Shown here one piece after another: positions 1-64,000 of a DNA stretch of 64,000 bases (the first letter of the stretch is position 1; each line of letters begins with the position of its first letter). The stretch comes from Oxalicibacterium faecigallinarum. GTDB taxonomy: Bacteria; Pseudomonadota; Gammaproteobacteria; Burkholderiales; Burkholderiaceae_D. The notes under the pieces are model-generated. The model saw only the letters and a list, made by a program, of their open reading frames with translations. It had not been told where the DNA came from and did no database searches. The stretch spans positions 1-64,000 of the forward strand of contig NZ_BMDI01000003.1 in NCBI RefSeq assembly GCF_014635705.1, written 5' to 3'. The position numbers and the translations under genes are program-made.

Positions 1-257
1 GGACCGAATTTATCGATGAAGAAGCCTTCGATCGGTGCCAGCCAGGTTTGAACCAGGACGAAGATGGTAAATGCGATCTGGATCTCTGCGCGAGCCCAGC
101 CGAAAGTACCTTGAATTTCAGGAACGAACAGGGTCCATGCATACTGGATGTTCGCGGTTGCAACCATACAAATGACGCCAACCAACAGTTGGAGCCAACG
201 GGTGCTTTCTTTGATCGGTTGATCAGGACGGATTGCCGATGCGGAGAGTTCAGACAT
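1..257 (-). CDS. Oxalate/formate-type MFS antiporter (OFA family), 5' part
   Basis: The first 85 codons of a major facilitator gene that runs off the left edge. A short cytoplasmic N-terminus (MSELSASAIRPDQP) is followed by a first membrane span near residues 22-45, then the segment QGTFGWARAEIQIAFT and a second span containing FVLVQTWLAP. This pattern, with the Gln-Thr-Trp in span 2 and GFFIDKFGP after it, is typical of the OFA group that includes OxlT, the oxalate:formate exchanger of Oxalobacter. The start ATG (257-255) is supported by an AAAGGAGG Shine-Dalgarno six bases upstream. Substrate assignment is by family resemblance only; other OFA members move different small acids. The upstream region is long and carries several inverted repeats. 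Confidence 0.75.
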   Translation of the reverse strand, partial: MSELSASAIRPDQPIKESTRWLQLLVGVICMVATANIQYAWTLFVPEIQGTFGWARAEIQIAFTIFVLVQTWLAPIEGFFIDKFG

Positions 258-424
258 TGCGGCCTCCTTTAGCTGCGTTTCTCATGGTGTTTCCTCAAGT
301 TATAAATCTGGTGTGTCGTGCAAACACACGCAATTGGGTTCATCTGCAAGTAAGGTGCGAAGACGTCCGCAAGATGTTGAAAGGCGGCCAAGACTACTGG
401 ACCGGTCGAATGCCGTTCCGCCCT

Positions 425-455
425 CTGTTTTCGGTCCGGTCGGGATCGAAAACAG
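425..455. repeat. Inverted repeat/hairpin in the OFA transporter leader
   Basis: Perfect 9-bp arms CTGTTTTCG (425-433) and CGAAAACAG (447-455) are separated by 13 nt. No T-run follows on the minus strand, so it is not a standard intrinsic terminator. It could be an RNA structure in a long leader or a protein site. Confidence 0.5.
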
Positions 456-717
456 ATCATTGGTTTCTGCGCTGTCTGGGTAGACAGACTGCTATCCGGA
501 CGAGTAATCCGAACATCGCCGCGCTCTGCCGAGGCAAAAACGCGGCTGCCGATGGAAGAAACCGTGCCGAAAAATTCTCGACACCCTTAACAAGTCCTGA
601 ATAATTGGGATTGCCGCGATTGCTCACGCCAGACCACAACGCGTTTTCTTTCTCGTTAAGATTGCGTGAGAGATTAAGTACTTCCCCCTATGCTAACAAT
701 GCGTACTATCACGTACA

Positions 718-741
718 CGTATAAGTGTTATTACTTATACG
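718..741. promoter_or_regulatory. Perfect 9-bp inverted repeat, likely operator
   Basis: Arms CGTATAAGT (718-726) and ACTTATACG (733-741) are separated by GTTATT. It lies in the AT-rich part of the region upstream of the OFA transporter, with no other promoter-dependent gene nearby. A dimeric regulator site is the simplest reading; the regulator is unknown. Confidence 0.45.
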
Positions 742-1007
742 CTTAGTTGTTTTCCCTTATTTTTTTAAATTTCGCTTGCGTTTTGTAGTGCGGGAAAATG
801 CCGTTTTCACTGTGAGAAAAGGCATTTGAAAAGATGAAAATCTAGTTAAAAGAAGTCGCCACGATTTTTAACGTTTTATTTTTGAAGCGGCAATTCTTTT
901 AGATTGTTTTGTAATATTTCGGGCTTTGGCAGGGTGAAAAATAAAGATTAGGTGACCATACATATAAGAATGGTCGTGCCATTTTCATATGTAGGTCGAT
1001 GAGCCGC

Positions 1008-1037
1008 TAAAAAAACGGCCTTCGGGTAGAAGGCCGT
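1008..1037 (-). terminator. Rho-independent terminator after the small secreted protein
   Basis: The arms ACGGCCTTC (1015-1023) and GAAGGCCGT (1029-1037) enclose a 5-nt loop. Read on the minus strand the stem is followed by a run of seven T. It lies about 120 bp downstream of the minus-strand gene ending at 1157. Confidence 0.8.
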
Positions 1038-1156
1038 GCTCAAATGAGTCAGAGAAAAGAAGCGGGGTCAGTATGGTTTGTCTCCGCTTTTATTGCTATC
1101 CCATAAAGTAGGGAAATCTGCCGAGCACTCAAAAACGAAGGCACTGACAGCCAGGC

Positions 1157-1528
1157 TTACTTCTTTGGTTGGCCTTCTTCGCGACATTTTCCCTTTGCTT
1201 CGATGCCTGCGGTGACATCCTGATAGACATATTCGTGTGTTGCGCGGTCGTAGTATTGGCTGACCTTGCCATCATCGATGAAAACGACACGCGTGGCGTT
1301 GATGTCTTCCGGGAAGCCTTCTTCCCTGCCTCGCCAGCCTTTGCCATTATCCACGGAGGTCTTGAAGTAACGCGGCTCAAAATCGATCTCGAAACGTCGT
1401 TTGAACTCGGTTTTCTTTTGTCCTTCCGTGGTTTGTTGCACATCGCAGGTGATCGTCAGATCACTTGCTTTTGCCGGAGCGATGCCGAACCAGATCAGTG
1501 AAGCCAGTAGGAGTGTGAATTTAGACAT
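1157..1528 (-). CDS. Small secreted protein of unknown function
   Basis: A 123-residue protein that I do not recognise. It begins with a typical Sec signal peptide (MSKFTLLLASLIWFGIAPAKA, cleavage expected after about residue 21). The mature part is polar, rich in Lys, Glu and Arg, with single Cys residues near positions 29 and 115 that could form one disulfide. The start is supported by GAGGAAT upstream of the ATG. A good terminator lies downstream at 1008-1037, and no neighbour is close enough to form an operon. Opposite-strand frames over the same bases (for example 1169-1501) have no ribosome binding site and look like shadows. Confidence 0.6.
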   Translation of the reverse strand: MSKFTLLLASLIWFGIAPAKASDLTITCDVQQTTEGQKKTEFKRRFEIDFEPRYFKTSVDNGKGWRGREEGFPEDINATRVVFIDDGKVSQYYDRATHEYVYQDVTAGIEAKGKCREEGQPKK

Positions 1529-1687
1529 GGCGATTCCTCATGCAGAAAAACACCGTCTGCAACGGACACACGGTGTTGTTATATTGGTTAGGGATGCTTG
1601 CGCACAAAATGTTCCCGAAGCTGGCTGATTGGGTAACATCTTTCGATAATGAAACGTTATCCCGCCGTTGCGCATCAAGAATAGGCG

Positions 1688-3253
1688 TCAGGATTCAAAG
1701 TCCAGATCCGGCTGATTCTCAATCCGGCTGATCAGGATTGTGGTGATGCGTCGGCCATCCACTTCGGTCACCTCATAGCGCCAGCCATCCAGTTCCAGCG
1801 CGGTGCCGGGTTCCGGGAAACTTGCAAAGCGGTCAAGCAGCAATCCGGCGATCGATGTGTAATCCGCACCTTCGGTCACGAGAGCGCGGGTCTCCAGTAT
1901 TTGTTCCAGATGATGCAGATCGGCCGAGCCATCGACGCGCCAGCGATTGTCGCCCTCGGCTTGTACGGTAGGGCGTTCGTCTTCATCCGGAAATTCGCCG
2001 GCAATCGCTTCCAGAATATCGATCGGCGTCAACAGGCCATGGATGCTGCCAAATTCATCCACTGCCAAGACCAATTGACCTGGCGATTTTTTCAGGATCG
2101 CCATGGCATTGAGTACGCCCGCCGAGTAGGGCAGGATGATCGGTTGCTTCAGGCTGCCTTGCTCATTGACGATGCCGGTTGCGGCCAGATCACCGATTAG
2201 ATCCTTGGTGCGGGCCAGGCCGACGATGTTGTCGAGTTCGGTACGGCAGACGGGCATCAGGCTGTGCGGCGTTTCACGCAATTGCAAAATGATTTTGTCC
2301 GGATCGTCATCCAGATTGACCCAGGAAATATCGGAACGGGGCGTCATGATCGAGCGAATCGAACGTTCGCCCAGTGAGAGAACGCCGCTTACCATGTTGC
2401 GTTCTTCAATACCGAAGGCGTGTACTTGCTGTTGTGGCGCTTCCGTCGTTTCCTCGACCGGGCCATGCGCACGCTGGCGACTGCCCAGCAGACGCAGGAC
2501 AGCATCCGCAGTGCGGTCGCGCAGCGGAATCGCAGATTCCATTTTCAGGAAGTTGCGACGTGCCAGCTGATTGAAAAACTCGATCATGATCGAGAAGCCA
2601 ATTGCGCCGTACAGATAGCCTTTCGGAATCTCGTAGCCCAGACTTTCCGACACCAGACTCAGGCCAATCATCAGCAGGAAGCTCAGACACAGCACGACCA
2701 CCGTCGGATGTGCGTTGACGAAGCGTGTCAATGGCTTGGATGCCCACATCATGATCAGGATGGAGACGATGACCGCGGCCATCATCACGTATAGCTCCTC
2801 GACCATGCCCACCGCAGTGATCACCGCGTCCAGCGAGAAGACCGCATCCAGCACCACGATCTGCGCGACGACAACACCAAAGCTTGCATAGACCTTGGAT
2901 TCGGTGTGAACGTGTTGTTTGCCTTCGAGACGCTCATGCAGTTCGGTCGTGGATTTGAACAGCAGGAAGATTCCGCCGAGGAAGAGAATGATGTCGCGCC
3001 CTGAAAACGGGAAGGCGCCAATGTGAAACAGCGGCGTCGTCAGCGTGACCAGCCAGGAGACAATGGTCAGCAGGCCGAGTCGCATCAGCAGCGCGAGCGA
3101 GAGACCAATGATGCGCGCCTTGTCGCGCTGGTGCGGGGGCAGCTTGTCTGCCAGGATCGCGATGAAAATCAGATTGTCGATGCCGAGAACGATCTCGAGC
3201 AGTACTAGTGTGAAGAAGCCCAGCCAGATTGCGGGGTCGGAAAGCCATTCCAT
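1688..3253 (-). CDS. TerC-family membrane protein with CBS pair and CorC/HlyC domain
   Basis: 521 residues. The N-terminal ~240 residues are a TerC-type integral membrane domain with the conserved segment [14 protein letters not shown] in the first span and [11 protein letters not shown] further on; the acidic residues in these spans are thought to bind metal in the family. Two CBS motifs follow (about 295-420, with the CorC-like [11 protein letters not shown]), then a CorC_HlyC transporter-associated domain to the end (about 435-515). This matches the E. coli YoaE/YegH architecture, proposed to act in metal handling or co-translocational metalation of exported enzymes. The gene stands alone, with AAGG about ten bases upstream of the ATG. 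Confidence 0.85.
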
Positions 3254-3329
3254 GGTGTCAATACCTTGTCAAATAATCAGAGCGCCCGCGCAGCAGGTGG
3301 CGGGCAAAGTCAGTCATGCATGATTATGG

Positions 3330-3713
3330 TCAGACGCGCGCTGACACCACATCAAGCAAGATGTGTGCAGCATGCGAAGCTGACGAGATCGATGGCGGCG
3401 GCTTGCCAAGGCGGACCGGCGTAGCATTCAGGAAAGAGTCCGGTGCGACAGAGAGTCGGCTGCCCTCGTGAAGCGGTAGGGGAATGGCAGGTGCAGGAAC
3501 AAGAATATCGGCAAAGTCTAGGTGTGCAGGCACGAGTTTGCCGGTTGCTGCATTGCACGGTAACAGATGCTGCAGGGGTGCTGTAGAGCAGGATGCATCA
3601 GACTGGCTATCCATGCCGGACAATGCGTACGCGGGCGGATAGTCTTCGGCTGAATCGGCAAAAACCTGTAACGGGAACAGCAGGATCAGACAGATGACGA
3701 TGAATCGTCTCAT
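3330..3713 (-). CDS. Short exported protein, CzcI-like in appearance
   Basis: 127 residues from the ATG at 3713. A TTG three codons upstream also opens the frame but seems less likely. The N-terminus MRRFIVICLILLFPLQVFA is a clear signal peptide. Its wording resembles the small periplasmic CzcI-type proteins that accompany metal efflux systems, although no efflux genes lie nearby. The mature part has two Cys (in DASCSTAP and HLLPCNAA) and a Pro-rich centre. The Shine-Dalgarno is weak. Function unknown; the CzcI likeness rests on the leader only. Confidence 0.45.
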   Translation of the reverse strand: MRRFIVICLILLFPLQVFADSAEDYPPAYALSGMDSQSDASCSTAPLQHLLPCNAATGKLVPAHLDFADILVPAPAIPLPLHEGSRLSVAPDSFLNATPVRLGKPPPSISSASHAAHILLDVVSARV

Positions 3714-3780
3714 ACAGACCAAAATGAATACGGGGTGGTCAGTATATCAACAATCGCTAAGGCAAATTGTTAGCGACCGC

Positions 3781-3812
3781 ACACTGCGATGCAATGTGCT
3801 GCATCGCAGTGT
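3781..3812. repeat. Perfect 13-bp inverted repeat between two minus-strand genes
   Basis: Arms ACACTGCGATGCA (3781-3793) and TGCATCGCAGTGT (3800-3812) enclose six bases. It starts 26 bp past the stop of the MscS gene and lies 70 bp before the next start. There is no T-run on either strand, so it is either a Rho-independent-like hairpin without a U-tract or a protein-binding site. Confidence 0.55.
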
Positions 3813-3838
3813 TAAGTAGTGCAGAGGCTGGCAGACCG

Positions 3839-4678
3839 TTACTCTTCCTCCGGGGCGGCGACAAAAGTACTTCTGGTTTGCAGATATTGCCGGATGATGG
3901 CCTGTTCCACTTTGACGCGCTCGTTGGGGCGACAGCAGTAGCGGAGCGAGAACGTGTATTCCTTGACCGTCTTGAGTTCGATCAGCACGCGCGGTTCGGC
4001 GGAAGGCAGCGTGACCAGTTCGCGCGATTCCAGCCGCTCAAAGTGGCGATTGGCTTCTTCGATCCAGCTGCCACAAATGTCGAATGCCGCTTTGAGCAAG
4101 GCTTGCTCCTGCAATTGCAGATTTTCATTGGGCTGGACCGCGACCGGCAGCATATTGATCGTAAAGCGTCCGGTGGCGGTCAGATTACGCACCGGTTTGC
4201 TCAGCAGAACCGAATGCGGAATCGTCACCGTATGACCAGTCAACTGATTGCCTTCCATCGTTTCTGCCAAGGTCGTGGCAATCAGGTCCGAATCCAGCAC
4301 GCGGCCGGAGATGTTCTCGAGCTCTACAAAATCACCGATGCGGTACGGGCGTGAAATGGCCAGCATGGCCGTCCCCAGCAGGTTCAGCAAGAATTCCTTG
4401 CTGACGATCAGCATCGCGCCGGCTACGGCGGCCAGCGACAAAGCCGCGCCTGCAATTTTGGAAGCCCATGTTGCGCAGATCAGGATGACGGCCGTTAGCA
4501 AAACCAGATTCTTGGCAAGTACCAGATTGCGGCGCTGACGTGCAACATCGGTTGCGCCCTGCATGCGTGCACGTTTTTGCAGAAATTTGACGATCAGCAG
4601 CGTAACGATGATCGTGATGAGTGTCACCAGAATACGCCCCAACTCCGTCTTGGCGAAGAGGTTTAGTTCTGCAAACAT
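3839..4678 (-). CDS. Small-conductance mechanosensitive channel (MscS family)
   Basis: 279 residues, close to the length of E. coli MscS. Three membrane spans occupy about residues 10-125. The third is the Gly/Ala-rich pore helix (AGAALSLAAVAGAMLIVS). The MscS beta domain follows with the signature ISRPYRIGDFVELE and the later IPHSVL, where most relatives have IPNs. The C-terminal alpha/beta domain carries KEYTFSLRY. The protein forms a tension-gated heptameric channel that releases osmolytes on hypo-osmotic shock. The open frame extends far upstream, but that part crosses the terminator at 4813-4836, so the ATG at 4678 is preferred even though its ribosome binding site is poor. Confidence 0.85.
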   Translation of the reverse strand: MFAELNLFAKTELGRILVTLITIIVTLLIVKFLQKRARMQGATDVARQRRNLVLAKNLVLLTAVILICATWASKIAGAALSLAAVAGAMLIVSKEFLLNLLGTAMLAISRPYRIGDFVELENISGRVLDSDLIATTLAETMEGNQLTGHTVTIPHSVLLSKPVRNLTATGRFTINMLPVAVQPNENLQLQEQALLKAAFDICGSWIEEANRHFERLESRELVTLPSAEPRVLIELKTVKEYTFSLRYCCRPNERVKVEQAIIRQYLQTRSTFVAAPEEE

Positions 4679-4812
4679 TTCGGGGAAGCTGTAAGGCAAT
4701 TGAGGAAAATTCCTTTTGAATGGTGTCTTGGTTTTTATTGGACAGTCATTTTGTGACCGCCTGGTTCGAGATGATACTGCGATTGGCGTTAGTGCGCGGC
4801 GGATGCAATGAA

Positions 4813-4836
4813 CAAAGCCCGGAAAACCGGGCTTTG
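4813..4836 (-). terminator. Intrinsic terminator-like hairpin after the MFS gene
   Basis: Perfect 10-bp arms CAAAGCCCGG and CCGGGCTTTG enclose an AAAA loop (TTTT on the minus strand). It lies 70 bp downstream of the MFS transporter stop. The T-tract is short. Confidence 0.65.
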
Positions 4837-4904
4837 CTGAATACCGCAGGACTAGGTTGTCTTGCGCCGGAGATTGACCTGAGCGCAAAGAGAGTAAGAG
4901 AAAA

Positions 4905-6284
4905 TCAGGACGAGACTTCTTCCAGTGATTTGCCCTTGGTTTCCACACCCATCACGATCACGATCAGTGCGGCTGCGGCGAACGACAAGGCGCCCAGCGT
5001 AAACACGCCGGTATGACCGGTCATCGGCAGAATCAGGCCAACAGCAAACGGACCGAGCAGCGAACCAAAGCGGCCTACAGAAGATGCAAAGCCGGCGCCA
5101 GTGGCACGCGAACGGGTCGGATACAGTTCCGGCGTGTACGCATACAGAACCGACCACATACCGAACATGAAGAACTGCATGCACAGACCGGCACCGATCA
5201 GTTGCGCAACAGGCGCTTGTGCGGTGGCAACCTGTCCGTAGACATACGCTGCAATGGCGCTGCCGACCAGCATCAGTACACATGTGCCTTTTCTTCCCCA
5301 TACCTCGAGCAGCCAGGCAGAGAAGATGAAGCCCGGAATACCGGCCAGCGAAATATAGATGGTGTAGGTAACCGACTTGGTGACTTCATAACCGGCTTGT
5401 TGCAACAGCGCACCGAGCCATGTCGTCAGGCCGTAATAGCCAAGCAGGGCAAAAAACCAGAGTGCCCATAACATGACGGTACGTTTGGCGTAGACACCGC
5501 GCCATAGTTCGGCGAACAGGGCGCGTTTGTTGACTTTCTCGCCTGTATCAGCGGAAACCATCGGTGTTGGCAACGGCTTGCCGCCAGTTAATGCAATGAC
5601 GCGTTGTTCCATCTGTGTCGTGACGCGGTCTGCGTCTTGTGTTCGTCCGACTTCCTCCAGCCAGCGTGGCGATTCAGGTACGTAGCGACGTACGATGAAG
5701 ACAAACACGGCAGGAACAGACAGCGCAATGAAGATGCCGCGCCAGCCGATCAGCGGCAGAGTGAGCCAGGCCAGAATGCCGGCAGCGATGAAGCCGAGCG
5801 GCCAGAAGCCTTCCAGAATCGCGACGTAGCGACCGCGGCTTTTTGCCGGAACGATCTCGGACACCATGGAAAGTCCGATCGGAAATTCCATCCCCATGCC
5901 AAAACCGAGCAGGATGCGAAACATCATCAGTTGCTCGACGTTTTGTGCAAAGCCGCACAGCAGGCTGCCGACGCCCCAGAAGATCATGCTCCACTGGAAG
6001 ACAGGTTTGCGGCCGAATTTGTCGGCGAGCATGCCTGCGATGGCGGCACCAAAGAACATGCCAAGAAAGCTGGAACTGGCGAGCAGGCCGGCCTGTGCGG
6101 TAGAAAGGCCAAACTCGGTTTTGATGGAGCCGAGCACGAACGTCATGATGCCGAGATCCATCGAGTCAAAAAACCAGGCCGTCGCAATGATGGCAAAGAG
6201 CGAGCGCTGGTAGCGTGTCATCGGCAGACGTTCAAGTCTGGCCGCGACGTTGGAACGGAGCCGGGCTCCGGTATTGGTCGTCAT
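4905..6284 (-). CDS. MFS transporter, sugar/aromatic-acid porter type
   Basis: 459 residues with twelve predicted spans. Between spans 2 and 3 lies the MFS motif GMLADKFGRKPVF. The motif after span 6 is RRYVPESPRWLEEVGR, the PESPRWL hallmark of the sugar-porter/aromatic acid group, and ELYPTRSRATGAG precedes span 11. Many relatives carry aromatic or nicotinic acids rather than sugars, and the catabolic neighbours fit an organic-acid substrate. The start is supported by AGGAG seven bases before the ATG at 6284. The gene lies downstream of the dehydrogenase/hydrolase pair on the same strand, but with its own 115-bp upstream region holding an inverted repeat (6342-6368). Confidence 0.85.
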   Translation of the reverse strand: MTTNTGARLRSNVAARLERLPMTRYQRSLFAIIATAWFFDSMDLGIMTFVLGSIKTEFGLSTAQAGLLASSSFLGMFFGAAIAGMLADKFGRKPVFQWSMIFWGVGSLLCGFAQNVEQLMMFRILLGFGMGMEFPIGLSMVSEIVPAKSRGRYVAILEGFWPLGFIAAGILAWLTLPLIGWRGIFIALSVPAVFVFIVRRYVPESPRWLEEVGRTQDADRVTTQMEQRVIALTGGKPLPTPMVSADTGEKVNKRALFAELWRGVYAKRTVMLWALWFFALLGYYGLTTWLGALLQQAGYEVTKSVTYTIYISLAGIPGFIFSAWLLEVWGRKGTCVLMLVGSAIAAYVYGQVATAQAPVAQLIGAGLCMQFFMFGMWSVLYAYTPELYPTRSRATGAGFASSVGRFGSLLGPFAVGLILPMTGHTGVFTLGALSFAAAALIVIVMGVETKGKSLEEVSS

Positions 6285-6341
6285 GTTTTGTCTCCTGTGA
6301 TACCGCCTTGGGACGGTTTTATCGTGATTTTTCTACAGGTG

Positions 6342-6368
6342 CACTGATATATTATATAAATCTCAGTG
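6342..6368. promoter_or_regulatory. AT-rich inverted repeat upstream of the MFS gene, putative GntR operator
   Basis: Arms CACTGA (6342-6347) and TCAGTG (6363-6368) flank an almost pure A/T centre that includes GATATAT. It lies 58 bp upstream of the MFS start. The centre resembles the palindromes at 8423-8432 and 10193-10206, which precede the other units around the GntR gene. The A/T core may also contain the promoter -10 element. Confidence 0.45.
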
Positions 6369-6399
6369 ATATTCAATAAGACTTTGCGTCAATGGATAT

Positions 6400-7650
6400 T
6401 CATTTTGTGAAGTCGGCCTCCAGTCTTCCATGCCAGGCGGCTTCGACGATGTGTGCATAGTCGGCCGCGGTGTCGTTAGAGGGAAATGCCTTTGCCAGAC
6501 GTGTCACGGCAAGGGCATCGGTAATGACAGTGCCAAGTTGTTCGTGCTGGATACCGAACGATTTCAGATCGGTTGGAATGCCAAGTGACTTGACCAATGC
6601 GCGCAGCACCACGGGGACTTGTCTTGTCGCGCTGTCTTCATCGTTTTCTTCAATGCCGAACAGACGCGCGATGGTGAGCAATTCGTTACGGCGTGTGACG
6701 CGCAGTGCATCCAGTACATAAGGCAACAGGACGGCATTCGTGCTGCCGTGGGATTGGTGTGTGATGCCGGCGACTGCGTAGGCAATGCCATGTACCGCAT
6801 TGAGTCCGGCACCGCCGTATGACAGCGCAGCGTAATGGCTGGCATAAGCCATGCCGATACGTGCTTCCTGATCGCTGCCGTCGTGATAGGTCCGTAGCAG
6901 AAAGCGTGCGCACAGATCGATGGCTTCGCGTGCAAACAGCATGGTCAACGACGAGCGGCCGCTGTAGCCGGGATCGACCTGACCACCACGATCAAAGGCG
7001 AACGAGTCCATGGTCAGATAAGACTCCAGCGCGTGTGTCAGTGCATCAATACCGGCATCGGCCGTGACGCGTGGCGGACAGGTGTAGGTGAATTCGGGAT
7101 CGATCAGCGCAATGACGGGGCGCAGCGTGTTGTCCATCACGGCCACCTTGGTGGCATTGCTCGGGTCGATCAGGATGGCGCCAGGCGTGGCTTCCGATCC
7201 TGTGCCTGCCGTGGTTGGCAATGCAATCAAGGGCAGTGCCCTGGGGGCCTGTGCCAGTGCACCGACGAACTGCCTGACCGGCTGGCCATCCGGTAACGTG
7301 ACGCACAAGGCCTTTGCCAGATCGATGTTGCTGCCGCCACCCAGGGCAATCACATGATCCAGTTGCCTGCCTTGTAGTTGTAAGCGGATTTCACTGGTTG
7401 CGTCATCGCACAGTGTGGTTGTTGGGTCGGGTTTGCCGCCGTCATACACGATGGTAAGGATGCCGACTGCTTCGGCTGCCTTGATGTACTCATTTACCCA
7501 TGGCGTTTTCTGGCTGAAGAACGTATCGGTGATCAGTACGCCCGTGCGATAGCCAAGTCGCGCTAGCAGTGCCGGTAACTGGCTACGGCTGCCGCAACCA
7601 AGGATGACACGCGCAGGTGGGCAGAAATGGATCAGATCATTGGGTCGCAT
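6400..7650 (-). CDS. Iron-containing alcohol dehydrogenase (group III type)
   Basis: 416 residues from the ATG at 7650, which has GGAG seven bases upstream. The N-terminal dinucleotide-binding half contains IALGGGSNIDLAKAL and IALPTTAGTGSEAT. The C-terminal metal domain contains DAGIDALTHALESYL and later GGAGLNAVHGIAYAV, and these supply the Asp/His residues that bind iron or zinc. The family reduces aldehydes or ketones, or oxidises alcohols, with NAD(P)H; maleylacetate reductases are relatives. The gene overlaps the hydrolase stop by 14 bp, so the two are co-translated. A long in-frame upstream extension lies inside the hydrolase gene and is not real. Substrate unknown. Confidence 0.85.
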   Translation of the reverse strand: MRPNDLIHFCPPARVILGCGSRSQLPALLARLGYRTGVLITDTFFSQKTPWVNEYIKAAEAVGILTIVYDGGKPDPTTTLCDDATSEIRLQLQGRQLDHVIALGGGSNIDLAKALCVTLPDGQPVRQFVGALAQAPRALPLIALPTTAGTGSEATPGAILIDPSNATKVAVMDNTLRPVIALIDPEFTYTCPPRVTADAGIDALTHALESYLTMDSFAFDRGGQVDPGYSGRSSLTMLFAREAIDLCARFLLRTYHDGSDQEARIGMAYASHYAALSYGGAGLNAVHGIAYAVAGITHQSHGSTNAVLLPYVLDALRVTRRNELLTIARLFGIEENDEDSATRQVPVVLRALVKSLGIPTDLKSFGIQHEQLGTVITDALAVTRLAKAFPSNDTAADYAHIVEAAWHGRLEADFTK

Positions 7651-8389
7651 GCAGGGCTCCGGTTTGTGGAAGAGTGGACAGAAAGGCGCGCATGGTTTTG
7701 GCAACCTGTGGAGCGTCTTGCGTGAGGATGCTGTGATAGCCATGCGGAATGCATTCGAGTCGTGCACCGCGAATACCGGCAGCCAGCATTTGTGCGTGGC
7801 TGAATGGTGAATCTTCGTCATCGCTGCCGTGAACAATCAGCGTTGGCAACTGGATGTGAGGCAGCAAGTGGCGTTGATCGGTCTGGCTGATACTTCGCCA
7901 GGTCCAGGCAACGGCATCGCGGTCGGCGGCTACCTGTAAACGCAAGCGTTCTTCACGCGCAGCGATCTCTTCGATTAACGAGGTGTGATTGGTTTGGCGG
8001 AACCATCGGACCTGCTGGAGCACAGGGCTGCCTGACATCAGAATCAATGCCTTGGGCAGGGGCAGATTGCCTTGCTTCAGCTGTGCCCATGTCGCCAATG
8101 TGACGGACACGCCCATGCTCCATCCGGCGAGAACGAAATTGGGTGTATCGACATACTGCGCGATGATGGCGCAGACTTCGGCTGCATAGGCATCGAGGCT
8201 GTAATCATCGATGCTGGCACCACGCCAGGCCGCAGCGCGACCGCGAAGGTTGGGCAAGATCCAGCGTGCGTCGTCATGCAGATTTCTTTCCACCGGCAAC
8301 CAGCTGCTGCGTGTTCCTTGAATGCCGTGCAGCGCAACGATAGTCAGATCCTGTTCGGGATTGCCTGCTCGAATGACATCATGTTTCAT
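7637..8389 (-). CDS. Alpha/beta-hydrolase
   Basis: 250 residues of a classic alpha/beta-hydrolase. VALHGIQGTRSSW gives the oxyanion HG motif, and GWSMGVS carries the nucleophilic Ser (about residue 95). The acid is expected in GSDDEDSP and the catalytic His in PHGYHSILT near the C-terminus. No cap domain larger than a short helical insert is evident, so an esterase, lactonase or C-C hydrolase are all possible. It is the first gene of a two-gene unit with the dehydrogenase and is divergent from the GntR regulator. AAAGGAAGAG precedes the ATG. An AT palindrome lies 34 bp upstream. Confidence 0.8.
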   Translation of the reverse strand: MKHDVIRAGNPEQDLTIVALHGIQGTRSSWLPVERNLHDDARWILPNLRGRAAAWRGASIDDYSLDAYAAEVCAIIAQYVDTPNFVLAGWSMGVSVTLATWAQLKQGNLPLPKALILMSGSPVLQQVRWFRQTNHTSLIEEIAAREERLRLQVAADRDAVAWTWRSISQTDQRHLLPHIQLPTLIVHGSDDEDSPFSHAQMLAAGIRGARLECIPHGYHSILTQDAPQVAKTMRAFLSTLPQTGALHATQ

Positions 8390-8422
8390 GTGGTCTCTTC
8401 CTTTGATAATTGTTTTATATTT

Positions 8423-8432
8423 GATATATATC
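8423..8432. promoter_or_regulatory. GATATATATC palindrome in the hydrolase/GntR divergent region, putative operator
   Basis: A perfect 10-bp palindrome in an A/T-rich block 34 bp before the hydrolase start and about 90 bp before the GntR start. Its position would suit repression of the hydrolase unit and autoregulation. See also 6342-6368 and 10193-10206. Confidence 0.4.
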
Positions 8433-8523
8433 TTTAGAATTTATTTTGTTGATGCGATAACGTGTCATTGCGTATTCCTGTCCTATACAATCCGTCTCAC
8501 ATCTTTTCGCTTCACTCCTGCTC

Positions 8524-9297
8524 ATGGCCACAACCAAAAAACCAGTCAAAAAAACCACGACCAAGACAACGACCAAGACAACGACCGGCAAGGCAGTTGC
8601 CGTCAAAAGAACCAAGTCAGTTGCAAGTACCGAACTGCATCGCATTGCCGGCCCAAAGCCAAAGCTGACGGATCTCGCATACGATCAGCTGGAAGAAGCC
8701 ATCATCACGTTGAAGATTCCGCCAGGCTCCGTGATCTCCGAGCTCACGCTGAGCGAGATGCTGAACATCGGTCGCACCCCCATTCGCGAAGCAATCCAGC
8801 GACTGGCGCGTGAACATTTGCTGCTGGTGTTGCCACAACGTGGTTTGCTGGTACCCGAGATCGATCTCAAGAAACAGTTGAAGCTGCTGGAAACCCGGCG
8901 CGAGGTCGAACGCCTGATCTGCAAGAGCGCGGCACGGCGCGCCACACCTGATGAACGCAAAATCTTTGCGCGTCTGTTCGACGAGTTCATGCATGCTTCC
9001 AAAACCAATGACGATGTTGTCTTCATGCGATCCGATCGTGAGTTCAATGAGCTGACACTGGTTGCTGCACGTAATGAATTTGCAGAAGGGGCGATGCGCT
9101 TGATGCATGGCTTGTCGCGTCGCTTCTGGTACTTCCATTACAAGCAGGCAGCCGATCTGCCGGAAATGGCCCGCCTGCATGCCAACGTCGCCGGTGCCAT
9201 TGCAAAAGGGGATGTCGAGGCAGCAGGATTGGGACTGGATCTTTTGCTGGACAACATCGAGACCTTTGCCAAGGCCACATTGATGGCGGACATGTAA
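8524..9297 (+). CDS. GntR-family regulator, FadR/FCD subfamily
   Basis: 257 residues. An unusual basic, low-complexity tail (about residues 1-45, Lys/Thr repeats) precedes a winged-helix domain (about 48-115) with the GntR pattern AYDQLEEAIITLKIPPGS and ELSEMLNIGRTPIREAIQRL-type recognition helix (actual text TLSEMLNIGRTPIREAIQRL). An all-helical FCD ligand domain follows (about 125-250); Asp/His positions such as DREFNELTL and RLHANV are the usual metal/acid-binding elements. Such proteins typically repress catabolic genes until an organic acid binds. It sits between the hydrolase/dehydrogenase unit and the hydroxylase gene, which are likely targets. No clear Shine-Dalgarno precedes the ATG. 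Confidence 0.85.
   Translation: MATTKKPVKKTTTKTTTKTTTGKAVAVKRTKSVASTELHRIAGPKPKLTDLAYDQLEEAIITLKIPPGSVISELTLSEMLNIGRTPIREAIQRLAREHLLLVLPQRGLLVPEIDLKKQLKLLETRREVERLICKSAARRATPDERKIFARLFDEFMHASKTNDDVVFMRSDREFNELTLVAARNEFAEGAMRLMHGLSRRFWYFHYKQAADLPEMARLHANVAGAIAKGDVEAAGLGLDLLLDNIETFAKATLMADM
8557..8586 (+). repeat. 12-bp tandem repeat coding Thr/Lys tail
   Basis: About 2.5 copies of ACGACCAAGACA in the 5' end of the GntR gene encode the Thr-Thr-Lys-Thr repeats. Such repeats can change copy number without shifting the frame. Confidence 0.7.
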
Positions 9298-9329
9298 AAA
9301 AACGGCCGCCGGATTGTGTCCGGCAGCCG
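9296..9329 (-). terminator. Terminator between convergent GntR and hydroxylase genes
   Basis: Stem of CGGC, one mismatch and GCCGGA (9303-9313) pairing with 9319-9329 around a 5-nt loop. On the minus strand it ends in a run of seven T. It serves the hydroxylase gene and overlaps the end of the GntR stop codon. Confidence 0.75.
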
Positions 9330-9335
9330 CCCGCT

Positions 9336-10154
9336 TTACATCACGAGACCACGATCGATGGTTTCGTTCTCTTCCTTGGTCAGTTGCGGACCATCCAGCG
9401 TGACGCGCGAATCATCGATGCGGAAGCGCTTGATGATCGGCTTGAGCTCTTCCTTCACATGTTTTTCGCTATAGCCGTTGAACAGATGGCCCAGCAAGCC
9501 ACGATCCAGGTCGGTCGTGCCCATGGCCCAGTCGGCAATCGGGAAGGTGAGGTTCATGTTGTACTTCATCATGATCCCCTGATTGTGATGCGCCGTATGG
9601 TGACGACGGATCGTATTGATGAACGGCATGTTGCGCACGAACCAGTTTTCATGCACGTGGCAGCAGTAGTGAAACGTCTCGTAAATCAGATACTGCGCCA
9701 CCATCGTGATGAACAGGATGTAACCGGCATTCGGATTGAAGATGACGGAAGCGAGATAACCCAGTGTCAGGCCACCAACGCCCAGCGTGATCAGCACACG
9801 CCAAGGGAAAAAGACGATGCGGAATTCGCGCGTGGTGTCGATTGTTGCTTCATTGTCCGTAAAGTACTGATGATGCTGGCGCGTATGGCGGTCATAGATG
9901 GCGCGCAAGGCAAATACATCAATGCGGCGATGCATGACAAAGCGATGCATCGCCCATTCCACAAAGTTGCCGGCAATAAAGACAGGGATGGCCAGCAGCC
10001 ACTCCCAGCGCGCATTGTCCAGTTGCGTGAGGCAATACCAGATCGCGGCAATGCCGACCGAGTACATCACACCAATGTGCAACAGACCGTTGTAAAGAGG
10101 GCTGATATCAGCCTTGTATTCTTCGCGAAATTTCCGCTGGCGCTCGCTCATCAT
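9336..10154 (-). CDS. Membrane di-iron hydroxylase (fatty acid hydroxylase/sterol desaturase superfamily)
   Basis: 272 residues with several membrane spans and the histidine boxes of the superfamily: HRFVMH (HX4H), HTRQHH (HX3HH), HVHEN and later HHTAHH (HX2HH). These bind a di-iron centre facing the cytoplasm that hydroxylates or desaturates a hydrophobic substrate with O2. AGGAG lies eight bases before the first of two adjacent ATGs. It is transcribed alone towards the GntR gene. A 14-bp A/T palindrome lies 39 bp upstream. Context suggests a role with the hydrolase, dehydrogenase and transporter in using a lipophilic compound, but the substrate is unknown. Confidence 0.8.
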   Translation of the reverse strand: MMSERQRKFREEYKADISPLYNGLLHIGVMYSVGIAAIWYCLTQLDNARWEWLLAIPVFIAGNFVEWAMHRFVMHRRIDVFALRAIYDRHTRQHHQYFTDNEATIDTTREFRIVFFPWRVLITLGVGGLTLGYLASVIFNPNAGYILFITMVAQYLIYETFHYCCHVHENWFVRNMPFINTIRRHHTAHHNQGIMMKYNMNLTFPIADWAMGTTDLDRGLLGHLFNGYSEKHVKEELKPIIKRFRIDDSRVTLDGPQLTKEENETIDRGLVM

Positions 10155-10192
10155 GATTGTGTCTCCTTTGCGTGAGTCGCATGTTATGTATG

Positions 10193-10206
10193 ACTAATAT
10201 ATTAGT
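10193..10206. promoter_or_regulatory. ACTAATATATTAGT palindrome upstream of the hydroxylase, putative GntR operator
   Basis: A perfect 14-bp palindrome centred about 45 bp before the hydroxylase start. It shares the ATATAT core with the sites at 6342-6368 and 8423-8432. The core could also overlap the -10 element. Confidence 0.45.
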
Positions 10207-10292
10207 TAGCGATATTTGGTATGTCAAGATCGTGTTTTGTTGTTTAATGTGATCAAATCGTGCTGGTTACAATCCCAACGGAGGAGATCGTG

Positions 10293-10847
10293 ATGAATTC
10301 GATGCGTTTTGAGCAGCTGGTGGCGGGATTCAGTCACTTGCTGGATGACGGTGTGGATGAGCGGACACTGCTTGAGGAAGGCGCTGTGCTGTTGCGGGAC
10401 GTGATCGCAGTCGATGACTGGTTGCCGGATGCCTGCTCAGTACCGCATCCGCAGTACTACCAGCAATACTTGCTGTATCTCGATCCGGCAGAGCGTTTTT
10501 CGGTTGTGAGTTTCGTCTGGGGGCCAGGGCAAACAACGCCTGTACATGACCACACAGTCTGGGCGCTGATCGGCATGCTGCGTGGCGCAGAGATGGGCGA
10601 GCGCTTCGCTGTGCCGGAACAAGGGCAGGCGATGCGCAGTCTGGGAACGGAGATTTTGCATCCAGGTGATATCGAGGTGCTGTCACCAGCAACAGGCGAT
10701 ATCCATCGCGTTTCCAATTACTACAACGATCAGGTTTCGATCAGCATCCACATCTACGGCGCCGACATTGGAAAAGTCCAACGGTATGTGTACAACGACC
10801 AGGACGGGAGTCGCCGCGCGTTTGTCTCTGGTTATGCAAATAGGTAG
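10293..10847 (+). CDS. Cysteine dioxygenase type I family protein (cupin)
   Basis: 184 residues. The core is a cupin with FVWGPGQTTPVHDHTVWALIG, where two His bind iron, and GDIHRVSN supplying the third His. This matches the bacterial cysteine-dioxygenase family, which oxidises cysteine or another thiol such as 3-mercaptopropionate to the sulfinate. The frame is open to a GTG at 10260, but GGAGGAG six bases before the ATG at 10293 fixes the start. The gene appears monocistronic. Which thiol is used cannot be told from what I see. Confidence 0.8.
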   Translation: MNSMRFEQLVAGFSHLLDDGVDERTLLEEGAVLLRDVIAVDDWLPDACSVPHPQYYQQYLLYLDPAERFSVVSFVWGPGQTTPVHDHTVWALIGMLRGAEMGERFAVPEQGQAMRSLGTEILHPGDIEVLSPATGDIHRVSNYYNDQVSISIHIYGADIGKVQRYVYNDQDGSRRAFVSGYANR

Positions 10848-11115
10848 GTACTCACTTCAGGAAGTAACAGTGATTGCTTCCCGTAAATACCTAATTTATG
10901 AGATAGGCATTCGCAAACGACCGTCGCATCCTTCCATCTTCTCCTTGAAATGGCGGCTTTCGGTGCTGCTGAATTGGGCCGCTCTCCGAGGGGAAATCTT
11001 CACTGTTTTGATTTTGCGCAAATCCTGGCGCATCAGGTAAGCGCATGATTAGGTTGACTGCATCAGACTGATCAATCGGCGCGCAGACGCCATTACAGGA
11101 TAAGGAGAGACAAGC

Positions 11116-12780
11116 ATGCGCACCAATCTGCCGATTACCAATATCGAATATGTTCTAAAGGAGGGCACCTCACTGGTATCCAAGACGGACACCAAGGGCC
11201 GGATCACCTATTTCAACCCGGCTTTCATGGAAGCCAGCGGCTTCTCCGAAGAAGAGCTGATGGGCGCGCCGCATAATCTGGTACGTCATCCTGATATGCC
11301 GGAAGAAGCCTTCCATGACCTGTGGGACACCCTCAAAATGGGTTTGCCCTGGAATGGCGTGATCAAGAATCGTCGTAAAAATGGCGATTTCTACTGGGTT
11401 TATGCCAATGCCACACCGGTGCGCGAGGGCGATCAGGTGGTTGGCTATATGTCGGTGCGTAACAAGGCAACGACGCAACAGATTGCCGACGCAACGCAAC
11501 TCTATGACAAATTTCGGAACGGGCAGGCGCGCGGTTTGACAATCCGACGCGGCGAGGTTGTATCGACCGGTGTTGGCGGCCGCATCGCGGCGCTGTGCAA
11601 CCTGGGCCTGGGTGCGCGCCTTGGACTTGGCATGAGCATCCTGCTTGCGCTGATTGTTGCGCTGGGTCTGGTCGCCATCAGTGAAACCGAACAGGCCACG
11701 TTGTCATACTGGTATGGCGGTGCGACTGCAGTCGGCGTCGTGTTGGCCTTGTTCATTTGGAACAGCCTGCATGTCGCCGTGATTCGCCCGTTGAAGAGCG
11801 TAACGGATAGCGCCAATGCGGTGGCCGGTGGTGACCTGAGTGTGGTCTTCGAGACCAGTCGGCAGGACGACATGGGGCAGCTGCAACGTGCCTTGCAACA
11901 GATGAATGTCAATTTGCGTTCAGTGATGGGCGATGTTCGTACCAACGTCGATTCCATCATGATTGCGACAAAGGAAATTGCGAGCGGCAACATGGATTTA
12001 TCGGGACGCACGGAATCACAGGCGTCGAGTCTGGAAGAAACGGCTTCCAGCATGGAAGAATTTGCATCGACCGTAAAACAGAACGCCGACAACGCCACGC
12101 AAGCCAACCAGCTTGCCTTGTCGGCATCCGAGGTGGCAGCGCGTGGCGGCGAAGTCGTCGCGCAGGTGGGGGCGACGATGAATGACATTAGTGCGTCGGC
12201 ACACAAGATTGTGGACATTATTGGTCTGATCGATGGCATTGCCTTCCAGACCAACATCCTTGCCTTGAACGCGGCCGTCGAAGCGGCACGTGCCGGTGAA
12301 CAGGGCCGCGGCTTTGCAGTGGTAGCGGCGGAGGTACGCAATCTTGCGCAACGTTCGGCCTCGGCTGCCAAGGAAATCAAGCAACTGATCGATGAATCCG
12401 TCACCAAGGTCGATGCCGGCAATCGTTTGGTGAACGATGCTACCGTCACCATGAGCGAAATCGTCAAATCTGTCCGTCAGGTGAATGACATCATGAGCGA
12501 AATCGCGGTGGCCAGTCGTGAGCAAAGCAACGGCATTACACAGGTCAACCACGCCATTTCGCAAATGGATGAGGTGACGCAGCAAAACGCCGCACTGGTG
12601 GAGCAGGCCGCTGCCGCTGCTGCCAGTCTGGAAGAACAGACGGTGCATCTGACGCGTTCAATCTCGGTGTTCAAAACGGAACGGGGTGATTCGCTGGCGA
12701 TGGCGACACCTACTCGTGCAAAGAAACAGAAAGTCAGCGTCGCTTTGCTGCAGCCGGCGGCGCAGATTGCGTTCCGTTAA
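11116..12780 (+). CDS. Methyl-accepting chemotaxis protein with N-terminal PAS domain (Aer-like)
   Basis: 554 residues. The N-terminal PAS domain (about 15-120; [36 protein letters not shown]) resembles the FAD-binding PAS of the aerotaxis receptor Aer. Two hydrophobic stretches (about 170-215) anchor it with almost no periplasmic loop. A HAMP domain follows (about 216-270), then the MCP signalling domain with the hairpin tip [20 protein letters not shown]. Methylation helices flank it. The protein probably senses redox or energy state internally and signals to CheA. AAGGAGAGAC precedes the ATG. A bidirectional terminator follows at 12806-12835. Confidence 0.9.
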
Positions 12781-12805
12781 AGAAGCGGCAAACGGTTGGC
12801 AATGA

Positions 12806-12835
12806 AAAACGGCAGATCTTCTGATCTGCCGTTTT
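12806..12835. terminator. Bidirectional terminator between MCP and ROK kinase genes
   Basis: Perfect 13-bp arms AAAACGGCAGATC and GATCTGCCGTTTT enclose a 4-nt loop. A and T tracts at the two ends serve both convergent genes. Confidence 0.85.
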
Positions 12836-12856
12836 GCGCTGGGCCGGTATATGCAA

Positions 12857-13846
12857 TCAGACGGTTTCGATATCGCCAATACGCTGCCAGAGCGCATGAA
12901 CACGCCAGTTGCCGATCCAGGCAGGCGGCATTGCCAGATACAGCGCGCCAATATCTGCAACATAGGCATCCAGTGCCGGACGCAATAATTGCACGCCTGC
13001 GGTCAGTGGCGGCAGGCGGCTGCAGATTTCATTCTTGACGATGGGTTCAAGCCAGTCCCCATGATGGTGCCAGATGCTGCCGCCGATAACGAAGGCCTGC
13101 AGATCCAGTGTGGCAGTCACATTGTAGAGGGCGCGCCCAAACCATTGTGCGGCATGGATCACTGCAGCATGCGCCTTGACGTCGCCATCCTTGACCGCAT
13201 TAAACAATTCCTCCGCCGAGCGACCATGCTGGATTTCCAGATTGCGCCCTGAAGCCAGTGCTTCTACGTCCCCGATATTGCCGCAACCGCATTGTGCGAG
13301 CGACTGTTCCGACAGCAGCATGTGTCCGGCATGCCCGGCATTCCCGTTCTTGCCGCGCAGCATGACACCGTCCACACACAGACCAAATCCGACGCCGGTA
13401 CTCCAGGTGACATACGCGCAGTGATCGCTGCCTTGCAGCGCGCCAAAGGCCCTCTCGGCAGCCAGTGCTGCAACGCAATCGTTTTCGATATGTACGTTGG
13501 TAAATTGCTCACGCAACACGGCTTCCAGTGGCACGGTTTGCCAGTCGTTGGGCAGATCGCCCCGATTACCAATGCCACCGCAGATATTCTGCGTGCGTAG
13601 CTCGATCAGCCCGTTTTGTTTGATGAATGGGCCGCACGAGCTGACGCCTACCGTCTTGAGCTCGGAAAAAGGCACGCCAGCCTGCTCGCAGGCCTGTCGC
13701 AGCATGCGAATGGCCTGATCTGCCGGTGCGCGTGAACTGCCTTCCTTGGCAGTCGGTTCAGTCAGGCGGAGCAGCGGTCCGTCACTGTCTGCAATGACGA
13801 CCGCCATTTTCGTTCCGCCAATATCGATTCCGCCGATGTATTGCAT
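12857..13846 (-). CDS. ROK-family sugar kinase
   Basis: 329 residues from the ATG at 13846, preceded by AGGGGAG. The phosphate-binding motif is GGIDIGGTKMAVV at the N-terminus, the substrate segment is IENDCVAALAAERAFG, and GHAGHMLL leads into the zinc motif. The zinc motif reads CGCGNIGDVEALASG: the first two Cys are kept, but the third, normally the Cys before x-Glu, is Asp. The family phosphorylates glucose, fructose, N-acetyl sugars or acts as a repressor; no DNA-binding domain is present here, so a kinase is likely. Its position 1.4 kb from the end of the alpha-glucan operon makes glucose a reasonable substrate, but this is inference. Confidence 0.8.
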   Translation of the reverse strand: MQYIGGIDIGGTKMAVVIADSDGPLLRLTEPTAKEGSSRAPADQAIRMLRQACEQAGVPFSELKTVGVSSCGPFIKQNGLIELRTQNICGGIGNRGDLPNDWQTVPLEAVLREQFTNVHIENDCVAALAAERAFGALQGSDHCAYVTWSTGVGFGLCVDGVMLRGKNGNAGHAGHMLLSEQSLAQCGCGNIGDVEALASGRNLEIQHGRSAEELFNAVKDGDVKAHAAVIHAAQWFGRALYNVTATLDLQAFVIGGSIWHHHGDWLEPIVKNEICSRLPPLTAGVQLLRPALDAYVADIGALYLAMPPAWIGNWRVHALWQRIGDIETV

Positions 13847-14011
13847 GATGCTCCCCTGAATGCTGGTGATCCTGTCGGGAAAAGTCATTCTTCCTACAGA
13901 CTGACTACCGATATGCTGCAAAGTTTATAGGGAGCATAAGTTATTTTTCGGACGGAATGAAGCATGCCGACGATTTTGGCACGGGTAACACGATGATGGG
14001 AGGCTGGAAGC

Positions 14012-14659
14012 TTATTCCGGGAAGACTTCAATTCCCTGGTTGACCGCGTAGCGGATCAGCGCGGGCATGTTGTCGATCTCCATTTTTTTGAAGACCAGTT
14101 TGCGGTAGCGATTGACGGTGGACAGGCTCAGGGACAGGCGATCGGCAGTCTCTGTCGGTCGTTCGCCCCGGCACATGCTGTGGAAAACCTGCAGCTCACG
14201 GGAAGTCAGGCGTTGATGGCGGGTGGTATAACTGCCATTGAAACGCGTGCTTGTGCCTGCGACGTAGCGTTCACCACTGCATACGGTGCGGATCGCAGTG
14301 ACCAGTTGTTCGGCATCGCCATCGGAAGGAAAGAAACCGCTGGCGCTTCCACCCATCAGTTCCAGTGCGTGCATATTGTCGGACCGGCCATTGAGAATAA
14401 TGATGGGCAACAATGGTTGGTCGGTGCGAAATGCCGACAGACGCTCATAGCCAAAGCGACGCAAAGCCACGAGGTCGAGCAATACCAGATCGGGATGCAA
14501 GTCTGCCGTCATGCGCACACCCTCTTCGGCGCAGGGTGTCTCGCCCACGATCGAAAAATCGGGGAAAGCCGATAGCCACTCGCGTATGCCAGCGCGCACA
14601 ACCGGAAAATGCTCGACGATCAGAATTGATACTTGCATGGGCTTGATGGAAATGCTCAT
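14012..14659 (-). CDS. NarL/LuxR-type response regulator with atypical receiver
   Basis: 215 residues. The receiver domain (about 8-125) keeps the phospho-acceptor Asp in DLVLLDL. The usual acidic pair is replaced in ILIVEHFP, the Thr position is Asn (IIILNGRSD) and the conserved Lys is Ser (SGFFPSDG). A LuxR helix-turn-helix (about 148-205) reads LTSRELQVFHSMCRGERPTE and later LSTVNRYRKLVFKKM. It may therefore not be switched by phosphorylation. No sensor kinase gene is adjacent. Two starts are possible (14659 or 14638); neither has a strong ribosome binding site. Confidence 0.75.
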   Translation of the reverse strand: MSISIKPMQVSILIVEHFPVVRAGIREWLSAFPDFSIVGETPCAEEGVRMTADLHPDLVLLDLVALRRFGYERLSAFRTDQPLLPIIILNGRSDNMHALELMGGSASGFFPSDGDAEQLVTAIRTVCSGERYVAGTSTRFNGSYTTRHQRLTSRELQVFHSMCRGERPTETADRLSLSLSTVNRYRKLVFKKMEIDNMPALIRYAVNQGIEVFPE

Positions 14660-14940
14660 TTCAGTGATCGAGCCTATAACTTAAGCGTAAGCGCGCATGG
14701 GGTCTGTGAGAGGGCGCACATAATCGCGCAATCAGAATCAGCGACATGATTTGTCGAGACGTGATCAAGCAGACAAGTGAAGGCAAAAGAGTCGAAATCC
14801 TACGCAGATTTGGGAATTGACTGATATAGCGCGGCGCACTAGCCATGCATCATGACTGTCCGGCAGATGATGAGTGCGTAAAAACAGTGCGCACTGTGAA
14901 TCAGCCGTCTATCTTGTTCACTCTATACAGGAGAAACGAC

Positions 14941-15141
14941 ATGGCCGATCAGCACCATGCCAAAGGGAATGCCGCATCGCGTCATCAGTCCATTCAACAT
15001 GGACAGTATGGCCCGCCAGACAGCGTTGTCACACGTAGTGATAAACGAGTGGAAATGGGACGCGGCAACCGGCAATTGCAACAGGAGCGGGATCATTTGC
15101 CTGCTGCCGTCAACAAGCGTGACAAGGCTGGCAAGCAGTAA
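14941..15141 (+). CDS. Small hydrophilic protein, unknown function
   Basis: 66 residues, very rich in His, Gln, Lys and Arg and without Cys, Trp or hydrophobic runs, so probably disordered and cytoplasmic. CAGGAGAAACGAC gives a good ribosome binding site for the ATG at 14941, and a terminator follows at 15184-15210. I do not recognise a family; its style recalls small stress-induced proteins. The opposite-strand frame at 14923-15171 is hydrophobic in places but has no visible start signal. Confidence 0.6.
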   Translation: MADQHHAKGNAASRHQSIQHGQYGPPDSVVTRSDKRVEMGRGNRQLQQERDHLPAAVNKRDKAGKQ

Positions 15142-15183
15142 CACCAGTCCCGCTTCAAGACGCTTTTCCATGCAGTAGAAAAC

Positions 15184-15210
15184 AGCCCGCAGATGCGGGC
15201 TTTTATTTTT
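15184..15210 (+). terminator. Terminator between the small gene and treY
   Basis: Arms AGCCCGC and GCGGGCT enclose AGAT, followed by TTTATTTTT on the plus strand. The treY stop codon is at its right edge, so the same stem lies just downstream of the long operon. Confidence 0.75.
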
Positions 15211-18028
15211 ACGCGTCGCGTGGTGCGATCAGTGCAACCGGATAATCACCAAGCAGATTGGCAATGTCGATCTGTTCCAGATTGACCTCCACCTGTTTGC
15301 CCGTCAGCAGGTTGACGTGATCACCATGAAAAGCCTGCGGCAACTGGATCATCGTATGACCGGGCACATCGCCTGCCGTATGGCGTAGCGAGAGATCCTC
15401 GTTCAACAGATGCAGACTCATGCGCAACGCAACCACCAGGACCTGATGCTGATCGTGCTGTCGCAGGAAAGCGATCACATGATCGGCAAGCGGACCTTCC
15501 ACCGTCAGCGGTATATAGGCACCCGTTTCGAACAGGGCGGGATAACGTTTGCGCAGATGTAAGGCAGCATAGATCAATGGCTGCTTGAGCTGGCACTGAT
15601 GCCAGCCCCGACGATGAGGAATCCGTTCCACGGCAGGACCATCCTGTGCCAGCAGCAGTGCGCGTGCGTCGTAATGTACAGGGCGGCGATTATCCGGATC
15701 GACCAGACTGAAATCCCAGAATTCTGTCCCCTGATACAAGTCAGGCATGCCGGGTGATGTCAGTCGCAGCAGTGTCTGCGTCAGGCTGTTGGCAATGCCG
15801 GCCGTCGATACACGCTCCACCCATGCCACCATTTCGTCGACAAAACCGGCACTTTTCTCACGATCCATCAAGGCCATTAAAAATTCTCGGCAGGCCGATT
15901 CATACTCGCCATTCGGCATGGCCCAGCTCGAGTAACGCTTGGCTTCACGCAATGCCTTTTCCTGCCAGGCAGCCAGGCGCTCGGCATAGGCTTGCAGGCC
16001 CTGTTGATCATCGGCGCGCAGTTCAAACGGCCACGCGCCGAGAATCATCTGGTAGAGCATGATTTCGTCATCCAGCGAGGGCGCAACCACTTCTGGTGTG
16101 TCGGCTTCGGCAACAAGACGAATCCGGAAATCGGTATGCAGGCGTTTCCAGCGACGCACGGTTTCGGCCCATTCGTCAGCCGCTTCGCTGAGTACTGCCA
16201 GTCGCGCACGCACGTCTTCGCCGCGTTTGTGATCGTGCGTCGCGGTGGTGAGCATGGCGTGGGGAAAGTGCACGGCACGTTCCGCATTGAAAGCGTGGAA
16301 ATCAGCGATGGATGAAGAGAAGTATTCGGGATCGGCACCGACTTCGTTACGCGACAGCAGTCGACCGTAACGATAAAAACCCGTGTCCTCCACGGCTTTG
16401 GCAGCGAGTGGTGGCGTCAATTGTTCAAAGCGGCGCACGGCAAGCTGGCGTAACGGCAGGGCATCCGGGCTGGCATCGGGATCGATGCTGTCGGTGTCGA
16501 ACAGCGTAATGAGCGTATCCAGCAGCGGCTGATCGGGAGGGGAAAGGTTGCGACGAGCCTCGGCAAGCGTACGCTCGATGACCAGCCGATCAACTTCATT
16601 GCGGCCATCTTGCGTGCCATAGGTGCGATAAACCGGAAACGCCACCAGCACTTCCGTCAGTACGCGGTGAATTGCCGCCTGCGAAATATCGCGCGTATCG
16701 AGCTCGGTCCTTGCGACAGCGTGAACGGCACGCGTCAGCGCGGCAAATTCGCCAACAAAATTTTCACGCAGCAGTTGTCTGCGTGCGTTGAGTACATGCG
16801 TTGCAAATGCGTCGTTGTCGCCGGTCAGTTCGATCCACAATTTGTTGAGCGCATTCAGCCCGCTTTCGCTATGCAGCAATGCGCCGACCTGATCCATGAA
16901 TTCATAGCCCGTGGTGCCGTCGATGGCCCAGTCTTCATGCAGTCGTTCGCCGCGCGTGAGAATTTTCTCGACGACGATGTAGGGATGGGTATCGCGTTGC
17001 GAGGGTGGACGCTGTTCGGCCAACGCCAGAAGGCGCTGACGCAGTTCATTGCAGTAGGCGGTCGGATTGGCCAGCCCATCGACGTGATCGACGCGCACGC
17101 CATCGATCAGGCCTTCTGCATACAATCTGAAAATCAGTGCATGTGTCGCATCGAAGACATCGTCCAGCTCGACACGGACGCCGGCCAGATCGCTGACTTC
17201 AAAGAAGCGGCGCCAGTTGATTTCTTCTGCAGCGTTGCGCCACCACGTGAGCTTGTAGTTCTGTCTTTCCAGCAAACGATGCAGACGCTTGAGGCCGCCG
17301 GCGAGATCGGGATCGACGGAGGCCAGTGCCTGTGCGATGCCTTCTCGACCTTCTTCCGTCGCGGCAAGCTCGCGCAGCATGCCAGCGCGCGTGCTGTGAA
17401 GGTCAAAGGCATCGACTTCTTCCGGATGCACTTCGGGAAAATCGCTGGCAACGCATTTCAATGCGGCACCGCCATGTCGCAGCACGCGGATCGTACTGGC
17501 GGGCGACAATGGAAAGCGGTGGGCATAGTAGGCAAAGTGGAACAGCCCGGTCTCCTGATCAAACTGCAGACGCAGATCGCCTGAACGCAATGCCTGCGCA
17601 TACTGGTCGCCGAGAAAGGGCAAAAGAATCTTGCCGTTCAGCGTCGGATCGGGTGAATGCCAGTCGATATCGAACCAGCGTGCATACCGGCTGTGTTGCC
17701 CCCATTCCAGCACATTGAGCCACCACGGATTATCGGCACCACCGACACCCATGTGATTGGGCACGATGTCGATCACGATGCCCATGCCGGCTGCACGCAC
17801 TTTCTCAACCAGCCGGCGTAATGCGGCTTCGCCGCCAAGTTCGGGATTGATACGGGTCGGGTCGACAATGTCGTAACCGTGCGTCGAGCCCGGGCGTGCT
17901 GTCAGTATCGGTGACAGATAGAGATGGCTGATGCCAAGACGTGCGTAATAATCGACGACACTGACCGCATCATCCAGTGTGAAATCCTTGTGTAGCTGCA
18001 ATCGCGCAGTGGCGCGTGGGATCGGCAT
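15209..18028 (-). CDS. treY: Malto-oligosyltrehalose synthase
   Basis: 939 residues, GH13 family. It rearranges the reducing-end alpha-1,4 bond of a malto-oligosaccharide into the alpha,alpha-1,1 bond of trehalose, making maltooligosyltrehalose for TreZ. The N-terminus IPRATARLQLHKDFTLDDA and the segment PILTARPGSTHGYDIVDP are characteristic of TreY. DIVPNHMGVGG is region I, and VDGVRVDHVDGL carries the catalytic nucleophile near Asp314. It is the last gene of the operon, and its ATG directly follows the malQ stop (TAAATG). A terminator lies at its end. Confidence 0.95.
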   Translation of the reverse strand: MPIPRATARLQLHKDFTLDDAVSVVDYYARLGISHLYLSPILTARPGSTHGYDIVDPTRINPELGGEAALRRLVEKVRAAGMGIVIDIVPNHMGVGGADNPWWLNVLEWGQHSRYARWFDIDWHSPDPTLNGKILLPFLGDQYAQALRSGDLRLQFDQETGLFHFAYYAHRFPLSPASTIRVLRHGGAALKCVASDFPEVHPEEVDAFDLHSTRAGMLRELAATEEGREGIAQALASVDPDLAGGLKRLHRLLERQNYKLTWWRNAAEEINWRRFFEVSDLAGVRVELDDVFDATHALIFRLYAEGLIDGVRVDHVDGLANPTAYCNELRQRLLALAEQRPPSQRDTHPYIVVEKILTRGERLHEDWAIDGTTGYEFMDQVGALLHSESGLNALNKLWIELTGDNDAFATHVLNARRQLLRENFVGEFAALTRAVHAVARTELDTRDISQAAIHRVLTEVLVAFPVYRTYGTQDGRNEVDRLVIERTLAEARRNLSPPDQPLLDTLITLFDTDSIDPDASPDALPLRQLAVRRFEQLTPPLAAKAVEDTGFYRYGRLLSRNEVGADPEYFSSSIADFHAFNAERAVHFPHAMLTTATHDHKRGEDVRARLAVLSEAADEWAETVRRWKRLHTDFRIRLVAEADTPEVVAPSLDDEIMLYQMILGAWPFELRADDQQGLQAYAERLAAWQEKALREAKRYSSWAMPNGEYESACREFLMALMDREKSAGFVDEMVAWVERVSTAGIANSLTQTLLRLTSPGMPDLYQGTEFWDFSLVDPDNRRPVHYDARALLLAQDGPAVERIPHRRGWHQCQLKQPLIYAALHLRKRYPALFETGAYIPLTVEGPLADHVIAFLRQHDQHQVLVVALRMSLHLLNEDLSLRHTAGDVPGHTMIQLPQAFHGDHVNLLTGKQVEVNLEQIDIANLLGDYPVALIAPRDA

Positions 18029-20173
18029 TTAATGGTTTCCTTTTGCTTGCCTTGCTTTTTCCAGAATGGACAGACGCTGTGCAACGTCACCGCGATCGAG
18101 CATGTGATCAGTCGTCTCCGGCAGGCGACGCCGCCAGTTTGGATGTTCGTCTATCGTGTTGGGCACATTGGGCTGTTCCAGCAGGCCCAGCACATCTTCC
18201 AGTGGAATGATGACGAGCGGTGCCGGGGTGCTGGCCACAAATTCAAGAAGATCGTTCAGTGGCGGATGCGGGCTGTCGCAATCGAAAGTGCGTTCCGGAT
18301 ACTGGTACTTCAACGCATTGCACAAGCGTGTGCGATCGTAGCCGCGTGCTGCGTGTTCATCCGATCCTTGCACGCCGGGTGCCAGCAGTGACAGTTGTTC
18401 ACGCCATTCGATATCACGACCTTGCCACCAGCCAGCAACGGTCGGCAGATCGTGCGTGGCGGTCGTGGCAATGGCTTGCGACGACCAGTGGTCAGGGGAG
18501 CGGAACATGCCGTGTTCCTGTTCAAACCACAGAACGCGAATGCCCATCAAACCTGCATCCGCCAGTGCCTTGTCGAAACCTGCCGGAACCGTGCCAAGAT
18601 CTTCCCCGATCACGATGGCACGATGGCGATGGCTTTCCAGTGCGATCAGGCGCATCAGTTCTTCGAACGGATAGCGCAGATAAACGCCTTCGGTACCTGG
18701 CTGGCCTTGTGGTACCAGCCACATACGGGCCAGACCGAGAATGTGATCGATGCGTACACCACCTGCATAGGCAAAGGCGGCGCGCAACATTTCGATGTAG
18801 GCCTGATAACCATATTCGCGCAATGCGCGTGGAGAGAAGGCGGTCAGCCCCCAGCTTTGTCCTTGCGGGCCCAGCAGGTCGGGTGGTGCACCGACGGACA
18901 GGCCGTTGAGCATCTGCGATTGCCGGCTCCAGGCCTGGCTGCCGCCTCCTTCGGCGCCCACGGCCAGATCGGTAATCAGGCCAATTGCCATGCCGCTGTC
19001 GCGTGCACGTTGCTGTGCACGCTGCAAGCCGAGTGCAGCCTGCCATTGCAGAAAGGCGTGGAAGGTGATTTCGTTGTCGTGCGTTTCGGCAAACCGAGCC
19101 ACAGCATCGCTGTGCGGATCACGCAAATCTTCCGGCCAGTCTTTCCAGCTTCCCTCGATGCCTTTGCTGCGCATGTCGGCATGCAATGCCTCAAAGCGTG
19201 CATGATCTTCGAGTGCTGTACCGCTTTCATTGCGAAAACGTTCAAACGCTTTCCAGCCATCTGTATGGATGTCGTAGTGATCGAACAGGTAACGCAGTAC
19301 GGTCAGTCGCCACTTTGTTGCGGTCGGCCAATCGACGTATTCCAGTGCTTGCAGGTGTTTGCGTTCCTCACCATTCTCAAGATCGGCGATGGCCTCGCTC
19401 AAGGCCTGTTCGCCACTGACACTGGCGGGGTCGATGTGCAGAACGTTGAACAGCAGACGACTGGAGGGACCGTACGGACTGTAATGCCACGGATTGGCGC
19501 TGAACATGGCGTGTACAGGGCTGATTGCAATACCGGATGCACCGTGGCGTGCTGCCGATTGCGCGAGCTGTTCCAATGCCGTGAAATCACCAATTCCGGC
19601 GTCGCCGGTCTGCGCATCCTTGTCGGCGCGACGTAGCGAATACAGTTGTGCCGCCAGGGCCCACAGATGGGGAGTGCGATCGTGTGCCGCATCGCTGACG
19701 CTGAAGCAGCGTACGGGCGCAACGGCCAGTGTGAGGGGGTGTTCACCATCGATATACAAGCGGTGATAGCCCATTGCATGCACGGCTGGCATACGCGCGG
19801 GCGCATCATGCTCGCCGCTGATGTGTCCGCTTTGTTCGCTCTCGTCTTCGAGTACCAGGCGATATGCTTTGCCATGAATGCGCGCCAGCGGCGAGAACAC
19901 GATCTCATGTCCTTGCTGCGCGGTAATCAATGGTGGCAGGGCCAGACGCTCCTCGTCTTCCTGCAGGGTGAGAATGGATGCTGCGCAAGCGGCATCACTG
20001 CTGCAGTCAAACTGCAACGCGGTCAGCACCGTACGCAGGGTTTGACCAGACACCTGTTGCGGCTGGCCATACGCATCGGTCCATTCGACGGACAGGCCTG
20101 CGGCCTGTGCCAGTTTGAGCAGTGCGTCATTGCGGTCACGATCGATGTGATCTTCGTTTAATCGGGCATTCAT
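18029..20173 (-). CDS. malQ: 4-alpha-glucanotransferase (amylomaltase)
   Basis: 714 residues, GH77, close to E. coli MalQ in length. It disproportionates malto-oligosaccharides by moving glucan segments between chains. Visible motifs are YSPYGPSSRLLFNVLHIDP in the middle and GGVRIDHILGLARMW, with the nucleophile near Asp476. GEDLGTVP carries the acid/base Glu, and ATTATHDLPTVAGWW follows. An N-terminal extension of about 130 residues matches the MalQ-type rather than the short plant type. The start overlaps the treZ stop by four bases (ATGA), so translation is coupled. Confidence 0.95.
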   Translation of the reverse strand: MNARLNEDHIDRDRNDALLKLAQAAGLSVEWTDAYGQPQQVSGQTLRTVLTALQFDCSSDAACAASILTLQEDEERLALPPLITAQQGHEIVFSPLARIHGKAYRLVLEDESEQSGHISGEHDAPARMPAVHAMGYHRLYIDGEHPLTLAVAPVRCFSVSDAAHDRTPHLWALAAQLYSLRRADKDAQTGDAGIGDFTALEQLAQSAARHGASGIAISPVHAMFSANPWHYSPYGPSSRLLFNVLHIDPASVSGEQALSEAIADLENGEERKHLQALEYVDWPTATKWRLTVLRYLFDHYDIHTDGWKAFERFRNESGTALEDHARFEALHADMRSKGIEGSWKDWPEDLRDPHSDAVARFAETHDNEITFHAFLQWQAALGLQRAQQRARDSGMAIGLITDLAVGAEGGGSQAWSRQSQMLNGLSVGAPPDLLGPQGQSWGLTAFSPRALREYGYQAYIEMLRAAFAYAGGVRIDHILGLARMWLVPQGQPGTEGVYLRYPFEELMRLIALESHRHRAIVIGEDLGTVPAGFDKALADAGLMGIRVLWFEQEHGMFRSPDHWSSQAIATTATHDLPTVAGWWQGRDIEWREQLSLLAPGVQGSDEHAARGYDRTRLCNALKYQYPERTFDCDSPHPPLNDLLEFVASTPAPLVIIPLEDVLGLLEQPNVPNTIDEHPNWRRRLPETTDHMLDRGDVAQRLSILEKARQAKGNH

Positions 20174-21969
20174 GCGACAGGCTCCAGCAGGGCAATGAAG
20201 GAATCAGCGGGAAGAATGTCACCTTGCAGTGACGTCATGACGTTCGTGGTTTCAAACAGCAGGTCGGCGCCGCCTGTATGCACGATGTTGTCAGGCGTTA
20301 CCTTGATGGGGATCGATGCCAGATTGAGCGCGACCGTCAGCACTCTGCCGTGCGCAAGCTGCCAGCGCGCGACGACAGCGGACTCACCCAGTACTTGAGC
20401 GCCGAGCGAGCGGCAGTCATGCAGATGAGGCATCACGTGTTGCTTGCGTAATGCGAGCAAGGTATGTACCCAGGTTTGCCACTGTTCTGCGTCAGGTCCC
20501 TGCTGCGGAATGGAGTCCGAAAAAGTGTCGGGCGCATTCGGATCCGGAATTCGTTCTCGCTGCGCTTCATCGGCAAACGCCGCAAAGCCGGCAAATTCCT
20601 GCCTGCGTCCGTCACGCACGGCAGTCGCCAGTCCTTCATCCTGATAACTGGTGAAGAACAGAAAAGGCGTGGTCGACCCCCATTGTTCTCCCATGAACAA
20701 CAAGGGAATCTGTGGCGACAACAACAGCAATGCCATGGCTGCGCGCAAGGCATCTGGTCGCGCCAGCGTCGTCAGCCGATCGCCGAAGGCGCGATTGCCG
20801 ATCTGGTCGTGGTTTTGAATGAACAGAACGAAGGCAGTCGGTGGCAGATGCGCACTCGATTCCCCCCGCAACGCATTGTCACGGATCGGCGATGGTTCAC
20901 CCTGATAGACAAAACCCTCGGCAAGGCAGCGTGCCAGTTTTTCTGCAGGCCGTTGGCAGTAATCAAGATAGTAATGATCGTTTTCCCCTGTCAGCAGCGT
21001 ATGCAGTACATGGTGACCATCGTCATTCCACTGTGCGTCGAATGGCGCCTCGGTTGTCTTGCCAAGCAGATGGGCGGCATTGTCATCATGCTCCAGTACC
21101 AGATGAATATGACGTTCGTGTCCCATTTCATCGCGGATACGCTGGCCCATTTCTTCCAGCCAGTCCTGTTCGCTGATCATGTGCACGGCGTCGAAACGCA
21201 GGCCGTCGAAGCGATATTCGCGCAGCCAGTACAACGCATTTTCGGTGAAGAAATTCCGTACCTGCGGACGACGGAAGTCGATCGCCTGTCCCCATGGCGT
21301 CTGAATGTCATCACGGAAGAAATCCTTGGCGTAAGCCCCCAGATAATTGCCATCCGGACCGAAGTGGTTATAAACCACATCGAGAAATACCATCATGCCC
21401 AGACCGTGAGCGGTATCGATCAACGCTTTCAATTCTTCCGGCGTGCCGTAGCTTGTATCCGGCGCGTAGGGCAGGACACCGTCATAGCCCCAGTTGCGGG
21501 TGCCCGGAAAATCGTTGATCGGCATCAGTTCGATCGCCGTAATGCCGAGCGCGGCAAGGGCCGGCAACTGATGCGTGACACCGGAAAAGCCGCCGCACGC
21601 ACCAACATGCAATTCGTAGAGAACGGTTTCGTGCCAGGGACGCCCGCGCCATAGCGGGTATTGCCAGTGATAGCTTTGCAGATCGACGACCACGCTGGCG
21701 TCATGCACATCCGTATCCTGCGCGCGCGAGGCAGGATCGGCGACGCGCATTGTACTGCCGTCGTTGCGCACGATCTCGTACTGGTAGCGGCTGCCGGGCT
21801 GGCAGGCGACCTCCAAGGCAAACCAGCCATCCGGCAGTGCCGTCATGGCATGGGTCGTATCACCACCCAGTATCAGGTTGACCTGATCGGCACTGGGCGC
21901 CCACAGACGAAAGAGCACACGACCGGCACTGCCGATTTGTGCACCAAAGGCATAGTTAAACGACGACAT
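20170..21969 (-). CDS. treZ: Malto-oligosyltrehalose trehalohydrolase
   Basis: 599 residues, GH13 with an N-terminal beta-sandwich domain (FGAQIGSAGRVLFRLWAPSA). It releases trehalose from maltooligosyltrehalose made by TreY. Region I reads FLDVVYNHFGPDGNYL, region II YRFDGLRFDAVHMI with the nucleophile near Asp260, and the end of the barrel has FIQNHDQIGNRA. The gene overlaps glgX by 14 bp and malQ by 4 bp. Confidence 0.95.
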   Translation of the reverse strand: MSSFNYAFGAQIGSAGRVLFRLWAPSADQVNLILGGDTTHAMTALPDGWFALEVACQPGSRYQYEIVRNDGSTMRVADPASRAQDTDVHDASVVVDLQSYHWQYPLWRGRPWHETVLYELHVGACGGFSGVTHQLPALAALGITAIELMPINDFPGTRNWGYDGVLPYAPDTSYGTPEELKALIDTAHGLGMMVFLDVVYNHFGPDGNYLGAYAKDFFRDDIQTPWGQAIDFRRPQVRNFFTENALYWLREYRFDGLRFDAVHMISEQDWLEEMGQRIRDEMGHERHIHLVLEHDDNAAHLLGKTTEAPFDAQWNDDGHHVLHTLLTGENDHYYLDYCQRPAEKLARCLAEGFVYQGEPSPIRDNALRGESSAHLPPTAFVLFIQNHDQIGNRAFGDRLTTLARPDALRAAMALLLLSPQIPLLFMGEQWGSTTPFLFFTSYQDEGLATAVRDGRRQEFAGFAAFADEAQRERIPDPNAPDTFSDSIPQQGPDAEQWQTWVHTLLALRKQHVMPHLHDCRSLGAQVLGESAVVARWQLAHGRVLTVALNLASIPIKVTPDNIVHTGGADLLFETTNVMTSLQGDILPADSFIALLEPVA

Positions 21970-24088
21970 GGTCGGCTACCAGAAGTACGGCGCTGTGTGC
22001 GCTGACGACAATGCGATTGTTCTCGATGACATGCAAAGGCGGTTCACCGTCTTTTTGGGCGGCATCAATGAGCACTTTCCATTGCAGAACGGGCTCAGGC
22101 AGCACGAATTCGCGGTCTTCCCACAAGGCATTGAGCAGGAACAGCGATGCCGTTACTTCGCTTTCGTTGTGACGCTTGGCTTCGATGCGGGCGACACGGC
22201 GCAGTGTCAGCAGACGGCCTTCCGCATAGCGCCAGCTTTCTTCAGTCATCGGTTGGCCGTATTCGTCGAACCATGAGGTGTCGTACAGGCCGGGCAGAAT
22301 TTCCAGATCACCAGTGTAGAAGCGTGAAGCATGCAGGGTTGGACGAGCGCGTCGCGCGGCGATGCAGCGTTGTGTAAAGTCGACCAGTGACTTTCCGGGA
22401 TCGCTCTCGGCCAGCGACCAGTCCATCCACGACAGCGGATCGTCCTGACAATAGGCATTGTTATTGCCATGCTGGGTACGGCCGAATTCGTCGCCGCCCA
22501 ACAGCATCGGCGTGCCATTGGAAAAGAACAGCGTCATCAGCATGGAACGACGCAATTTCTCACGCGTGTACTGGATGCCCTGATCGTCGGTCGGGCCTTC
22601 CGCGCCCCAGTTCCAGCTTTCGTTATCGTTGGCACCATCGCGATTGTCTTCGCCATTGGCCTCATTGTGCTTCTCGTTGTAGCTGACCAGGTCGTTGAGC
22701 GTAAAGCCGTCATGTGCGGTGATGAAGTTGACGGACGCCCATGGACGACGGCGATGATGGGCAAACAGATCCGCAGAACCGAGCAGACGTGCCGCAATCG
22801 AGCCACGCATGTCGGCGTCGCCCTTCCAGAAGCGACGCGCGTCGTCACGAAAACGACCATTCCACTCGGCAAAGCCGGCCGGATGGTTACCGATCTGGTA
22901 ACCGCCGGGACCGATGTCCCACGGTTCGGAAATCAGTTTGACGCGTGACAGAACGGGATCCTGGCGCAATGCATCAAAGAAGCCGCAACCCGGGTCAAAT
23001 CCGTTTGGCTCACGACCTAGCGTGACGCCAAGATCGAAGCGGAAGCCATCAACGTGATATTCCTGCACCCAGTAACGCAGGGAATCCATCACCATCTGGA
23101 TTACGCGCGGATGCGACATGTTGACCGTGTTGCCGCAACCGGTGTCATTGATGCTGTGGCGTGGATTGTCCGGCAACAGGCGGTAATAGCTGGCGTTGTC
23201 GAGTCCTCGGAACGACAGCGTCGGGCCCATTTCGCTTTCTTCGCAGGTATGGTTGTAGACCACGTCGAGAATCACTTCAATACCCGCCAGATGTAGTTGG
23301 CGAATCGCGCGTTTCATCTCATTCAGCGATCCATCGGACAAGTAGGATGGCTCAGGGGCGAAATAGGACAGCGTGTTGTAGCCCCAGTAATTGCGCAGAT
23401 TTTTTTCTACCAGACGACGATCCTGCAGGATCGCATGGACCGGCAGCAGTTCAAGCGAGGTCACGCCGATTTTCAGCAGATGATCGATGACATAAGGATC
23501 GGCGAGTGCAGCAAAGGTCCCGCGTTCATGCTGCGGAATGGAGTCGATATTCATCGACAGGCCACGTACATGGGCTTCATAGAAAACGGTTTGATCCCAA
23601 GAAATATCGGGCGACTGATCGTGGCCCCAATGGAAGCCGTTATCCGTCACCACCCCTTTCGGCATGTACTGCGCGCTATCACGGCGGTCAAAAGACAAGT
23701 CGCCGCGCGTGGCGCCGACGCGATACCCGTACAGCGCATCGCTCCATTTCACCTGACCATGAATAAGGCGGGCGTACGGATCAAGCAGCAGTTTGTGCGG
23801 ATTAAACCGATGGCCGTGCTCAGGTTGGTAGGGACCGTATGCACGATATCCGTAGAGCTGTCCTGGGCGAACCTCAGGCAGATAGCCATGCCAGACTTCA
23901 TCTGTGCATTCGGGAAGAACATGGCGTGCAATTTCGCGACGGCCGCTGGGGTCGAAAAGACAGATTTCAATCTTCTCGGCGTGTGCGGAAAAGACAGCGA
24001 AATTGGTACCAAAACTATCGACGGTTGCGCCTAAAGGATAAGGACGACCAGCCTGAATACGTGTGCGTGATTGTTTGTCGTGTGCCAT
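21956..24088 (-). CDS. glgX: Glycogen debranching enzyme (isoamylase type)
   Basis: 710 residues, GH13 with a CBM48 domain at the N-terminus (GRPYPLGATVDSFGTNFAVF). It hydrolyses alpha-1,6 branches left after phosphorolysis or supplies linear chains. Region II is VDGFRFDLGVTLGREP with the nucleophile near Asp352, followed by the acid/base in LISEPWDIGPGGYQIG; NFITAHDGFTLNDLVSY follows. Length and order match GlgX/TreX. The start lies five bases beyond the glgB stop; the ribosome binding site is weak, in line with coupled translation. Confidence 0.95.
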   Translation of the reverse strand: MAHDKQSRTRIQAGRPYPLGATVDSFGTNFAVFSAHAEKIEICLFDPSGRREIARHVLPECTDEVWHGYLPEVRPGQLYGYRAYGPYQPEHGHRFNPHKLLLDPYARLIHGQVKWSDALYGYRVGATRGDLSFDRRDSAQYMPKGVVTDNGFHWGHDQSPDISWDQTVFYEAHVRGLSMNIDSIPQHERGTFAALADPYVIDHLLKIGVTSLELLPVHAILQDRRLVEKNLRNYWGYNTLSYFAPEPSYLSDGSLNEMKRAIRQLHLAGIEVILDVVYNHTCEESEMGPTLSFRGLDNASYYRLLPDNPRHSINDTGCGNTVNMSHPRVIQMVMDSLRYWVQEYHVDGFRFDLGVTLGREPNGFDPGCGFFDALRQDPVLSRVKLISEPWDIGPGGYQIGNHPAGFAEWNGRFRDDARRFWKGDADMRGSIAARLLGSADLFAHHRRRPWASVNFITAHDGFTLNDLVSYNEKHNEANGEDNRDGANDNESWNWGAEGPTDDQGIQYTREKLRRSMLMTLFFSNGTPMLLGGDEFGRTQHGNNNAYCQDDPLSWMDWSLAESDPGKSLVDFTQRCIAARRARPTLHASRFYTGDLEILPGLYDTSWFDEYGQPMTEESWRYAEGRLLTLRRVARIEAKRHNESEVTASLFLLNALWEDREFVLPEPVLQWKVLIDAAQKDGEPPLHVIENNRIVVSAHSAVLLVADHVVV

Positions 24089-24093
24089 TTTAT

Positions 24094-26328
24094 TTATGGA
24101 TTCTTTCTGAAAATGACAGTAGAGAGAGGGGGAAGGGTCAGCACTAGAGACTGCGCGTATCCATGTGCCGGTTGGTTGATCGTAGAAACACCGCCTGCAT
24201 TACCGATATTGCTGCCACCATAAACAGCCGCATCAGAGTTAATGACTTCTTCCCAGTTACCTGCTTCCGGTACACCAATGCAATAGTCGGTGCGTGGTAC
24301 CGGCGTCATGTTGCAGACAATCAGTACGCTGGGCGCGTTCGGACTCATGCGGAGATAGGCAAGGACACTGTTGTCTGCATCGTCACCGATGATCCAGCGG
24401 AAGCCGGATGGCTGGCAGTCGCTTTCATGCAGTGCCGGTTGTGCGACATAGAAATGGTTGAGATCGCGTACCAGACGTTGCACGCCGCGATGACGCGGAT
24501 CGTCGAGCAGATGCCATTCAGGGGAGGCATCGTGATTCCATTCGCCGAGCTGGCCGAATTCGCTGCCCATGAACAGCAGCTTCTTGCCCGGATGCGTCCA
24601 CATGAAACCGAGATAGGCGCGCAGATTGGCGAGTTTTTGCCAGTCATCGCCCGGCATCTTGCCGAGCAGCGAACCCTTGCCGTGCACGACTTCATCATGT
24701 GAGATCGGCAGGACGAAATGCTCGGAATAGGCATACACCATGCCGAATGTCATGTCGTTATGGTGATGGCGACGATGGACCGGATCGTGCTCGATGTAAC
24801 GCAGCGTGTCGTGCATCCAGCCCATGTTCCACTTGAATGAAAAGCCCAGTCCGTTTTCATTGACCGGTGCCGTCACGCCGGGCCATGCAGTCGATTCTTC
24901 GGCAATCATCAGCGCGCCCGGGCAGCGGCTGGTCACGGCCTCGTTGAGCTCCTTGAGGAAGGCTACCGCTTCCAGATTTTCACGACCGCCGTAGATATTC
25001 GGAATCCACTCACCGGCCTTGCGGCTGTAGTCACGGTACAGCATGGAGGCGACCGCATCGACACGCAGGCCGTCGATATGGAAATGCTCGAGCCATTCCA
25101 GCGCGGAAGCGATCAGAAAACCACGCACTTCATTGCGGCCGAAGTTGTAGATCAGCGTATTCCAGTCCTGATGAAAGCCTTCGCGCGGATCGGCATGCTC
25201 ATAAAGCGCGGTTCCGTCGAAGTGCGCAAGGCCGTGGGCATCGGATGGGAAGTGTGCCGGCACCCAGTCGAGAATCACGCCCAGACCGGCGTTGTGGCAA
25301 CGATCAACAAAACCGGCAAAGGCCGCCGGTGTGCTGAAGCGTGCGCTGGGCGCAAATTGCGACAGCGGCTGGTAACCCCACGAGCCGGAAAACGGATGCT
25401 CCATCACCGGCAGAAATTCAAGGTGGGTAAAGCCCATTTCCAGCGCATAGGGAATCAGACGATCGCCCAGCTCGTGCCAGTCGAGGTTGCGGTTGTTTTC
25501 CTCGACTACGCGTAGCCATGATGCGGCATGCACTTCATACACCGACATCGGCATGGAGCAGGGACGTAAATCAGCGCGCGCTTTCATCCATGCTGCGTCG
25601 GTCCAGCGGAAAGCAGTTGCCGGTGCCACGACAGAACTGGTCGCAGGCGGTAGTTCGGTGGCACGCGCAATCGGATCGGCCTTGAGCGGGAGCAACTGGC
25701 CATTGATGTCGAGCAACTCATACTTGTAACGCTCGCCGGCACCAAGGCGCGGGATAAACAATTCCCATACGCCGGCCTGGGAGCGCGACCGCATCGGGTG
25801 ACGGCGACCATCCCAAGAATTGAAATCGCCCACGACCGAGACGCGACGGGCGTTAGGCGCCCACACGGCAAAGCGTGTCCCTTCAACGCCATCAACCGTC
25901 ATCGGAATGGCGCCAAGACAGCGGCCGAGTTCACGGTGTCGTCCCTCCGCAATCAGATGCAGGTCGAGTTCGCCGAGCAGCAGGCCGAAGGCATAGACAT
26001 CTTCGGTGCTTTGTACAGTGTCGCCGTTGGCGCCGGGCCAGACGATATCCAGCGTGTAATCGCTGGGGCTCAGGTGTTCGTGGTTGTTGGGGGCGGTAAC
26101 AGTACCTGCGAATAAACCATCGTGTGCGTGCTGATTCAGTGTGATGGTTTGCCCGCCCATGCGAACATGTACAGCAGCAGCGCCTGGCTGAAAGGTGCGG
26201 ATCGTGATGTCCTTGCCCGTGGCATGCGGTCCGAGAAAGGCAAACGGATCGCCAAGGCGACCCTGCAACAGGGCATCGCGCTGCACATCATTGGCAGCGG
26301 CGGGAGGTGACGCGGAAACTTCTGACAT
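24094..26328 (-). CDS. glgB: 1,4-alpha-glucan branching enzyme
   Basis: 744 residues, GH13 with two N-terminal beta-sandwich modules (about 10-110 and 115-220; the second has [20 protein letters not shown]). It cuts alpha-1,4 chains and rejoins them by alpha-1,6 bonds. Key motifs are [20 protein letters not shown], the nucleophile near Asp424 in [12 protein letters not shown], the acid/base in [10 protein letters not shown] and [16 protein letters not shown]. In a GlgE pathway it branches the growing glucan. The stop of treS/mak lies 22 bp upstream. Confidence 0.95.
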
Positions 26329-26350
26329 CTTCAGCCTTTTATGGGAAGGA

Positions 26351-29300
26351 TTATGTGGGTGAATGAGGCAGATCGAGCAGACGTGATGCCAGATCGCGCA
26401 ACCCTCGTAACGGCACGATCAGCCATGCCGGACGGTTGGTTGCCTCATAGCAGATTTCATACAAGGCCTTTTCCAGCGTAAACAGGTCGAGCAAGGCATC
26501 GGCAGCCTGGTCGTCCGGCGCGCCGGCGCGATAAGCCTGCAGGAAGGTTTCACGCGATTCGGGCACATAGCGTTCCAGCAGCCGCTGACGATTTGCCAAA
26601 GCCTGATCGCTGAGATCGCCCGGACCGCTATTGGCCGAGAAATACGCCGCGTAATCATAGGAACGGATCAGACCGGCGACATCGCGCCACGGGCTGTTCT
26701 TTTCACGACGCTCCTCCAGCGTGCGGGCGGGTTCGCCTTCAAAGTCGACCAGATAGACATCGCCGGAAGAAACCAGAATCTGACCCAGATGCAGATCGCC
26801 GTGGATACGGGTGCGCAAGGTGCCGACGGCACTGGCAGACAGCTTGTCGATCAGCGATTCCAGTCCACCCTTGAGCAATTGCAGGCGCGCTGTCATGTCG
26901 CGGATTTCGCTGTTCTCGCTTTCATGGTCACGCAAGACGGCGAATGCTTTGTCGAGTTGCGCGTGAATCTGTCTGGCCATGTACTGGCAGTCGGCCTCGC
27001 TGGCACGCTCCGGCGCAAAGGCAGGATCGCTCGATTCCTGCGCCAGTACCGTGTGCAATTCGGCCAGACGCGTACCGAGCTTGTCGGCAAAGTGCAGCAG
27101 GTCAAAGATCGGATCCGCCATGTCAGCCATGGCTGGCGTGCCGGTGCCGGTATCGTCTGTTTGCTGTGCAGTACGGGCCAGCGTATCCAGCGTCCAGCGC
27201 CATGCGTCGCCCTGACTGTGGATAAAGCGCTGCAGCACGATCAGCGTATGTGGTGTGCCATCGGCAGCAATGCGCGTCATGTCGCCGAGCATCAGCGGTG
27301 CATTCTTGTATCCACGCTCGGTCAGGACCTTGCCCATTTCCAGTTCGGGATGAATGCCTGCCGTCAGATGACGGATCACTTTCAGCACGACCATGTCGGC
27401 AATCGAGAGCGAGCTGTTCGATTGTTCGACCGTCATGCGACGAATACTGATTTCTTCCGGTAGCGCGATGTCGGCCAATGCGGCGGTCTTGCTGCAATGA
27501 ATGGTGCCATCGCTGGTGGCGATGCTGGCTTCTTCACTGATCAGGTCAAAGACACGCAAGGCAAAATTGTCGAGCGAGAATGCATCGGTCAGCATGCCGA
27601 CGTGACGCTCACGCCGGACACGGGCCAATGCCAGCTGTTGTGGCAGGCTGGACCCGCCTTCTTCTTCCGCCAACACGCCGAGTGGCAGGAAGTAGCGTTC
27701 CTCGCCACTGGCATCTTGCGTAATCAGTTCGGTCAGCATCATCGGCAGCATGCCGGGTTTGAGCGGCAAGGACGTTGCCTGAGCGATCTGCACTGCTGAC
27801 AGTTTTTGCTGCTTGCCGGCATACCAGCGACGCAGTTGCAGATACTGCGGCAGCGTGACTTTTTCCAATGTTTCGCGGGCGGCACCGCGCAACAGGTCCG
27901 GCGCGCCGTTTGGCAAGACCAGGGTCTGATAATCAGGCAGCGGTTCGGATGGTTTGACGTACCAAGCCGGCATGCTGGTGTCGTTGACCAGCATAAACCA
28001 GTAAAAGCCGAACGGCGGCAGTGTCAGCAGATACGTGAGCTGACCAATCGGCGGGAACGCCACGCCACCCAGCATCTCGACCGGAATGCGTCCGGCGAAT
28101 TGCGACAGATCGATTTCGACAGCTTGCGAGGCATGCGAGACATTGGCCACGCACAGAATGGTTTCGCTATTGCCATCGGCATCCGTGTATTCGCGCAGAT
28201 AGGCGAGGATGCGGCGATTGTCCGGATAGATGAGTTTGAGCGAGCCGCGACCGAACGCGTGATGCTTGCTGCGCACCTGCAACAGACGGCGCATCCAGTT
28301 CAGTGGCGAATACGGGTCTTCATGCTGCGTTTCGACATTGACTGCCTGATAGCCGTATAGCGGATCCTGAATCGCCGGTAACACCAGGCTGGCAGGATTG
28401 GCGCGGGAAAAACCGCCGTTACGATCGGGCGTCCATTGCATGGGCGTACGTACGCCATCGCGATCACCGAGATGAATGTTGTCACCCATCCCGATCTCGT
28501 CGCCGTAATACAGCACGGGCGTGCCGGGCATCGAGAGCAGAAAGCTGTTGAGCAGTTCCACGCGGCGGCGATCACGTTCGAGCAGCGGTGCCAAACGTCG
28601 ACGGATACCGAGATTGATACGTGCCCGTTTGTCGGATGCATAGTGATTCCACAAATAATCACGCTCACGTTCGGTCACCATCTCCAGCGTCAGCTCATCG
28701 TGATTACGCAGGAAGATCGCCCATTGGCAGCTCGGCGGGATATCCGGTGTCTGGCGCAGAATATCGGTAATCGGAAAACGGTCTTCCTGCGCCAGCGCCA
28801 TGTACATGCGCGGCATCAAAGGAAAATGGAAGGCCATGTGGCATTCATCCTCATCACCGAAATACTGCTGTACGTCTTCCGGCCACATATTGGCTTCGGC
28901 CAGCAGCATGCGGTCGGGAAAGCTGGCATCCAGCTTGGCCCGTATTTTCTTCAGAATCGCGTGGGTTTCCGGCAGATTTTCATTGCTGGTGCCTTCGCGT
29001 TCGATCAGATAAGGCACCGCGTCGAGACGCAAGCCGTCGACGCCCAGATCGAGCCAGTAGCTCATGACTTCCAGCACGGCTTCCAGAACAGCAGGGTTGT
29101 CGAAATTCAGATCGGGCTGATGCGAGTAAAAGCGATGCCAGAAATACTGATTGGCCACCGGATCCCAGGTCCAGTTGGATTTTTCAGTATCGAGAAAGAT
29201 GATGCGCGTGCCGTCATAGCCCTCATCCGAATCAGCCCACACGTAGAAATCACGCTCGGGCGAGCCTTTCGGCGCGTTGCGCGCACGCTGAAACCATGGA

Positions 29301-29689
29301 TGCTGGTCCGAGGTGTGATTGACGACCAGTTCGGTAATCACGCGCAGACCGCGCGCATGCGCCTCCTCGATGAAGCGGCGTGCATCTTCCATCGTGCCGT
29401 AATCTTCATGCACGCCAATGTAGGCAGCGATATCGTAACCATCGTCACGACGCGGTGAGGGGTAGAACGGCAGCAGCCAGATCGTGTTGACGCCAAGGGT
29501 GGCGATGTAATCGAGTTTGTCGATCAGGCCGGGAAAATCGCCGACGCCATCATTGTTGGAGTCGAAGAAGGATTTGACATGCACCTGATAGATGACCGCA
29601 TCCTTGTACCACAGCGGGTCCTCGCTAAAGCTGGCGGATGGCCGGGCGAGTTCCTGTTCTGCAATCTGTGCGGTCAACGGATTGGTCAT
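26351..29689 (-). CDS. treS: Trehalose synthase fused to maltokinase
   Basis: 1,112 residues, a fusion of two enzymes. Residues about 20-560 are a TreS-type GH13 domain ([19 protein letters not shown] at the start, [13 protein letters not shown] with the nucleophile near Asp223, [17 protein letters not shown]), which interconverts trehalose and maltose. Residues about 620-1105 are a Pep2/Mak-type maltokinase ([23 protein letters not shown] with catalytic Asp near residue 965; [10 protein letters not shown]), which makes maltose-1-phosphate with ATP. The product is the substrate of GlgE, encoded just upstream. GGAGAAAAGG precedes the ATG. Stand-alone maltokinases exist, so the fusion is a lineage feature. 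Confidence 0.95.
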
Positions 29690-29728
29690 GGGCTACCTTT
29701 TCTCCAGATGGTTGCTTGTTGATGGCAC

Positions 29729-32700
29729 TTAGCCGGACGGACGCAGGCGCCAGATGGCAAATGGCAGTTGTTGCGGATCCAGACGGACATGCTGCTGTCT
29801 GCCACGCCAGGTAAATCGGCTCTCGCTCATCAATTCCTCGACTTCCACTTCGGCATCGTCGTGCAGACCAAACTGCCAGAGCGGGAGGTCAATCGTGCTT
29901 TCATGCGCGGCAAACGGATCCAGATTGATGGCGATCAACAAGGTGTTGTCGCCAAACCGGTCCGCAGACGTACCGCGCGTCGATTTTGAAAAATACAGGA
30001 TATGGTCATCCGATGCTGTGTGGAAACGTACATTCAGGTGCGTATGCAGTGCCGGATTGCTGGTACGTATCCGGTTCAGTTGCGTGACTTCCCGGACGAT
30101 GTTGCCGGGGCGTTGCCAGTCCCATGCGCGAATCTCGTATTTTTCCGAATCCAGATATTCTTCCTTCCCTGTGACAGCTTGCGCCTCACACAGTTCGAAT
30201 CCGCTGTAGACGCCCCACAGACCGGACAATGTCGCTGCGAGCGCTGCACGGATCACAAAACCGGCGCGCCCCGAGCGTTGCAGGAAATAAGGATTGATGT
30301 CCGGTGTGTTGACGAAGAAATGTGGCCGGAAGAAATCACGCGGCCCGCCAGCCGGCGAGGTTGCCGTCAGTTCGGACAGGTAATCGATGAATTCCTGCTT
30401 GGTATGCCGCCACGTAAAGTAGGTATAGGACTGCGAAAAGCCGACCTTGGCAAGACGGTACATCGGCTTTGGTCGGGTAAAGGCTTCCGACAGGAAGATC
30501 ACATCCGGGTAGCGGCTGCGAATATCGCCAATCATCCATTCCCAGAATGGCAGTGGCTTGGTGTGCGGATTATCGACACGGAATACACGGACCTCTTCAC
30601 GCACCCACATCAGCACCACATCACGCAAGGCGATCCACAGTTCGGGAATCGCGGGATGGTCGCCGCTGGTGGCATAGAAATCGACATTGACGATGTCTTC
30701 GTATTTTTTCGGCGGGTTTTCCGCATAACGGATGGAACCGTCCGGGCGCCATGCAAACCATTCCGGGTGGTCCTGCAACCAGGGGTGATCGGGCGAACAC
30801 TGGATGGCAAAGTCGAGCGCAATTTCCAGACCGTGTGCGCGTGCGACACGCAGCATGCGGCGGAAATCGTCGAGCGTGCCCAGTTCCGGATGCACGGCGT
30901 CATGGCCGCCATCCGGTGAGCCGATCGCGTAAGGGCTGCCCGGATCATCCGGTGCCGGCGTCAGCGTATTGTTCTTGCCTTTCTTGTTCTTGCTGCCGAT
31001 CGGATGAATCGGTGGAAAGTACAAGGTATCGAATCCCATATCGCGCACAGCCGGAATACGTGCAATCACGTCATCGAACGTGCCGTGACGATGGATATCA
31101 CCACTTTGCGAGCGTGGGAACAGTTCGTACCAGCTTGAAAATTCTGCTGCACGACGTTCGACATCAATGCGGAATTCCTCGCTGCAGGTGCTGAAGTCGC
31201 GCAGATCGGCAGCGGCCATCAACGTCGCCGTATCGGTATTCAGGAACAGTTCCACGGCTTGTGCGCGCTCCTGCTCGTCGAGTTTCTTCTTGCTCTTGGC
31301 GGGCAGTTGCTTGAGCAGTTTCTTGAGTGCCGCGACCTGATCACTGTCTTCTGCTTGTTCTGCCAGCGTTTTTTCGACAAGCAGACGACCTTCCAGCAAT
31401 TCCAGAGAGACGTTCAGACCCGCATTATGTTTTTTTTCCAGTTCATCCCGGAAGGTGGCGAAATTGTCGCGCCATGCTTCGACCATGAAGAAGTGGCGAC
31501 CGATGCGCTGCAAGGGCAAAACCGCACGCCAGCGATCGTTATCGATCAGCCGCATCGGGACACGTTGCCATTGCTTGTCGTCTGCCGGTCGCCAGAGTAC
31601 GGATGCCGCCAGTTTGTCATGGCCATCGCCAAAGATATCGGCTTCGACCTCGATCACGCTACCGGCAATGCGTTTGGCGGCAAAGCGGCCATGATCGACA
31701 ACGGGAGAAATCTGTTCAATCGCAACACGCGCATTTCTTGTTGCGCGGATGACTGCATTCTTGCCGCCCGAAGGTGTCTGTGCAACCGGCGCAAGGGTTT
31801 GCAAGGGTATCGTTCGCACTTCGGCGGGCGACAGCGTCAGTTGTCCATCATCCGGCACTGTCCAGCCGGCCAGATTTTCATGCAGTTGCAAACTCGACAG
31901 CGTGTGTGGATGAAACAGATCGGCGTTGATGACAGTGAGCGTCGCGACCTTTTCCGCCTGTGATGTACGTTGCAACAGAATCAGATCGGCATGCGGTGCC
32001 GATATCTGCTGCACGTGGCGCATCGGGTCGCGGGATGTAGCGAACTGTTGATTGATGGCTTTGATATCGGCAGACAAATCGAAAACGACCGGCTGACGCC
32101 ATTGTTCATCGCGATAGAGTTCGCCGAGAGCGGTGCCGTTGCCGTACTCAAAGCCGGCATTCAGCAGCATGCCGTGTGCGGTCGCACCTGCAATCAGCAG
32201 TGCACGGCGATAGGCGTGTTCGGCATGACGTGCATCATCCAGATGCAGGCGATGTTGCAAGCGTGGGCCCGCTGGATCTTCGGGAGCGGCAAGTACCGGC
32301 GCCACAGCGCTCAAGCGATGCTGTTCCTCGATCAGCCAGTCAGCACGGTAATCCCACCAGGCATCCGATGCTACGGTGAAATCAAAGCCGCAATCCCGCA
32401 ACGCCAGCAGCTGATCGCCGGGTGTGCCGGGCGTCCATGCGATAAAACATGCGGACGGTGCACTTGCCTTTGCCGCATGGATCAGATCACGCCAGAGCCA
32501 GGGCGCAATGCGAGCGAGCGATAGACAACGGAAGCCGGCAAGGTCTGCCTGCAGCCACTGCGTCAGCTGGGTTTGCCAGTACTGTCGCGCCAGTTCCAGT
32601 CCCTCACTATCGAGGCGCAGGCGCGCGTGTCCGGTATCGCACCAGCCGGATTGAAAGCGCGGGTCGGGCAATGTGTCGGTGACGGCATCTTCCTGATAGA

Positions 32701-33001
32701 AGTGATGGGCCTGTTCGACAACCAGTGGATGATCCGTCGGAAAACGGTCCAGTTCCAGATCGATAAACAATTGCAGGCCTTGATCGCGACATGCTTCGGT
32801 CAGGCGTTGCAGGGTATCGATAGGGGAGGTCTGGGTCGAGGGCAAGGCCAGTGTGGCGCTGTCCGTCAGGAGCAGGGTATCAAAGCCCAGACGATGTATG
32901 TGTGTCAGAAGCTGCGGCCAGTCGTCGTCATGTGCGATGGTCGAGGCAGCGATGCAATAGATGCGCGGCGGGCAGTTGCCCGAAGCGGGTTGGCTGGGCA
33001 T
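29729..33001 (-). CDS. glgE: Alpha-1,4-glucan:maltose-1-phosphate maltosyltransferase with N-terminal pseudo-GH13 domain
   Basis: 1,090 residues, well above the ~660 of the actinobacterial enzymes. The C-terminal two thirds, from about residue 415, is a full GlgE: beta-sandwich start (DRWRAVLPLQRIGRHFFMVEAW), the core GFDTLYFPPIHPIGSKNKKG, catalytic nucleophile near Asp810 in VFRVDNPHTKPLPFWEW and acid/base in FLSEAFTRPKPM. It transfers maltose from maltose-1-phosphate to a glucan end. The first ~400 residues look like a decayed GH13 barrel: ADLAGFRCLSLARI stands where the nucleophile motif should be. The ATG at 33001 is used; a TTG two codons upstream is also possible. Confidence 0.93.
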   Translation of the reverse strand: MPSQPASGNCPPRIYCIAASTIAHDDDWPQLLTHIHRLGFDTLLLTDSATLALPSTQTSPIDTLQRLTEACRDQGLQLFIDLELDRFPTDHPLVVEQAHHFYQEDAVTDTLPDPRFQSGWCDTGHARLRLDSEGLELARQYWQTQLTQWLQADLAGFRCLSLARIAPWLWRDLIHAAKASAPSACFIAWTPGTPGDQLLALRDCGFDFTVASDAWWDYRADWLIEEQHRLSAVAPVLAAPEDPAGPRLQHRLHLDDARHAEHAYRRALLIAGATAHGMLLNAGFEYGNGTALGELYRDEQWRQPVVFDLSADIKAINQQFATSRDPMRHVQQISAPHADLILLQRTSQAEKVATLTVINADLFHPHTLSSLQLHENLAGWTVPDDGQLTLSPAEVRTIPLQTLAPVAQTPSGGKNAVIRATRNARVAIEQISPVVDHGRFAAKRIAGSVIEVEADIFGDGHDKLAASVLWRPADDKQWQRVPMRLIDNDRWRAVLPLQRIGRHFFMVEAWRDNFATFRDELEKKHNAGLNVSLELLEGRLLVEKTLAEQAEDSDQVAALKKLLKQLPAKSKKKLDEQERAQAVELFLNTDTATLMAAADLRDFSTCSEEFRIDVERRAAEFSSWYELFPRSQSGDIHRHGTFDDVIARIPAVRDMGFDTLYFPPIHPIGSKNKKGKNNTLTPAPDDPGSPYAIGSPDGGHDAVHPELGTLDDFRRMLRVARAHGLEIALDFAIQCSPDHPWLQDHPEWFAWRPDGSIRYAENPPKKYEDIVNVDFYATSGDHPAIPELWIALRDVVLMWVREEVRVFRVDNPHTKPLPFWEWMIGDIRSRYPDVIFLSEAFTRPKPMYRLAKVGFSQSYTYFTWRHTKQEFIDYLSELTATSPAGGPRDFFRPHFFVNTPDINPYFLQRSGRAGFVIRAALAATLSGLWGVYSGFELCEAQAVTGKEEYLDSEKYEIRAWDWQRPGNIVREVTQLNRIRTSNPALHTHLNVRFHTASDDHILYFSKSTRGTSADRFGDNTLLIAINLDPFAAHESTIDLPLWQFGLHDDAEVEVEELMSESRFTWRGRQQHVRLDPQQLPFAIWRLRPSG

Positions 33002-33035
33002 GGTCAAACCGTTTCACTTGAAAGATGAAAGGGAC

Positions 33036-33082
33036 GAGGCCGTTTGGCGCACTACGTAAAGATTGTACGTCCAAACGACCTC
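33036..33082. repeat. Imperfect hairpin in the glgA-glgE gap
   Basis: GAGG and CGTTTGG (33036-33047) pair with CCAAACG and CCTC (33071-33082), with one mismatch and an inner ACGT/ACGT pair. It lies 35 bp before the glgE start and could fold in the transcript leading into glgE. Confidence 0.5.
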
Positions 33083-33083
33083 A

Positions 33084-33109
33084 CGGCATGCGATGCAAAT
33101 CGCATGCCG
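33084..33109. repeat. Perfect 11-bp hairpin just after glgA
   Basis: Arms CGGCATGCGAT and ATCGCATGCCG enclose a 4-nt loop, seven bases past the glgA stop. No T-run follows, so it may stabilise or partially terminate the glgA message rather than end it. Confidence 0.6.
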
Positions 33110-33116
33110 GTAATTT

Positions 33117-34670
33117 TCACGCTGTCATTTTGAGGGGGGAGGGACTCACCATGGGCTTACTCGCTTTGGGCTTGAGCAGCTCCTTCAATAATTCCAAAAA
33201 AAGCGGGCGTGCTGCGGTCGGTGCGATCTTGGCATACAGCTGGATATAAGCCATGGCCGGACTGGACCAGGAGAAATCACTCGCCATGGCCGTCCGCTGC
33301 ATGGTTTCCCATTGCGTTGGGCGGGCATAGAGCGCCAGTGCGCGCGCGACCGCTTCGCACAGATTTTCTGGCTGCTCGCCTTTGAACAGAATGCCGGTTG
33401 CGCCTTCGGCCAACACGTCGCCAGAGCCGGCATCGATTACGGTATCGCACAGACCGCCAACACGTGACGCGACAGGAATCGTACCGTACAGCATGGCGTA
33501 AATCGGCGTCAGGCCGAACGGCTCAAAACGGGTGGGGTGCAGCAGGATGTCGGCGCCGGCGTGCAAGGCATGCGCGCGTTGCTCATCATAGCCAAGGCTG
33601 ACGCCGACGCGGTCGGGATAGTCTGCTGCGAACTGCTTGAATTGCGCTTCGTATTGTGGTTCGCCGCAACCCAGGATTGCGATTTGCAGATGCGGATGAC
33701 GTTCCAGCAGATCAGGCATGGCGGCCAGAATCACATCGGCCATCTTTTGATGGGTGATGCGGCTACCCACCGCCATCAACGGCGTGAACTGCTGGATTGG
33801 CAGATTGAACAGACGCTGCAACTCGCGTTTGCAGGCCGCTTTGCCGCTCATGTCTTCCAGGCTGTAATTGCGTTTGATCAGCTTGTCGTGGCTCGGGCTC
33901 CAGAGATCCAGATCCACGCCATTAGGAATGGCGCTCAGGACATCCTTGCGTTTGTTGAGAATGCCTTGCATGCCATAGCCGAGTTCTCCCAGAATTTCTT
34001 CGGCGTAGGTCTTGCTGACGGTGGTGATCTGGTCAGACCAGGCGATGCCCGCCTTCAGATAGCTCATCTTGCCCCAGAATTCCATGCCGTCTTCGGTGAT
34101 CATGTCGGCTGGAATGCCGATCTCTTCGGCCTTGTCCAACGCAAAGTTGCCTTGGAAGGCCAGATTGTGAATCGTCAGTGCGGTTCCGACATTGGTAACG
34201 CCCTCGAGCTTCATCAGGGCAGCCACCAGACCGGCGTGCCAGTCATTGGCATGGACTACATGCGGTACCGGATAATCTGTCTTGCCGGCGCAGACGCGCA
34301 CGGCGGCATGGGCGAGCGAGGCAAATGCAACCGCATTGTCATCCAGCTCCTGACCGTTCTGATCGACGTAGGGATTGGCCGTGCGTTTGTCAAACAATGG
34401 CGAGCGAATCAGCAATACCTTGACGCCACTATCCGGCATGACACCTTGCATCAGTTCGGCATCACCGCCAGGCAAGGCGGGAAGATCGGAAATTATCTGG
34501 AGTTGCTTGGTGAGTTCGAGTGCCGCCGGATAACCGGGCATCATGATCGTGACATCGACCTTGAGTGTCGAAAGGTTGGCAGCCAGTGCGCCAATGACAT
34601 CAGCCAGACCACCGGTTTTGACGAGCGGTACGGCTTCGGAAGTTACGAGAAGAACACGCGGTTGTAACAT
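33117..34670 (-). CDS. glgA: Glycogen synthase (GT5)
   Basis: 517 residues from the ATG at 34670 (GGGAGAAG upstream; a TTG one codon earlier also opens the frame). The N-terminus RVLLVTSEAVPLVKTGGLADVIGAL contains the KTGGL motif that binds the ADP-glucose diphosphate. The second Rossmann half has VGSRITHQKMADVI, and PTRFEPFGLTPIYAMLYGTIPVAS is the C-terminal donor site with the catalytic Glu. Bacterial GlgA elongates alpha-1,4 glucan from ADP-glucose; in organisms with GlgE it can also help prime chains. No glgC (ADP-glucose synthesis) is in the window. It is the first gene of the eight-gene operon. Confidence 0.93.
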   Translation of the reverse strand: MLQPRVLLVTSEAVPLVKTGGLADVIGALAANLSTLKVDVTIMMPGYPAALELTKQLQIISDLPALPGGDAELMQGVMPDSGVKVLLIRSPLFDKRTANPYVDQNGQELDDNAVAFASLAHAAVRVCAGKTDYPVPHVVHANDWHAGLVAALMKLEGVTNVGTALTIHNLAFQGNFALDKAEEIGIPADMITEDGMEFWGKMSYLKAGIAWSDQITTVSKTYAEEILGELGYGMQGILNKRKDVLSAIPNGVDLDLWSPSHDKLIKRNYSLEDMSGKAACKRELQRLFNLPIQQFTPLMAVGSRITHQKMADVILAAMPDLLERHPHLQIAILGCGEPQYEAQFKQFAADYPDRVGVSLGYDEQRAHALHAGADILLHPTRFEPFGLTPIYAMLYGTIPVASRVGGLCDTVIDAGSGDVLAEGATGILFKGEQPENLCEAVARALALYARPTQWETMQRTAMASDFSWSSPAMAYIQLYAKIAPTAARPLFLELLKELLKPKASKPMVSPSPLKMTA

Positions 34671-35066
34671 CAACTTCTCCCAGGTCTATGTGCGCTGCTT
34701 ATGGCTTGCGCCCGTATAGTTTGATTAGTTTGTATCTACTGTACCCTACGATACCGAAGCCTTTCTTGAAGTCGAATCAGACACTGCCGCGACTATTTGT
34801 AAGAAAACGTTACCGAGGTAACATTTCAGTATCGTCATGTACGCATCTTTCCCCTGTGAAACGCCGTGTTGTGATGTGGAAACCTGCAAGGTCGCCATCC
34901 CGGCTTGGTGATTGTTTTCGTTGCCCTGAAGCATGCTCTGAAGTGCGCGGTACGTCCGTCAAAAAATACTTGTCAGACAGTCGTAAGGTTAGCAAGGCGC
35001 ATGCCTGACAGCCTGCACACCGACGGTGCAGCAGAGAAATAAATGCATTGTTTTGATCCGTCGCAT
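34671..35066. other. 396-bp region upstream of glgA
   Basis: No convincing gene. The plus-strand frame at 34688-35008 has no ribosome binding site and an unremarkable composition. The segment should hold the promoter of the alpha-glucan operon (minus strand) and the end of the pdeM transcript. I see a GTTACC/GGTAAC palindrome (34809-34822) and a CTGCAC/GTGCAG hairpin without a T-run (35013-35031). Confidence 0.5.
34809..34822. promoter_or_regulatory. GTTACC-GA-GGTAAC palindrome, putative operator of the glg/tre operon
   Basis: Perfect 6-bp arms with a 2-bp centre, 139 bp upstream of the glgA start. LacI/GalR-family regulators commonly bind sites of this kind (compare the gluconate repressor site with TTACC/GGTAA halves). 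No such regulator gene is in the window. Confidence 0.35.
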
Positions 35067-35684
35067 TTATCGAGGAATGCGGATCACACTCTGTTCCACC
35101 ACGATGAAGATCTGTTCACCAGCCTGCGCATCCATGGTGAAGCCGCCCGTAAATGCACCGAAGGAAGGCAGGATGGCGCCATGTTCGCCAAACACGAAAC
35201 AGGGCAGGCGGAGAGAATCGCGGCCGCTGCGGACGCGAAAAACCGGATGCAGATGTCCGGCAATGACATAGTTACCGGCCAGTGTCTGCGGGTGATGACA
35301 AAACGCAAAGCCCTCAATCAGCAACGGCTCGTCGACAATGTCAACTTCCAGATCATCCGGCGGATCGCCTGCACGCAGATCGTGATTGCCGCGGACGAGG
35401 ATGAGTTTCAATTCCGGGTGCCGGCTGCGCCATTGCCGTAAGGCAGCCAAGGTGGCGGCTGCATGCGACGTCGCGGCATGCAAGAAATCGCCGAGAAACA
35501 GCACGGTACGTGGTGCATAGCGGGCAATCAGTTTGTCCAGACTTTGCAGATTTTCGCTTGTGGTGCCACGCGGTACAGGCACACCTTTCGCACGAAACGC
35601 GGCGGCTTTCCCGAAGTGGATGTCGGCAAGAATCAGCATGCCGTGTTTCGGCCACCAGAGCGCACGCTGCGGTAGCAGCGTCAA
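35067..35684 (-). CDS. pdeM: Ligase-associated metallophosphoesterase PdeM
   Basis: 205 residues from the TTG at 35684. A calcineurin-type phosphoesterase with the metal-binding blocks LADIHFGKA, FLGDFLH, LVRGNHD and GHLHPVF. It belongs to the ligase-associated DNA-repair cluster upstream. The start is uncertain: in frame upstream, the codons reading about [21 protein letters not shown] look like the normal N-terminus of the family, but contain no ATG, GTG or TTG. A GGAG eight bases before an ATC codon at 35720-35718 suggests a possible non-standard start inside the end of the helicase gene. Confidence 0.85.
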   Translation of the reverse strand: MTLLPQRALWWPKHGMLILADIHFGKAAAFRAKGVPVPRGTTSENLQSLDKLIARYAPRTVLFLGDFLHAATSHAAATLAALRQWRSRHPELKLILVRGNHDLRAGDPPDDLEVDIVDEPLLIEGFAFCHHPQTLAGNYVIAGHLHPVFRVRSGRDSLRLPCFVFGEHGAILPSFGAFTGGFTMDAQAGEQIFIVVEQSVIRIPR

Positions 35685-35707
35685 GGCATGGCCCGCAGCA
35701 GTGATGG

Positions 35708-38242
35708 TTAGCGTGTCGATGCTGCTTTCTCCAGTTCACGCACCATGCGGGCAACGCGGTCGGTCAGCTTTTCGGTGCTGAGTTTTTCGCGAAAGCGTTC
35801 GACCATCAAGGGAAAGGCGAAGGGTGTGGCACGTTTCGTTTGGTGGACTTGTAGCGTGCGTTGTTGCAATTCTTCCAGTGTGTCACGCAAGCGTGTCAGT
35901 TCGAGCTCCTGCTCCAGTACTTCGCGTTGCGCCTGTGTCAGCAAGAGATTGCCGGCGTCGTGCTTGCGAAAGACTTCGAAGAACAAACTGGACGATGCCT
36001 GCAACTGCCGATTGCTTTTTGGTTGGCCCGGATATCCCTGAAAGATGAGACCGGCGATACGCGCGATTTCCCGAAAGCGTCGTTGCGCCAGTTCGCTTGC
36101 ATTCAGGCTGGCGAGCACATCTTCAAGCAGGTGATCGGTGCTCAGCAGGTTGGCGATGCCTGCCGTGGTTAGCAATGCTTGCCAATTGACCGGAACAGGC
36201 GAAAGCAACTCGAAGCCGTAGTCGTTGATCGAGATCGAAAAGGTACCGGCCTGTTCGCGACTGAAGCGCCATGCCAGCAGAGAAGCGAGACCCACATGGA
36301 CCGAACGACCGGCGAATGGATACATGAACAGATGTTGTCCCTCGCGGCTGTGGGTAATCTCCGCCAGCAGCGAGTGTGCGGTTGGCAACCCCGACCACTG
36401 CTGCTGCAGTTCCAGCAGCGGCACAATGGCCTGCATCTCGGCCCCTTCATACATGCCTTGGGATGCCTGTTCGAGTCTGGTGAGTGCGGCGTGGGCAAGC
36501 TCGGAAGACAGCGGCATGCGCCCGCCTTGCCAGCGTGGAATCGCGCCGCGTGATCCGGTAGCGCGGCGTACATACGCAGCCATCTCGTGCATGCGAACGA
36601 ATTCGAGAATGCGTCCGCCGAACAGGAAGTGATCGCCGGCTTTCAGACGCGAGATGAACGATTCCTCAATCGAACCGATCGTGCCGCCAGATAAGTATTT
36701 CACCTGCACGCTGGCATCGGAAACGATGGTGCCGATGCCCATGCGATGGCGACGCGCAATCGTGTTGTCCGGCACGCGAAAGATACCGTGCTCGTCCGGC
36801 AAGACACGTCGGTATTCTGGATAAACGGTCAGACTTTGCCCGCCGCGCGCAACGAAATCGAGTGCCCATTGCCATTCCTCCAGCGTCAGGTTGCGATAGG
36901 CATAGGTCGTGCGGACTTCGTCATACAGTTCTTGTGAGGTAAAGCCGCCGCCGAGGGCGATCGTCACCAGATGCTGTACCAGGACGTCGAGCGGTTTGTT
37001 GGGGATGGCACGGGCTTCGATCTGCCCACGCGCGACGGCATCCCGTGCGCCCGCTGCCTCCAATAGTTCGAGGCTGCTGGTCGGCACCAGTGTCACGCGT
37101 GAGACGCGCCCCGGTGCATGACCACTGCGACCTGCACGTTGCAGCAGGCGAGCGACACCGCGTGCACTGCCGATCTGCAATACACGTTCGACCGGCAGAA
37201 AGTCCACGCCGAGATCAAGGCTGGACGTGCAAATCACGGCTTTTAGTTCGCCGTTCTTGAGACCTCGTTCCACCCATTCCCGCACACTCTTGTCCAACGA
37301 GCCATGGTGCAGGGCGATGAGACCGGCCCATTCCGGTTTGGCTTCCAGCATATTTTGATACCAGATCTCGGCTTGCGAGCGCGTGTTGGTGAATGCCAGC
37401 GTGGTCTGATGCCTGTCGATTTCGGCAATGACAGCAGGCAGCATTTGCAGGCCCAGGTGTCCGCCCCAGGGAAAGCGCGAAGGATGATCGGGAATCAGGG
37501 TATCGACCACGATGCGTTTCTTGCTCGCGCCTTCGACCAGGACGCCATTTGCAGAAGCATCGCCTAGCAGCGCATCCTGCGATTGCTGCAGATTGCCGAG
37601 CGTGGCAGACAGTCCCCAGATCACGAGATCGGGGTTCCAGCGACGCAGGCGTGCCAATGCCAGCTGGGTCTGCGAGCCGCGCTTGTTCCCCATGAGTTCG
37701 TGCCATTCGTCGACAATGACGACATCAAGCCGGCGGAACTGCTCGCGCGCATCGGTGCGGCTTAAAAGCAGCGTCAGACTTTCCGGTGTCGTAACGAGTG
37801 CCGGCGGCAGTTTCCTGTCTTGTCGTGCGCGTTCCGATGAGCTGGTATCGCCGGTTCGCATGCCAACCTGCCAGTCGGGGAGCAAGGCCGCGAGCGGCTC
37901 CTCCAGCGCCCGAACCGTATCGGCCGCCAAGGCACGCATGGGTGTCAGCCACAGTACGCGCAAGCCCCCTTGCTGACGACCGGCTCCTTGAGACAAGACA
38001 CGCAGCAACGCCGCAAACCAGACTGCATAGGTTTTGCCGGAGCCGGTTGTCGCATGCAGCAGGCCGGATTTTCCCTTTTGCGCCGCGCGCCAGACCGTGC
38101 GCTGGAAGGGAAAGACTTTCCAGTCCCGCGCCGCGAACCAGGCATCGATCTGCTGTAGCGGCGTGGCGTCGCGCGCTGTTGGTGACGTGATGTCGACAGC
38201 ATCGGCCTGAGTAACAGTCGGACGCGAAGTACGTGCATTCAT
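35708..38242 (-). CDS. Ligase-associated DEXH-box helicase (Lhr-core type)
   Basis: 844 residues. Superfamily 2 helicase with [15 protein letters not shown] (Walker A), VIVDEWHEL (DEWH box), [23 protein letters not shown] and [13 protein letters not shown] (motif VI). It continues into the Lhr-specific winged-helix and beta-sheet part (about 420-800) and a charged C-terminal coil. Family members are 3'-5' DNA helicases or DNA-RNA unwinders. Its start overlaps the ligase stop by four bases, so ligase, helicase and PdeM are coupled. The first ~35 residues are variable and polar. Confidence 0.92.
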
Positions 38243-39858
38243 GCCAGCATGTCCTTTAGCACATCCAGCGTATCTGCCTGCTCGACTTCCTTATCGTCGC
38301 GTATGCGCAGGATGCGCGGAAAACGTACGGCAAGGCCGGCCTTGTGTCGTGTCGAAGCGGCAATGCCTTCGAAGCCGATTTCGAACACCATGGTGGGCTT
38401 CACGCTGCGCACGGGGCCGAACTTCTCGATCGTCGTGCGCCGAATGGCGGCATCGACCTTGGCGATCTCGGCATCGGTCAGGCCCGAGTAGGCTTTGGCA
38501 AACGGAACCAGCTTGCGTGTGCCATCGGCTTCCGTGTCCCAAACGGCGAAGGTGTAATCGGTATAAAGCGAGGCACGGCGACCATGGCCCGCCTGTGCAT
38601 AGATGAGTACGGCATCGACTGCGCGCGGATCGATTTTCCATTTCCACCAGACACCGACATCGCGCGTGCGGCCGACGCCGTAGTGCGCATCGGCGCGCTT
38701 GAGCATCATGCCTTCGACGAGACGCGAGCGCGAGGTTGCACGTATGGTCTCCAGCTCTCGCCAATCGGCGGCGACGATCAGCGGCGAAAGACGTAAGGCG
38801 GGATGATCTGCTTGCGCCACGACTTTTTCGAGCAGGGCACGGCGTGACGACTGGGGCGTGCTGCGCATGTCCTGCCCTTCGTGTTCGAGCAGATCGTAGG
38901 CCACCAGGACAGCCGGCAGATCGTTCAAGAGCTTGGTACTGACGGTCTTGCGGCCGATACGCTTTTGCAGGTCGGCGAATGGTGCAGGCATGTCATCGCG
39001 CCACACCAGAATTTCGCCATCGATCACCGTTCCTTCGAGGAGGGCAATCGAAATCAGTTCGGGAAAGCGATCGGTGATCAGTTCCTCTCCGCGTGACCAC
39101 AGCCAGCTTTGGTGTTGCCGGCGCACGAGTTGTGCGCGTATGCCGTCGTACTTCCATTCGACCAGCCACTCATCTGTTGCCCCCAGTGTCTGGGGTTCAG
39201 CGTTCAGTTGATGAGCGAGAAAGAACGGATACGGTTGGCCGCCACGCAACAGGTGTTCGTCATGCGTGACCGGAGCGATCAGTTGCGCGTAGCGTTCGGC
39301 AGTCGGTTGCGTACGACCATCGGTCCAGCCGATCAGACGTTGCGCCACAAGCTTGCTATCAAGCTCGGCGACTTCGGCCAGCGCGCGCGTGACGAGCAGT
39401 TTGGAAACGCCAACCCGAAAACCGCCGCCAATCAATTTGATGAGGAGGAAGCGTTCGCGCCAGTCTGTTTCATTCCACCAGCCGTACAACGCGGTTCGTA
39501 TGGTTTCCGGATCGGCGCCGCGCAAGGGGGCAATGCGTTCAGTCATCCATTCGGCCAGTCCCACATCGCTGCTCTGCTGCGGTGGTGGCAGGACGTGCGC
39601 AATCGTCTCCGCCAGATCACCGACGGCATGGTAGGACTCGTCGAACAGCCATTCGGCAATCTGCGCATAGTCGATGGCGAACTGGCGTAACAACTTGGTC
39701 GGTACGGCCTGCCGCGGCTTTCCGCCGGCAAGAAAATAGACGGCCCATGCAGCGTGCTCGGCTGCGGCGTGGCGGAAGTAATTCCTGAGCGCCTCGAGCT
39801 TGCGATTGGTGCCCGTCGTTTCATCGAGTCCGGCATAGAGACGGGCGAAGTCACGCAT
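38239..39858 (-). CDS. ATP-dependent DNA ligase (ligase-associated cluster)
   Basis: 539 residues from the ATG at 39858. The N-terminal DNA-binding domain (about 1-180) begins [16 protein letters not shown]. The adenylation domain has [12 protein letters not shown], with the nucleophilic Lys near residue 236. It also has [25 protein letters not shown] and WWKWKID (motif V), and an OB-fold closes the protein. It seals nicks using ATP, in addition to the NAD-dependent ligase all bacteria carry. The start overlaps the exonuclease stop by eight bases. A longer in-frame extension lies within the exonuclease gene and is rejected. Confidence 0.93.
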
Positions 39859-40888
39859 GGGTCGGTGCCTCGCTTTGATCAGCAGCGCTGGGGTCCTTCT
39901 CTCCGTCTTCGTCACCGTATTCGGTTTCGAACGAACCTGCATCGAGACCGTTTTCGCGCAGCCATCGTACAAGCACGGCGACCTGACCGTGCGTGACCAT
40001 CACACGTTGCGCTTCGGTGGCGCGAATCGCCTGCATCAGGCCCGGCCAGTCGGCATGGTCGGACAGGACAAAGCCGCGATCAACGGCGCGTCTTCGGCGC
40101 GCCCCGCGCAATTGCATCCAGCCGCTGGCGAAGGAATCGCTGTAGTCGCCGAACCGGCGCATCCAGGTGGAGCCGCCGGCAGAAGGTGGGGCGATGACGA
40201 TGGCATTGCGGTAAAAGGCCTTGTCCTTGATCTCGCTTGCCAGATAGACGTCAGGCAGCTTTACGCCCGCTTCGCGATATACGCGATTCAACGGCTCAAC
40301 GGCGCCGTGGCAGACGATTGGGCCGATGCTGGTATCGAGTCCGTGCAGGATGCGTTGTGCCTTGCCAAACGCATAGCAAAACACCACGCTGCAACGGCCG
40401 TTGTCTGCATTGCGCCGCCACCATTGATTGATGTCGTCGAATATCCGTTGTTGCGGTTGCCAGCGGTAGATGGGCAGCCCGAAGGTGGATTCGGTGATGA
40501 AGGCATGACAGCGGACGGGCTCGAAGGTGGCGCAGGTGGCATCGGGTTCGACCTTGTAATCGCCAGAGGCCACCCAGATTTCGCCCTTGTGTTCCATGCG
40601 TACTTGTGCGGAACCGAGCACATGACCAGCCGGGTGCAGCGAGATGCGGACGCCATTATGTTCGATCGTTTCGCCATAAGGCAGGGTGTCGAGCGAGATA
40701 TCGCCAAGACGGGCGCGCAGAATACCCGCGCTTTGTTCGGTTGCCAGATACTTTGTGTGACCGACGCGTGCGTGGTCAGAATGCCCGTGCGTGATGATGG
40801 CACGCGCAACAGGACGCCATGGGTCGATATAGAAATCACCAGGGACGCAATAAAGCCCTTCCTTTCTCGCCACCACCATGTCGCTCAT
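39851..40888 (-). CDS. Ligase-associated DNA exonuclease (metallo-beta-lactamase fold)
   Basis: 345 residues from the ATG at 40888 (GGAGAAACC upstream). THGHSDHARVG (His34, His36, Asp38, His39) is the metal site. PAGHVLGSAQVRMEH and VASGDYKVEPDATC follow the beta-CASP/CPSF-like family, and FVLSDHADWPGL and VMVTHGQVAVL stand in the C-terminal part. It is the first of four co-transcribed repair genes, expected to trim ends before ligation. An in-frame upstream extension of 48 codons lacks family character. Confidence 0.9.
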   Translation of the reverse strand: MSDMVVARKEGLYCVPGDFYIDPWRPVARAIITHGHSDHARVGHTKYLATEQSAGILRARLGDISLDTLPYGETIEHNGVRISLHPAGHVLGSAQVRMEHKGEIWVASGDYKVEPDATCATFEPVRCHAFITESTFGLPIYRWQPQQRIFDDINQWWRRNADNGRCSVVFCYAFGKAQRILHGLDTSIGPIVCHGAVEPLNRVYREAGVKLPDVYLASEIKDKAFYRNAIVIAPPSAGGSTWMRRFGDYSDSFASGWMQLRGARRRRAVDRGFVLSDHADWPGLMQAIRATEAQRVMVTHGQVAVLVRWLRENGLDAGSFETEYGDEDGEKDPSAADQSEAPTHA

Positions 40889-41054
40889 GGTTTCTCCGAT
40901 CAATGCCCGCTTAACAGAGGTATCGCGAATCTTTATATAAGGTTCGTTTTGCAGATTGCCAGTCGCTGCGGGGAAGGTCTGTACGCGCATTAACAGAATG
41001 AGGTAGAGATCGGCCTGCATGGTGTTGTTCACATCAAAAAGAATCCTCCAACGA

Positions 41055-41084
41055 TTGCGTCAAAATGCCGTACGGCAATATAAG
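41055..41084 (+). promoter_or_regulatory. Candidate csbD promoter with palindrome in its spacer
   Basis: TTGCGT (41055-41060), an 18-bp spacer and TATAAG (41079-41084) face csbD. The spacer contains the perfect 12-bp palindrome TGCCGTACGGCA (41066-41077), a likely operator position. The divergent exonuclease gene starts 160 bp away, so the site could also serve that operon. Confidence 0.35.
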
Positions 41085-41201
41085 CAGGTATGTGATTTAG
41101 CGCACGGATTCCCCTGTTTTTTTTGGGCAAAGTACGCATGAAAGTTGAGCAATCCCGCTCGTCTGGCGTGAATCGCCATTACTTTTTGCAGGAGAATAGA
41201 C

Positions 41202-41384
41202 ATGAATAAAGAACAAGTTAAAGGCACTGCTAAAGATATCGCTGGTAAAGCACAACAGAAAGCTGGCGAACTGATCGGCAGCAAGGAACAGCAAGCCAAA
41301 GGTATGGCCAAGCAGGTCGAAGGTAAAACCGAGAAGGCCTACGGCGACGTGAAAGAAAGCGTCAAGGACAGCACCAAGAAGTAA
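41202..41384 (+). CDS. CsbD-family stress protein
   Basis: 60 residues, starting MNKEQVKGTAKDIAGKAQQK with the repeated KG/KA pattern of CsbD proteins; highly charged, no Cys or Trp. These small proteins are strongly induced by general stress in many bacteria but their mode of action is unknown. GCAGGAGAATAG gives a strong ribosome binding site. A terminator follows at 41414-41439, so the gene is monocistronic. Confidence 0.9.
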   Translation: MNKEQVKGTAKDIAGKAQQKAGELIGSKEQQAKGMAKQVEGKTEKAYGDVKESVKDSTKK

Positions 41385-41413
41385 TCCTCTGCGAGTAATA
41401 CTCGCTGTTGATG

Positions 41414-41439
41414 AAAGCCCATCCTCGGATGGGCTTTTT
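41414..41439 (+). terminator. Terminator after csbD
   Basis: Arms AAAGCCCATC and GATGGGCTTT enclose CTCG, followed by TT. Confidence 0.85.
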
Positions 41440-41589
41440 GCTTTCCGATCGTGCGATGCACGGATGGTTGATAACTGGGACTGATCAGCTGATAACAATG
41501 CCTGCCTTGGTGCTCGGCCCAGTCACTTTTATACTGCTTGCGGTTCGTGTTCCGCAAAGAACAAGTGAATACCAGGCAAGAGGGAAGAG

Positions 41590-41889
41590 ATGACACGGGA
41601 AAGCGCAATGTCGATGCCGATCGAGTACAACGGGTTCAAATTGATGGTTACGGTCGAGCGTCAAACGCCTGATCAGGCGGGCTCGTACTGGCGTGGCCAT
41701 TTTGATTTTTGGCGAGAAAATAGCGCACAGGCGCGTGCAGGAACAGTCAGTCGTGCCGAACCCAATCCGGTTGATGCACGCAACAAGACATTGCGCATTG
41801 CGAAATCCATCATCGATGCCGAAATGGTACGCGAGCAGGCAATCCGATGCACTCGTCCGAACATTGTTGAAATGGCGTCAAGTCTTTGA
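41590..41889 (+). CDS. Small protein of unknown function
   Basis: 99 residues that I do not recognise. GAAGAG lies directly before the ATG. The sequence is soluble and mixed in charge (IEYNGFKLMVTVERQTPDQAG, then a polar centre), ending in a predicted helix (TLRIAKSIIDAEMVREQAI). No Cys except one near the C-terminus. It sits between csbD and rhlE with its own flanking space. The coding strand and frame are supported only by the start context and plausible composition. Confidence 0.55.
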   Translation: MTRESAMSMPIEYNGFKLMVTVERQTPDQAGSYWRGHFDFWRENSAQARAGTVSRAEPNPVDARNKTLRIAKSIIDAEMVREQAIRCTRPNIVEMASSL

Positions 41890-41916
41890 TAAATCACGTC
41901 TTTCTGTCGTCAGGCG

Positions 41917-41922
41917 TATAAT
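41917..41922 (+). promoter_or_regulatory. Candidate -10 element (TATAAT) of rhlE
   Basis: A consensus TATAAT follows the stop of the small gene at 41889. No good -35 stands at 17 bp. If used, the rhlE message has a leader of about 165 nt containing a GGCAG/CTGCC stem near 41955-41972. Confidence 0.4.
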
Positions 41923-42092
41923 GTGGAATTTCCGTCTGGGGCGGGAATTTGTTCAGGGCAGGACTGCCTGCCAGAACTGAATGAGCGCAGTCCCCGACCT
42001 TTGACGCGTCATCACCACTATCGAAAGAGTCAGGTTTTGCCTAACCATTGCGTTTGCAGTGGTTATCGTTGCAAGCAAGCCTGCTGCATATC

Positions 42093-43589
42093 ATGTCTGA
42101 CATTCAGTCCGTATCGCCCACCGCAACTCCCGCTGCCTCGCCTGTCACTGCATCCGCCACCGTTCGTTTTCAGGATTTTGGTCTTGCACCGGAGATTTTG
42201 CGCGCTTTGAACGAGCAGGGTTATGAACACCCGACACCGATTCAGGCGGAAGCCATTCCGGTTGTCTTGCAAGGCAAGGATGTGATGGGAGCAGCACAAA
42301 CCGGTACCGGTAAAACGGCAGGTTTTTCGCTGCCGATCATTCAGTTATTGCTGGCACATGCCAATACCAGCATGTCGCCAGCGCGCCATCCGGTGCGCGC
42401 GCTGATCCTGACGCCGACGCGCGAACTGGCCGATCAGGTGGCGGATAACGTCAAGGCTTATTCGCGTCACACGCCGTTGCGTTCGGCCGTGGTGTTTGGT
42501 GGCGTGGATATCGGTCCGCAAACTGTCACCTTGCGATCGGGTGTGGAAATCGTTATCGCGACACCGGGTCGTTTGCTCGATCACGTGCAACAAAAAACCG
42601 TCAATCTGGCGCAGACACAGATTCTGGTGATGGATGAAGCGGATCGTATGCTGGACATGGGCTTCTTGCCTGATCTGCAGCGCATCATCAACCTGCTGCC
42701 GAAGCAGCGCCAGAACCTGATGTTTTCGGCGACTTTCTCGCCCGAAATCAAGAAACTCGCGGGCAGCTTCCTCAAGAATCCGGTGACGATCGAAGTGGCA
42801 CGCAGCAATGCAACTAACGATAACGTCAAGCAGATCATTTACAAGGTTGAGGAAGAGGCCAAGGCGGATGCGGTGTCGCACATCATTCGCGAACGCGGTC
42901 TCAAGCAGGTCATCGTATTTTCCAATACCAAGATCGGAGCCTCGCGTCTGGCGCGTCATCTGGTCAACGGCGGCGTCAAGGCCGCAGCGATTCACGGCGA
43001 CAAGTCGCAAGGCGAACGCATGCAGGCGCTGGATCAGTTCAAGTCCGGCGAGGTTGAAGTCTTGGTCGCGACCGATGTCGCAGCACGCGGTCTCGATATT
43101 GCCGAACTGCCTTGCGTGATCAATGTGGATTTGCCCTACAACGCCGAAGATTATGTGCACCGCATCGGTCGTACGGGTCGTGCCGGCGCAAAAGGCGATG
43201 CCATTTCGTTCTGCTCGGACAAGGAAACACGTTTGCTGGCCGATATCGAGAAGCTGACCAAGCAATCGTTGAAACCGGAAGCGCTGAGCGGGCTGGTCGT
43301 CTCGCGTGGTGGTGATCGTCGTCAGGAGCGCGGTACCCGTCGCGATGAGGGAAGAGCTTCTCCGCAACGTGCAGCAGCCGGCGAACACGCCGGTCACAGC
43401 TACACGCCGGGCGCGCGTGGTGCTTATGCCCCACCACGTCGTGAAAAGGTTGATCCATTTTTCACGCAACCTTATGAACCATCGAGCACGACAGCGAGCG
43501 AGACACAAGCAGTCGACAGCAAGTCGTCGTCGATCAAACCGCAAAAAAACAAAGTGGCAGCGTTGCTGGGTGGCACACCGAAACGCTGA
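42093..43589 (+). CDS. rhlE: DEAD-box RNA helicase, RhlE type
   Basis: 498 residues from the ATG at 42093. Motifs in order: GYEHPTPIQ (Q motif), AQTGTGKT (I), PTRELADQV (Ia), TPGRLLDHV (Ib), VMDEADRMLDMGF (II), FSATFS (III), VIVFSNTK (IV), TDVAARGLDIAELPCVIN (V) and HRIGRTGRAG (VI). The C-terminal ~110 residues are basic and low in complexity (Arg, Ala, Ser), typical of RhlE tails that bind RNA. The enzyme remodels structured RNA in ribosome assembly or mRNA decay. A leader of roughly 165 nt and the lack of a clear Shine-Dalgarno hint at post-transcriptional control. A strong terminator follows. Confidence 0.9.
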   Translation: MSDIQSVSPTATPAASPVTASATVRFQDFGLAPEILRALNEQGYEHPTPIQAEAIPVVLQGKDVMGAAQTGTGKTAGFSLPIIQLLLAHANTSMSPARHPVRALILTPTRELADQVADNVKAYSRHTPLRSAVVFGGVDIGPQTVTLRSGVEIVIATPGRLLDHVQQKTVNLAQTQILVMDEADRMLDMGFLPDLQRIINLLPKQRQNLMFSATFSPEIKKLAGSFLKNPVTIEVARSNATNDNVKQIIYKVEEEAKADAVSHIIRERGLKQVIVFSNTKIGASRLARHLVNGGVKAAAIHGDKSQGERMQALDQFKSGEVEVLVATDVAARGLDIAELPCVINVDLPYNAEDYVHRIGRTGRAGAKGDAISFCSDKETRLLADIEKLTKQSLKPEALSGLVVSRGGDRRQERGTRRDEGRASPQRAAAGEHAGHSYTPGARGAYAPPRREKVDPFFTQPYEPSSTTASETQAVDSKSSSIKPQKNKVAALLGGTPKR

Positions 43590-43608
43590 TGCAGATGATC
43601 CGGAAATC

Positions 43609-43638
43609 AAAAGGGCGCTCACCATGAGCGCCCTTTTT
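43609..43638. terminator. Bidirectional terminator between rhlE and the glycan operon
   Basis: Arms AAAAGGGCGCTCA (43609-43621) and TGAGCGCCCTTTT (43625-43637) enclose three bases, with A and T tracts at the ends. It serves both convergent transcripts; the glycosyltransferase stop codon overlaps its right edge. Confidence 0.9.
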
Positions 43639-46600
43639 AATCCGGCAGCCAGGCCTTGCGCCACGCCAGCAGATTGTCATCTGCCAGCATCCAGTTTCTG
43701 CGCACGATGGCCTGCAAGGCATCGCCGCGTCGCGCGTTCTCTTGCGGATCGGCAAGGTGCATGCGGATCGCATTGACCCATTCACTGAAACGATTCTTCA
43801 CACGTGTTGCCGGCAGATCGTCGTATTGGTAACAGCGGACATCGCTGCAGATGACAGGGAAGCCGCAAGCGCCATATTCGAGCAAGCGCAAATTGCTTTT
43901 GCATTGATTAAAGAGATGATCTTCTACCGGTGCCAATGCCAGATCGAGGTTGAGATCGGCTAGGGCTTGCGGATACTGCTGGATCGGTATGCCCGCATGC
44001 AGTTCATGAATGTAAGGACGTAGTTTGTCCGGACACATCCCGAAGAACACCCACTCGACTTCGTTGGCCAGTTCCCTGACAACATCGGCGATCAGTTCCA
44101 GATCGCCGCTATGACTGTTGCCACCCGCCCAGCCGACACGTGGCTTGGTCGAGGTGTGCCGCTTACCTTGCAAATTGCCCCACCAGTCCGCAGGCAGACG
44201 ATTTTCGATTACGCGGATGTCGGCATGCAGACCGGCAAACGCTTCTTTCAACGCATCGGTAGAGACGACAAAGCGATCGACATGGGCCAAGCCTTGTCTT
44301 ATGCGCTTCAAGACATCTTTGTCTATGTTTTGCTTGTTGATGTTCTTCATCGACAGATTGGGCAGATAGTCGTCCAGTTCGTACACTTTGAACGCATTTG
44401 AAAACTGTTTCATTCTGCGTAACGCTTCGATGCGTTCTGGCGAAGTAGGGCGCTGCATTACAAGGACATCTGGCGCAAACCGCTCCAGCGTGGTCGGTGA
44501 CAGGATCTGGCTGGAAAGTGTGCCGTCGATCAGGCCCGCATTGCACATGGCAAGTGTGGGCTGGATGATGCGGTAATGGCCACAGCCATACGGATCGGCA
44601 TGGTGGGCCAGTACGACAGGCAAAGGGCGCCAGGCTTGCAAGGGGCGCCACGCCAGCTGTGGTGCAGCCAGCTTGAAGCCTTCGTTGTCTTGCAGAGAAA
44701 AACCGGGATTGTAGGCCGGGTCACGCGCAAGTACGGGGAGCCAGCGCGCATACATTGCATCTTCCTCGGCAGAGCCGACCGGCCTGGTAGGTGGCATGTC
44801 CATCAGTAGTCGCGTACGCGGCGTCCAGACATTGAGGAAGCCGGCTTGTTGCAACTTCAGGCAAAGATCGACATCAGTCCAGCGCGAGAGCAGCGGCTCT
44901 TCATCGAATCCGCCTGCTTCCATGAACAAGGTGCGGCGCAGAAGCAGACATTCCGCGCTCAAAGCCGAATAGTTCTGATCGAGTCGCAAGCGCTGCATAT
45001 AGCCGTTGTCATCATGCGCCAGTCCCTCGAATGCACTGCCCGCCGGGCTGTTGAGTCCGAGCAGCAGGCCGGCATGACGTATTTTGCCGTCGGCAGACAA
45101 CAGCTTGGCACCGACTGCGCCTACTTCCGGCCGCAAGGCGTGATTCAACAGTTGTTGAAGCCAGTCCTTATGCAGTACGGCAGCGCCATCGCCGAGCCAG
45201 AGCAGAAAATCACCACGCGCCTGCTGGGCTGCTTCATTACGTAGCCGCGCATCGGAAACGCTTTCGGAAAAACGCAGAACACGCAGTTGTGCCGCCTGAA
45301 TCGCTTCAATACCAGCCAGCCAGTTACGCATATCTGCAGCCTGATTGCCGTGATCCAGCAGCAGTACTTCGTAATTCGTGTACTGGGTGTTTTCCAGCAG
45401 GCTCTCCAGACAGCGCTGTGCCTGCGGCAGGCGATCCTTTACGATCACCAAAATGCTGACAAATGGCTGTTGCGTGTGACCGTAATCAATTTCGTAGCAG
45501 CGCGGAAAATGGCTACGGATGCTTGCTTGCGGATAGCCACGATTGTTCAGATGCTGCGCAATGGCCACCTGCTCATCCGCATGTTCTTGCATGCTGGATG
45601 CATTGGCAATCAACAGGGGCTCGCTGACGTGCGCAATGCAGCCCAAACCAAACTGCTCGATCAAGCGCAATTGATACGCCAGTTCAAATGCACGACCGTT
45701 TGACGACGAAAAGCCACCTTGTTCCACTAAGGCTGTACGACGGAAAAGCCAATGCGGTGACATGCTTGCCGGAAAACTGAGCAGCAGATCGAGATTGGTA
45801 TCCGGACGCAGCAGCACGCCTAGTTCGTCATCGTTCAGACGAACGAGTTCATCTGCATAAACGGCCTGACAGCTATCCGGCAGGATCGGCAGATCGAGCG
45901 CAACCATCAGCAGCCCGCTTTGCAAAAATTCACTGCCTGCTTCTGCGACAAGGAGCCAGTCTGCTTGCGATCTCGCCAGATAATCGTTGATCGCAGTCAC
46001 CGGATGCGTATGGTCTTCTAGCGTGATGACCGTGACCTTCTCATCGCAGTCTGTGTGAGGCTGTGTGGTGAACACCACGATCTCAATGTGGCGATACAGG
46101 TTGACCCGTTCAAGATGATCGAGCGACCGCTTGAGTGCATCCGATGCATCGGGTGCATCACCTTGATTGAGCAACATGACGGCAATACGCGGGCCGCCAT
46201 TCTGCTCGGCAAGGCGTTGGTTGATTAGTGCCTGCTCGGCGGGAATCGGTCTGCGTGCCTCCAGCCAGGAAGATAAAGACACACTGCCTAAGCCGACGGC
46301 GCGTCGTAACGCATCCAGCAGGTTGATCGGCTTGAATGTCCGTGCTTTCAGACGCGTGATGGGGGCCACGCTGACAAACCGGTTGTCTCCCGATGTGCGA
46401 TACCATCCCAGATCGCGTATCGCTTGTCGAAAGTCGGCGTGCCCCTGATCGCCAATGCCAACCTTGTCACGGCCTGCCTGACTGAATTGTGAGTTGGATA
46501 CGCGGAACTTGGTTAATGGCTTGGAGAGGAAAGCTAGATTGCCGCGTTGTAGCAGCTTGGCGTACAAGGCCAGATCACCAACCCAATGGATCATCTTGCC

Positions 46601-47170
46601 GTTGAGCGACATCATCTGCATGTCGATCTCTTTAAGATCAGCACTGCGTGCCATGATGCAACTTGGCTCACCAATGAAATTGATGGTGTGATCGCCAAGG
46701 AAGGAAATCAGTTCCTTGCCGTTGATGAGGACATCGCCTGAAAAAGGGAAGGAAGTCGCCAGAATGTCGGGAAGTGGCTCGCCTTCCTCATTAATGCGTT
46801 GTCTGCGGGAAGATGCGAGTACGACGTCCGGCTCGTTCTCCATTGCGGTGACCAGTTCGGCAATGCATTCTGGTTCAAGTACATCGTCGTCATGCAAAAA
46901 CTTGATGTACTTGCCTTGCGCGTGTCGAATGCATTTGACTGTATTGGTGAGTTCACCAATTTGATGTCTGTTCTTGATATAAAGAATCGGCAAGCTGGTG
47001 CTCGCTCTTTTTTTCTCGACAAGTTCGGCAATGCGGCCATCCGCACTGTCATCACAGATAACCAGTTCGAGTGAAGGATAGGTTTGATTCAATACGCTAT
47101 CAAGCGCCTGTTCCATGTACTGAAACTTATAGGCAGGAATGATGATGCTGACAATAGTCTCTACGCTCAA
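43637..47170 (-). CDS. Multi-module glycosyltransferase (GT2-GT2-like-GT2-GT4-like)
   Basis: 1,177 residues. Module 1 (about 1-280) is a GT2 enzyme: VSIIIPAYKFQYMEQALDSV and FLHDDDVLEPECI with the DxD-type metal site. Module 2 (about 325-560) has a GT2-like fold but no clear DxD. Module 3 (about 567-815) is again GT2 (VSILVIVKDRLPQAQRCLES; WTDVDLCLKL). Module 4 (about 845-1177) is GT-B/GT4-like (RVGWAGGNSHSGDLELIADV; CKSNLRLLEYGACGFPVICS). Such long enzymes occur as flagellin or O-antigen glycosyltransferases. The frame opens with TTG at 47170; AAGG lies 11 bases before it. It is the last gene of the operon, 60 bp beyond the FkbM fusion. Confidence 0.88.
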   Translation of the reverse strand: MSVETIVSIIIPAYKFQYMEQALDSVLNQTYPSLELVICDDSADGRIAELVEKKRASTSLPILYIKNRHQIGELTNTVKCIRHAQGKYIKFLHDDDVLEPECIAELVTAMENEPDVVLASSRRQRINEEGEPLPDILATSFPFSGDVLINGKELISFLGDHTINFIGEPSCIMARSADLKEIDMQMMSLNGKMIHWVGDLALYAKLLQRGNLAFLSKPLTKFRVSNSQFSQAGRDKVGIGDQGHADFRQAIRDLGWYRTSGDNRFVSVAPITRLKARTFKPINLLDALRRAVGLGSVSLSSWLEARRPIPAEQALINQRLAEQNGGPRIAVMLLNQGDAPDASDALKRSLDHLERVNLYRHIEIVVFTTQPHTDCDEKVTVITLEDHTHPVTAINDYLARSQADWLLVAEAGSEFLQSGLLMVALDLPILPDSCQAVYADELVRLNDDELGVLLRPDTNLDLLLSFPASMSPHWLFRRTALVEQGGFSSSNGRAFELAYQLRLIEQFGLGCIAHVSEPLLIANASSMQEHADEQVAIAQHLNNRGYPQASIRSHFPRCYEIDYGHTQQPFVSILVIVKDRLPQAQRCLESLLENTQYTNYEVLLLDHGNQAADMRNWLAGIEAIQAAQLRVLRFSESVSDARLRNEAAQQARGDFLLWLGDGAAVLHKDWLQQLLNHALRPEVGAVGAKLLSADGKIRHAGLLLGLNSPAGSAFEGLAHDDNGYMQRLRLDQNYSALSAECLLLRRTLFMEAGGFDEEPLLSRWTDVDLCLKLQQAGFLNVWTPRTRLLMDMPPTRPVGSAEEDAMYARWLPVLARDPAYNPGFSLQDNEGFKLAAPQLAWRPLQAWRPLPVVLAHHADPYGCGHYRIIQPTLAMCNAGLIDGTLSSQILSPTTLERFAPDVLVMQRPTSPERIEALRRMKQFSNAFKVYELDDYLPNLSMKNINKQNIDKDVLKRIRQGLAHVDRFVVSTDALKEAFAGLHADIRVIENRLPADWWGNLQGKRHTSTKPRVGWAGGNSHSGDLELIADVVRELANEVEWVFFGMCPDKLRPYIHELHAGIPIQQYPQALADLNLDLALAPVEDHLFNQCKSNLRLLEYGACGFPVICSDVRCYQYDDLPATRVKNRFSEWVNAIRMHLADPQENARRGDALQAIVRRNWMLADDNLLAWRKAWLPD

Positions 47171-47230
47171 TTGAATCGATACCTTAAAAGATTGAGAAGT
47201 TGCGAATTATCCAGAATCGTGCGGTGATGA

Positions 47231-49045
47231 TCAGGACAATGAGGTATTGCAAAATACAGCATCGATGACACGGCAGAATCCTTCTGCGTCGACGCTGGCA
47301 GAAAGGCAGGTTTGCAGAATGAAATTATGTTCCTGCAAAAACGCGAACAGCTCTCGACAAGTATAAGACTCTTCAAATCGTTCAATGACTGATACTTCGA
47401 GGACGAGATATTTTATTTTTGATAAAGACGCAACGGCGCCTTTTAAAACTTCCAGCTCGTATCCTTCCGTGTCGATTTTTAACAGGATTGGGCCGTCGAT
47501 ATTCTGAAATTCAGGAAAGAGCGTATCCAGTTTGCGCAAGGACACAGGCATCTGCTCGATTTCTTCGCTGCCGGTGTCTCTGAGCGGGCTGCTCTTCAGC
47601 AAAGAGGTCAGAATGGGCCAGTCTTTGCGGTAGTTGATTGTTGATTCCTGATCCTGGCTTGAGAGTCCGACAGGGAAATACTGACTGCTGGGGAATTGCA
47701 TCTGCAACGCCTGAATACGTTCTTTAAATAATGGTACCGGCTCGATAAAAATCACATGTTTTGGCTTTATGTGATTGAAGAGATCCGGTGTGCCATTGGC
47801 GACGCCAACATCAATGACTGTATGAATGTCTTCAAGAAGTTGAAGATTTCGCCACTTTAAAAAGTTCGGCTGGGTGAGTGGTGCCGTTGCTTTAGCTTGT
47901 TCACCATAGCGCATCCAGGATGCAATCGATGAGGCATTGCTCGCGCGCGACGGGCTCTCTGGATGCCAAGAAGCGACGGTAGGCTCATCCAGCAACTGGG
48001 TGATCCAGGTGAGTGAGGCATCGCCGGATAGTGCTCGGCAATGCAGTCGATGTGCGTACTTCTCATTCTGTGATGTGGCAAAGGTGCGGAAGGTGGCTTC
48101 TTCGCGTTTGTTGACCAACACGTATCGCCATGGGCCCCTTGGCGGTGTCTCTTGATGAGAGAGCGATGTCAGTGCGACAGTAGGATGCAGGTCACGCCAC
48201 GCGAGAAGTGGAAATTCTCGGTGCAATTCGTGCATGCAATCTTCCGGCACACCGGAGCCCCAATGCTCGATTACGAACAAGCCAATCTGGTCAGGATGAG
48301 CGTCGGCCCATAGTCCCAGGAGAAGATTGATTTCTTCCGGTGAAAAATCATGCCGCAGAAACCAAGCCATGCCCCAATCCAACGCATGCCAAGTGGGTGG
48401 CATGCGCACGACTGGTACGCGATCCAACTGCAGTGCCAGCGCTGCTGCCAAGCGGTGAGCGCCGTTCAGTATTCTGTTATTGCAGTCAATTGGGATCGCA
48501 AATTTGTCTGGAAAACCGTTTTTTTGAATAGAGGCGAGCAGACCTTGGAAGCACAGTTCGTAGTCTTCCTGAGACGTCTTGCTTGATGATTCTGGTTCAA
48601 CACCGTTTGTACGATGAAGAATATGCCGACGATAGAGTGCATGTGCAATGTCGGCTTTTGTCGCAGCAGGGTTGAGCAGGCTTCTTGCAAAGAGCAGTTT
48701 GACCGCCACATCCAGTCTATCTGTTTGCCATATCTCATTGGGATCAAGGTACTCGATGGCACCAGGTGCCTCTGACAAGGCGCGCACCTCAAACTCTGCA
48801 TTGATGCTTCCCAACGATTGGGCAATGCCATATGTTTTCTTTGCCCGCTCACGGTCATGCAGTCTTTGCAATCTTGCCAGTTCGAGATGCCACTGGGCAT
48901 TGGATGGTTGCAGCCTGACTGCCTGATGGAGATAGGCCTCTGCCTCTTTCTCTTTGCCTTGCTTCAGCAACAGCATTGCGGATTCGCCAGGCTGGGATGC
49001 TGAAAGCGTTTGCGTGTCAGAAGCTGATGGATGAGCTTGCATCAT
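47231..49045 (-). CDS. TPR / ParB-like / FkbM methyltransferase fusion protein
   Basis: 604 residues in three parts. Residues about 18-60 form a TPR-like helix pair (ESAMLLLKQGKEKEAEAYLH, followed by AVRLQPSNAQWH). Around 180-215, PIDCNNRILNGAHRLAAAL and QLDRVPVVRM look like the ParB/sulfiredoxin-like nuclease fold motif. Residues about 400-600 are an FkbM-type methyltransferase (VIDVGVANGTPDLF; LLKIDTEGYELEVLKGA; VLEVSVIERFEES), which usually O-methylates a sugar hydroxyl. Two adjacent ATGs begin the gene, overlapping the upstream stop by four bases. The function of the middle part is unknown; I have not seen this order described. Confidence 0.8.
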   Translation of the reverse strand: MMQAHPSASDTQTLSASQPGESAMLLLKQGKEKEAEAYLHQAVRLQPSNAQWHLELARLQRLHDRERAKKTYGIAQSLGSINAEFEVRALSEAPGAIEYLDPNEIWQTDRLDVAVKLLFARSLLNPAATKADIAHALYRRHILHRTNGVEPESSSKTSQEDYELCFQGLLASIQKNGFPDKFAIPIDCNNRILNGAHRLAAALALQLDRVPVVRMPPTWHALDWGMAWFLRHDFSPEEINLLLGLWADAHPDQIGLFVIEHWGSGVPEDCMHELHREFPLLAWRDLHPTVALTSLSHQETPPRGPWRYVLVNKREEATFRTFATSQNEKYAHRLHCRALSGDASLTWITQLLDEPTVASWHPESPSRASNASSIASWMRYGEQAKATAPLTQPNFLKWRNLQLLEDIHTVIDVGVANGTPDLFNHIKPKHVIFIEPVPLFKERIQALQMQFPSSQYFPVGLSSQDQESTINYRKDWPILTSLLKSSPLRDTGSEEIEQMPVSLRKLDTLFPEFQNIDGPILLKIDTEGYELEVLKGAVASLSKIKYLVLEVSVIERFEESYTCRELFAFLQEHNFILQTCLSASVDAEGFCRVIDAVFCNTSLS

Positions 49046-51603
49046 TGCGACGGTTCCTGCTTGGCGAGCACATAAAAACCTCGTTCGATAATGTTGTCAT
49101 CTTTCAGCTTTCCGCAAGACTGTATGACGAAGCCTGCATTGAGGAAGTGACGCACATTTTGAAAAAAATCCTTGTCATTGGTATCCAGACGATTGCTTTC
49201 CCAAATCAGAATGCCGCCCGGTTTTAACAACGCGTAGACTGCTTTTGCATAGTCAGCGATCGACATGCCGATCCAGACATGCACGGCAAAAGAGAAGACA
49301 ACATTGAACTTGTTTTCTTTGTTACGCAAAGTGAAGTCGCGAAAGCTTTCGCATTCAAACTGGCAGTTATCTATGCCACGTACATTTGCCATTTGCCGTG
49401 CGATGTCGATGAGCAGTTGGTTATGATCAAAGCCGTAGTAGCTTTTTATTTTTTCTGAAAGAGCGAGTCCGAACATCCCGATGTTGCAACCGATATCGAG
49501 GACGTTGGCATGTGCAGGCAGCCATTTCTCAAGTCCATATTCGTACAAGCGTTGTAACGTCGGGCGCTGACCTTTAATCCCCCAGGTTTCGTGTGCTTGA
49601 TAGAGATCGCCTCGTCCGAATTGCTGCGGGTTAGCTTCGATCTTGGACCGAATAGTCGCAATACAGGCGAACCAGTCTTCATCACTGATCACAAGAGATG
49701 ATGGAGATATGCAATTGGATGCAGGTTTTTTGCTCGAATCTGGTGGCGATGTTTGTAACAACTTCCACGCATCGAGTTCAGCGGTGGTGAATTTTTCTTT
49801 TGCTTCGCGCTGCCAAGTGATGGCTTGCTTGATTACTTTGGCTGGGCTACCTGCAAGTACGGTTTGTTCCTCTTTATAGGGGCGATTAAGAAGGGCGCTT
49901 GCGCCGATCATGTTGTTGCTTGCGACGATCGTTCCTTTGAGGATCGTGACCCCTTTTCCTACCCATACATGATCACCGATGACGATATCTTCTGGTGGGT
50001 TAATGCGTTGTCGGTTTGCGATGTCGACAAGCGAATGCCCATCCGTCGTGCGCATCTCGATATCGTAAGAGAACATGCAATCGGTACCGATCGTAATGTT
50101 CTTTCCCTCGTGGCATTTGATGTCGACGCGCGCGAAAGTTGAATTGCGGCCGATTTGTAATGTGCTGCCGGATCCCCAGATGTAAATCTTTCCCACGAGA
50201 CGAACATCTTGATCGATATGAATTTGATTATTGTGGCCAGTAACGTCGACGAGTCCGTCAAAGTTCACACCTTCTGCGATAGTAATGTGGTTGCCTTTAC
50301 CCCGAATGGTGATCTTTCCTTGAACCTGAGCACTGGATGGCCACGTGGTGTGGTTTCCTTCATCACAATCCAAAATGGTACTGCGATTTCGGAGCAAGCC
50401 TTGCTCCAGTGTTTCGACGCGATGGCGAAGAAATCCGCCACCAGACCGTTCAAACGCTTCGATCCAAAAATTGCGTTGCCATAGCTTGAACTTGGAGTAA
50501 TCCCACCATGTATCGAGCAATTCACGTCCGTAGCTCGGCGTAAGCGTAGGGAGTTGCGGCACTCTTGGCGCTGTTTGATCCGGGGCCAGGATTTGGTGCC
50601 AGAAAGATGGGGCCAGAATAGTTTGGAAATGTACTTGCAGATATCGCCCGTTTTGATAGGCATCTTGCGGCCATGCAAGCGGTACGAGAGGCTGGTGCAG
50701 CCAGTGTGTCGTCTTTCCGAAAAATTCCGCTTCTTGCAATACGCCAGATGAGATGGATACCAGTTCAGTACAAGCCGAACTGCTTATGATTTGATAGCTA
50801 TTGTTTAGACAGATCGACAGCGGGCGTTGCATGATGGCTTCCAGCGCTTTGCGTTCTTCGCTTGAAAAGCCATCATCAAAAGGGTGAGGTTTGTACAGAA
50901 TCTTGCGCCATGGTTTTGATGCTAACTTCAACAGATCATTGGCAAAATCCTGGCAGCGCAAATGTTTTCCTGGTGCACCAATGATGGCTGCATCGAATGA
51001 TGTTTGCCCGACGTAGATTAACGTGTCATCCAAATCGAGAGGATATCTGTCTTGACGATCCAGCGCCCATTGTTGCGCAAGCGTCGACGCTGTCATTGCG
51101 GTCGCTTCTAAACGGATTTCCTCCTCGGGAACAGCGTGTTTCTGAATGCGTTCGTAAATTTCAGGATTATTCGTATCGATCGCAATGTAAAAGTCGCGGG
51201 CAAAACGTACAGGTGAAATTCGAAGATCGATGTAATCGATATTTGACTCGATGCTCCATGCCTTGAACCATGCGGGCATCTCTACGCCCAACAGCAGAGT
51301 ATTTTGGGGAATGCATGTGCGTAAATAGACCCGAGCAGATTCAGGGATGGTGAAGTTCAAATGTTCCCAGGAGGATTGTCCTTCTTCGTAGGCCAATCGT
51401 TTGAATTCTTCCCAGTCAAACTTGCTGGCACCATGTTGCACGATTGCGGAAGGGATTCCGGTGCCGTGTTCAAACAAGACAGTTTTTTGAATCGCTTGGC
51501 GTATCGGCTCACTGACTAATGTAAATAGCGGGAGCGGGAATGACCCCAATAGTTTTTCTGGGCGTATAAGGTCTTCGACGCAGGCGATGCAATTCCACTT
51601 CAT
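49042..51603 (-). CDS. Three-module glycan protein: N-terminal glycan-type domain, left-handed beta-helix, methyltransferase
   Basis: 853 residues. Residues about 1-370 include VLFEHGTGIPSAIVQHGASK and KILYKPHPFDDGFSSEE, reminiscent of capsule/polysialyltransferase-like GT-B proteins. Residues about 415-590 are a left-handed beta-helix with hexapeptide repeats (VWVGKGVTILKGTIVASNNM; AGSPAKVIKQ), as in acetyltransferases. Residues about 650-853 form a class I methyltransferase (VLDIGCNIGMFGLALSEKI; ALLKPGGILIWESNR). It could both transfer a sugar or acyl group and methylate it. The ATG at 51603 has only a weak ribosome binding site. Overlaps the FkbM fusion by four bases. Confidence 0.8.
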   Translation of the reverse strand: MKWNCIACVEDLIRPEKLLGSFPLPLFTLVSEPIRQAIQKTVLFEHGTGIPSAIVQHGASKFDWEEFKRLAYEEGQSSWEHLNFTIPESARVYLRTCIPQNTLLLGVEMPAWFKAWSIESNIDYIDLRISPVRFARDFYIAIDTNNPEIYERIQKHAVPEEEIRLEATAMTASTLAQQWALDRQDRYPLDLDDTLIYVGQTSFDAAIIGAPGKHLRCQDFANDLLKLASKPWRKILYKPHPFDDGFSSEERKALEAIMQRPLSICLNNSYQIISSSACTELVSISSGVLQEAEFFGKTTHWLHQPLVPLAWPQDAYQNGRYLQVHFQTILAPSFWHQILAPDQTAPRVPQLPTLTPSYGRELLDTWWDYSKFKLWQRNFWIEAFERSGGGFLRHRVETLEQGLLRNRSTILDCDEGNHTTWPSSAQVQGKITIRGKGNHITIAEGVNFDGLVDVTGHNNQIHIDQDVRLVGKIYIWGSGSTLQIGRNSTFARVDIKCHEGKNITIGTDCMFSYDIEMRTTDGHSLVDIANRQRINPPEDIVIGDHVWVGKGVTILKGTIVASNNMIGASALLNRPYKEEQTVLAGSPAKVIKQAITWQREAKEKFTTAELDAWKLLQTSPPDSSKKPASNCISPSSLVISDEDWFACIATIRSKIEANPQQFGRGDLYQAHETWGIKGQRPTLQRLYEYGLEKWLPAHANVLDIGCNIGMFGLALSEKIKSYYGFDHNQLLIDIARQMANVRGIDNCQFECESFRDFTLRNKENKFNVVFSFAVHVWIGMSIADYAKAVYALLKPGGILIWESNRLDTNDKDFFQNVRHFLNAGFVIQSCGKLKDDNIIERGFYVLAKQEPSQ

Positions 51604-51677
51604 TCTTGGCTCAATAAAAGTAAACGCAAGTAACTTCTTTTTTGCATGGCGATGTAGTCATGCATACGTTATCAGTC

Positions 51678-52301
51678 TCAGTTTCCGTATGTATGGATAG
51701 GCTGATCGTAACGCAGGTCATAAATCGTTTTGTTAGAGATATCCGAGGCATACAGTTGTGGCCAACCTAGTTCACAAGTTCTACCGATGGTGATGCCATT
51801 TCTAAGTACTGCGCCCATGCGGATAGTGCAATGTGTTCCGATTTCGACATTTGATCCTACCTGCACACCTTGTTCAATCCAGCAGGAGGATTTGATTTTG
51901 CTGCCTGATCCAATCTGGGCACCAGGATGAATGACGGTGTTGTATTCAATCTGTGTTCCATGCCCGATGACGGCACCATCACCGACAAAGACATTGGGCC
52001 CTATCCGTACATTCGCGGCGACAAGTGATCGAGGACTGATAAAAGTGGCAAGAGAGATGCCGCGTTCAGCAACGGCTCTCATGAGTTCGGTACGTTTGAA
52101 ATTACCGAACCGCTCATCAAATGCCACAAATGCCAAACCATCACCAGGCGATAGATGCTGGATTGCAGCCAGATCGAAGGAGTAATCTGAGTTTTGAGGA
52201 ATAAAGACTTTCTCGATGGTCAGATCTGGGCGAGCCTGACAGCAAGCGTCGTAAACAATATCCAGATAGTCGCTGGCACCAATGACCCATTTACACTCCA
52301 T
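51678..52301 (-). CDS. NeuD/PglD-like sugar O/N-acyltransferase (left-handed beta-helix)
   Basis: 207 residues. The N-terminal ~90 residues are a small Rossmann-like domain starting MECKWVIGASDYLDIVYDA. The C-terminal part consists of hexapeptide repeats (NVRIGPNVFVGDGAVIGHGT; AQIGSGSKIKSSCWIEQGVQ) ending in a short coil. The family transfers acetyl or other acyl groups from CoA or ACP to amino sugars such as bacillosamine precursors. The typical catalytic His is probably in the GHGTQIEYNTVIHPGA segment. GGAGACAGAAG precedes the ATG; the gene overlaps the Rieske gene by 11 bp. Confidence 0.8.
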   Translation of the reverse strand: MECKWVIGASDYLDIVYDACCQARPDLTIEKVFIPQNSDYSFDLAAIQHLSPGDGLAFVAFDERFGNFKRTELMRAVAERGISLATFISPRSLVAANVRIGPNVFVGDGAVIGHGTQIEYNTVIHPGAQIGSGSKIKSSCWIEQGVQVGSNVEIGTHCTIRMGAVLRNGITIGRTCELGWPQLYASDISNKTIYDLRYDQPIHTYGN

Positions 52302-53502
52302 CTTCTGTCTCCATGATGGTCGAGTACCACCGTTCGATCAGACGATTGGTGGATTCATAAGCACCTTGGTGCGGCATGGGGGCTTCTAAATGCAGCGCGG
52401 ATTGCACTTTCTCCAAAATATCAACGTCTTCTCCCACGATGAGTTTTCCGTGGTGCATGCCAGATAGGAGAACCTGCGATGACCATTGATAACGGCGTGT
52501 CTTACGGGCCGTAAATCGCCATATCTCCAAATCGGTACGCTCTGGTGAAACAGGGATATGGTGCTCAATGACAAACGAATGGCCGCCATCACCGCTGGCT
52601 ATGTGCAGATTTGGAAACGCCAGCCAGTTAAAGTACGCATCGTCTTGTGATTCTTCAGCGACTGCCTGATTGTGACCAACACTCTGCGTAGTTTTTCCGG
52701 GTACCTCAGAAAAACGCCAGCGTTTGACGAAATCATGCCAGCCAAATGATTTGAGTTCGTCGATTTTTCCTTCGGGACCGCCGTAGCTGAAACGACGCAT
52801 CTCTTTGCGCATTGCCTCGGGGGAGGTATCACTCATTGCGTTGCAGGATTCTGCAGCTGCCTGATGATTGACAACCGGTTTAAAACTCGCGGCAGGTGCC
52901 AAGCTCTTTGGATGAATGAACGCGACATGGTTTGCATCTCGCAGGTTTTCGTAGATCAGTTTCCAGTTGAATTTGCAATGCCAGGTCGTCACCATGACTT
53001 CGGTGTCGTAGGCATTTGAACTGTCTTCCAGCAAGGATAGGAATGCGGATGAAAACTGTTCTTCAAGCGGAAATGGATTGGCATCCATGTTGATGAGCAA
53101 AATGTTTCCTACTATGCGCAGGGGAAATTCACGCAATTTAAGTGATGCTCTTTCATCCGCATCAAACTGATAAAGACTCTCGCAATGAGGAATTTTGTCA
53201 GGCGTTCCATCCGAGCCATATTTCCATGCATGGTAAGGGCAGACGAGTGGGCGACAGCCGGTGAATGCAGACTGTAATGGCGCGCTGCGATGCAGGCAAA
53301 CATTTTCAAAAGCACGTAGTTCGCCATTGAAATTTTGCACTACTACCGGAATGCCGGCGATTTTGCGAGTAATGAAATTATTGTGCTGGGACAGTAAAGT
53401 CTTCAGTCCTGCAAACAGCCAGACTTTTCGAAATATTTTTTTCTGCTCTTGTTCAAAAGTGTCTGCGCTTAAGTAATAACGAGGGTGCATGCGGGATAGC
53501 AC
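52291..53502 (-). CDS. Rieske non-heme iron oxygenase, alpha-subunit type
   Basis: 403 residues. The Rieske [2Fe-2S] motif is CLHRSAPLQSAF with the second pair in CPYHAWKYGSDG (about residues 68-95). The catalytic domain has NLRDANHVAFIHPKSL, the D-x2-H-x4-H iron-binding pattern with the bridging Asp. This is a complete ring-hydroxylating-oxygenase alpha subunit, though no ferredoxin or reductase gene is near. Within a glycan operon it may hydroxylate or demethylate a sugar or acyl substituent. GTG at 53502 with AGAGG nine bases upstream is preferred; an ATG four codons later is possible. Confidence 0.83.
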   Translation of the reverse strand: MLSRMHPRYYLSADTFEQEQKKIFRKVWLFAGLKTLLSQHNNFITRKIAGIPVVVQNFNGELRAFENVCLHRSAPLQSAFTGCRPLVCPYHAWKYGSDGTPDKIPHCESLYQFDADERASLKLREFPLRIVGNILLINMDANPFPLEEQFSSAFLSLLEDSSNAYDTEVMVTTWHCKFNWKLIYENLRDANHVAFIHPKSLAPAASFKPVVNHQAAAESCNAMSDTSPEAMRKEMRRFSYGGPEGKIDELKSFGWHDFVKRWRFSEVPGKTTQSVGHNQAVAEESQDDAYFNWLAFPNLHIASGDGGHSFVIEHHIPVSPERTDLEIWRFTARKTRRYQWSSQVLLSGMHHGKLIVGEDVDILEKVQSALHLEAPMPHQGAYESTNRLIERWYSTIMETEDGV

Positions 53503-53514
53503 GGTTCTAGCCTC

Positions 53515-54174
53515 TCATAATTCATTTTGTTGTTTGCTGAAGATGATCCGTGCCGGATTGCCAAAAACGGTTGATGCAGCAGGCACGTCCTTTAGCACAA
53601 CAGCACCTGCGCCGATGATTGCACCATCACCGACTTTGATGCCTGGCAAGATGGTTGCATGCGGATGCACAGTCACGTTTTCACCAATACAGACGCCGCC
53701 ACCAATCACAGTCATTGCGCCTATTTGGCAATAACGCCCAATGCGCACATCGTGACCAAATACCGTTAGCGATTGAATGTGTACATGGTCGCCGATGTTC
53801 ATGTCGGGACCGACAATGACGCCTGTCGACAGAACGCAGCCGTTTCCAATACGCGTACTTGGAGGGATGTACATATCGCGAGGTATGACACTGAGAAAGA
53901 CACCACCTTTTCGCTCAATGATTTCTGCGTAATGGCGACGTGCATCTACGTGGCCTTGCGCACAAATAAAAAGTTCATTCTCTTTTGGTATGTGGCTTGA
54001 TGGGTCACCTTCTATGCGCAGGTCTGCTCCATAACCATCCAGCATATGCTGGCGGCTATCAAGAAAACCTTCTATCACCCATTGCCAGCCTGATTCGCGC
54101 ATGCCTCGGGCCAAGATCAATGTCTCGCGTCCGCATCCACCTGCACCAATAATCCATACTTTTTTAATACTCAT
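53515..54174 (-). CDS. NeuD/PglD-like sugar acyltransferase
   Basis: 219 residues. It begins with a nucleotide-binding-like segment (VWIIGAGGCGRETLILARGM). From about residue 95 hexapeptide repeats follow (STRIGNGCVLSTGVIVGPDM; IGDHVHIQSLTVFGHDVRIG; VTVHPHATILPGIKVGDGAI). The end NPARIIF matches the sialic-acid NeuD/PglD class. The HDVRIG segment holds the probable catalytic His. It overlaps the upstream SDR-like gene by four bases. Two related acyltransferases flanking one Rieske gene suggest two acylation steps. Confidence 0.82.
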   Translation of the reverse strand: MSIKKVWIIGAGGCGRETLILARGMRESGWQWVIEGFLDSRQHMLDGYGADLRIEGDPSSHIPKENELFICAQGHVDARRHYAEIIERKGGVFLSVIPRDMYIPPSTRIGNGCVLSTGVIVGPDMNIGDHVHIQSLTVFGHDVRIGRYCQIGAMTVIGGGVCIGENVTVHPHATILPGIKVGDGAIIGAGAVVLKDVPAASTVFGNPARIIFSKQQNEL

Positions 54175-54779
54175 CGAGTGGGCTCTCCAGTGAGTACCAT
54201 ATTGCTTCCGGTAACCCAGCGGCTGGCAGGGGCAAGTAGGTAAATGGATGCATTGGCAAAGGCATCTGCATCTTTGCTTGAGCCCGATGCGCGCGTGGTT
54301 ACCGTGTTGACGCGAATTTTCATCGAAGCGTACTCTAGGGCGAGGGTAACTGCCAAGGTGTCGATTCCACTTTCCATGCTGAGGTAATAGCCACCTTGTT
54401 CAGTGCGTAAATGAGCGATACAGTGTTTCTCAAAAACGATGGCGGCACCGCTACGAAGAATTTGATTGCGTAATAGATTGTTTGCAAGTATTGCAGGCGC
54501 AACCAGACGTTTCATCGCGAGATGTTGAATGTCTTCGTCTTGTAGTTTGTAAACCGGGGCAAGAATTGGCGCAGCGCAGTACAGCAATCCATCGCACGAT
54601 GCCGGTTCCAGCGTATCTGCCACGCCAGGCTCATCTAGTACGATGACGCGTGCACCTTGTTTACTAAGAGCGTGTTTGGCTTGCTTGCCATTCATCGTGC
54701 TGGCACCTGCGAGCGCAATGTTTTTTCCTATTAAGGAAAAGGCAGGGCCTGACGAATATGTACCTGAAGCTATGTTCAT
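54171..54779 (-). CDS. Degenerate short-chain dehydrogenase-like protein
   Basis: 202 residues, shorter than a normal SDR. The glycine-rich motif is altered (NIALAGASTMNGKQAKHAL instead of TGxxxGxG). The active-site region reads YYLSMESGIDTLAVTLALEY: where SDRs have Tyr-x-x-x-Lys, the Lys is missing. The C-terminal WVTGSNMVLTGEP is still SDR-like. It probably has lost catalysis and may partner the intact SDR encoded just upstream, which it overlaps by four bases. The codon and base usage does not differ visibly from neighbours. Confidence 0.75.
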   Translation of the reverse strand: MNIASGTYSSGPAFSLIGKNIALAGASTMNGKQAKHALSKQGARVIVLDEPGVADTLEPASCDGLLYCAAPILAPVYKLQDEDIQHLAMKRLVAPAILANNLLRNQILRSGAAIVFEKHCIAHLRTEQGGYYLSMESGIDTLAVTLALEYASMKIRVNTVTTRASGSSKDADAFANASIYLLAPASRWVTGSNMVLTGEPTR

Positions 54780-55540
54780 AAGTTCATGCCGATAGAAATA
54801 CCGCCATCTATCGTAAAGTAGCTTTGATTGATGGCTTGGCTGGCATTACTTAAATAGAAAATCGTTGCATTCGCAATATCTTCTGGTTCACCCATGCCGA
54901 GAGGCGTCCATTCAGTGCGCGTATTCTGGTTTGCGCCGGCCAAGTTTAGTTTTTCAAGCATAGGTGTTTGAACATAACCTGGGGCAATGCAGTTGACCCG
55001 AATGCCTTGCTTGGCGAGATCTTTGGCCATGGAGCGTGTGGCGCCCAAAAGGGCTGATTTGCTGGCAGAGTAGGCCGAGCTAGCTGCAGGACCGGCATAT
55101 GAAGCTACGGCAGCAATAAATATGATTGACGCCTCTGATGCGATCTTTTTCCGAGATATCAGGTTACGGGTTAATAGAACGGGCGCGAATGTATTGTCGC
55201 GGAATGTATTCTCTACATGTGCTTGATTGATCAGGTGAAACGGGACTAATTTTGATGTTCCTGCTGCATGCACTAATCCATTTAATGCGCCTGCTTTCGA
55301 TATCAGATGCTCAACGTCTGCTGGCTGATTCAAATCTGCTGGGATTTGCGAGTGGTCTTTACCTGCCAACGCACTGAACGTGGATGCAAGACGTTCGGCA
55401 TTCCTTCCAGTGATGATGAGTTGCGCGCCCATTTCTGAACATGAGATAGCGATTTGACGACCAATACCCGATGATGCGCCAGTGACAAGAATACGTTTTC
55501 CAGTCAGGCTGAAAGGATTTCCGGGATTGAGAGTTTCCAT
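54776..55540 (-). CDS. 3-oxoacyl-ACP reductase-like SDR (FabG type)
   Basis: 254 residues from the ATG at 55540. ILVTGASSGIGRQIAISCSE binds NADP(H), and LNGLVHAAGTSKL has a modified NAG site. The catalytic Tyr and Lys are in SSAYSASKSALLG, and the C-terminus YFTIDGGISIGM is classic. With the neighbouring ACP and FabH-like enzyme it should reduce a 3-oxoacyl-ACP to 3-hydroxyacyl-ACP. The gene starts one base after the ketosynthase stop. A longer in-frame start at 55573 would overlap that gene and is less likely. Confidence 0.87.
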   Translation of the reverse strand: METLNPGNPFSLTGKRILVTGASSGIGRQIAISCSEMGAQLIITGRNAERLASTFSALAGKDHSQIPADLNQPADVEHLISKAGALNGLVHAAGTSKLVPFHLINQAHVENTFRDNTFAPVLLTRNLISRKKIASEASIIFIAAVASYAGPAASSAYSASKSALLGATRSMAKDLAKQGIRVNCIAPGYVQTPMLEKLNLAGANQNTRTEWTPLGMGEPEDIANATIFYLSNASQAINQSYFTIDGGISIGMNL

Positions 55541-55541
55541 A

Positions 55542-56582
55542 TTACGACTCGACCAAATCCGGAAATTTGGCATCCTTCATGTCAATCAATGCCGTGCCCC
55601 ATGAAAGACCGATTCCAAAGCCGGAAAGCAGCACGCGATGCTTGCTGGATTCCAATTGCTTGTTAATTCTTGCCGTGATCGTGATCGGCAGTGACGCGCC
55701 GCTGGTATTGCCAAAGTCGCGCAGCGTAGAGGGGACTTTCTCGACCGGAATACCAAGTTTTTTACGGATTGTTTCGTTGATCATGCGGTTGGCCTGATGA
55801 AAGACAAAGTAATCGACTTCATCTTTACTTGCGCCTGAATAGGCCAACAATTTTTCTACTGCTGGTGGTACACGCTGCGTAGAAAAACTCAGCACCGCAG
55901 GGCCGTCGAGTACCAGATCCGTGGCGCGATGCCAGTGATCGTTTTCATCTTCGCGATATTTGATCAGATGTTGCACATCAACTGGCTCTCGTTGTCCGCC
56001 AACTGGAAGCATGATGGCTTTATAGCCACTGCCGTCGCTGTTCAGATCGAAATACATTGGCGGCGCATTCTCATCGAATTCCAAAGCGGTTGCCGTACCT
56101 GCATCCGAGAAAATTGGATCGTCCAGTGTTGCGCTGCGATCCCCAACGAGCAGCAGCCCTTTTTTGATGCCGCCAGCAGAAATCATCGAGCCGAGTAAAT
56201 GAATGCCGAATGGGTATGCCGAGCAGCCTAGATTGACGTCGAATGCAATGGTTGTATGCGGCAGGCCAAGGCGGTCTTGCATGATGATGGCGGTTGCAGG
56301 GATCGGGTAGTCCGGTGATTGCGTGACGACAATCAACGCATCAATTTCTTCACGCTGCCATTGCAGGCTTTCCAGTAGCTTTTCAGTTGCATCAAACGCC
56401 AAATCGGAGAAACACTGCCATTTAGGCGCCATGCGGCGTGTTTCGATACCGATGTTGCGAACCAGACGTTCGCGGTCTGCACGAATTTGTGGTCTGCAGT
56501 CCGTCAGGTTTGAAACAATCTGTTTAGGGACGCAGCTGGCCATGCCGGCAAAGCGTACATTTTTCAGCGTGGAATTAGCCAT
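55542..56582 (-). CDS. Beta-ketoacyl-ACP synthase III-like enzyme (FabH type)
   Basis: 346 residues from the ATG at 56582. The thiolase-fold triad is visible: Cys near residue 120 in DVNLGCSAYPFGIHLL, His in VFHQANRMINE and Asn in FGNTSGASLPI. It is expected to condense an acyl-CoA with malonyl-ACP, here on the dedicated ACP encoded eight bases upstream. The product, once reduced by the next gene, would be a short 3-hydroxyacyl group such as 3-hydroxybutyryl. A housekeeping fabH role is unlikely given the glycan neighbours. The upstream in-frame extension lies inside the ACP gene. Confidence 0.87.
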   Translation of the reverse strand: MANSTLKNVRFAGMASCVPKQIVSNLTDCRPQIRADRERLVRNIGIETRRMAPKWQCFSDLAFDATEKLLESLQWQREEIDALIVVTQSPDYPIPATAIIMQDRLGLPHTTIAFDVNLGCSAYPFGIHLLGSMISAGGIKKGLLLVGDRSATLDDPIFSDAGTATALEFDENAPPMYFDLNSDGSGYKAIMLPVGGQREPVDVQHLIKYREDENDHWHRATDLVLDGPAVLSFSTQRVPPAVEKLLAYSGASKDEVDYFVFHQANRMINETIRKKLGIPVEKVPSTLRDFGNTSGASLPITITARINKQLESSKHRVLLSGFGIGLSWGTALIDMKDAKFPDLVES

Positions 56583-56589
56583 ATCTGCA

Positions 56590-56814
56590 TCAACCCAGCA
56601 GTTGGTAAAGATCCTGAATCGTCGATGCCTTTTGCAAGTTTTCTCCGGTGATGGTTTTTCCATATTCCAGATCGAACATGACAATCACGCCCAGCGCCGC
56701 CAGGGAATCCCATTCTGGCAGATCTTCCAGTTTGGTTTCTGCCGTAACGGCAACTGGTTCTTGAAAGTCGACGGCTTCGTTAAACTTTTCGATGAATGTT
56801 TCGATGTTATCCAT
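56590..56814 (-). CDS. Acyl carrier protein, specialised
   Basis: 74 residues from the ATG at 56814. Acidic four-helix ACP with the phosphopantetheine site DSL at Ser37 in LPEWDSLAALGVIVMF. It overlaps the aminotransferase stop by eight bases and is followed by the FabH-like gene after eight bases. Divergence from housekeeping AcpP (the site sequence is WDSLAA, not ADSLDT) indicates a dedicated carrier for the acyl group built by the two following enzymes. Confidence 0.88.
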   Translation of the reverse strand: MDNIETFIEKFNEAVDFQEPVAVTAETKLEDLPEWDSLAALGVIVMFDLEYGKTITGENLQKASTIQDLYQLLG

Positions 56815-57985
56815 GATGGTCCAGATGAGGGGAGAGTTGTTTGCGATGTGTTGCGGTTGCCTGGCGGGCAGCTTCGGCAATCCGTGTGATCTCGTCCGAC
56901 GAGAGAAAGAGTGAGAACGGCAGACCGATCAGGCCTGATGCAATGGATTCCGCAATAGGAACCGGCATCTTGATGGTTGGCGTGACCTGTTCTGCGTGCT
57001 TGTGTAATAAAGGTTGATACCAGCGTCGTGTGGCAATGTGCCGGGACTGGCAGATCTTTTCCATTCGATTGCGCGCGGGTTCTGCCATACGCACACAAAA
57101 AATGGTTGGCGCCGCAGGTGCCGAGCCGCTTTGCCACTGCAGTTTGTCGCCACAGGCTGCATCGAGGGTCTCTCGGTAGGTCCGATAAATCTTTTGCCGC
57201 TGCCCGGCATGCAGGTGCCATTGATCCAGACTGGCATGCGCGACTGCCGCGTGATACTCGGACAGTTTGGCATTGCTCCCGACAAAGGAGAGGTGGCCGG
57301 TTGGCAGACCTGCTTCGGGATCAAGATTGATGCCGAAATTGCTGAGCTGGCGTACACGCGCATTGATGGCTGGATTGCCACTGACGACAATGCCGCCTTC
57401 GCCTGCGGCCAATGATTTTGTTGCGTGCAGGCTGTAGATCACCGGGACATCGGCGGCTTCCACCCATTGACTGCCAAAGGCACCGGCGGCATCAATGACG
57501 ACTTCAATGCCGGTCTTTTTGCGGAATGCACTCCAGCGTTTTGTATCGTGTGGTTTTCCGAAGGCAGCGACGGCAAGTACGGCTGCGGCACCGGTTTGTG
57601 CTGCCACGTCTGAGGCAGTTTCCGGTGTCAGGAGCCAACTTTCCGGATCGATGTCGGCGATTACCGGGACATGGCCGGCGCGAATGATTGCGGTAAACGA
57701 TGCCACAAAAGTCAGGGCCGGCACGATGACTTTGCTCCCGGGGGGCAGACCCAGACAGTGCAGCGTCAGCTCCAGCCCCATGGTTGCGCTGCTTGTGGTC
57801 GTCACATGGATTGGATGCGAACAGTGCGCCTCAAACGAACTGGCGAGCCTGTTTTCCAGACTTTGATTCAAAGGACCGAAATTGGAGTAATGACGATTCT
57901 GATCGATTTGATCCAGATAGGGAGACAGCGCGCGACGATCAGGTAGTTGCGGTACCAAAAGAGGGATGATGCTTGGATGCTTCAT
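56807..57985 (-). CDS. DegT/DnrJ/EryC1/StrS sugar aminotransferase
   Basis: 392 residues from the ATG at 57985 (GGGAATG upstream). PLP-dependent type I-fold enzyme: TTTSSATMGLELTLHCLGL, VIVPALTFVASFTAII, VIDAAGAFGS and SLHATKSLAAGEGGI with the PLP Lys near 190. Relatives such as VioA/WecE aminate a 4-keto-6-deoxy-hexose nucleotide to the 4-amino sugar. It heads the operon. In-frame ATGs at 58147 and 58099 would lengthen it, but the extension has no family character. The amino group made here is the natural acceptor for the acyl chain made by the next genes. Confidence 0.88.
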   Translation of the reverse strand: MKHPSIIPLLVPQLPDRRALSPYLDQIDQNRHYSNFGPLNQSLENRLASSFEAHCSHPIHVTTTSSATMGLELTLHCLGLPPGSKVIVPALTFVASFTAIIRAGHVPVIADIDPESWLLTPETASDVAAQTGAAAVLAVAAFGKPHDTKRWSAFRKKTGIEVVIDAAGAFGSQWVEAADVPVIYSLHATKSLAAGEGGIVVSGNPAINARVRQLSNFGINLDPEAGLPTGHLSFVGSNAKLSEYHAAVAHASLDQWHLHAGQRQKIYRTYRETLDAACGDKLQWQSGSAPAAPTIFCVRMAEPARNRMEKICQSRHIATRRWYQPLLHKHAEQVTPTIKMPVPIAESIASGLIGLPFSLFLSSDEITRIAEAARQATATHRKQLSPHLDHHG

Positions 57986-58358
57986 GTAGTCATTCCCGGC
58001 AAGCCCTCTGTTGGCATGTAATGCGACGCTTTGTTTACCCGATTGTGGCAGGTGATGGTTGGGGCTGATCGGAGCACGCTGTCGTTTCATCGTCAGCATG
58101 TGTTCAATCCGGCTTGTGTCGGCACGCTTTCTGCGCGCGTTGAACATGTCGTCTATCGCGTTTAGTAATAGTGCCGCTTTTTTATGACACAAGCCTAATT
58201 GCTGCGACTATGCCTAGTCAAGCCCGTATGCATCTGGTTTCTGATGCTTACCCTTACTATCGGACAGGAATGCAAAAATTGAAGGGCGGAACAGAAATTC
58301 AAATGCCTGTCTTTTTATGAAATTGAGGGCTGATCTAGAGGTATCTCGCCGCTTGCCG
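57986..58358. other. 373-bp region upstream of the glycan operon
   Basis: No gene is evident. It holds a candidate promoter for the operon (58192-58221, minus strand). About 140 bp separate that promoter from the gluQ stop at 58359. No strong terminator for gluQ is seen. The minus-strand leader from the promoter to the aminotransferase start would be about 200 nt. Confidence 0.5.
58192..58221 (-). promoter_or_regulatory. Candidate sigma-70 promoter of the glycan operon
   Basis: On the minus strand TTGACT (58221-58216), an 18-bp spacer and TAGGCT (58197-58192). The -35 is good, the -10 poor. I looked for sigma-28 or sigma-54 patterns that would tie the operon to flagella and did not see a clear one. 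Confidence 0.3.
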
Positions 58359-59258
58359 TCAAAATTTGGCGGTAAAAGCGATGCCAAATCGCTCCGTCCA
58401 GGCCGCTAATGCCTGTTCCCAGAAGTCTGCAAGGCACGTGGATTGCGATACGGGCAATCCCAAAAAATGTGCTGCGCGGACGAGTTCGCCAAGCGGGTCA
58501 TGCAAATCGAGCGCCTTTGCACCGGTTTGCTTGGAAAGTTTCTCTCCCAATTCATTGCGCAGGACAGGCACGTGCATGTAGGACGGCGTCGATAGACCAA
58601 GCATGCGTTGCAGATAGATCTGCCGTTGCGTGGATTCGAGCAAATCGGTGCCGCGTACGACGTGGGTGACACCTTGTTCGGCATCATCGACCACGACTGC
58701 GAGTTGATAAGCCCAGAAGCTATCCGCACGTTTAAGGACGAAGTCACCGACCTCGCTCGCCAGATGTTGCGTCAGCGGACCGAGCCAGCGGTCATCAAAA
58801 GTGATGGTTTCGTTGGCTTCGCCTTGTCCCGGCACCCGCAGACGCAAGGTGCGAGCCTGCTTTCCTGCGGCGACACCATGACGGCACGTGCCCGGATAGA
58901 TTGCCGCGCCATCGGCGGCAATCCCAAGACGTGAATCGGCAATTTCCTTGCGCGTGCAGCCGCATGGGTAGAGCAATGCGCCAAGCTGGCTGGCTGCGGC
59001 TTCGTACAGCGGCTTGCGTTGGCTCTGCACGATGATTTCGCCATCGCGCTCCATACCGAACACCTGCAGCGCATGCAGGATGGTGTCTGCGGCACCGGGC
59101 ACCGTGCGTGTTTCGTCGATGTCTTCGATCCGCACCAGCCATTTTCCATGGTGGGCACGCGCGTCAAGATAGCTGGCGAGCGCGGCGACCAGTGAGCCGG
59201 CATGTAGCGGACCGCTGGGCGAGGGGGCGAAGCGGCCAATGTAATCGGAATACGTCAT
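58359..59258 (-). CDS. gluQ: Glutamyl-Q tRNA(Asp) synthetase
   Basis: 299 residues from the ATG at 59258. A shortened GluRS lacking the anticodon-binding domain: GRFAPSPSGPLHAGSL (HIGH-like), a zinc site with CGCTRKE, Tyr and Cys in IYPGTCRHG, and EKLSKQTGAKAL (KMSKS-like). It attaches glutamate to queuosine 34 of tRNA(Asp). The ATG overlaps the LysR gene stop (ATGA), so it is translated from the LysR message. The longer in-frame start lies within that gene. Confidence 0.92.
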   Translation of the reverse strand: MTYSDYIGRFAPSPSGPLHAGSLVAALASYLDARAHHGKWLVRIEDIDETRTVPGAADTILHALQVFGMERDGEIIVQSQRKPLYEAAASQLGALLYPCGCTRKEIADSRLGIAADGAAIYPGTCRHGVAAGKQARTLRLRVPGQGEANETITFDDRWLGPLTQHLASEVGDFVLKRADSFWAYQLAVVVDDAEQGVTHVVRGTDLLESTQRQIYLQRMLGLSTPSYMHVPVLRNELGEKLSKQTGAKALDLHDPLGELVRAAHFLGLPVSQSTCLADFWEQALAAWTERFGIAFTAKF

Positions 59259-60175
59259 GGTTCGTTCAAGAGCATGCGTTGCACATCCGGATCGGCCAGC
59301 TTGGTCACAAACCATTTCAGGCATTTGCCGCGTGCATCGGCGCGCCATGCGTATTGCAGCGCACCGTCGGGTTTGCGTTCCTCTGTCTTTTTTTCGATCA
59401 GTGCGCCGCTATCAAGATACGGCTGTGCCCAGTGACGCGGCAGATAGCCGCAACCGAGTCCCGCGAGTTGCGCAGCCAGCTTGTCGCGCACGCTGGGAAC
59501 GGTGAGTGTCGATTGCCCGGTGAGCAGGCCGGAGGTGATGCGGGGCAGCATGCGTCCGCTGTCGCCGATGGCGATTGCGCGGTGTTGGCGAACGATCGCG
59601 GCCGAAAGCGGTTCGTCCATGCCGGCCATGGGGTGATTCGGCGCGACAGCAAACACCCAGTCGACTTCGCCCAGTGGTTTGCTGCGAAAGCCGCCAGAAG
59701 TGCGTGCCAGCTCCGGACCATCGTAGGCAAGGCCGATGGCGAGATCGGCATTGCCGCTGACCAGCGTTTCCCATGTGCCGGAGAGCACTTCGGTGGAAAG
59801 ACGTAGTTGCGTACCTGAGCCTTGCAGATCGCATTCGTCGATGAGAGGCAGGATTTTTTCAAACGGAATCAAGGCATCGAGCACGATGCGCAATTCGACT
59901 TCCCAGCCGCTGGCGGTGCGCTTGACGCGTTGTTCGAGTTCGTCAGCGGCACGCAACAGGTGCCGGCCTTCATTCAGCAACTCCAGCCCCGCCGCCGTCA
60001 GTTTGGCGCGGTGACCCCGACGATCGAACAGCAACACATCCAGATCGTCTTCCAGTTTGCGTACGGTGTACGTGAGCGCGGATGGCACGCGATCCAGCGC
60101 AACCGCCGCCGCCGCGAAGCTGCCCTTGCGGTCGATGGTGTCGAGAATATGCAGCGCTTCCAGCGTCAGATTCAT
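59255..60175 (-). CDS. LysR-family transcriptional regulator
   Basis: 306 residues. The N-terminal winged helix has LDTIDRKGSFAAAAVALDRVPSALTYTVRKLEDDL, cut here only to show the LysR pattern; the effector-binding domain runs from about residue 90 to the end. It is divergent from the pirin gene, and a palindrome with a T-N11-A LysR box lies between them (60189-60205). It probably regulates the pirin gene and itself. gluQ is co-transcribed behind it. Effector unknown. Confidence 0.88.
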   Translation of the reverse strand: MNLTLEALHILDTIDRKGSFAAAAVALDRVPSALTYTVRKLEDDLDVLLFDRRGHRAKLTAAGLELLNEGRHLLRAADELEQRVKRTASGWEVELRIVLDALIPFEKILPLIDECDLQGSGTQLRLSTEVLSGTWETLVSGNADLAIGLAYDGPELARTSGGFRSKPLGEVDWVFAVAPNHPMAGMDEPLSAAIVRQHRAIAIGDSGRMLPRITSGLLTGQSTLTVPSVRDKLAAQLAGLGCGYLPRHWAQPYLDSGALIEKKTEERKPDGALQYAWRADARGKCLKWFVTKLADPDVQRMLLNEP

Positions 60176-60188
60176 GATGAGAAATATT

Positions 60189-60205
60189 ATTCAAATAATT
60201 TGAAT
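60189..60205. promoter_or_regulatory. LysR box in the lysR/pirin divergent region
   Basis: Perfect arms ATTCAAAT (60189-60196) and ATTTGAAT (60198-60205) around one A. TCAAATAATTTGA inside it fits T-N11-A. It sits 14 bp before the LysR start and 105 bp before the pirin start, consistent with autoregulation plus activation. Confidence 0.6.
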
Positions 60206-60309
60206 GATTTGCACAAGATTATGCCCTTATTTTGCGTGCAATGCTTGTCTATAGTGGAGTCTATGGCAGCAAACAATTTCAACGAAATATCAACAGAAAG
60301 GACTTCATC

Positions 60310-61011
60310 ATGATCCAGCTCCGTAAAAGCGAAGACCGTGGCCACGCAAACCATGGATGGCTCGACTCCCATCACTCGTTCTCGTTTGCCGATTATTACG
60401 ATCCGGCACACATGGGTTTCGGTCCGCTGCGCGTGATCAATGAAGACCGCGTCAAAGCTGGTGCCGGCTTTGGTACGCACGGCCACCGCGACATGGAAAT
60501 CATCAGCTATGTGCTGGACGGCGAACTGGCGCACAAAGACAGCATGGGAACCGGCAGTGTGATCCGGCCGGGCGATGTGCAGCGCATGAGTGCGGGCAGC
60601 GGCGTACGGCATTCCGAGTTCAACCACTCGAAAGACCAGACCACGCATTTCCTGCAAATCTGGATTCAGCCAAACGTGACGGGCATCCCGCCAAGCTACG
60701 AAGAGAAAAATTTCTCCGAAGGCGAAAAACGCGGCAAGCTGCGCCTGATCGCCAGTCCGGACGGTGCAGATGGTTCGGTGCTGATCCATCAGGATGCCAA
60801 GCTGTATGTCGGCCTGTTCGATGGTGACGAAACTGCGTCACTGCCGATTGCTGCAGGTCGTCTGGTGTATGTGCATGTTGCTCGTGGCAACGTAGAAGTG
60901 AATGGTACGGCGCTGAAATCGGGCGACGCACTGAAACTGCGTGAAGTCGATGCGATTGCCATCGCAAAAGGCGAGAATGCTGAAGTTCTCGTGTTCGACA
61001 TGGTGCCTTAA
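60310..61011 (+). CDS. Pirin-family protein (YhaK-like)
   Basis: 233 residues from the ATG at 60310, with AAAGGA seven bases upstream. Bicupin with the N-terminal metal site GTHGHRDMEIISYVLDGEL and RHSEFNHS, and the pirin pattern HSFSFADYYDP and FGPLRVINEDRV. YhaK-type pirins are proposed redox or electrophile sensors, some with quercetinase activity. The divergent LysR regulator and the box between them suggest inducible expression. A strong bidirectional terminator follows. Confidence 0.9.
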   Translation: MIQLRKSEDRGHANHGWLDSHHSFSFADYYDPAHMGFGPLRVINEDRVKAGAGFGTHGHRDMEIISYVLDGELAHKDSMGTGSVIRPGDVQRMSAGSGVRHSEFNHSKDQTTHFLQIWIQPNVTGIPPSYEEKNFSEGEKRGKLRLIASPDGADGSVLIHQDAKLYVGLFDGDETASLPIAAGRLVYVHVARGNVEVNGTALKSGDALKLREVDAIAIAKGENAEVLVFDMVP

Positions 61012-61030
61012 TCAGGCGTGTGTTGAAAAT

Positions 61031-61067
61031 AAAAAAGCGCGCCATCCAAAAGGTGGCGCGCTTTTTT
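61031..61067. terminator. Bidirectional terminator between pirin and kdsA genes
   Basis: Arms AAAAAAGCGCGCCA (61031-61044) and TGGCGCGCTTTTTT (61054-61067) with a 9-nt loop. It serves both convergent genes. Confidence 0.92.
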
Positions 61068-61083
61068 TCATGGGTGAAGATGA

Positions 61084-62807
<1,724 letters not shown>

Positions 62808-62940
62808 GAGGCGTCAGTCTGGAAACGGGATGCGCAGTGGTAAAAAACACGAAATCGCGCATCAACAAGGCGACATTATAAACTTCGCGTCTCTTTCCCT
62901 GAAATGTCGGATTGCGTGCGGCATGCCCAGGCGCTCGCGG

Positions 62941-62946
62941 TAGAAT
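62941..62946 (+). promoter_or_regulatory. -10 element (TAGAAT) immediately before dnaE
   Basis: TAGAAT ends seven bases before the A of the dnaE ATG, so transcription could start at the ATG itself. No Shine-Dalgarno is visible. The -35 is poor. Confidence 0.4.
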
Positions 62947-62953
62947 ACGGCCC

Positions 62954-64000
62954 ATGAGTTCTCCGCAATTTATTCACCTCCGCCTTCACTCTGAATATTC
63001 GATCGTTGACGGTCTTGTCCGTATTGACGACGTCATCAAGGCTGCAGCCAAGGATGGTCAGCCCGCATTGGCGATCAGTGATTTGGCCAACCTGTTCGGA
63101 ATGGTCAAGTTCTACAAGGAAGCACGTGGCAAAGGCGTCAAGCCAATTGTCGGTTGCGATGTCTGGATCAGTAATGACAATGATCGTGACAAGCCCTCGC
63201 GCCTTCTTTTACTGGTCAAGGACAAGACGGGTTATTTGCAGCTATGCGATTTGCTGTCACGCGCATGGTTGACCAACCTGCACCGGGGTCGCGCCGAAAT
63301 TCGTGCTGAATGGTTGGAAGAAATTGCGCAGTCGTCGCCGGACAGGCATTTGATCGTTTTGTCCGGCGCGCATTTCGGCGATGTCGGCATTGCTATCGAC
63401 AATGGCAATCTGACGGCGGCAGAGCGTGCTGCGCAGCGGTGGGCAGCGCTGTTTCCGGGACATTTCTATATCGAAGTGCAGCGCGCAGGTCAACCGAACA
63501 TGGATGCGCATGTGCGTCACGCGACGCAACTGGCAGCGCGCCTCGGCTTGCCTGTGGTTGCCACCCATCCGATTCAGTTTTTGACGGATGAAGAATTTAC
63601 TGCGCACGAAGCGCGTACCTGTATTTCGGAAGGGGAAATTCTCGCCAATCCGCGTCGCGCCAAACGATTCAGTGAGCGTCAGCGCTTCACCACGCAGGCG
63701 GAAATGGCCGAACTGTTTGCCGATATGCCGAATGCCTTGCGCAATTCGGTCGAGATTGCCAAACGCTGCAATCTGGTACTCGAGCTTGGCAAACCGCAAC
63801 TGCCCAATTTCCCGACACCAGACGGCGTGTCGATCGACGAATTCCTTGTGCAGGAAGCCTCGCGCGGTTTGCAAGGTCGTTTGGAACATCTGTATCCCGA
63901 TCCTGTCGAGCGCGAGAAGCAGCGACCGCGCTATGAAGAGCGACTGAAGTTCGAGACCGATACCATCATCAAGATGAAGTTTCCCGGCTACTTCCTCATC
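62954..64000 (+). CDS. dnaE: DNA polymerase III alpha subunit, N-terminal part
   Basis: The first 349 codons of the replicative polymerase; the gene continues past the window. The PHP domain occupies the visible part: FIHLRLHSEYSIVDGLVRID, LAISDLANLFGMVKFYKEA and PIVGCDVWI. The canonical opening has HxHS, here LRLHSEYS, and later metal ligands appear altered in Gln/Asn positions (SDLANLFG where active PHP enzymes have TDHGN), in line with the inactive PHP of most DnaE1 proteins. The segment FPTPDGVSIDEFL leads into the palm. Nothing unusual in the visible coding part. Confidence 0.95.
   Translation, partial: MSSPQFIHLRLHSEYSIVDGLVRIDDVIKAAAKDGQPALAISDLANLFGMVKFYKEARGKGVKPIVGCDVWISNDNDRDKPSRLLLLVKDKTGYLQLCDLLSRAWLTNLHRGRAEIRAEWLEEIAQSSPDRHLIVLSGAHFGDVGIAIDNGNLTAAERAAQRWAALFPGHFYIEVQRAGQPNMDAHVRHATQLAARLGLPVVATHPIQFLTDEEFTAHEARTCISEGEILANPRRAKRFSERQRFTTQAEMAELFADMPNALRNSVEIAKRCNLVLELGKPQLPNFPTPDGVSIDEFLVQEASRGLQGRLEHLYPDPVEREKQRPRYEERLKFETDTIIKMKFPGYFLI

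Follow-up and report, generated by a model that had tools for sequence, protein, structure and literature searches.

The eleven-gene operon occupying positions 43637-57985 on the minus strand of the window, the whole 64,000-nucleotide stretch of Oxalicibacterium faecigallinarum DNA analysed here, is probably a flagellin-glycosylation island of Xanthomonas/viosamine type that the bacterium acquired. Its closest relatives lie inside flagellar clusters, so flagellin is the likely target. All eleven reading frames were confirmed in the place, strand and order given by the original prediction, and the same gene order is kept in other genera, which rules out a chance arrangement. The core runs from the C4-aminotransferase, ACP, FabH, FabG, SDR, VioB-type acyltransferase, Rieske and NeuD-like genes through variable genes to a 1,177-aa glycosyltransferase; the features, in transcription order, are as follows.

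58258..58283, minus strand: sigma-28 (FliA)-like promoter site, TTCAATTT-N11-TCCGATA(G), at a conserved position upstream of the island in four species
56807..57985, minus strand: DegT-family aminotransferase, VioA/DesI-like (C4); Pfam PF01041, 8.9e-61
56590..56814, minus strand: dedicated acyl carrier protein of 74 aa with a DSL serine, read from its translation; PF00550 (PP-binding), E=0.0016
55542..56582, minus strand: FabH-like ketosynthase III (VioS/OrfC equivalent); PF08541/PF08545
54776..55573, minus strand: FabG-like 3-oxoacyl-ACP reductase (VioR/OrfD equivalent); PF13561, 1.5e-44
54171..54779, minus strand: degenerate second SDR of 202 aa; TGxxxGIG and YxxxK lost (YLSME)
53515..54174, minus strand: NeuD1, VioB/NeuD-type sugar N-acyltransferase; TIGR03570 over cut-off
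52291..53487, minus strand: Rieske non-haem iron oxygenase; PF00355 and PF00848; the frame may start at GTG 53502
51678..52301, minus strand: NeuD2, NeuD-like left-handed beta-helix protein accompanying the Rieske gene; without the catalytic His
49042..51603, minus strand: mod853, three-module protein; Pfam/NCBIfam and profile comparison with the PDB
47231..49045, minus strand: TPR, a middle part without assigned domain and FkbM methyltransferase; PF05050, 1.3e-17, and PF13428
43637..47170, minus strand: GT1177, 1,177-aa glycosyltransferase with GT2, GT2 and a GT-B-like C-terminus (VioT/OrfN position); Pfam
43609..43639, no strand assigned: bidirectional terminator-like hairpin between the operon and rhlE, common to both; sequence read

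The island is flanked by rhlE on one side and by gluQ, across an intergenic region of ~370 bp, on the other. Eight of the ten junctions are overlaps or lie within 12 bp, in line with the earlier description of most junctions as overlaps or gaps of 1-12 bp: DegT/ACP (overlap 8), ACP/FabH (gap 7), FabH/FabG (overlap 32 with one start, gap 1 with another), FabG/second SDR and second SDR/NeuD1 (overlap 4 each), NeuD1/Rieske (gap 12), Rieske/NeuD2 (overlap 11), NeuD2/mod853 (gap 74), mod853/TPR-FkbM (overlap 4) and TPR-FkbM/GT1177 (gap 60). The promoter-like pattern TWMANTTT-N11-TCCGATA was found at two places only in this genome, here and before fliC, but it was built from those same two sites and is thus suggestive only; the score of the sigma-28-like site by itself falls inside the shuffled range.

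The gene set and its domains agree with the acylated, methylated amino-sugar logic proposed originally. Pfam called DegT, FabH, FabG, degenerate SDR, hexapeptide proteins and Rieske plus ring-hydroxylase C-terminal domains, followed in the later genes by hexapeptide plus methyltransferase, TPR plus FkbM and two GT2 domains. The aminotransferase is the sole strong DegT protein of the genome and matched DesI best among the NCBIfam families, with PseC and ArnB next, all of them C4-aminotransferases; RmlB (dTDP-glucose dehydratase), the source of dTDP-4-keto-6-deoxyglucose, is encoded twice in the genome, both copies scoring over the curated cut-off. The ACPs at the equivalent position in Pseudomonadota relatives are 51-91% identical. 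Catalytic residues are intact in FabH, NeuD1 and the Rieske protein, and the Asp is kept in the Kdo-transferase-like domain: the Cys-His-Asn triad is invariant across the FabH alignment, and NeuD1 has VioB (7txp) as its best PDB relative, with the catalytic His aligned. The second SDR, correctly called degenerate before, is likely a pseudo-enzyme, judged from its two lost motifs, both of which are intact in homologues at the same position.

The variable part encodes two fusion proteins. The three modules of mod853 are a retaining-Kdo-transferase-like module (aa ~1-400), a hexapeptide acetyltransferase (aa ~480-600) and a SAM methyltransferase (aa ~690-820), the first of them now read as a likely Kdo transferase, since it matched the retaining Kdo transferase KrkA of the PDB in profile comparison (E=5.7e-27) with the KrkA nucleophile D193 aligned to the Asp of VGQTSFD. 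An AlphaFold model of this N-module (mean pLDDT 49; Z 15.4 over 176 residues, 3.1 A, versus KrkA) was poor and was set aside as fold evidence on its own, and no paper listed in our literature search dealt with KrkA. For the second fusion, the TPR and FkbM parts of the earlier TPR/ParB-like/FkbM reading are backed by Pfam, but the ParB-like domain, a motif seen by eye, was dropped because no ParB profile was reported even at E<=10; no relative of this fusion was found in the other islands compared. In GT1177 the C-terminus matched PF13524 (E=4e-4), and the protein is 68-69% identical to those of genus mates and 57-58% to the Xanthomonas glycosyltransferase adjoining fliE.

In the proposed pathway, RmlB, presumably together with RmlA, encoded elsewhere in the genome, would supply dTDP-4-keto-6-deoxyglucose, from which the DegT enzyme would make a 4-amino sugar; with the dedicated ACP as carrier, FabH would assemble a 3-oxoacyl chain, which FabG would reduce to the 3-hydroxyacyl group (3-hydroxybutyryl by analogy) that NeuD1 would attach to the sugar's 4-amino group. 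Next, the Rieske oxygenase and NeuD2, working as partners, would oxidise either the sugar or its acyl chain. Acetyl and methyl groups and a ulosonic acid of Kdo type would come from the mod853 and FkbM fusions, and GT1177 would pass the completed sugar on, still in the cytoplasm, to the flagellin glycan. We infer all substrates, the sequence of the late steps and the role of flagellin as acceptor here.

Genomic placement supports the flagellin link of the relatives that had been anticipated. In Xanthomonas and Pseudoxanthomonas the ordered block has FleQ on one side and FliE on the other; it adjoins fliC/fliD in Acidovorax, and in one Massilia-type genome it stands beside a PAS-RR-GGDEF-fliC group, where ~6.5 kb separates fliC from the ACP gene. 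At most Massilia, Pseudacidovorax and other loci, the flanks read contained neither a flagellin nor a cap gene. The suggested check for flagellar genes around the locus itself came out negative, the island being on contig C3 and flagellin on contig C1. Three genus relatives have an empty site with rhlE directly beside gluQ, which points to probable acquisition of the island at this fixed chromosomal site. All nine family genomes with this FabH encode flagellin, a weak test given how widespread flagellin is in general (114 of 145 genomes). The FabH type itself is sparse, as a class-wide sample of 369, scanned by FabH profile (E<=1e-100), contained it in the window genome alone, and a plasmid search with FabH gave matches of <=42% only. 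A correlation of the island with flagellins that differ from the others and are mostly shorter (395, 482, 393 and 399 aa versus 517, 512, 507 and 503 aa) was rejected as phylogenetically confounded.

The Rieske CxH...CxxH cluster, the iron ligands H187, H192 and D354 and the bridging D184 are invariant across the alignment. NeuD2, the second NeuD-like protein predicted, is present without the catalytic His and is, on its sequence, not a normal acyltransferase. The Rieske oxygenase was earlier described as an extra enzyme that, with the fusions, may give a novel modification; its presence in such islands is not new, as XCV2007 was already listed in the Xanthomonas island in 2013 (PMC3826837). 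What is new here is that the Rieske genes fall into two deeply separated types whose occurrence in Oxalicibacterium and Xanthomonas does not follow the island core, implying exchange of cassettes. A literature search combining Rieske with flagellin glycosylation gave no relevant paper on the chemistry of the island gene. The closest characterised sequences, carnitine and glycine-betaine monooxygenases, act at quaternary amines, so N-oxygenation or demethylation of the amino sugar, instead of hydroxylation of the acyl chain or the sugar ring, deserves some, minority, credence for this step. Similarity to any characterised enzyme is weak, however, the Rieske gene comes directly after the acyltransferase gene, and CMAH, which hydroxylates the N-acyl group of an activated sugar, provides a precedent for acyl hydroxylation. 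CMAH is classed as Rieske type (PMC9219854).

As for the product, the operon might instead decorate lipopolysaccharide (O-antigen or outer core), placing Kdo and the amino sugar on a lipid-linked glycan with flagellin no acceptor. Kdo belongs to lipopolysaccharide, O-antigens are known to contain acylated Qui4N, KdsB is present in the Xanthomonas cassette and the island lies away from flagellar genes in this genome; yet we consider this unlikely, given that no flippase, polymerase, ligase, Wzx/Wzy, ABC exporter or membrane-spanning protein was found among the eleven genes (a single short hydrophobic segment in DegT belongs to the enzyme core) and that the nearest relatives sit inside flagellar clusters. 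A secreted acyl amino-sugar natural product is very improbable: natural-product clusters also hold ACP, ketosynthase, Rieske oxygenase and methyltransferases, but the block has no transporter or resistance gene, the large terminal glycosyltransferase remains conserved in Xanthomonas as far as the end facing fliE, and the relatives' variable middle carries CMP-ulosonate genes.

Within the preferred flagellin reading, we tentatively propose a glycan whose N-3-hydroxyacyl 4-amino sugar undergoes Rieske oxidation and is linked to Kdo (or to a similar ulosonic acid activated by CMP), an inner-core lipopolysaccharide sugar on flagella, with Rieske-NeuD2 and transferase cassettes swapped between beta- and gamma-proteobacteria as interchangeable glycan types. 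If true, two flagellar chemistries would exist in Xanthomonas and soil bacteria, namely a Rieske-oxidised activated acyl amino sugar and Kdo on flagellin, for neither of which a literature record was found, and parts of flagellar glycan loci would pass from one order to another as cassettes that can be swapped within a constant frame. Flagellin glycans influence plant and animal immune recognition.

Among known systems, the predicted Pseudomonas likeness stands, the block holding the gene set of PAK orfA-B-C-D-E...N and P. syringae vio in the PAK order (PMC3927599), but the nearest kin found is the Xanthomonas island. The P. syringae viosamine island (vioA, vioM, vioT, vioS, vioB, vioR, acp), likened by its published gene list, encodes a matching C4-aminotransferase, ACP, KASIII, reductase, VioB acyltransferase, methyltransferase and 1,173-aa transferase, and its cap, N-3-hydroxybutyryl viosamine, was proven by mutants and mass (PMC3927599). 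Like the block here it is not beside fliC; its seven listed genes lack the Rieske, NeuD2 and Kdo-transferase-like genes, all three present here, and the two methyltransferase domains here, both within fusions, may include a counterpart of the 2-O-methyltransferase VioM. GT1177, with its GT2 domains, may be the counterpart of VioT/OrfN, which by description have the same size and position. In the PAK a-type island, likened by descriptions, position and function pair orfA with DegT, orfB with ACP, orfC with FabH, orfD with FabG, orfE with NeuD1, orfG with the methyltransferase and orfN with the glycosyltransferase; that island is upstream of the flagellin gene (PMC3958885), whereas ours is away from it. 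Flagellin of the beta-proteobacterium Burkholderia cenocepacia carries Qui4N(3-OHBut), the sugar predicted for the core here, a likeness by glycan alone, with no oxidised or Kdo-bearing form reported (PMC12355684). The mod853 module shares the profile match and nucleophile Asp of the retaining Kdo transferases KrkA/WbbB/KpsC, but unlike them is fused to acetyl- and methyltransferase modules, CMP-Kdo being the presumed donor. In X. oryzae, the putative acetyltransferase PXO_00987, which may or may not be the island's own, is needed for flagellin glycosylation (Li 2015, as cited in PMC5550985). The Xanthomonas island (XCV2000-XCV2013 and homologues), for which PMC3826837 also gives the ordered block between fleQ and fliE as XCV1999-XCV2014, shares the order aminotransferase-ACP-KASIII-SDR-SDR-acetyltransferase-Rieske-NeuD2-variable-giant glycosyltransferase, with identities of 75-84% for FabH, 60-63% for Rieske (type A) and 57-58% for the glycosyltransferase, but the DegT here is of another lineage (26% identical) and the middle genes differ. 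Since that island sits in the flagellar cluster and the block here between rhlE and gluQ, a site empty in the three genus relatives, ours is a variant rather than a member of the Xanthomonas fleQ-fliE island.

All eleven genes of the predicted operon were found on the minus strand at 43637-57985, in the order DegT aminotransferase, ACP, FabH, FabG, a second SDR, NeuD1 (a VioB/NeuD-type N-acyltransferase), Rieske oxygenase, NeuD2 (a NeuD-like protein), mod853 (a three-module protein), FkbM604 (a TPR and FkbM fusion) and GT1177 (a 1,177-aa glycosyltransferase). The block is likely a flagellin-glycosylation-type island that includes a Rieske step and probably a Kdo-type transferase, its target and late chemistry being predicted. 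Its middle has a GC content of 48-50%, versus 53-61% across most of the window, and the AT enrichment is smaller at the two block ends. Two other gene clusters lie in the window:

15209-34673, minus strand: large alpha-glucan/trehalose cluster, with alpha-amylase-family enzymes, 4-alpha-glucanotransferase, GlgB, a TreS-maltokinase-like fusion, GlgE and glycogen synthase
35067-41032, minus strand: repair-like gene row, with a metallophosphoesterase, Lhr-type helicase, ATP-dependent DNA ligase and metallo-beta-lactamase exonuclease

The second row, whose helicase, ligase and exonuclease were named by sequence reading, resembles the known Lhr-ligase-exonuclease-phosphoesterase repair cluster.

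By scanning named genomes with the Rieske alignment, the same block was found, among the best 80 of a longer list of matches, in Xanthomonas, Pseudoxanthomonas, Pseudacidovorax, Massilia, Acidovorax and others. It spans FleQ (preceded by RpoN) to FliE in Xanthomonas and Pseudoxanthomonas, continuing past FliE to FliF in the latter; in Acidovorax sp. SUPP3334 the ACP gene has fliC and fliD as neighbours; and in the relative G079 the block adjoins a PAS-response-regulator-GGDEF-fliC group that also surrounds fliC in the window genome. Flagellin as the target is supported chiefly by this linkage, seen in three independent lineages. In the 3.33-Mb window genome the block lies outside the flagellar cluster: the window forms the beginning of contig C3, and C1 carries both the flagellin gene and another gene with a flagellin domain (FlgL-like). 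Upstream of the block, TTCANTTT-N11-TCCGATA(G/T) is common to four species within an otherwise poorly conserved stretch; at the fliC promoters of the genus the sequence is TAAACTTT-N11-TCCGATAA. A pattern covering both sites has no further occurrence in the window genome; because it was drawn after seeing both, and single-site promoter scores fall within the shuffled range, the likeness of the two putative promoters is suggestive only. Flagellin has a different central domain in four island-bearing genus members (flagellins of 393-482 aa) than in four without the island (503-517 aa) (L013, L128-L134), a difference that may reflect phylogeny only.

The block adjoins rhlE in three genus mates (G057, which is O. 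solurbis; G080; and G099) and gluQ in the two read on that side (G057 and G080), as in the window. In G022, G114 and G140, rhlE and gluQ are direct neighbours with gaps of ~70-360 bp, and neither GT1177 nor the window-type FabH was found, so gain, or loss, at this site took in the whole block as one unit; the block is likewise absent from G127, in which a contig edge falls at the site. Near the empty site of G022 (L153), the stretch between a LysR gene and kdsA is longer by several kilobases and contains an SDR-like match. Within the genus, the block ends are highly conserved (identities of 88-89% for FabH, 85-91% for ACP and 68-69% for GT1177), unlike the variable middle, which carries extra methyltransferases in G099 and a NeuB-like synthase plus a PseF-like cytidylyltransferase in G080. 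No relative of the FkbM604 fusion was found in any other island read.

The Rieske tree split with full support into two deep types: type B, comprising G080 (L019), the Xanthomonas hortorum pv. cynarae island L062 and a Pseudogulbenkiania bin, and type A, comprising all remaining rows including the window (e.g. L014, the O. solurbis island L030 and the Xanthomonas island L027). In the FabH tree of the same islands, G080 groups with its own genus and L062 with Xanthomonas, and this conflict indicates that the Rieske type was exchanged between orders independently of the frame. Judging from these trees, types A and B are exchangeable cassettes across Oxalicibacterium and Xanthomonas. FabH proteins of the window genus share 80-84% identity with those of five of the Xanthomonas islands versus 68-73% with Massilia, and form with the five a nine-row group (support 95/99), in line with a transfer.

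All ligands of the cluster and of the iron are intact in the Rieske enzyme, whose nearest characterised kin, carnitine and glycine-betaine monooxygenases, are too distant to indicate its substrate. From its gene position, we infer that it would oxidise the acyl chain or the sugar of an activated amino sugar, for which the CMP-sialic acid hydroxylase reaction is a precedent. That hydroxylase is a Rieske-type enzyme (PMC9219854). NeuD2, proposed as a second acyltransferase, lacks a conserved His across 20 homologues, and in the loci read, except L043, its gene comes after that of the Rieske enzyme; NeuD2 is therefore regarded as a Rieske partner instead. Two tandem Rieske-NeuD2 pairs occur in one island in Acidovorax (L037, 8198-11690) and in a bin (L034, 8222-11741), which suggests two successive or alternative oxidations.

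Residues 1-400 of mod853 matched no Pfam family; a three-member profile of this module matched KrkA, a retaining Kdo transferase (PDB release 2026), over nearly the whole chain (E=5.7e-27), and Foldseek with a poor mod853 model gave a KrkA-type answer too. In the alignment, the Asp of VGQTSFD in mod853 falls opposite KrkA D193, the position changed in the D193C-Kdo adduct structure; L030 has Ser at this column, so the Asp is not universal. Together with a KdsB above the curated cut-off in L027, the profile match and the aligned Asp make a Kdo-type sugar plausible in the glycans of these islands, and the window strain would draw CMP-Kdo from the housekeeping pathway. Similar ~425-aa proteins encoded beside CMP-ulosonate genes (L027, 13544-14818; L019, 7774-9057), with no NCBIfam match, are candidates for another ulosonate transferase.

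As to the amino-sugar core, DegT is a C4-type aminotransferase, FabH keeps Cys-His-Asn, and NeuD1, whose catalytic His is in place, has VioB as its nearest solved relative; the cofactor motif and catalytic Lys are gone from the second SDR but retained in its homologues, and dTDP-glucose dehydratase is encoded twice outside the block in the window genome. In P. syringae, N-3-hydroxybutyryl-2-O-methyl-viosamine is made and attached by VioA, ACP, VioS, VioR, VioB, VioM and VioT (1,173 aa), the counterparts of PAK OrfA, B, C, D, E, G and N, respectively (PMC3927599). The PAK lettering gives DegT-ACP-FabH-FabG-acyltransferase and, further on, the giant glycosyltransferase, which is the order of the window block. 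Flagellin glycosylation is on record for X. campestris and A. avenae (PMC8364246) and, as cited in PMC5550985, for X. oryzae. The Xanthomonas FleQ-to-FliE block as read here matches the published X. campestris pv. vesicatoria table, which runs from XCV1999 (FliE) through XCV2000 (glycosyltransferase), XCV2003 (KdsB), XCV2007 (Rieske, whose presence in such an island is thus not new), XCV2008 (acetyltransferase), XCV2009-2010 (short-chain dehydrogenases), XCV2011 (KASIII), XCV2012 (ACP) and XCV2013 (aminotransferase) to XCV2014 (FleQ) (PMC3826837).
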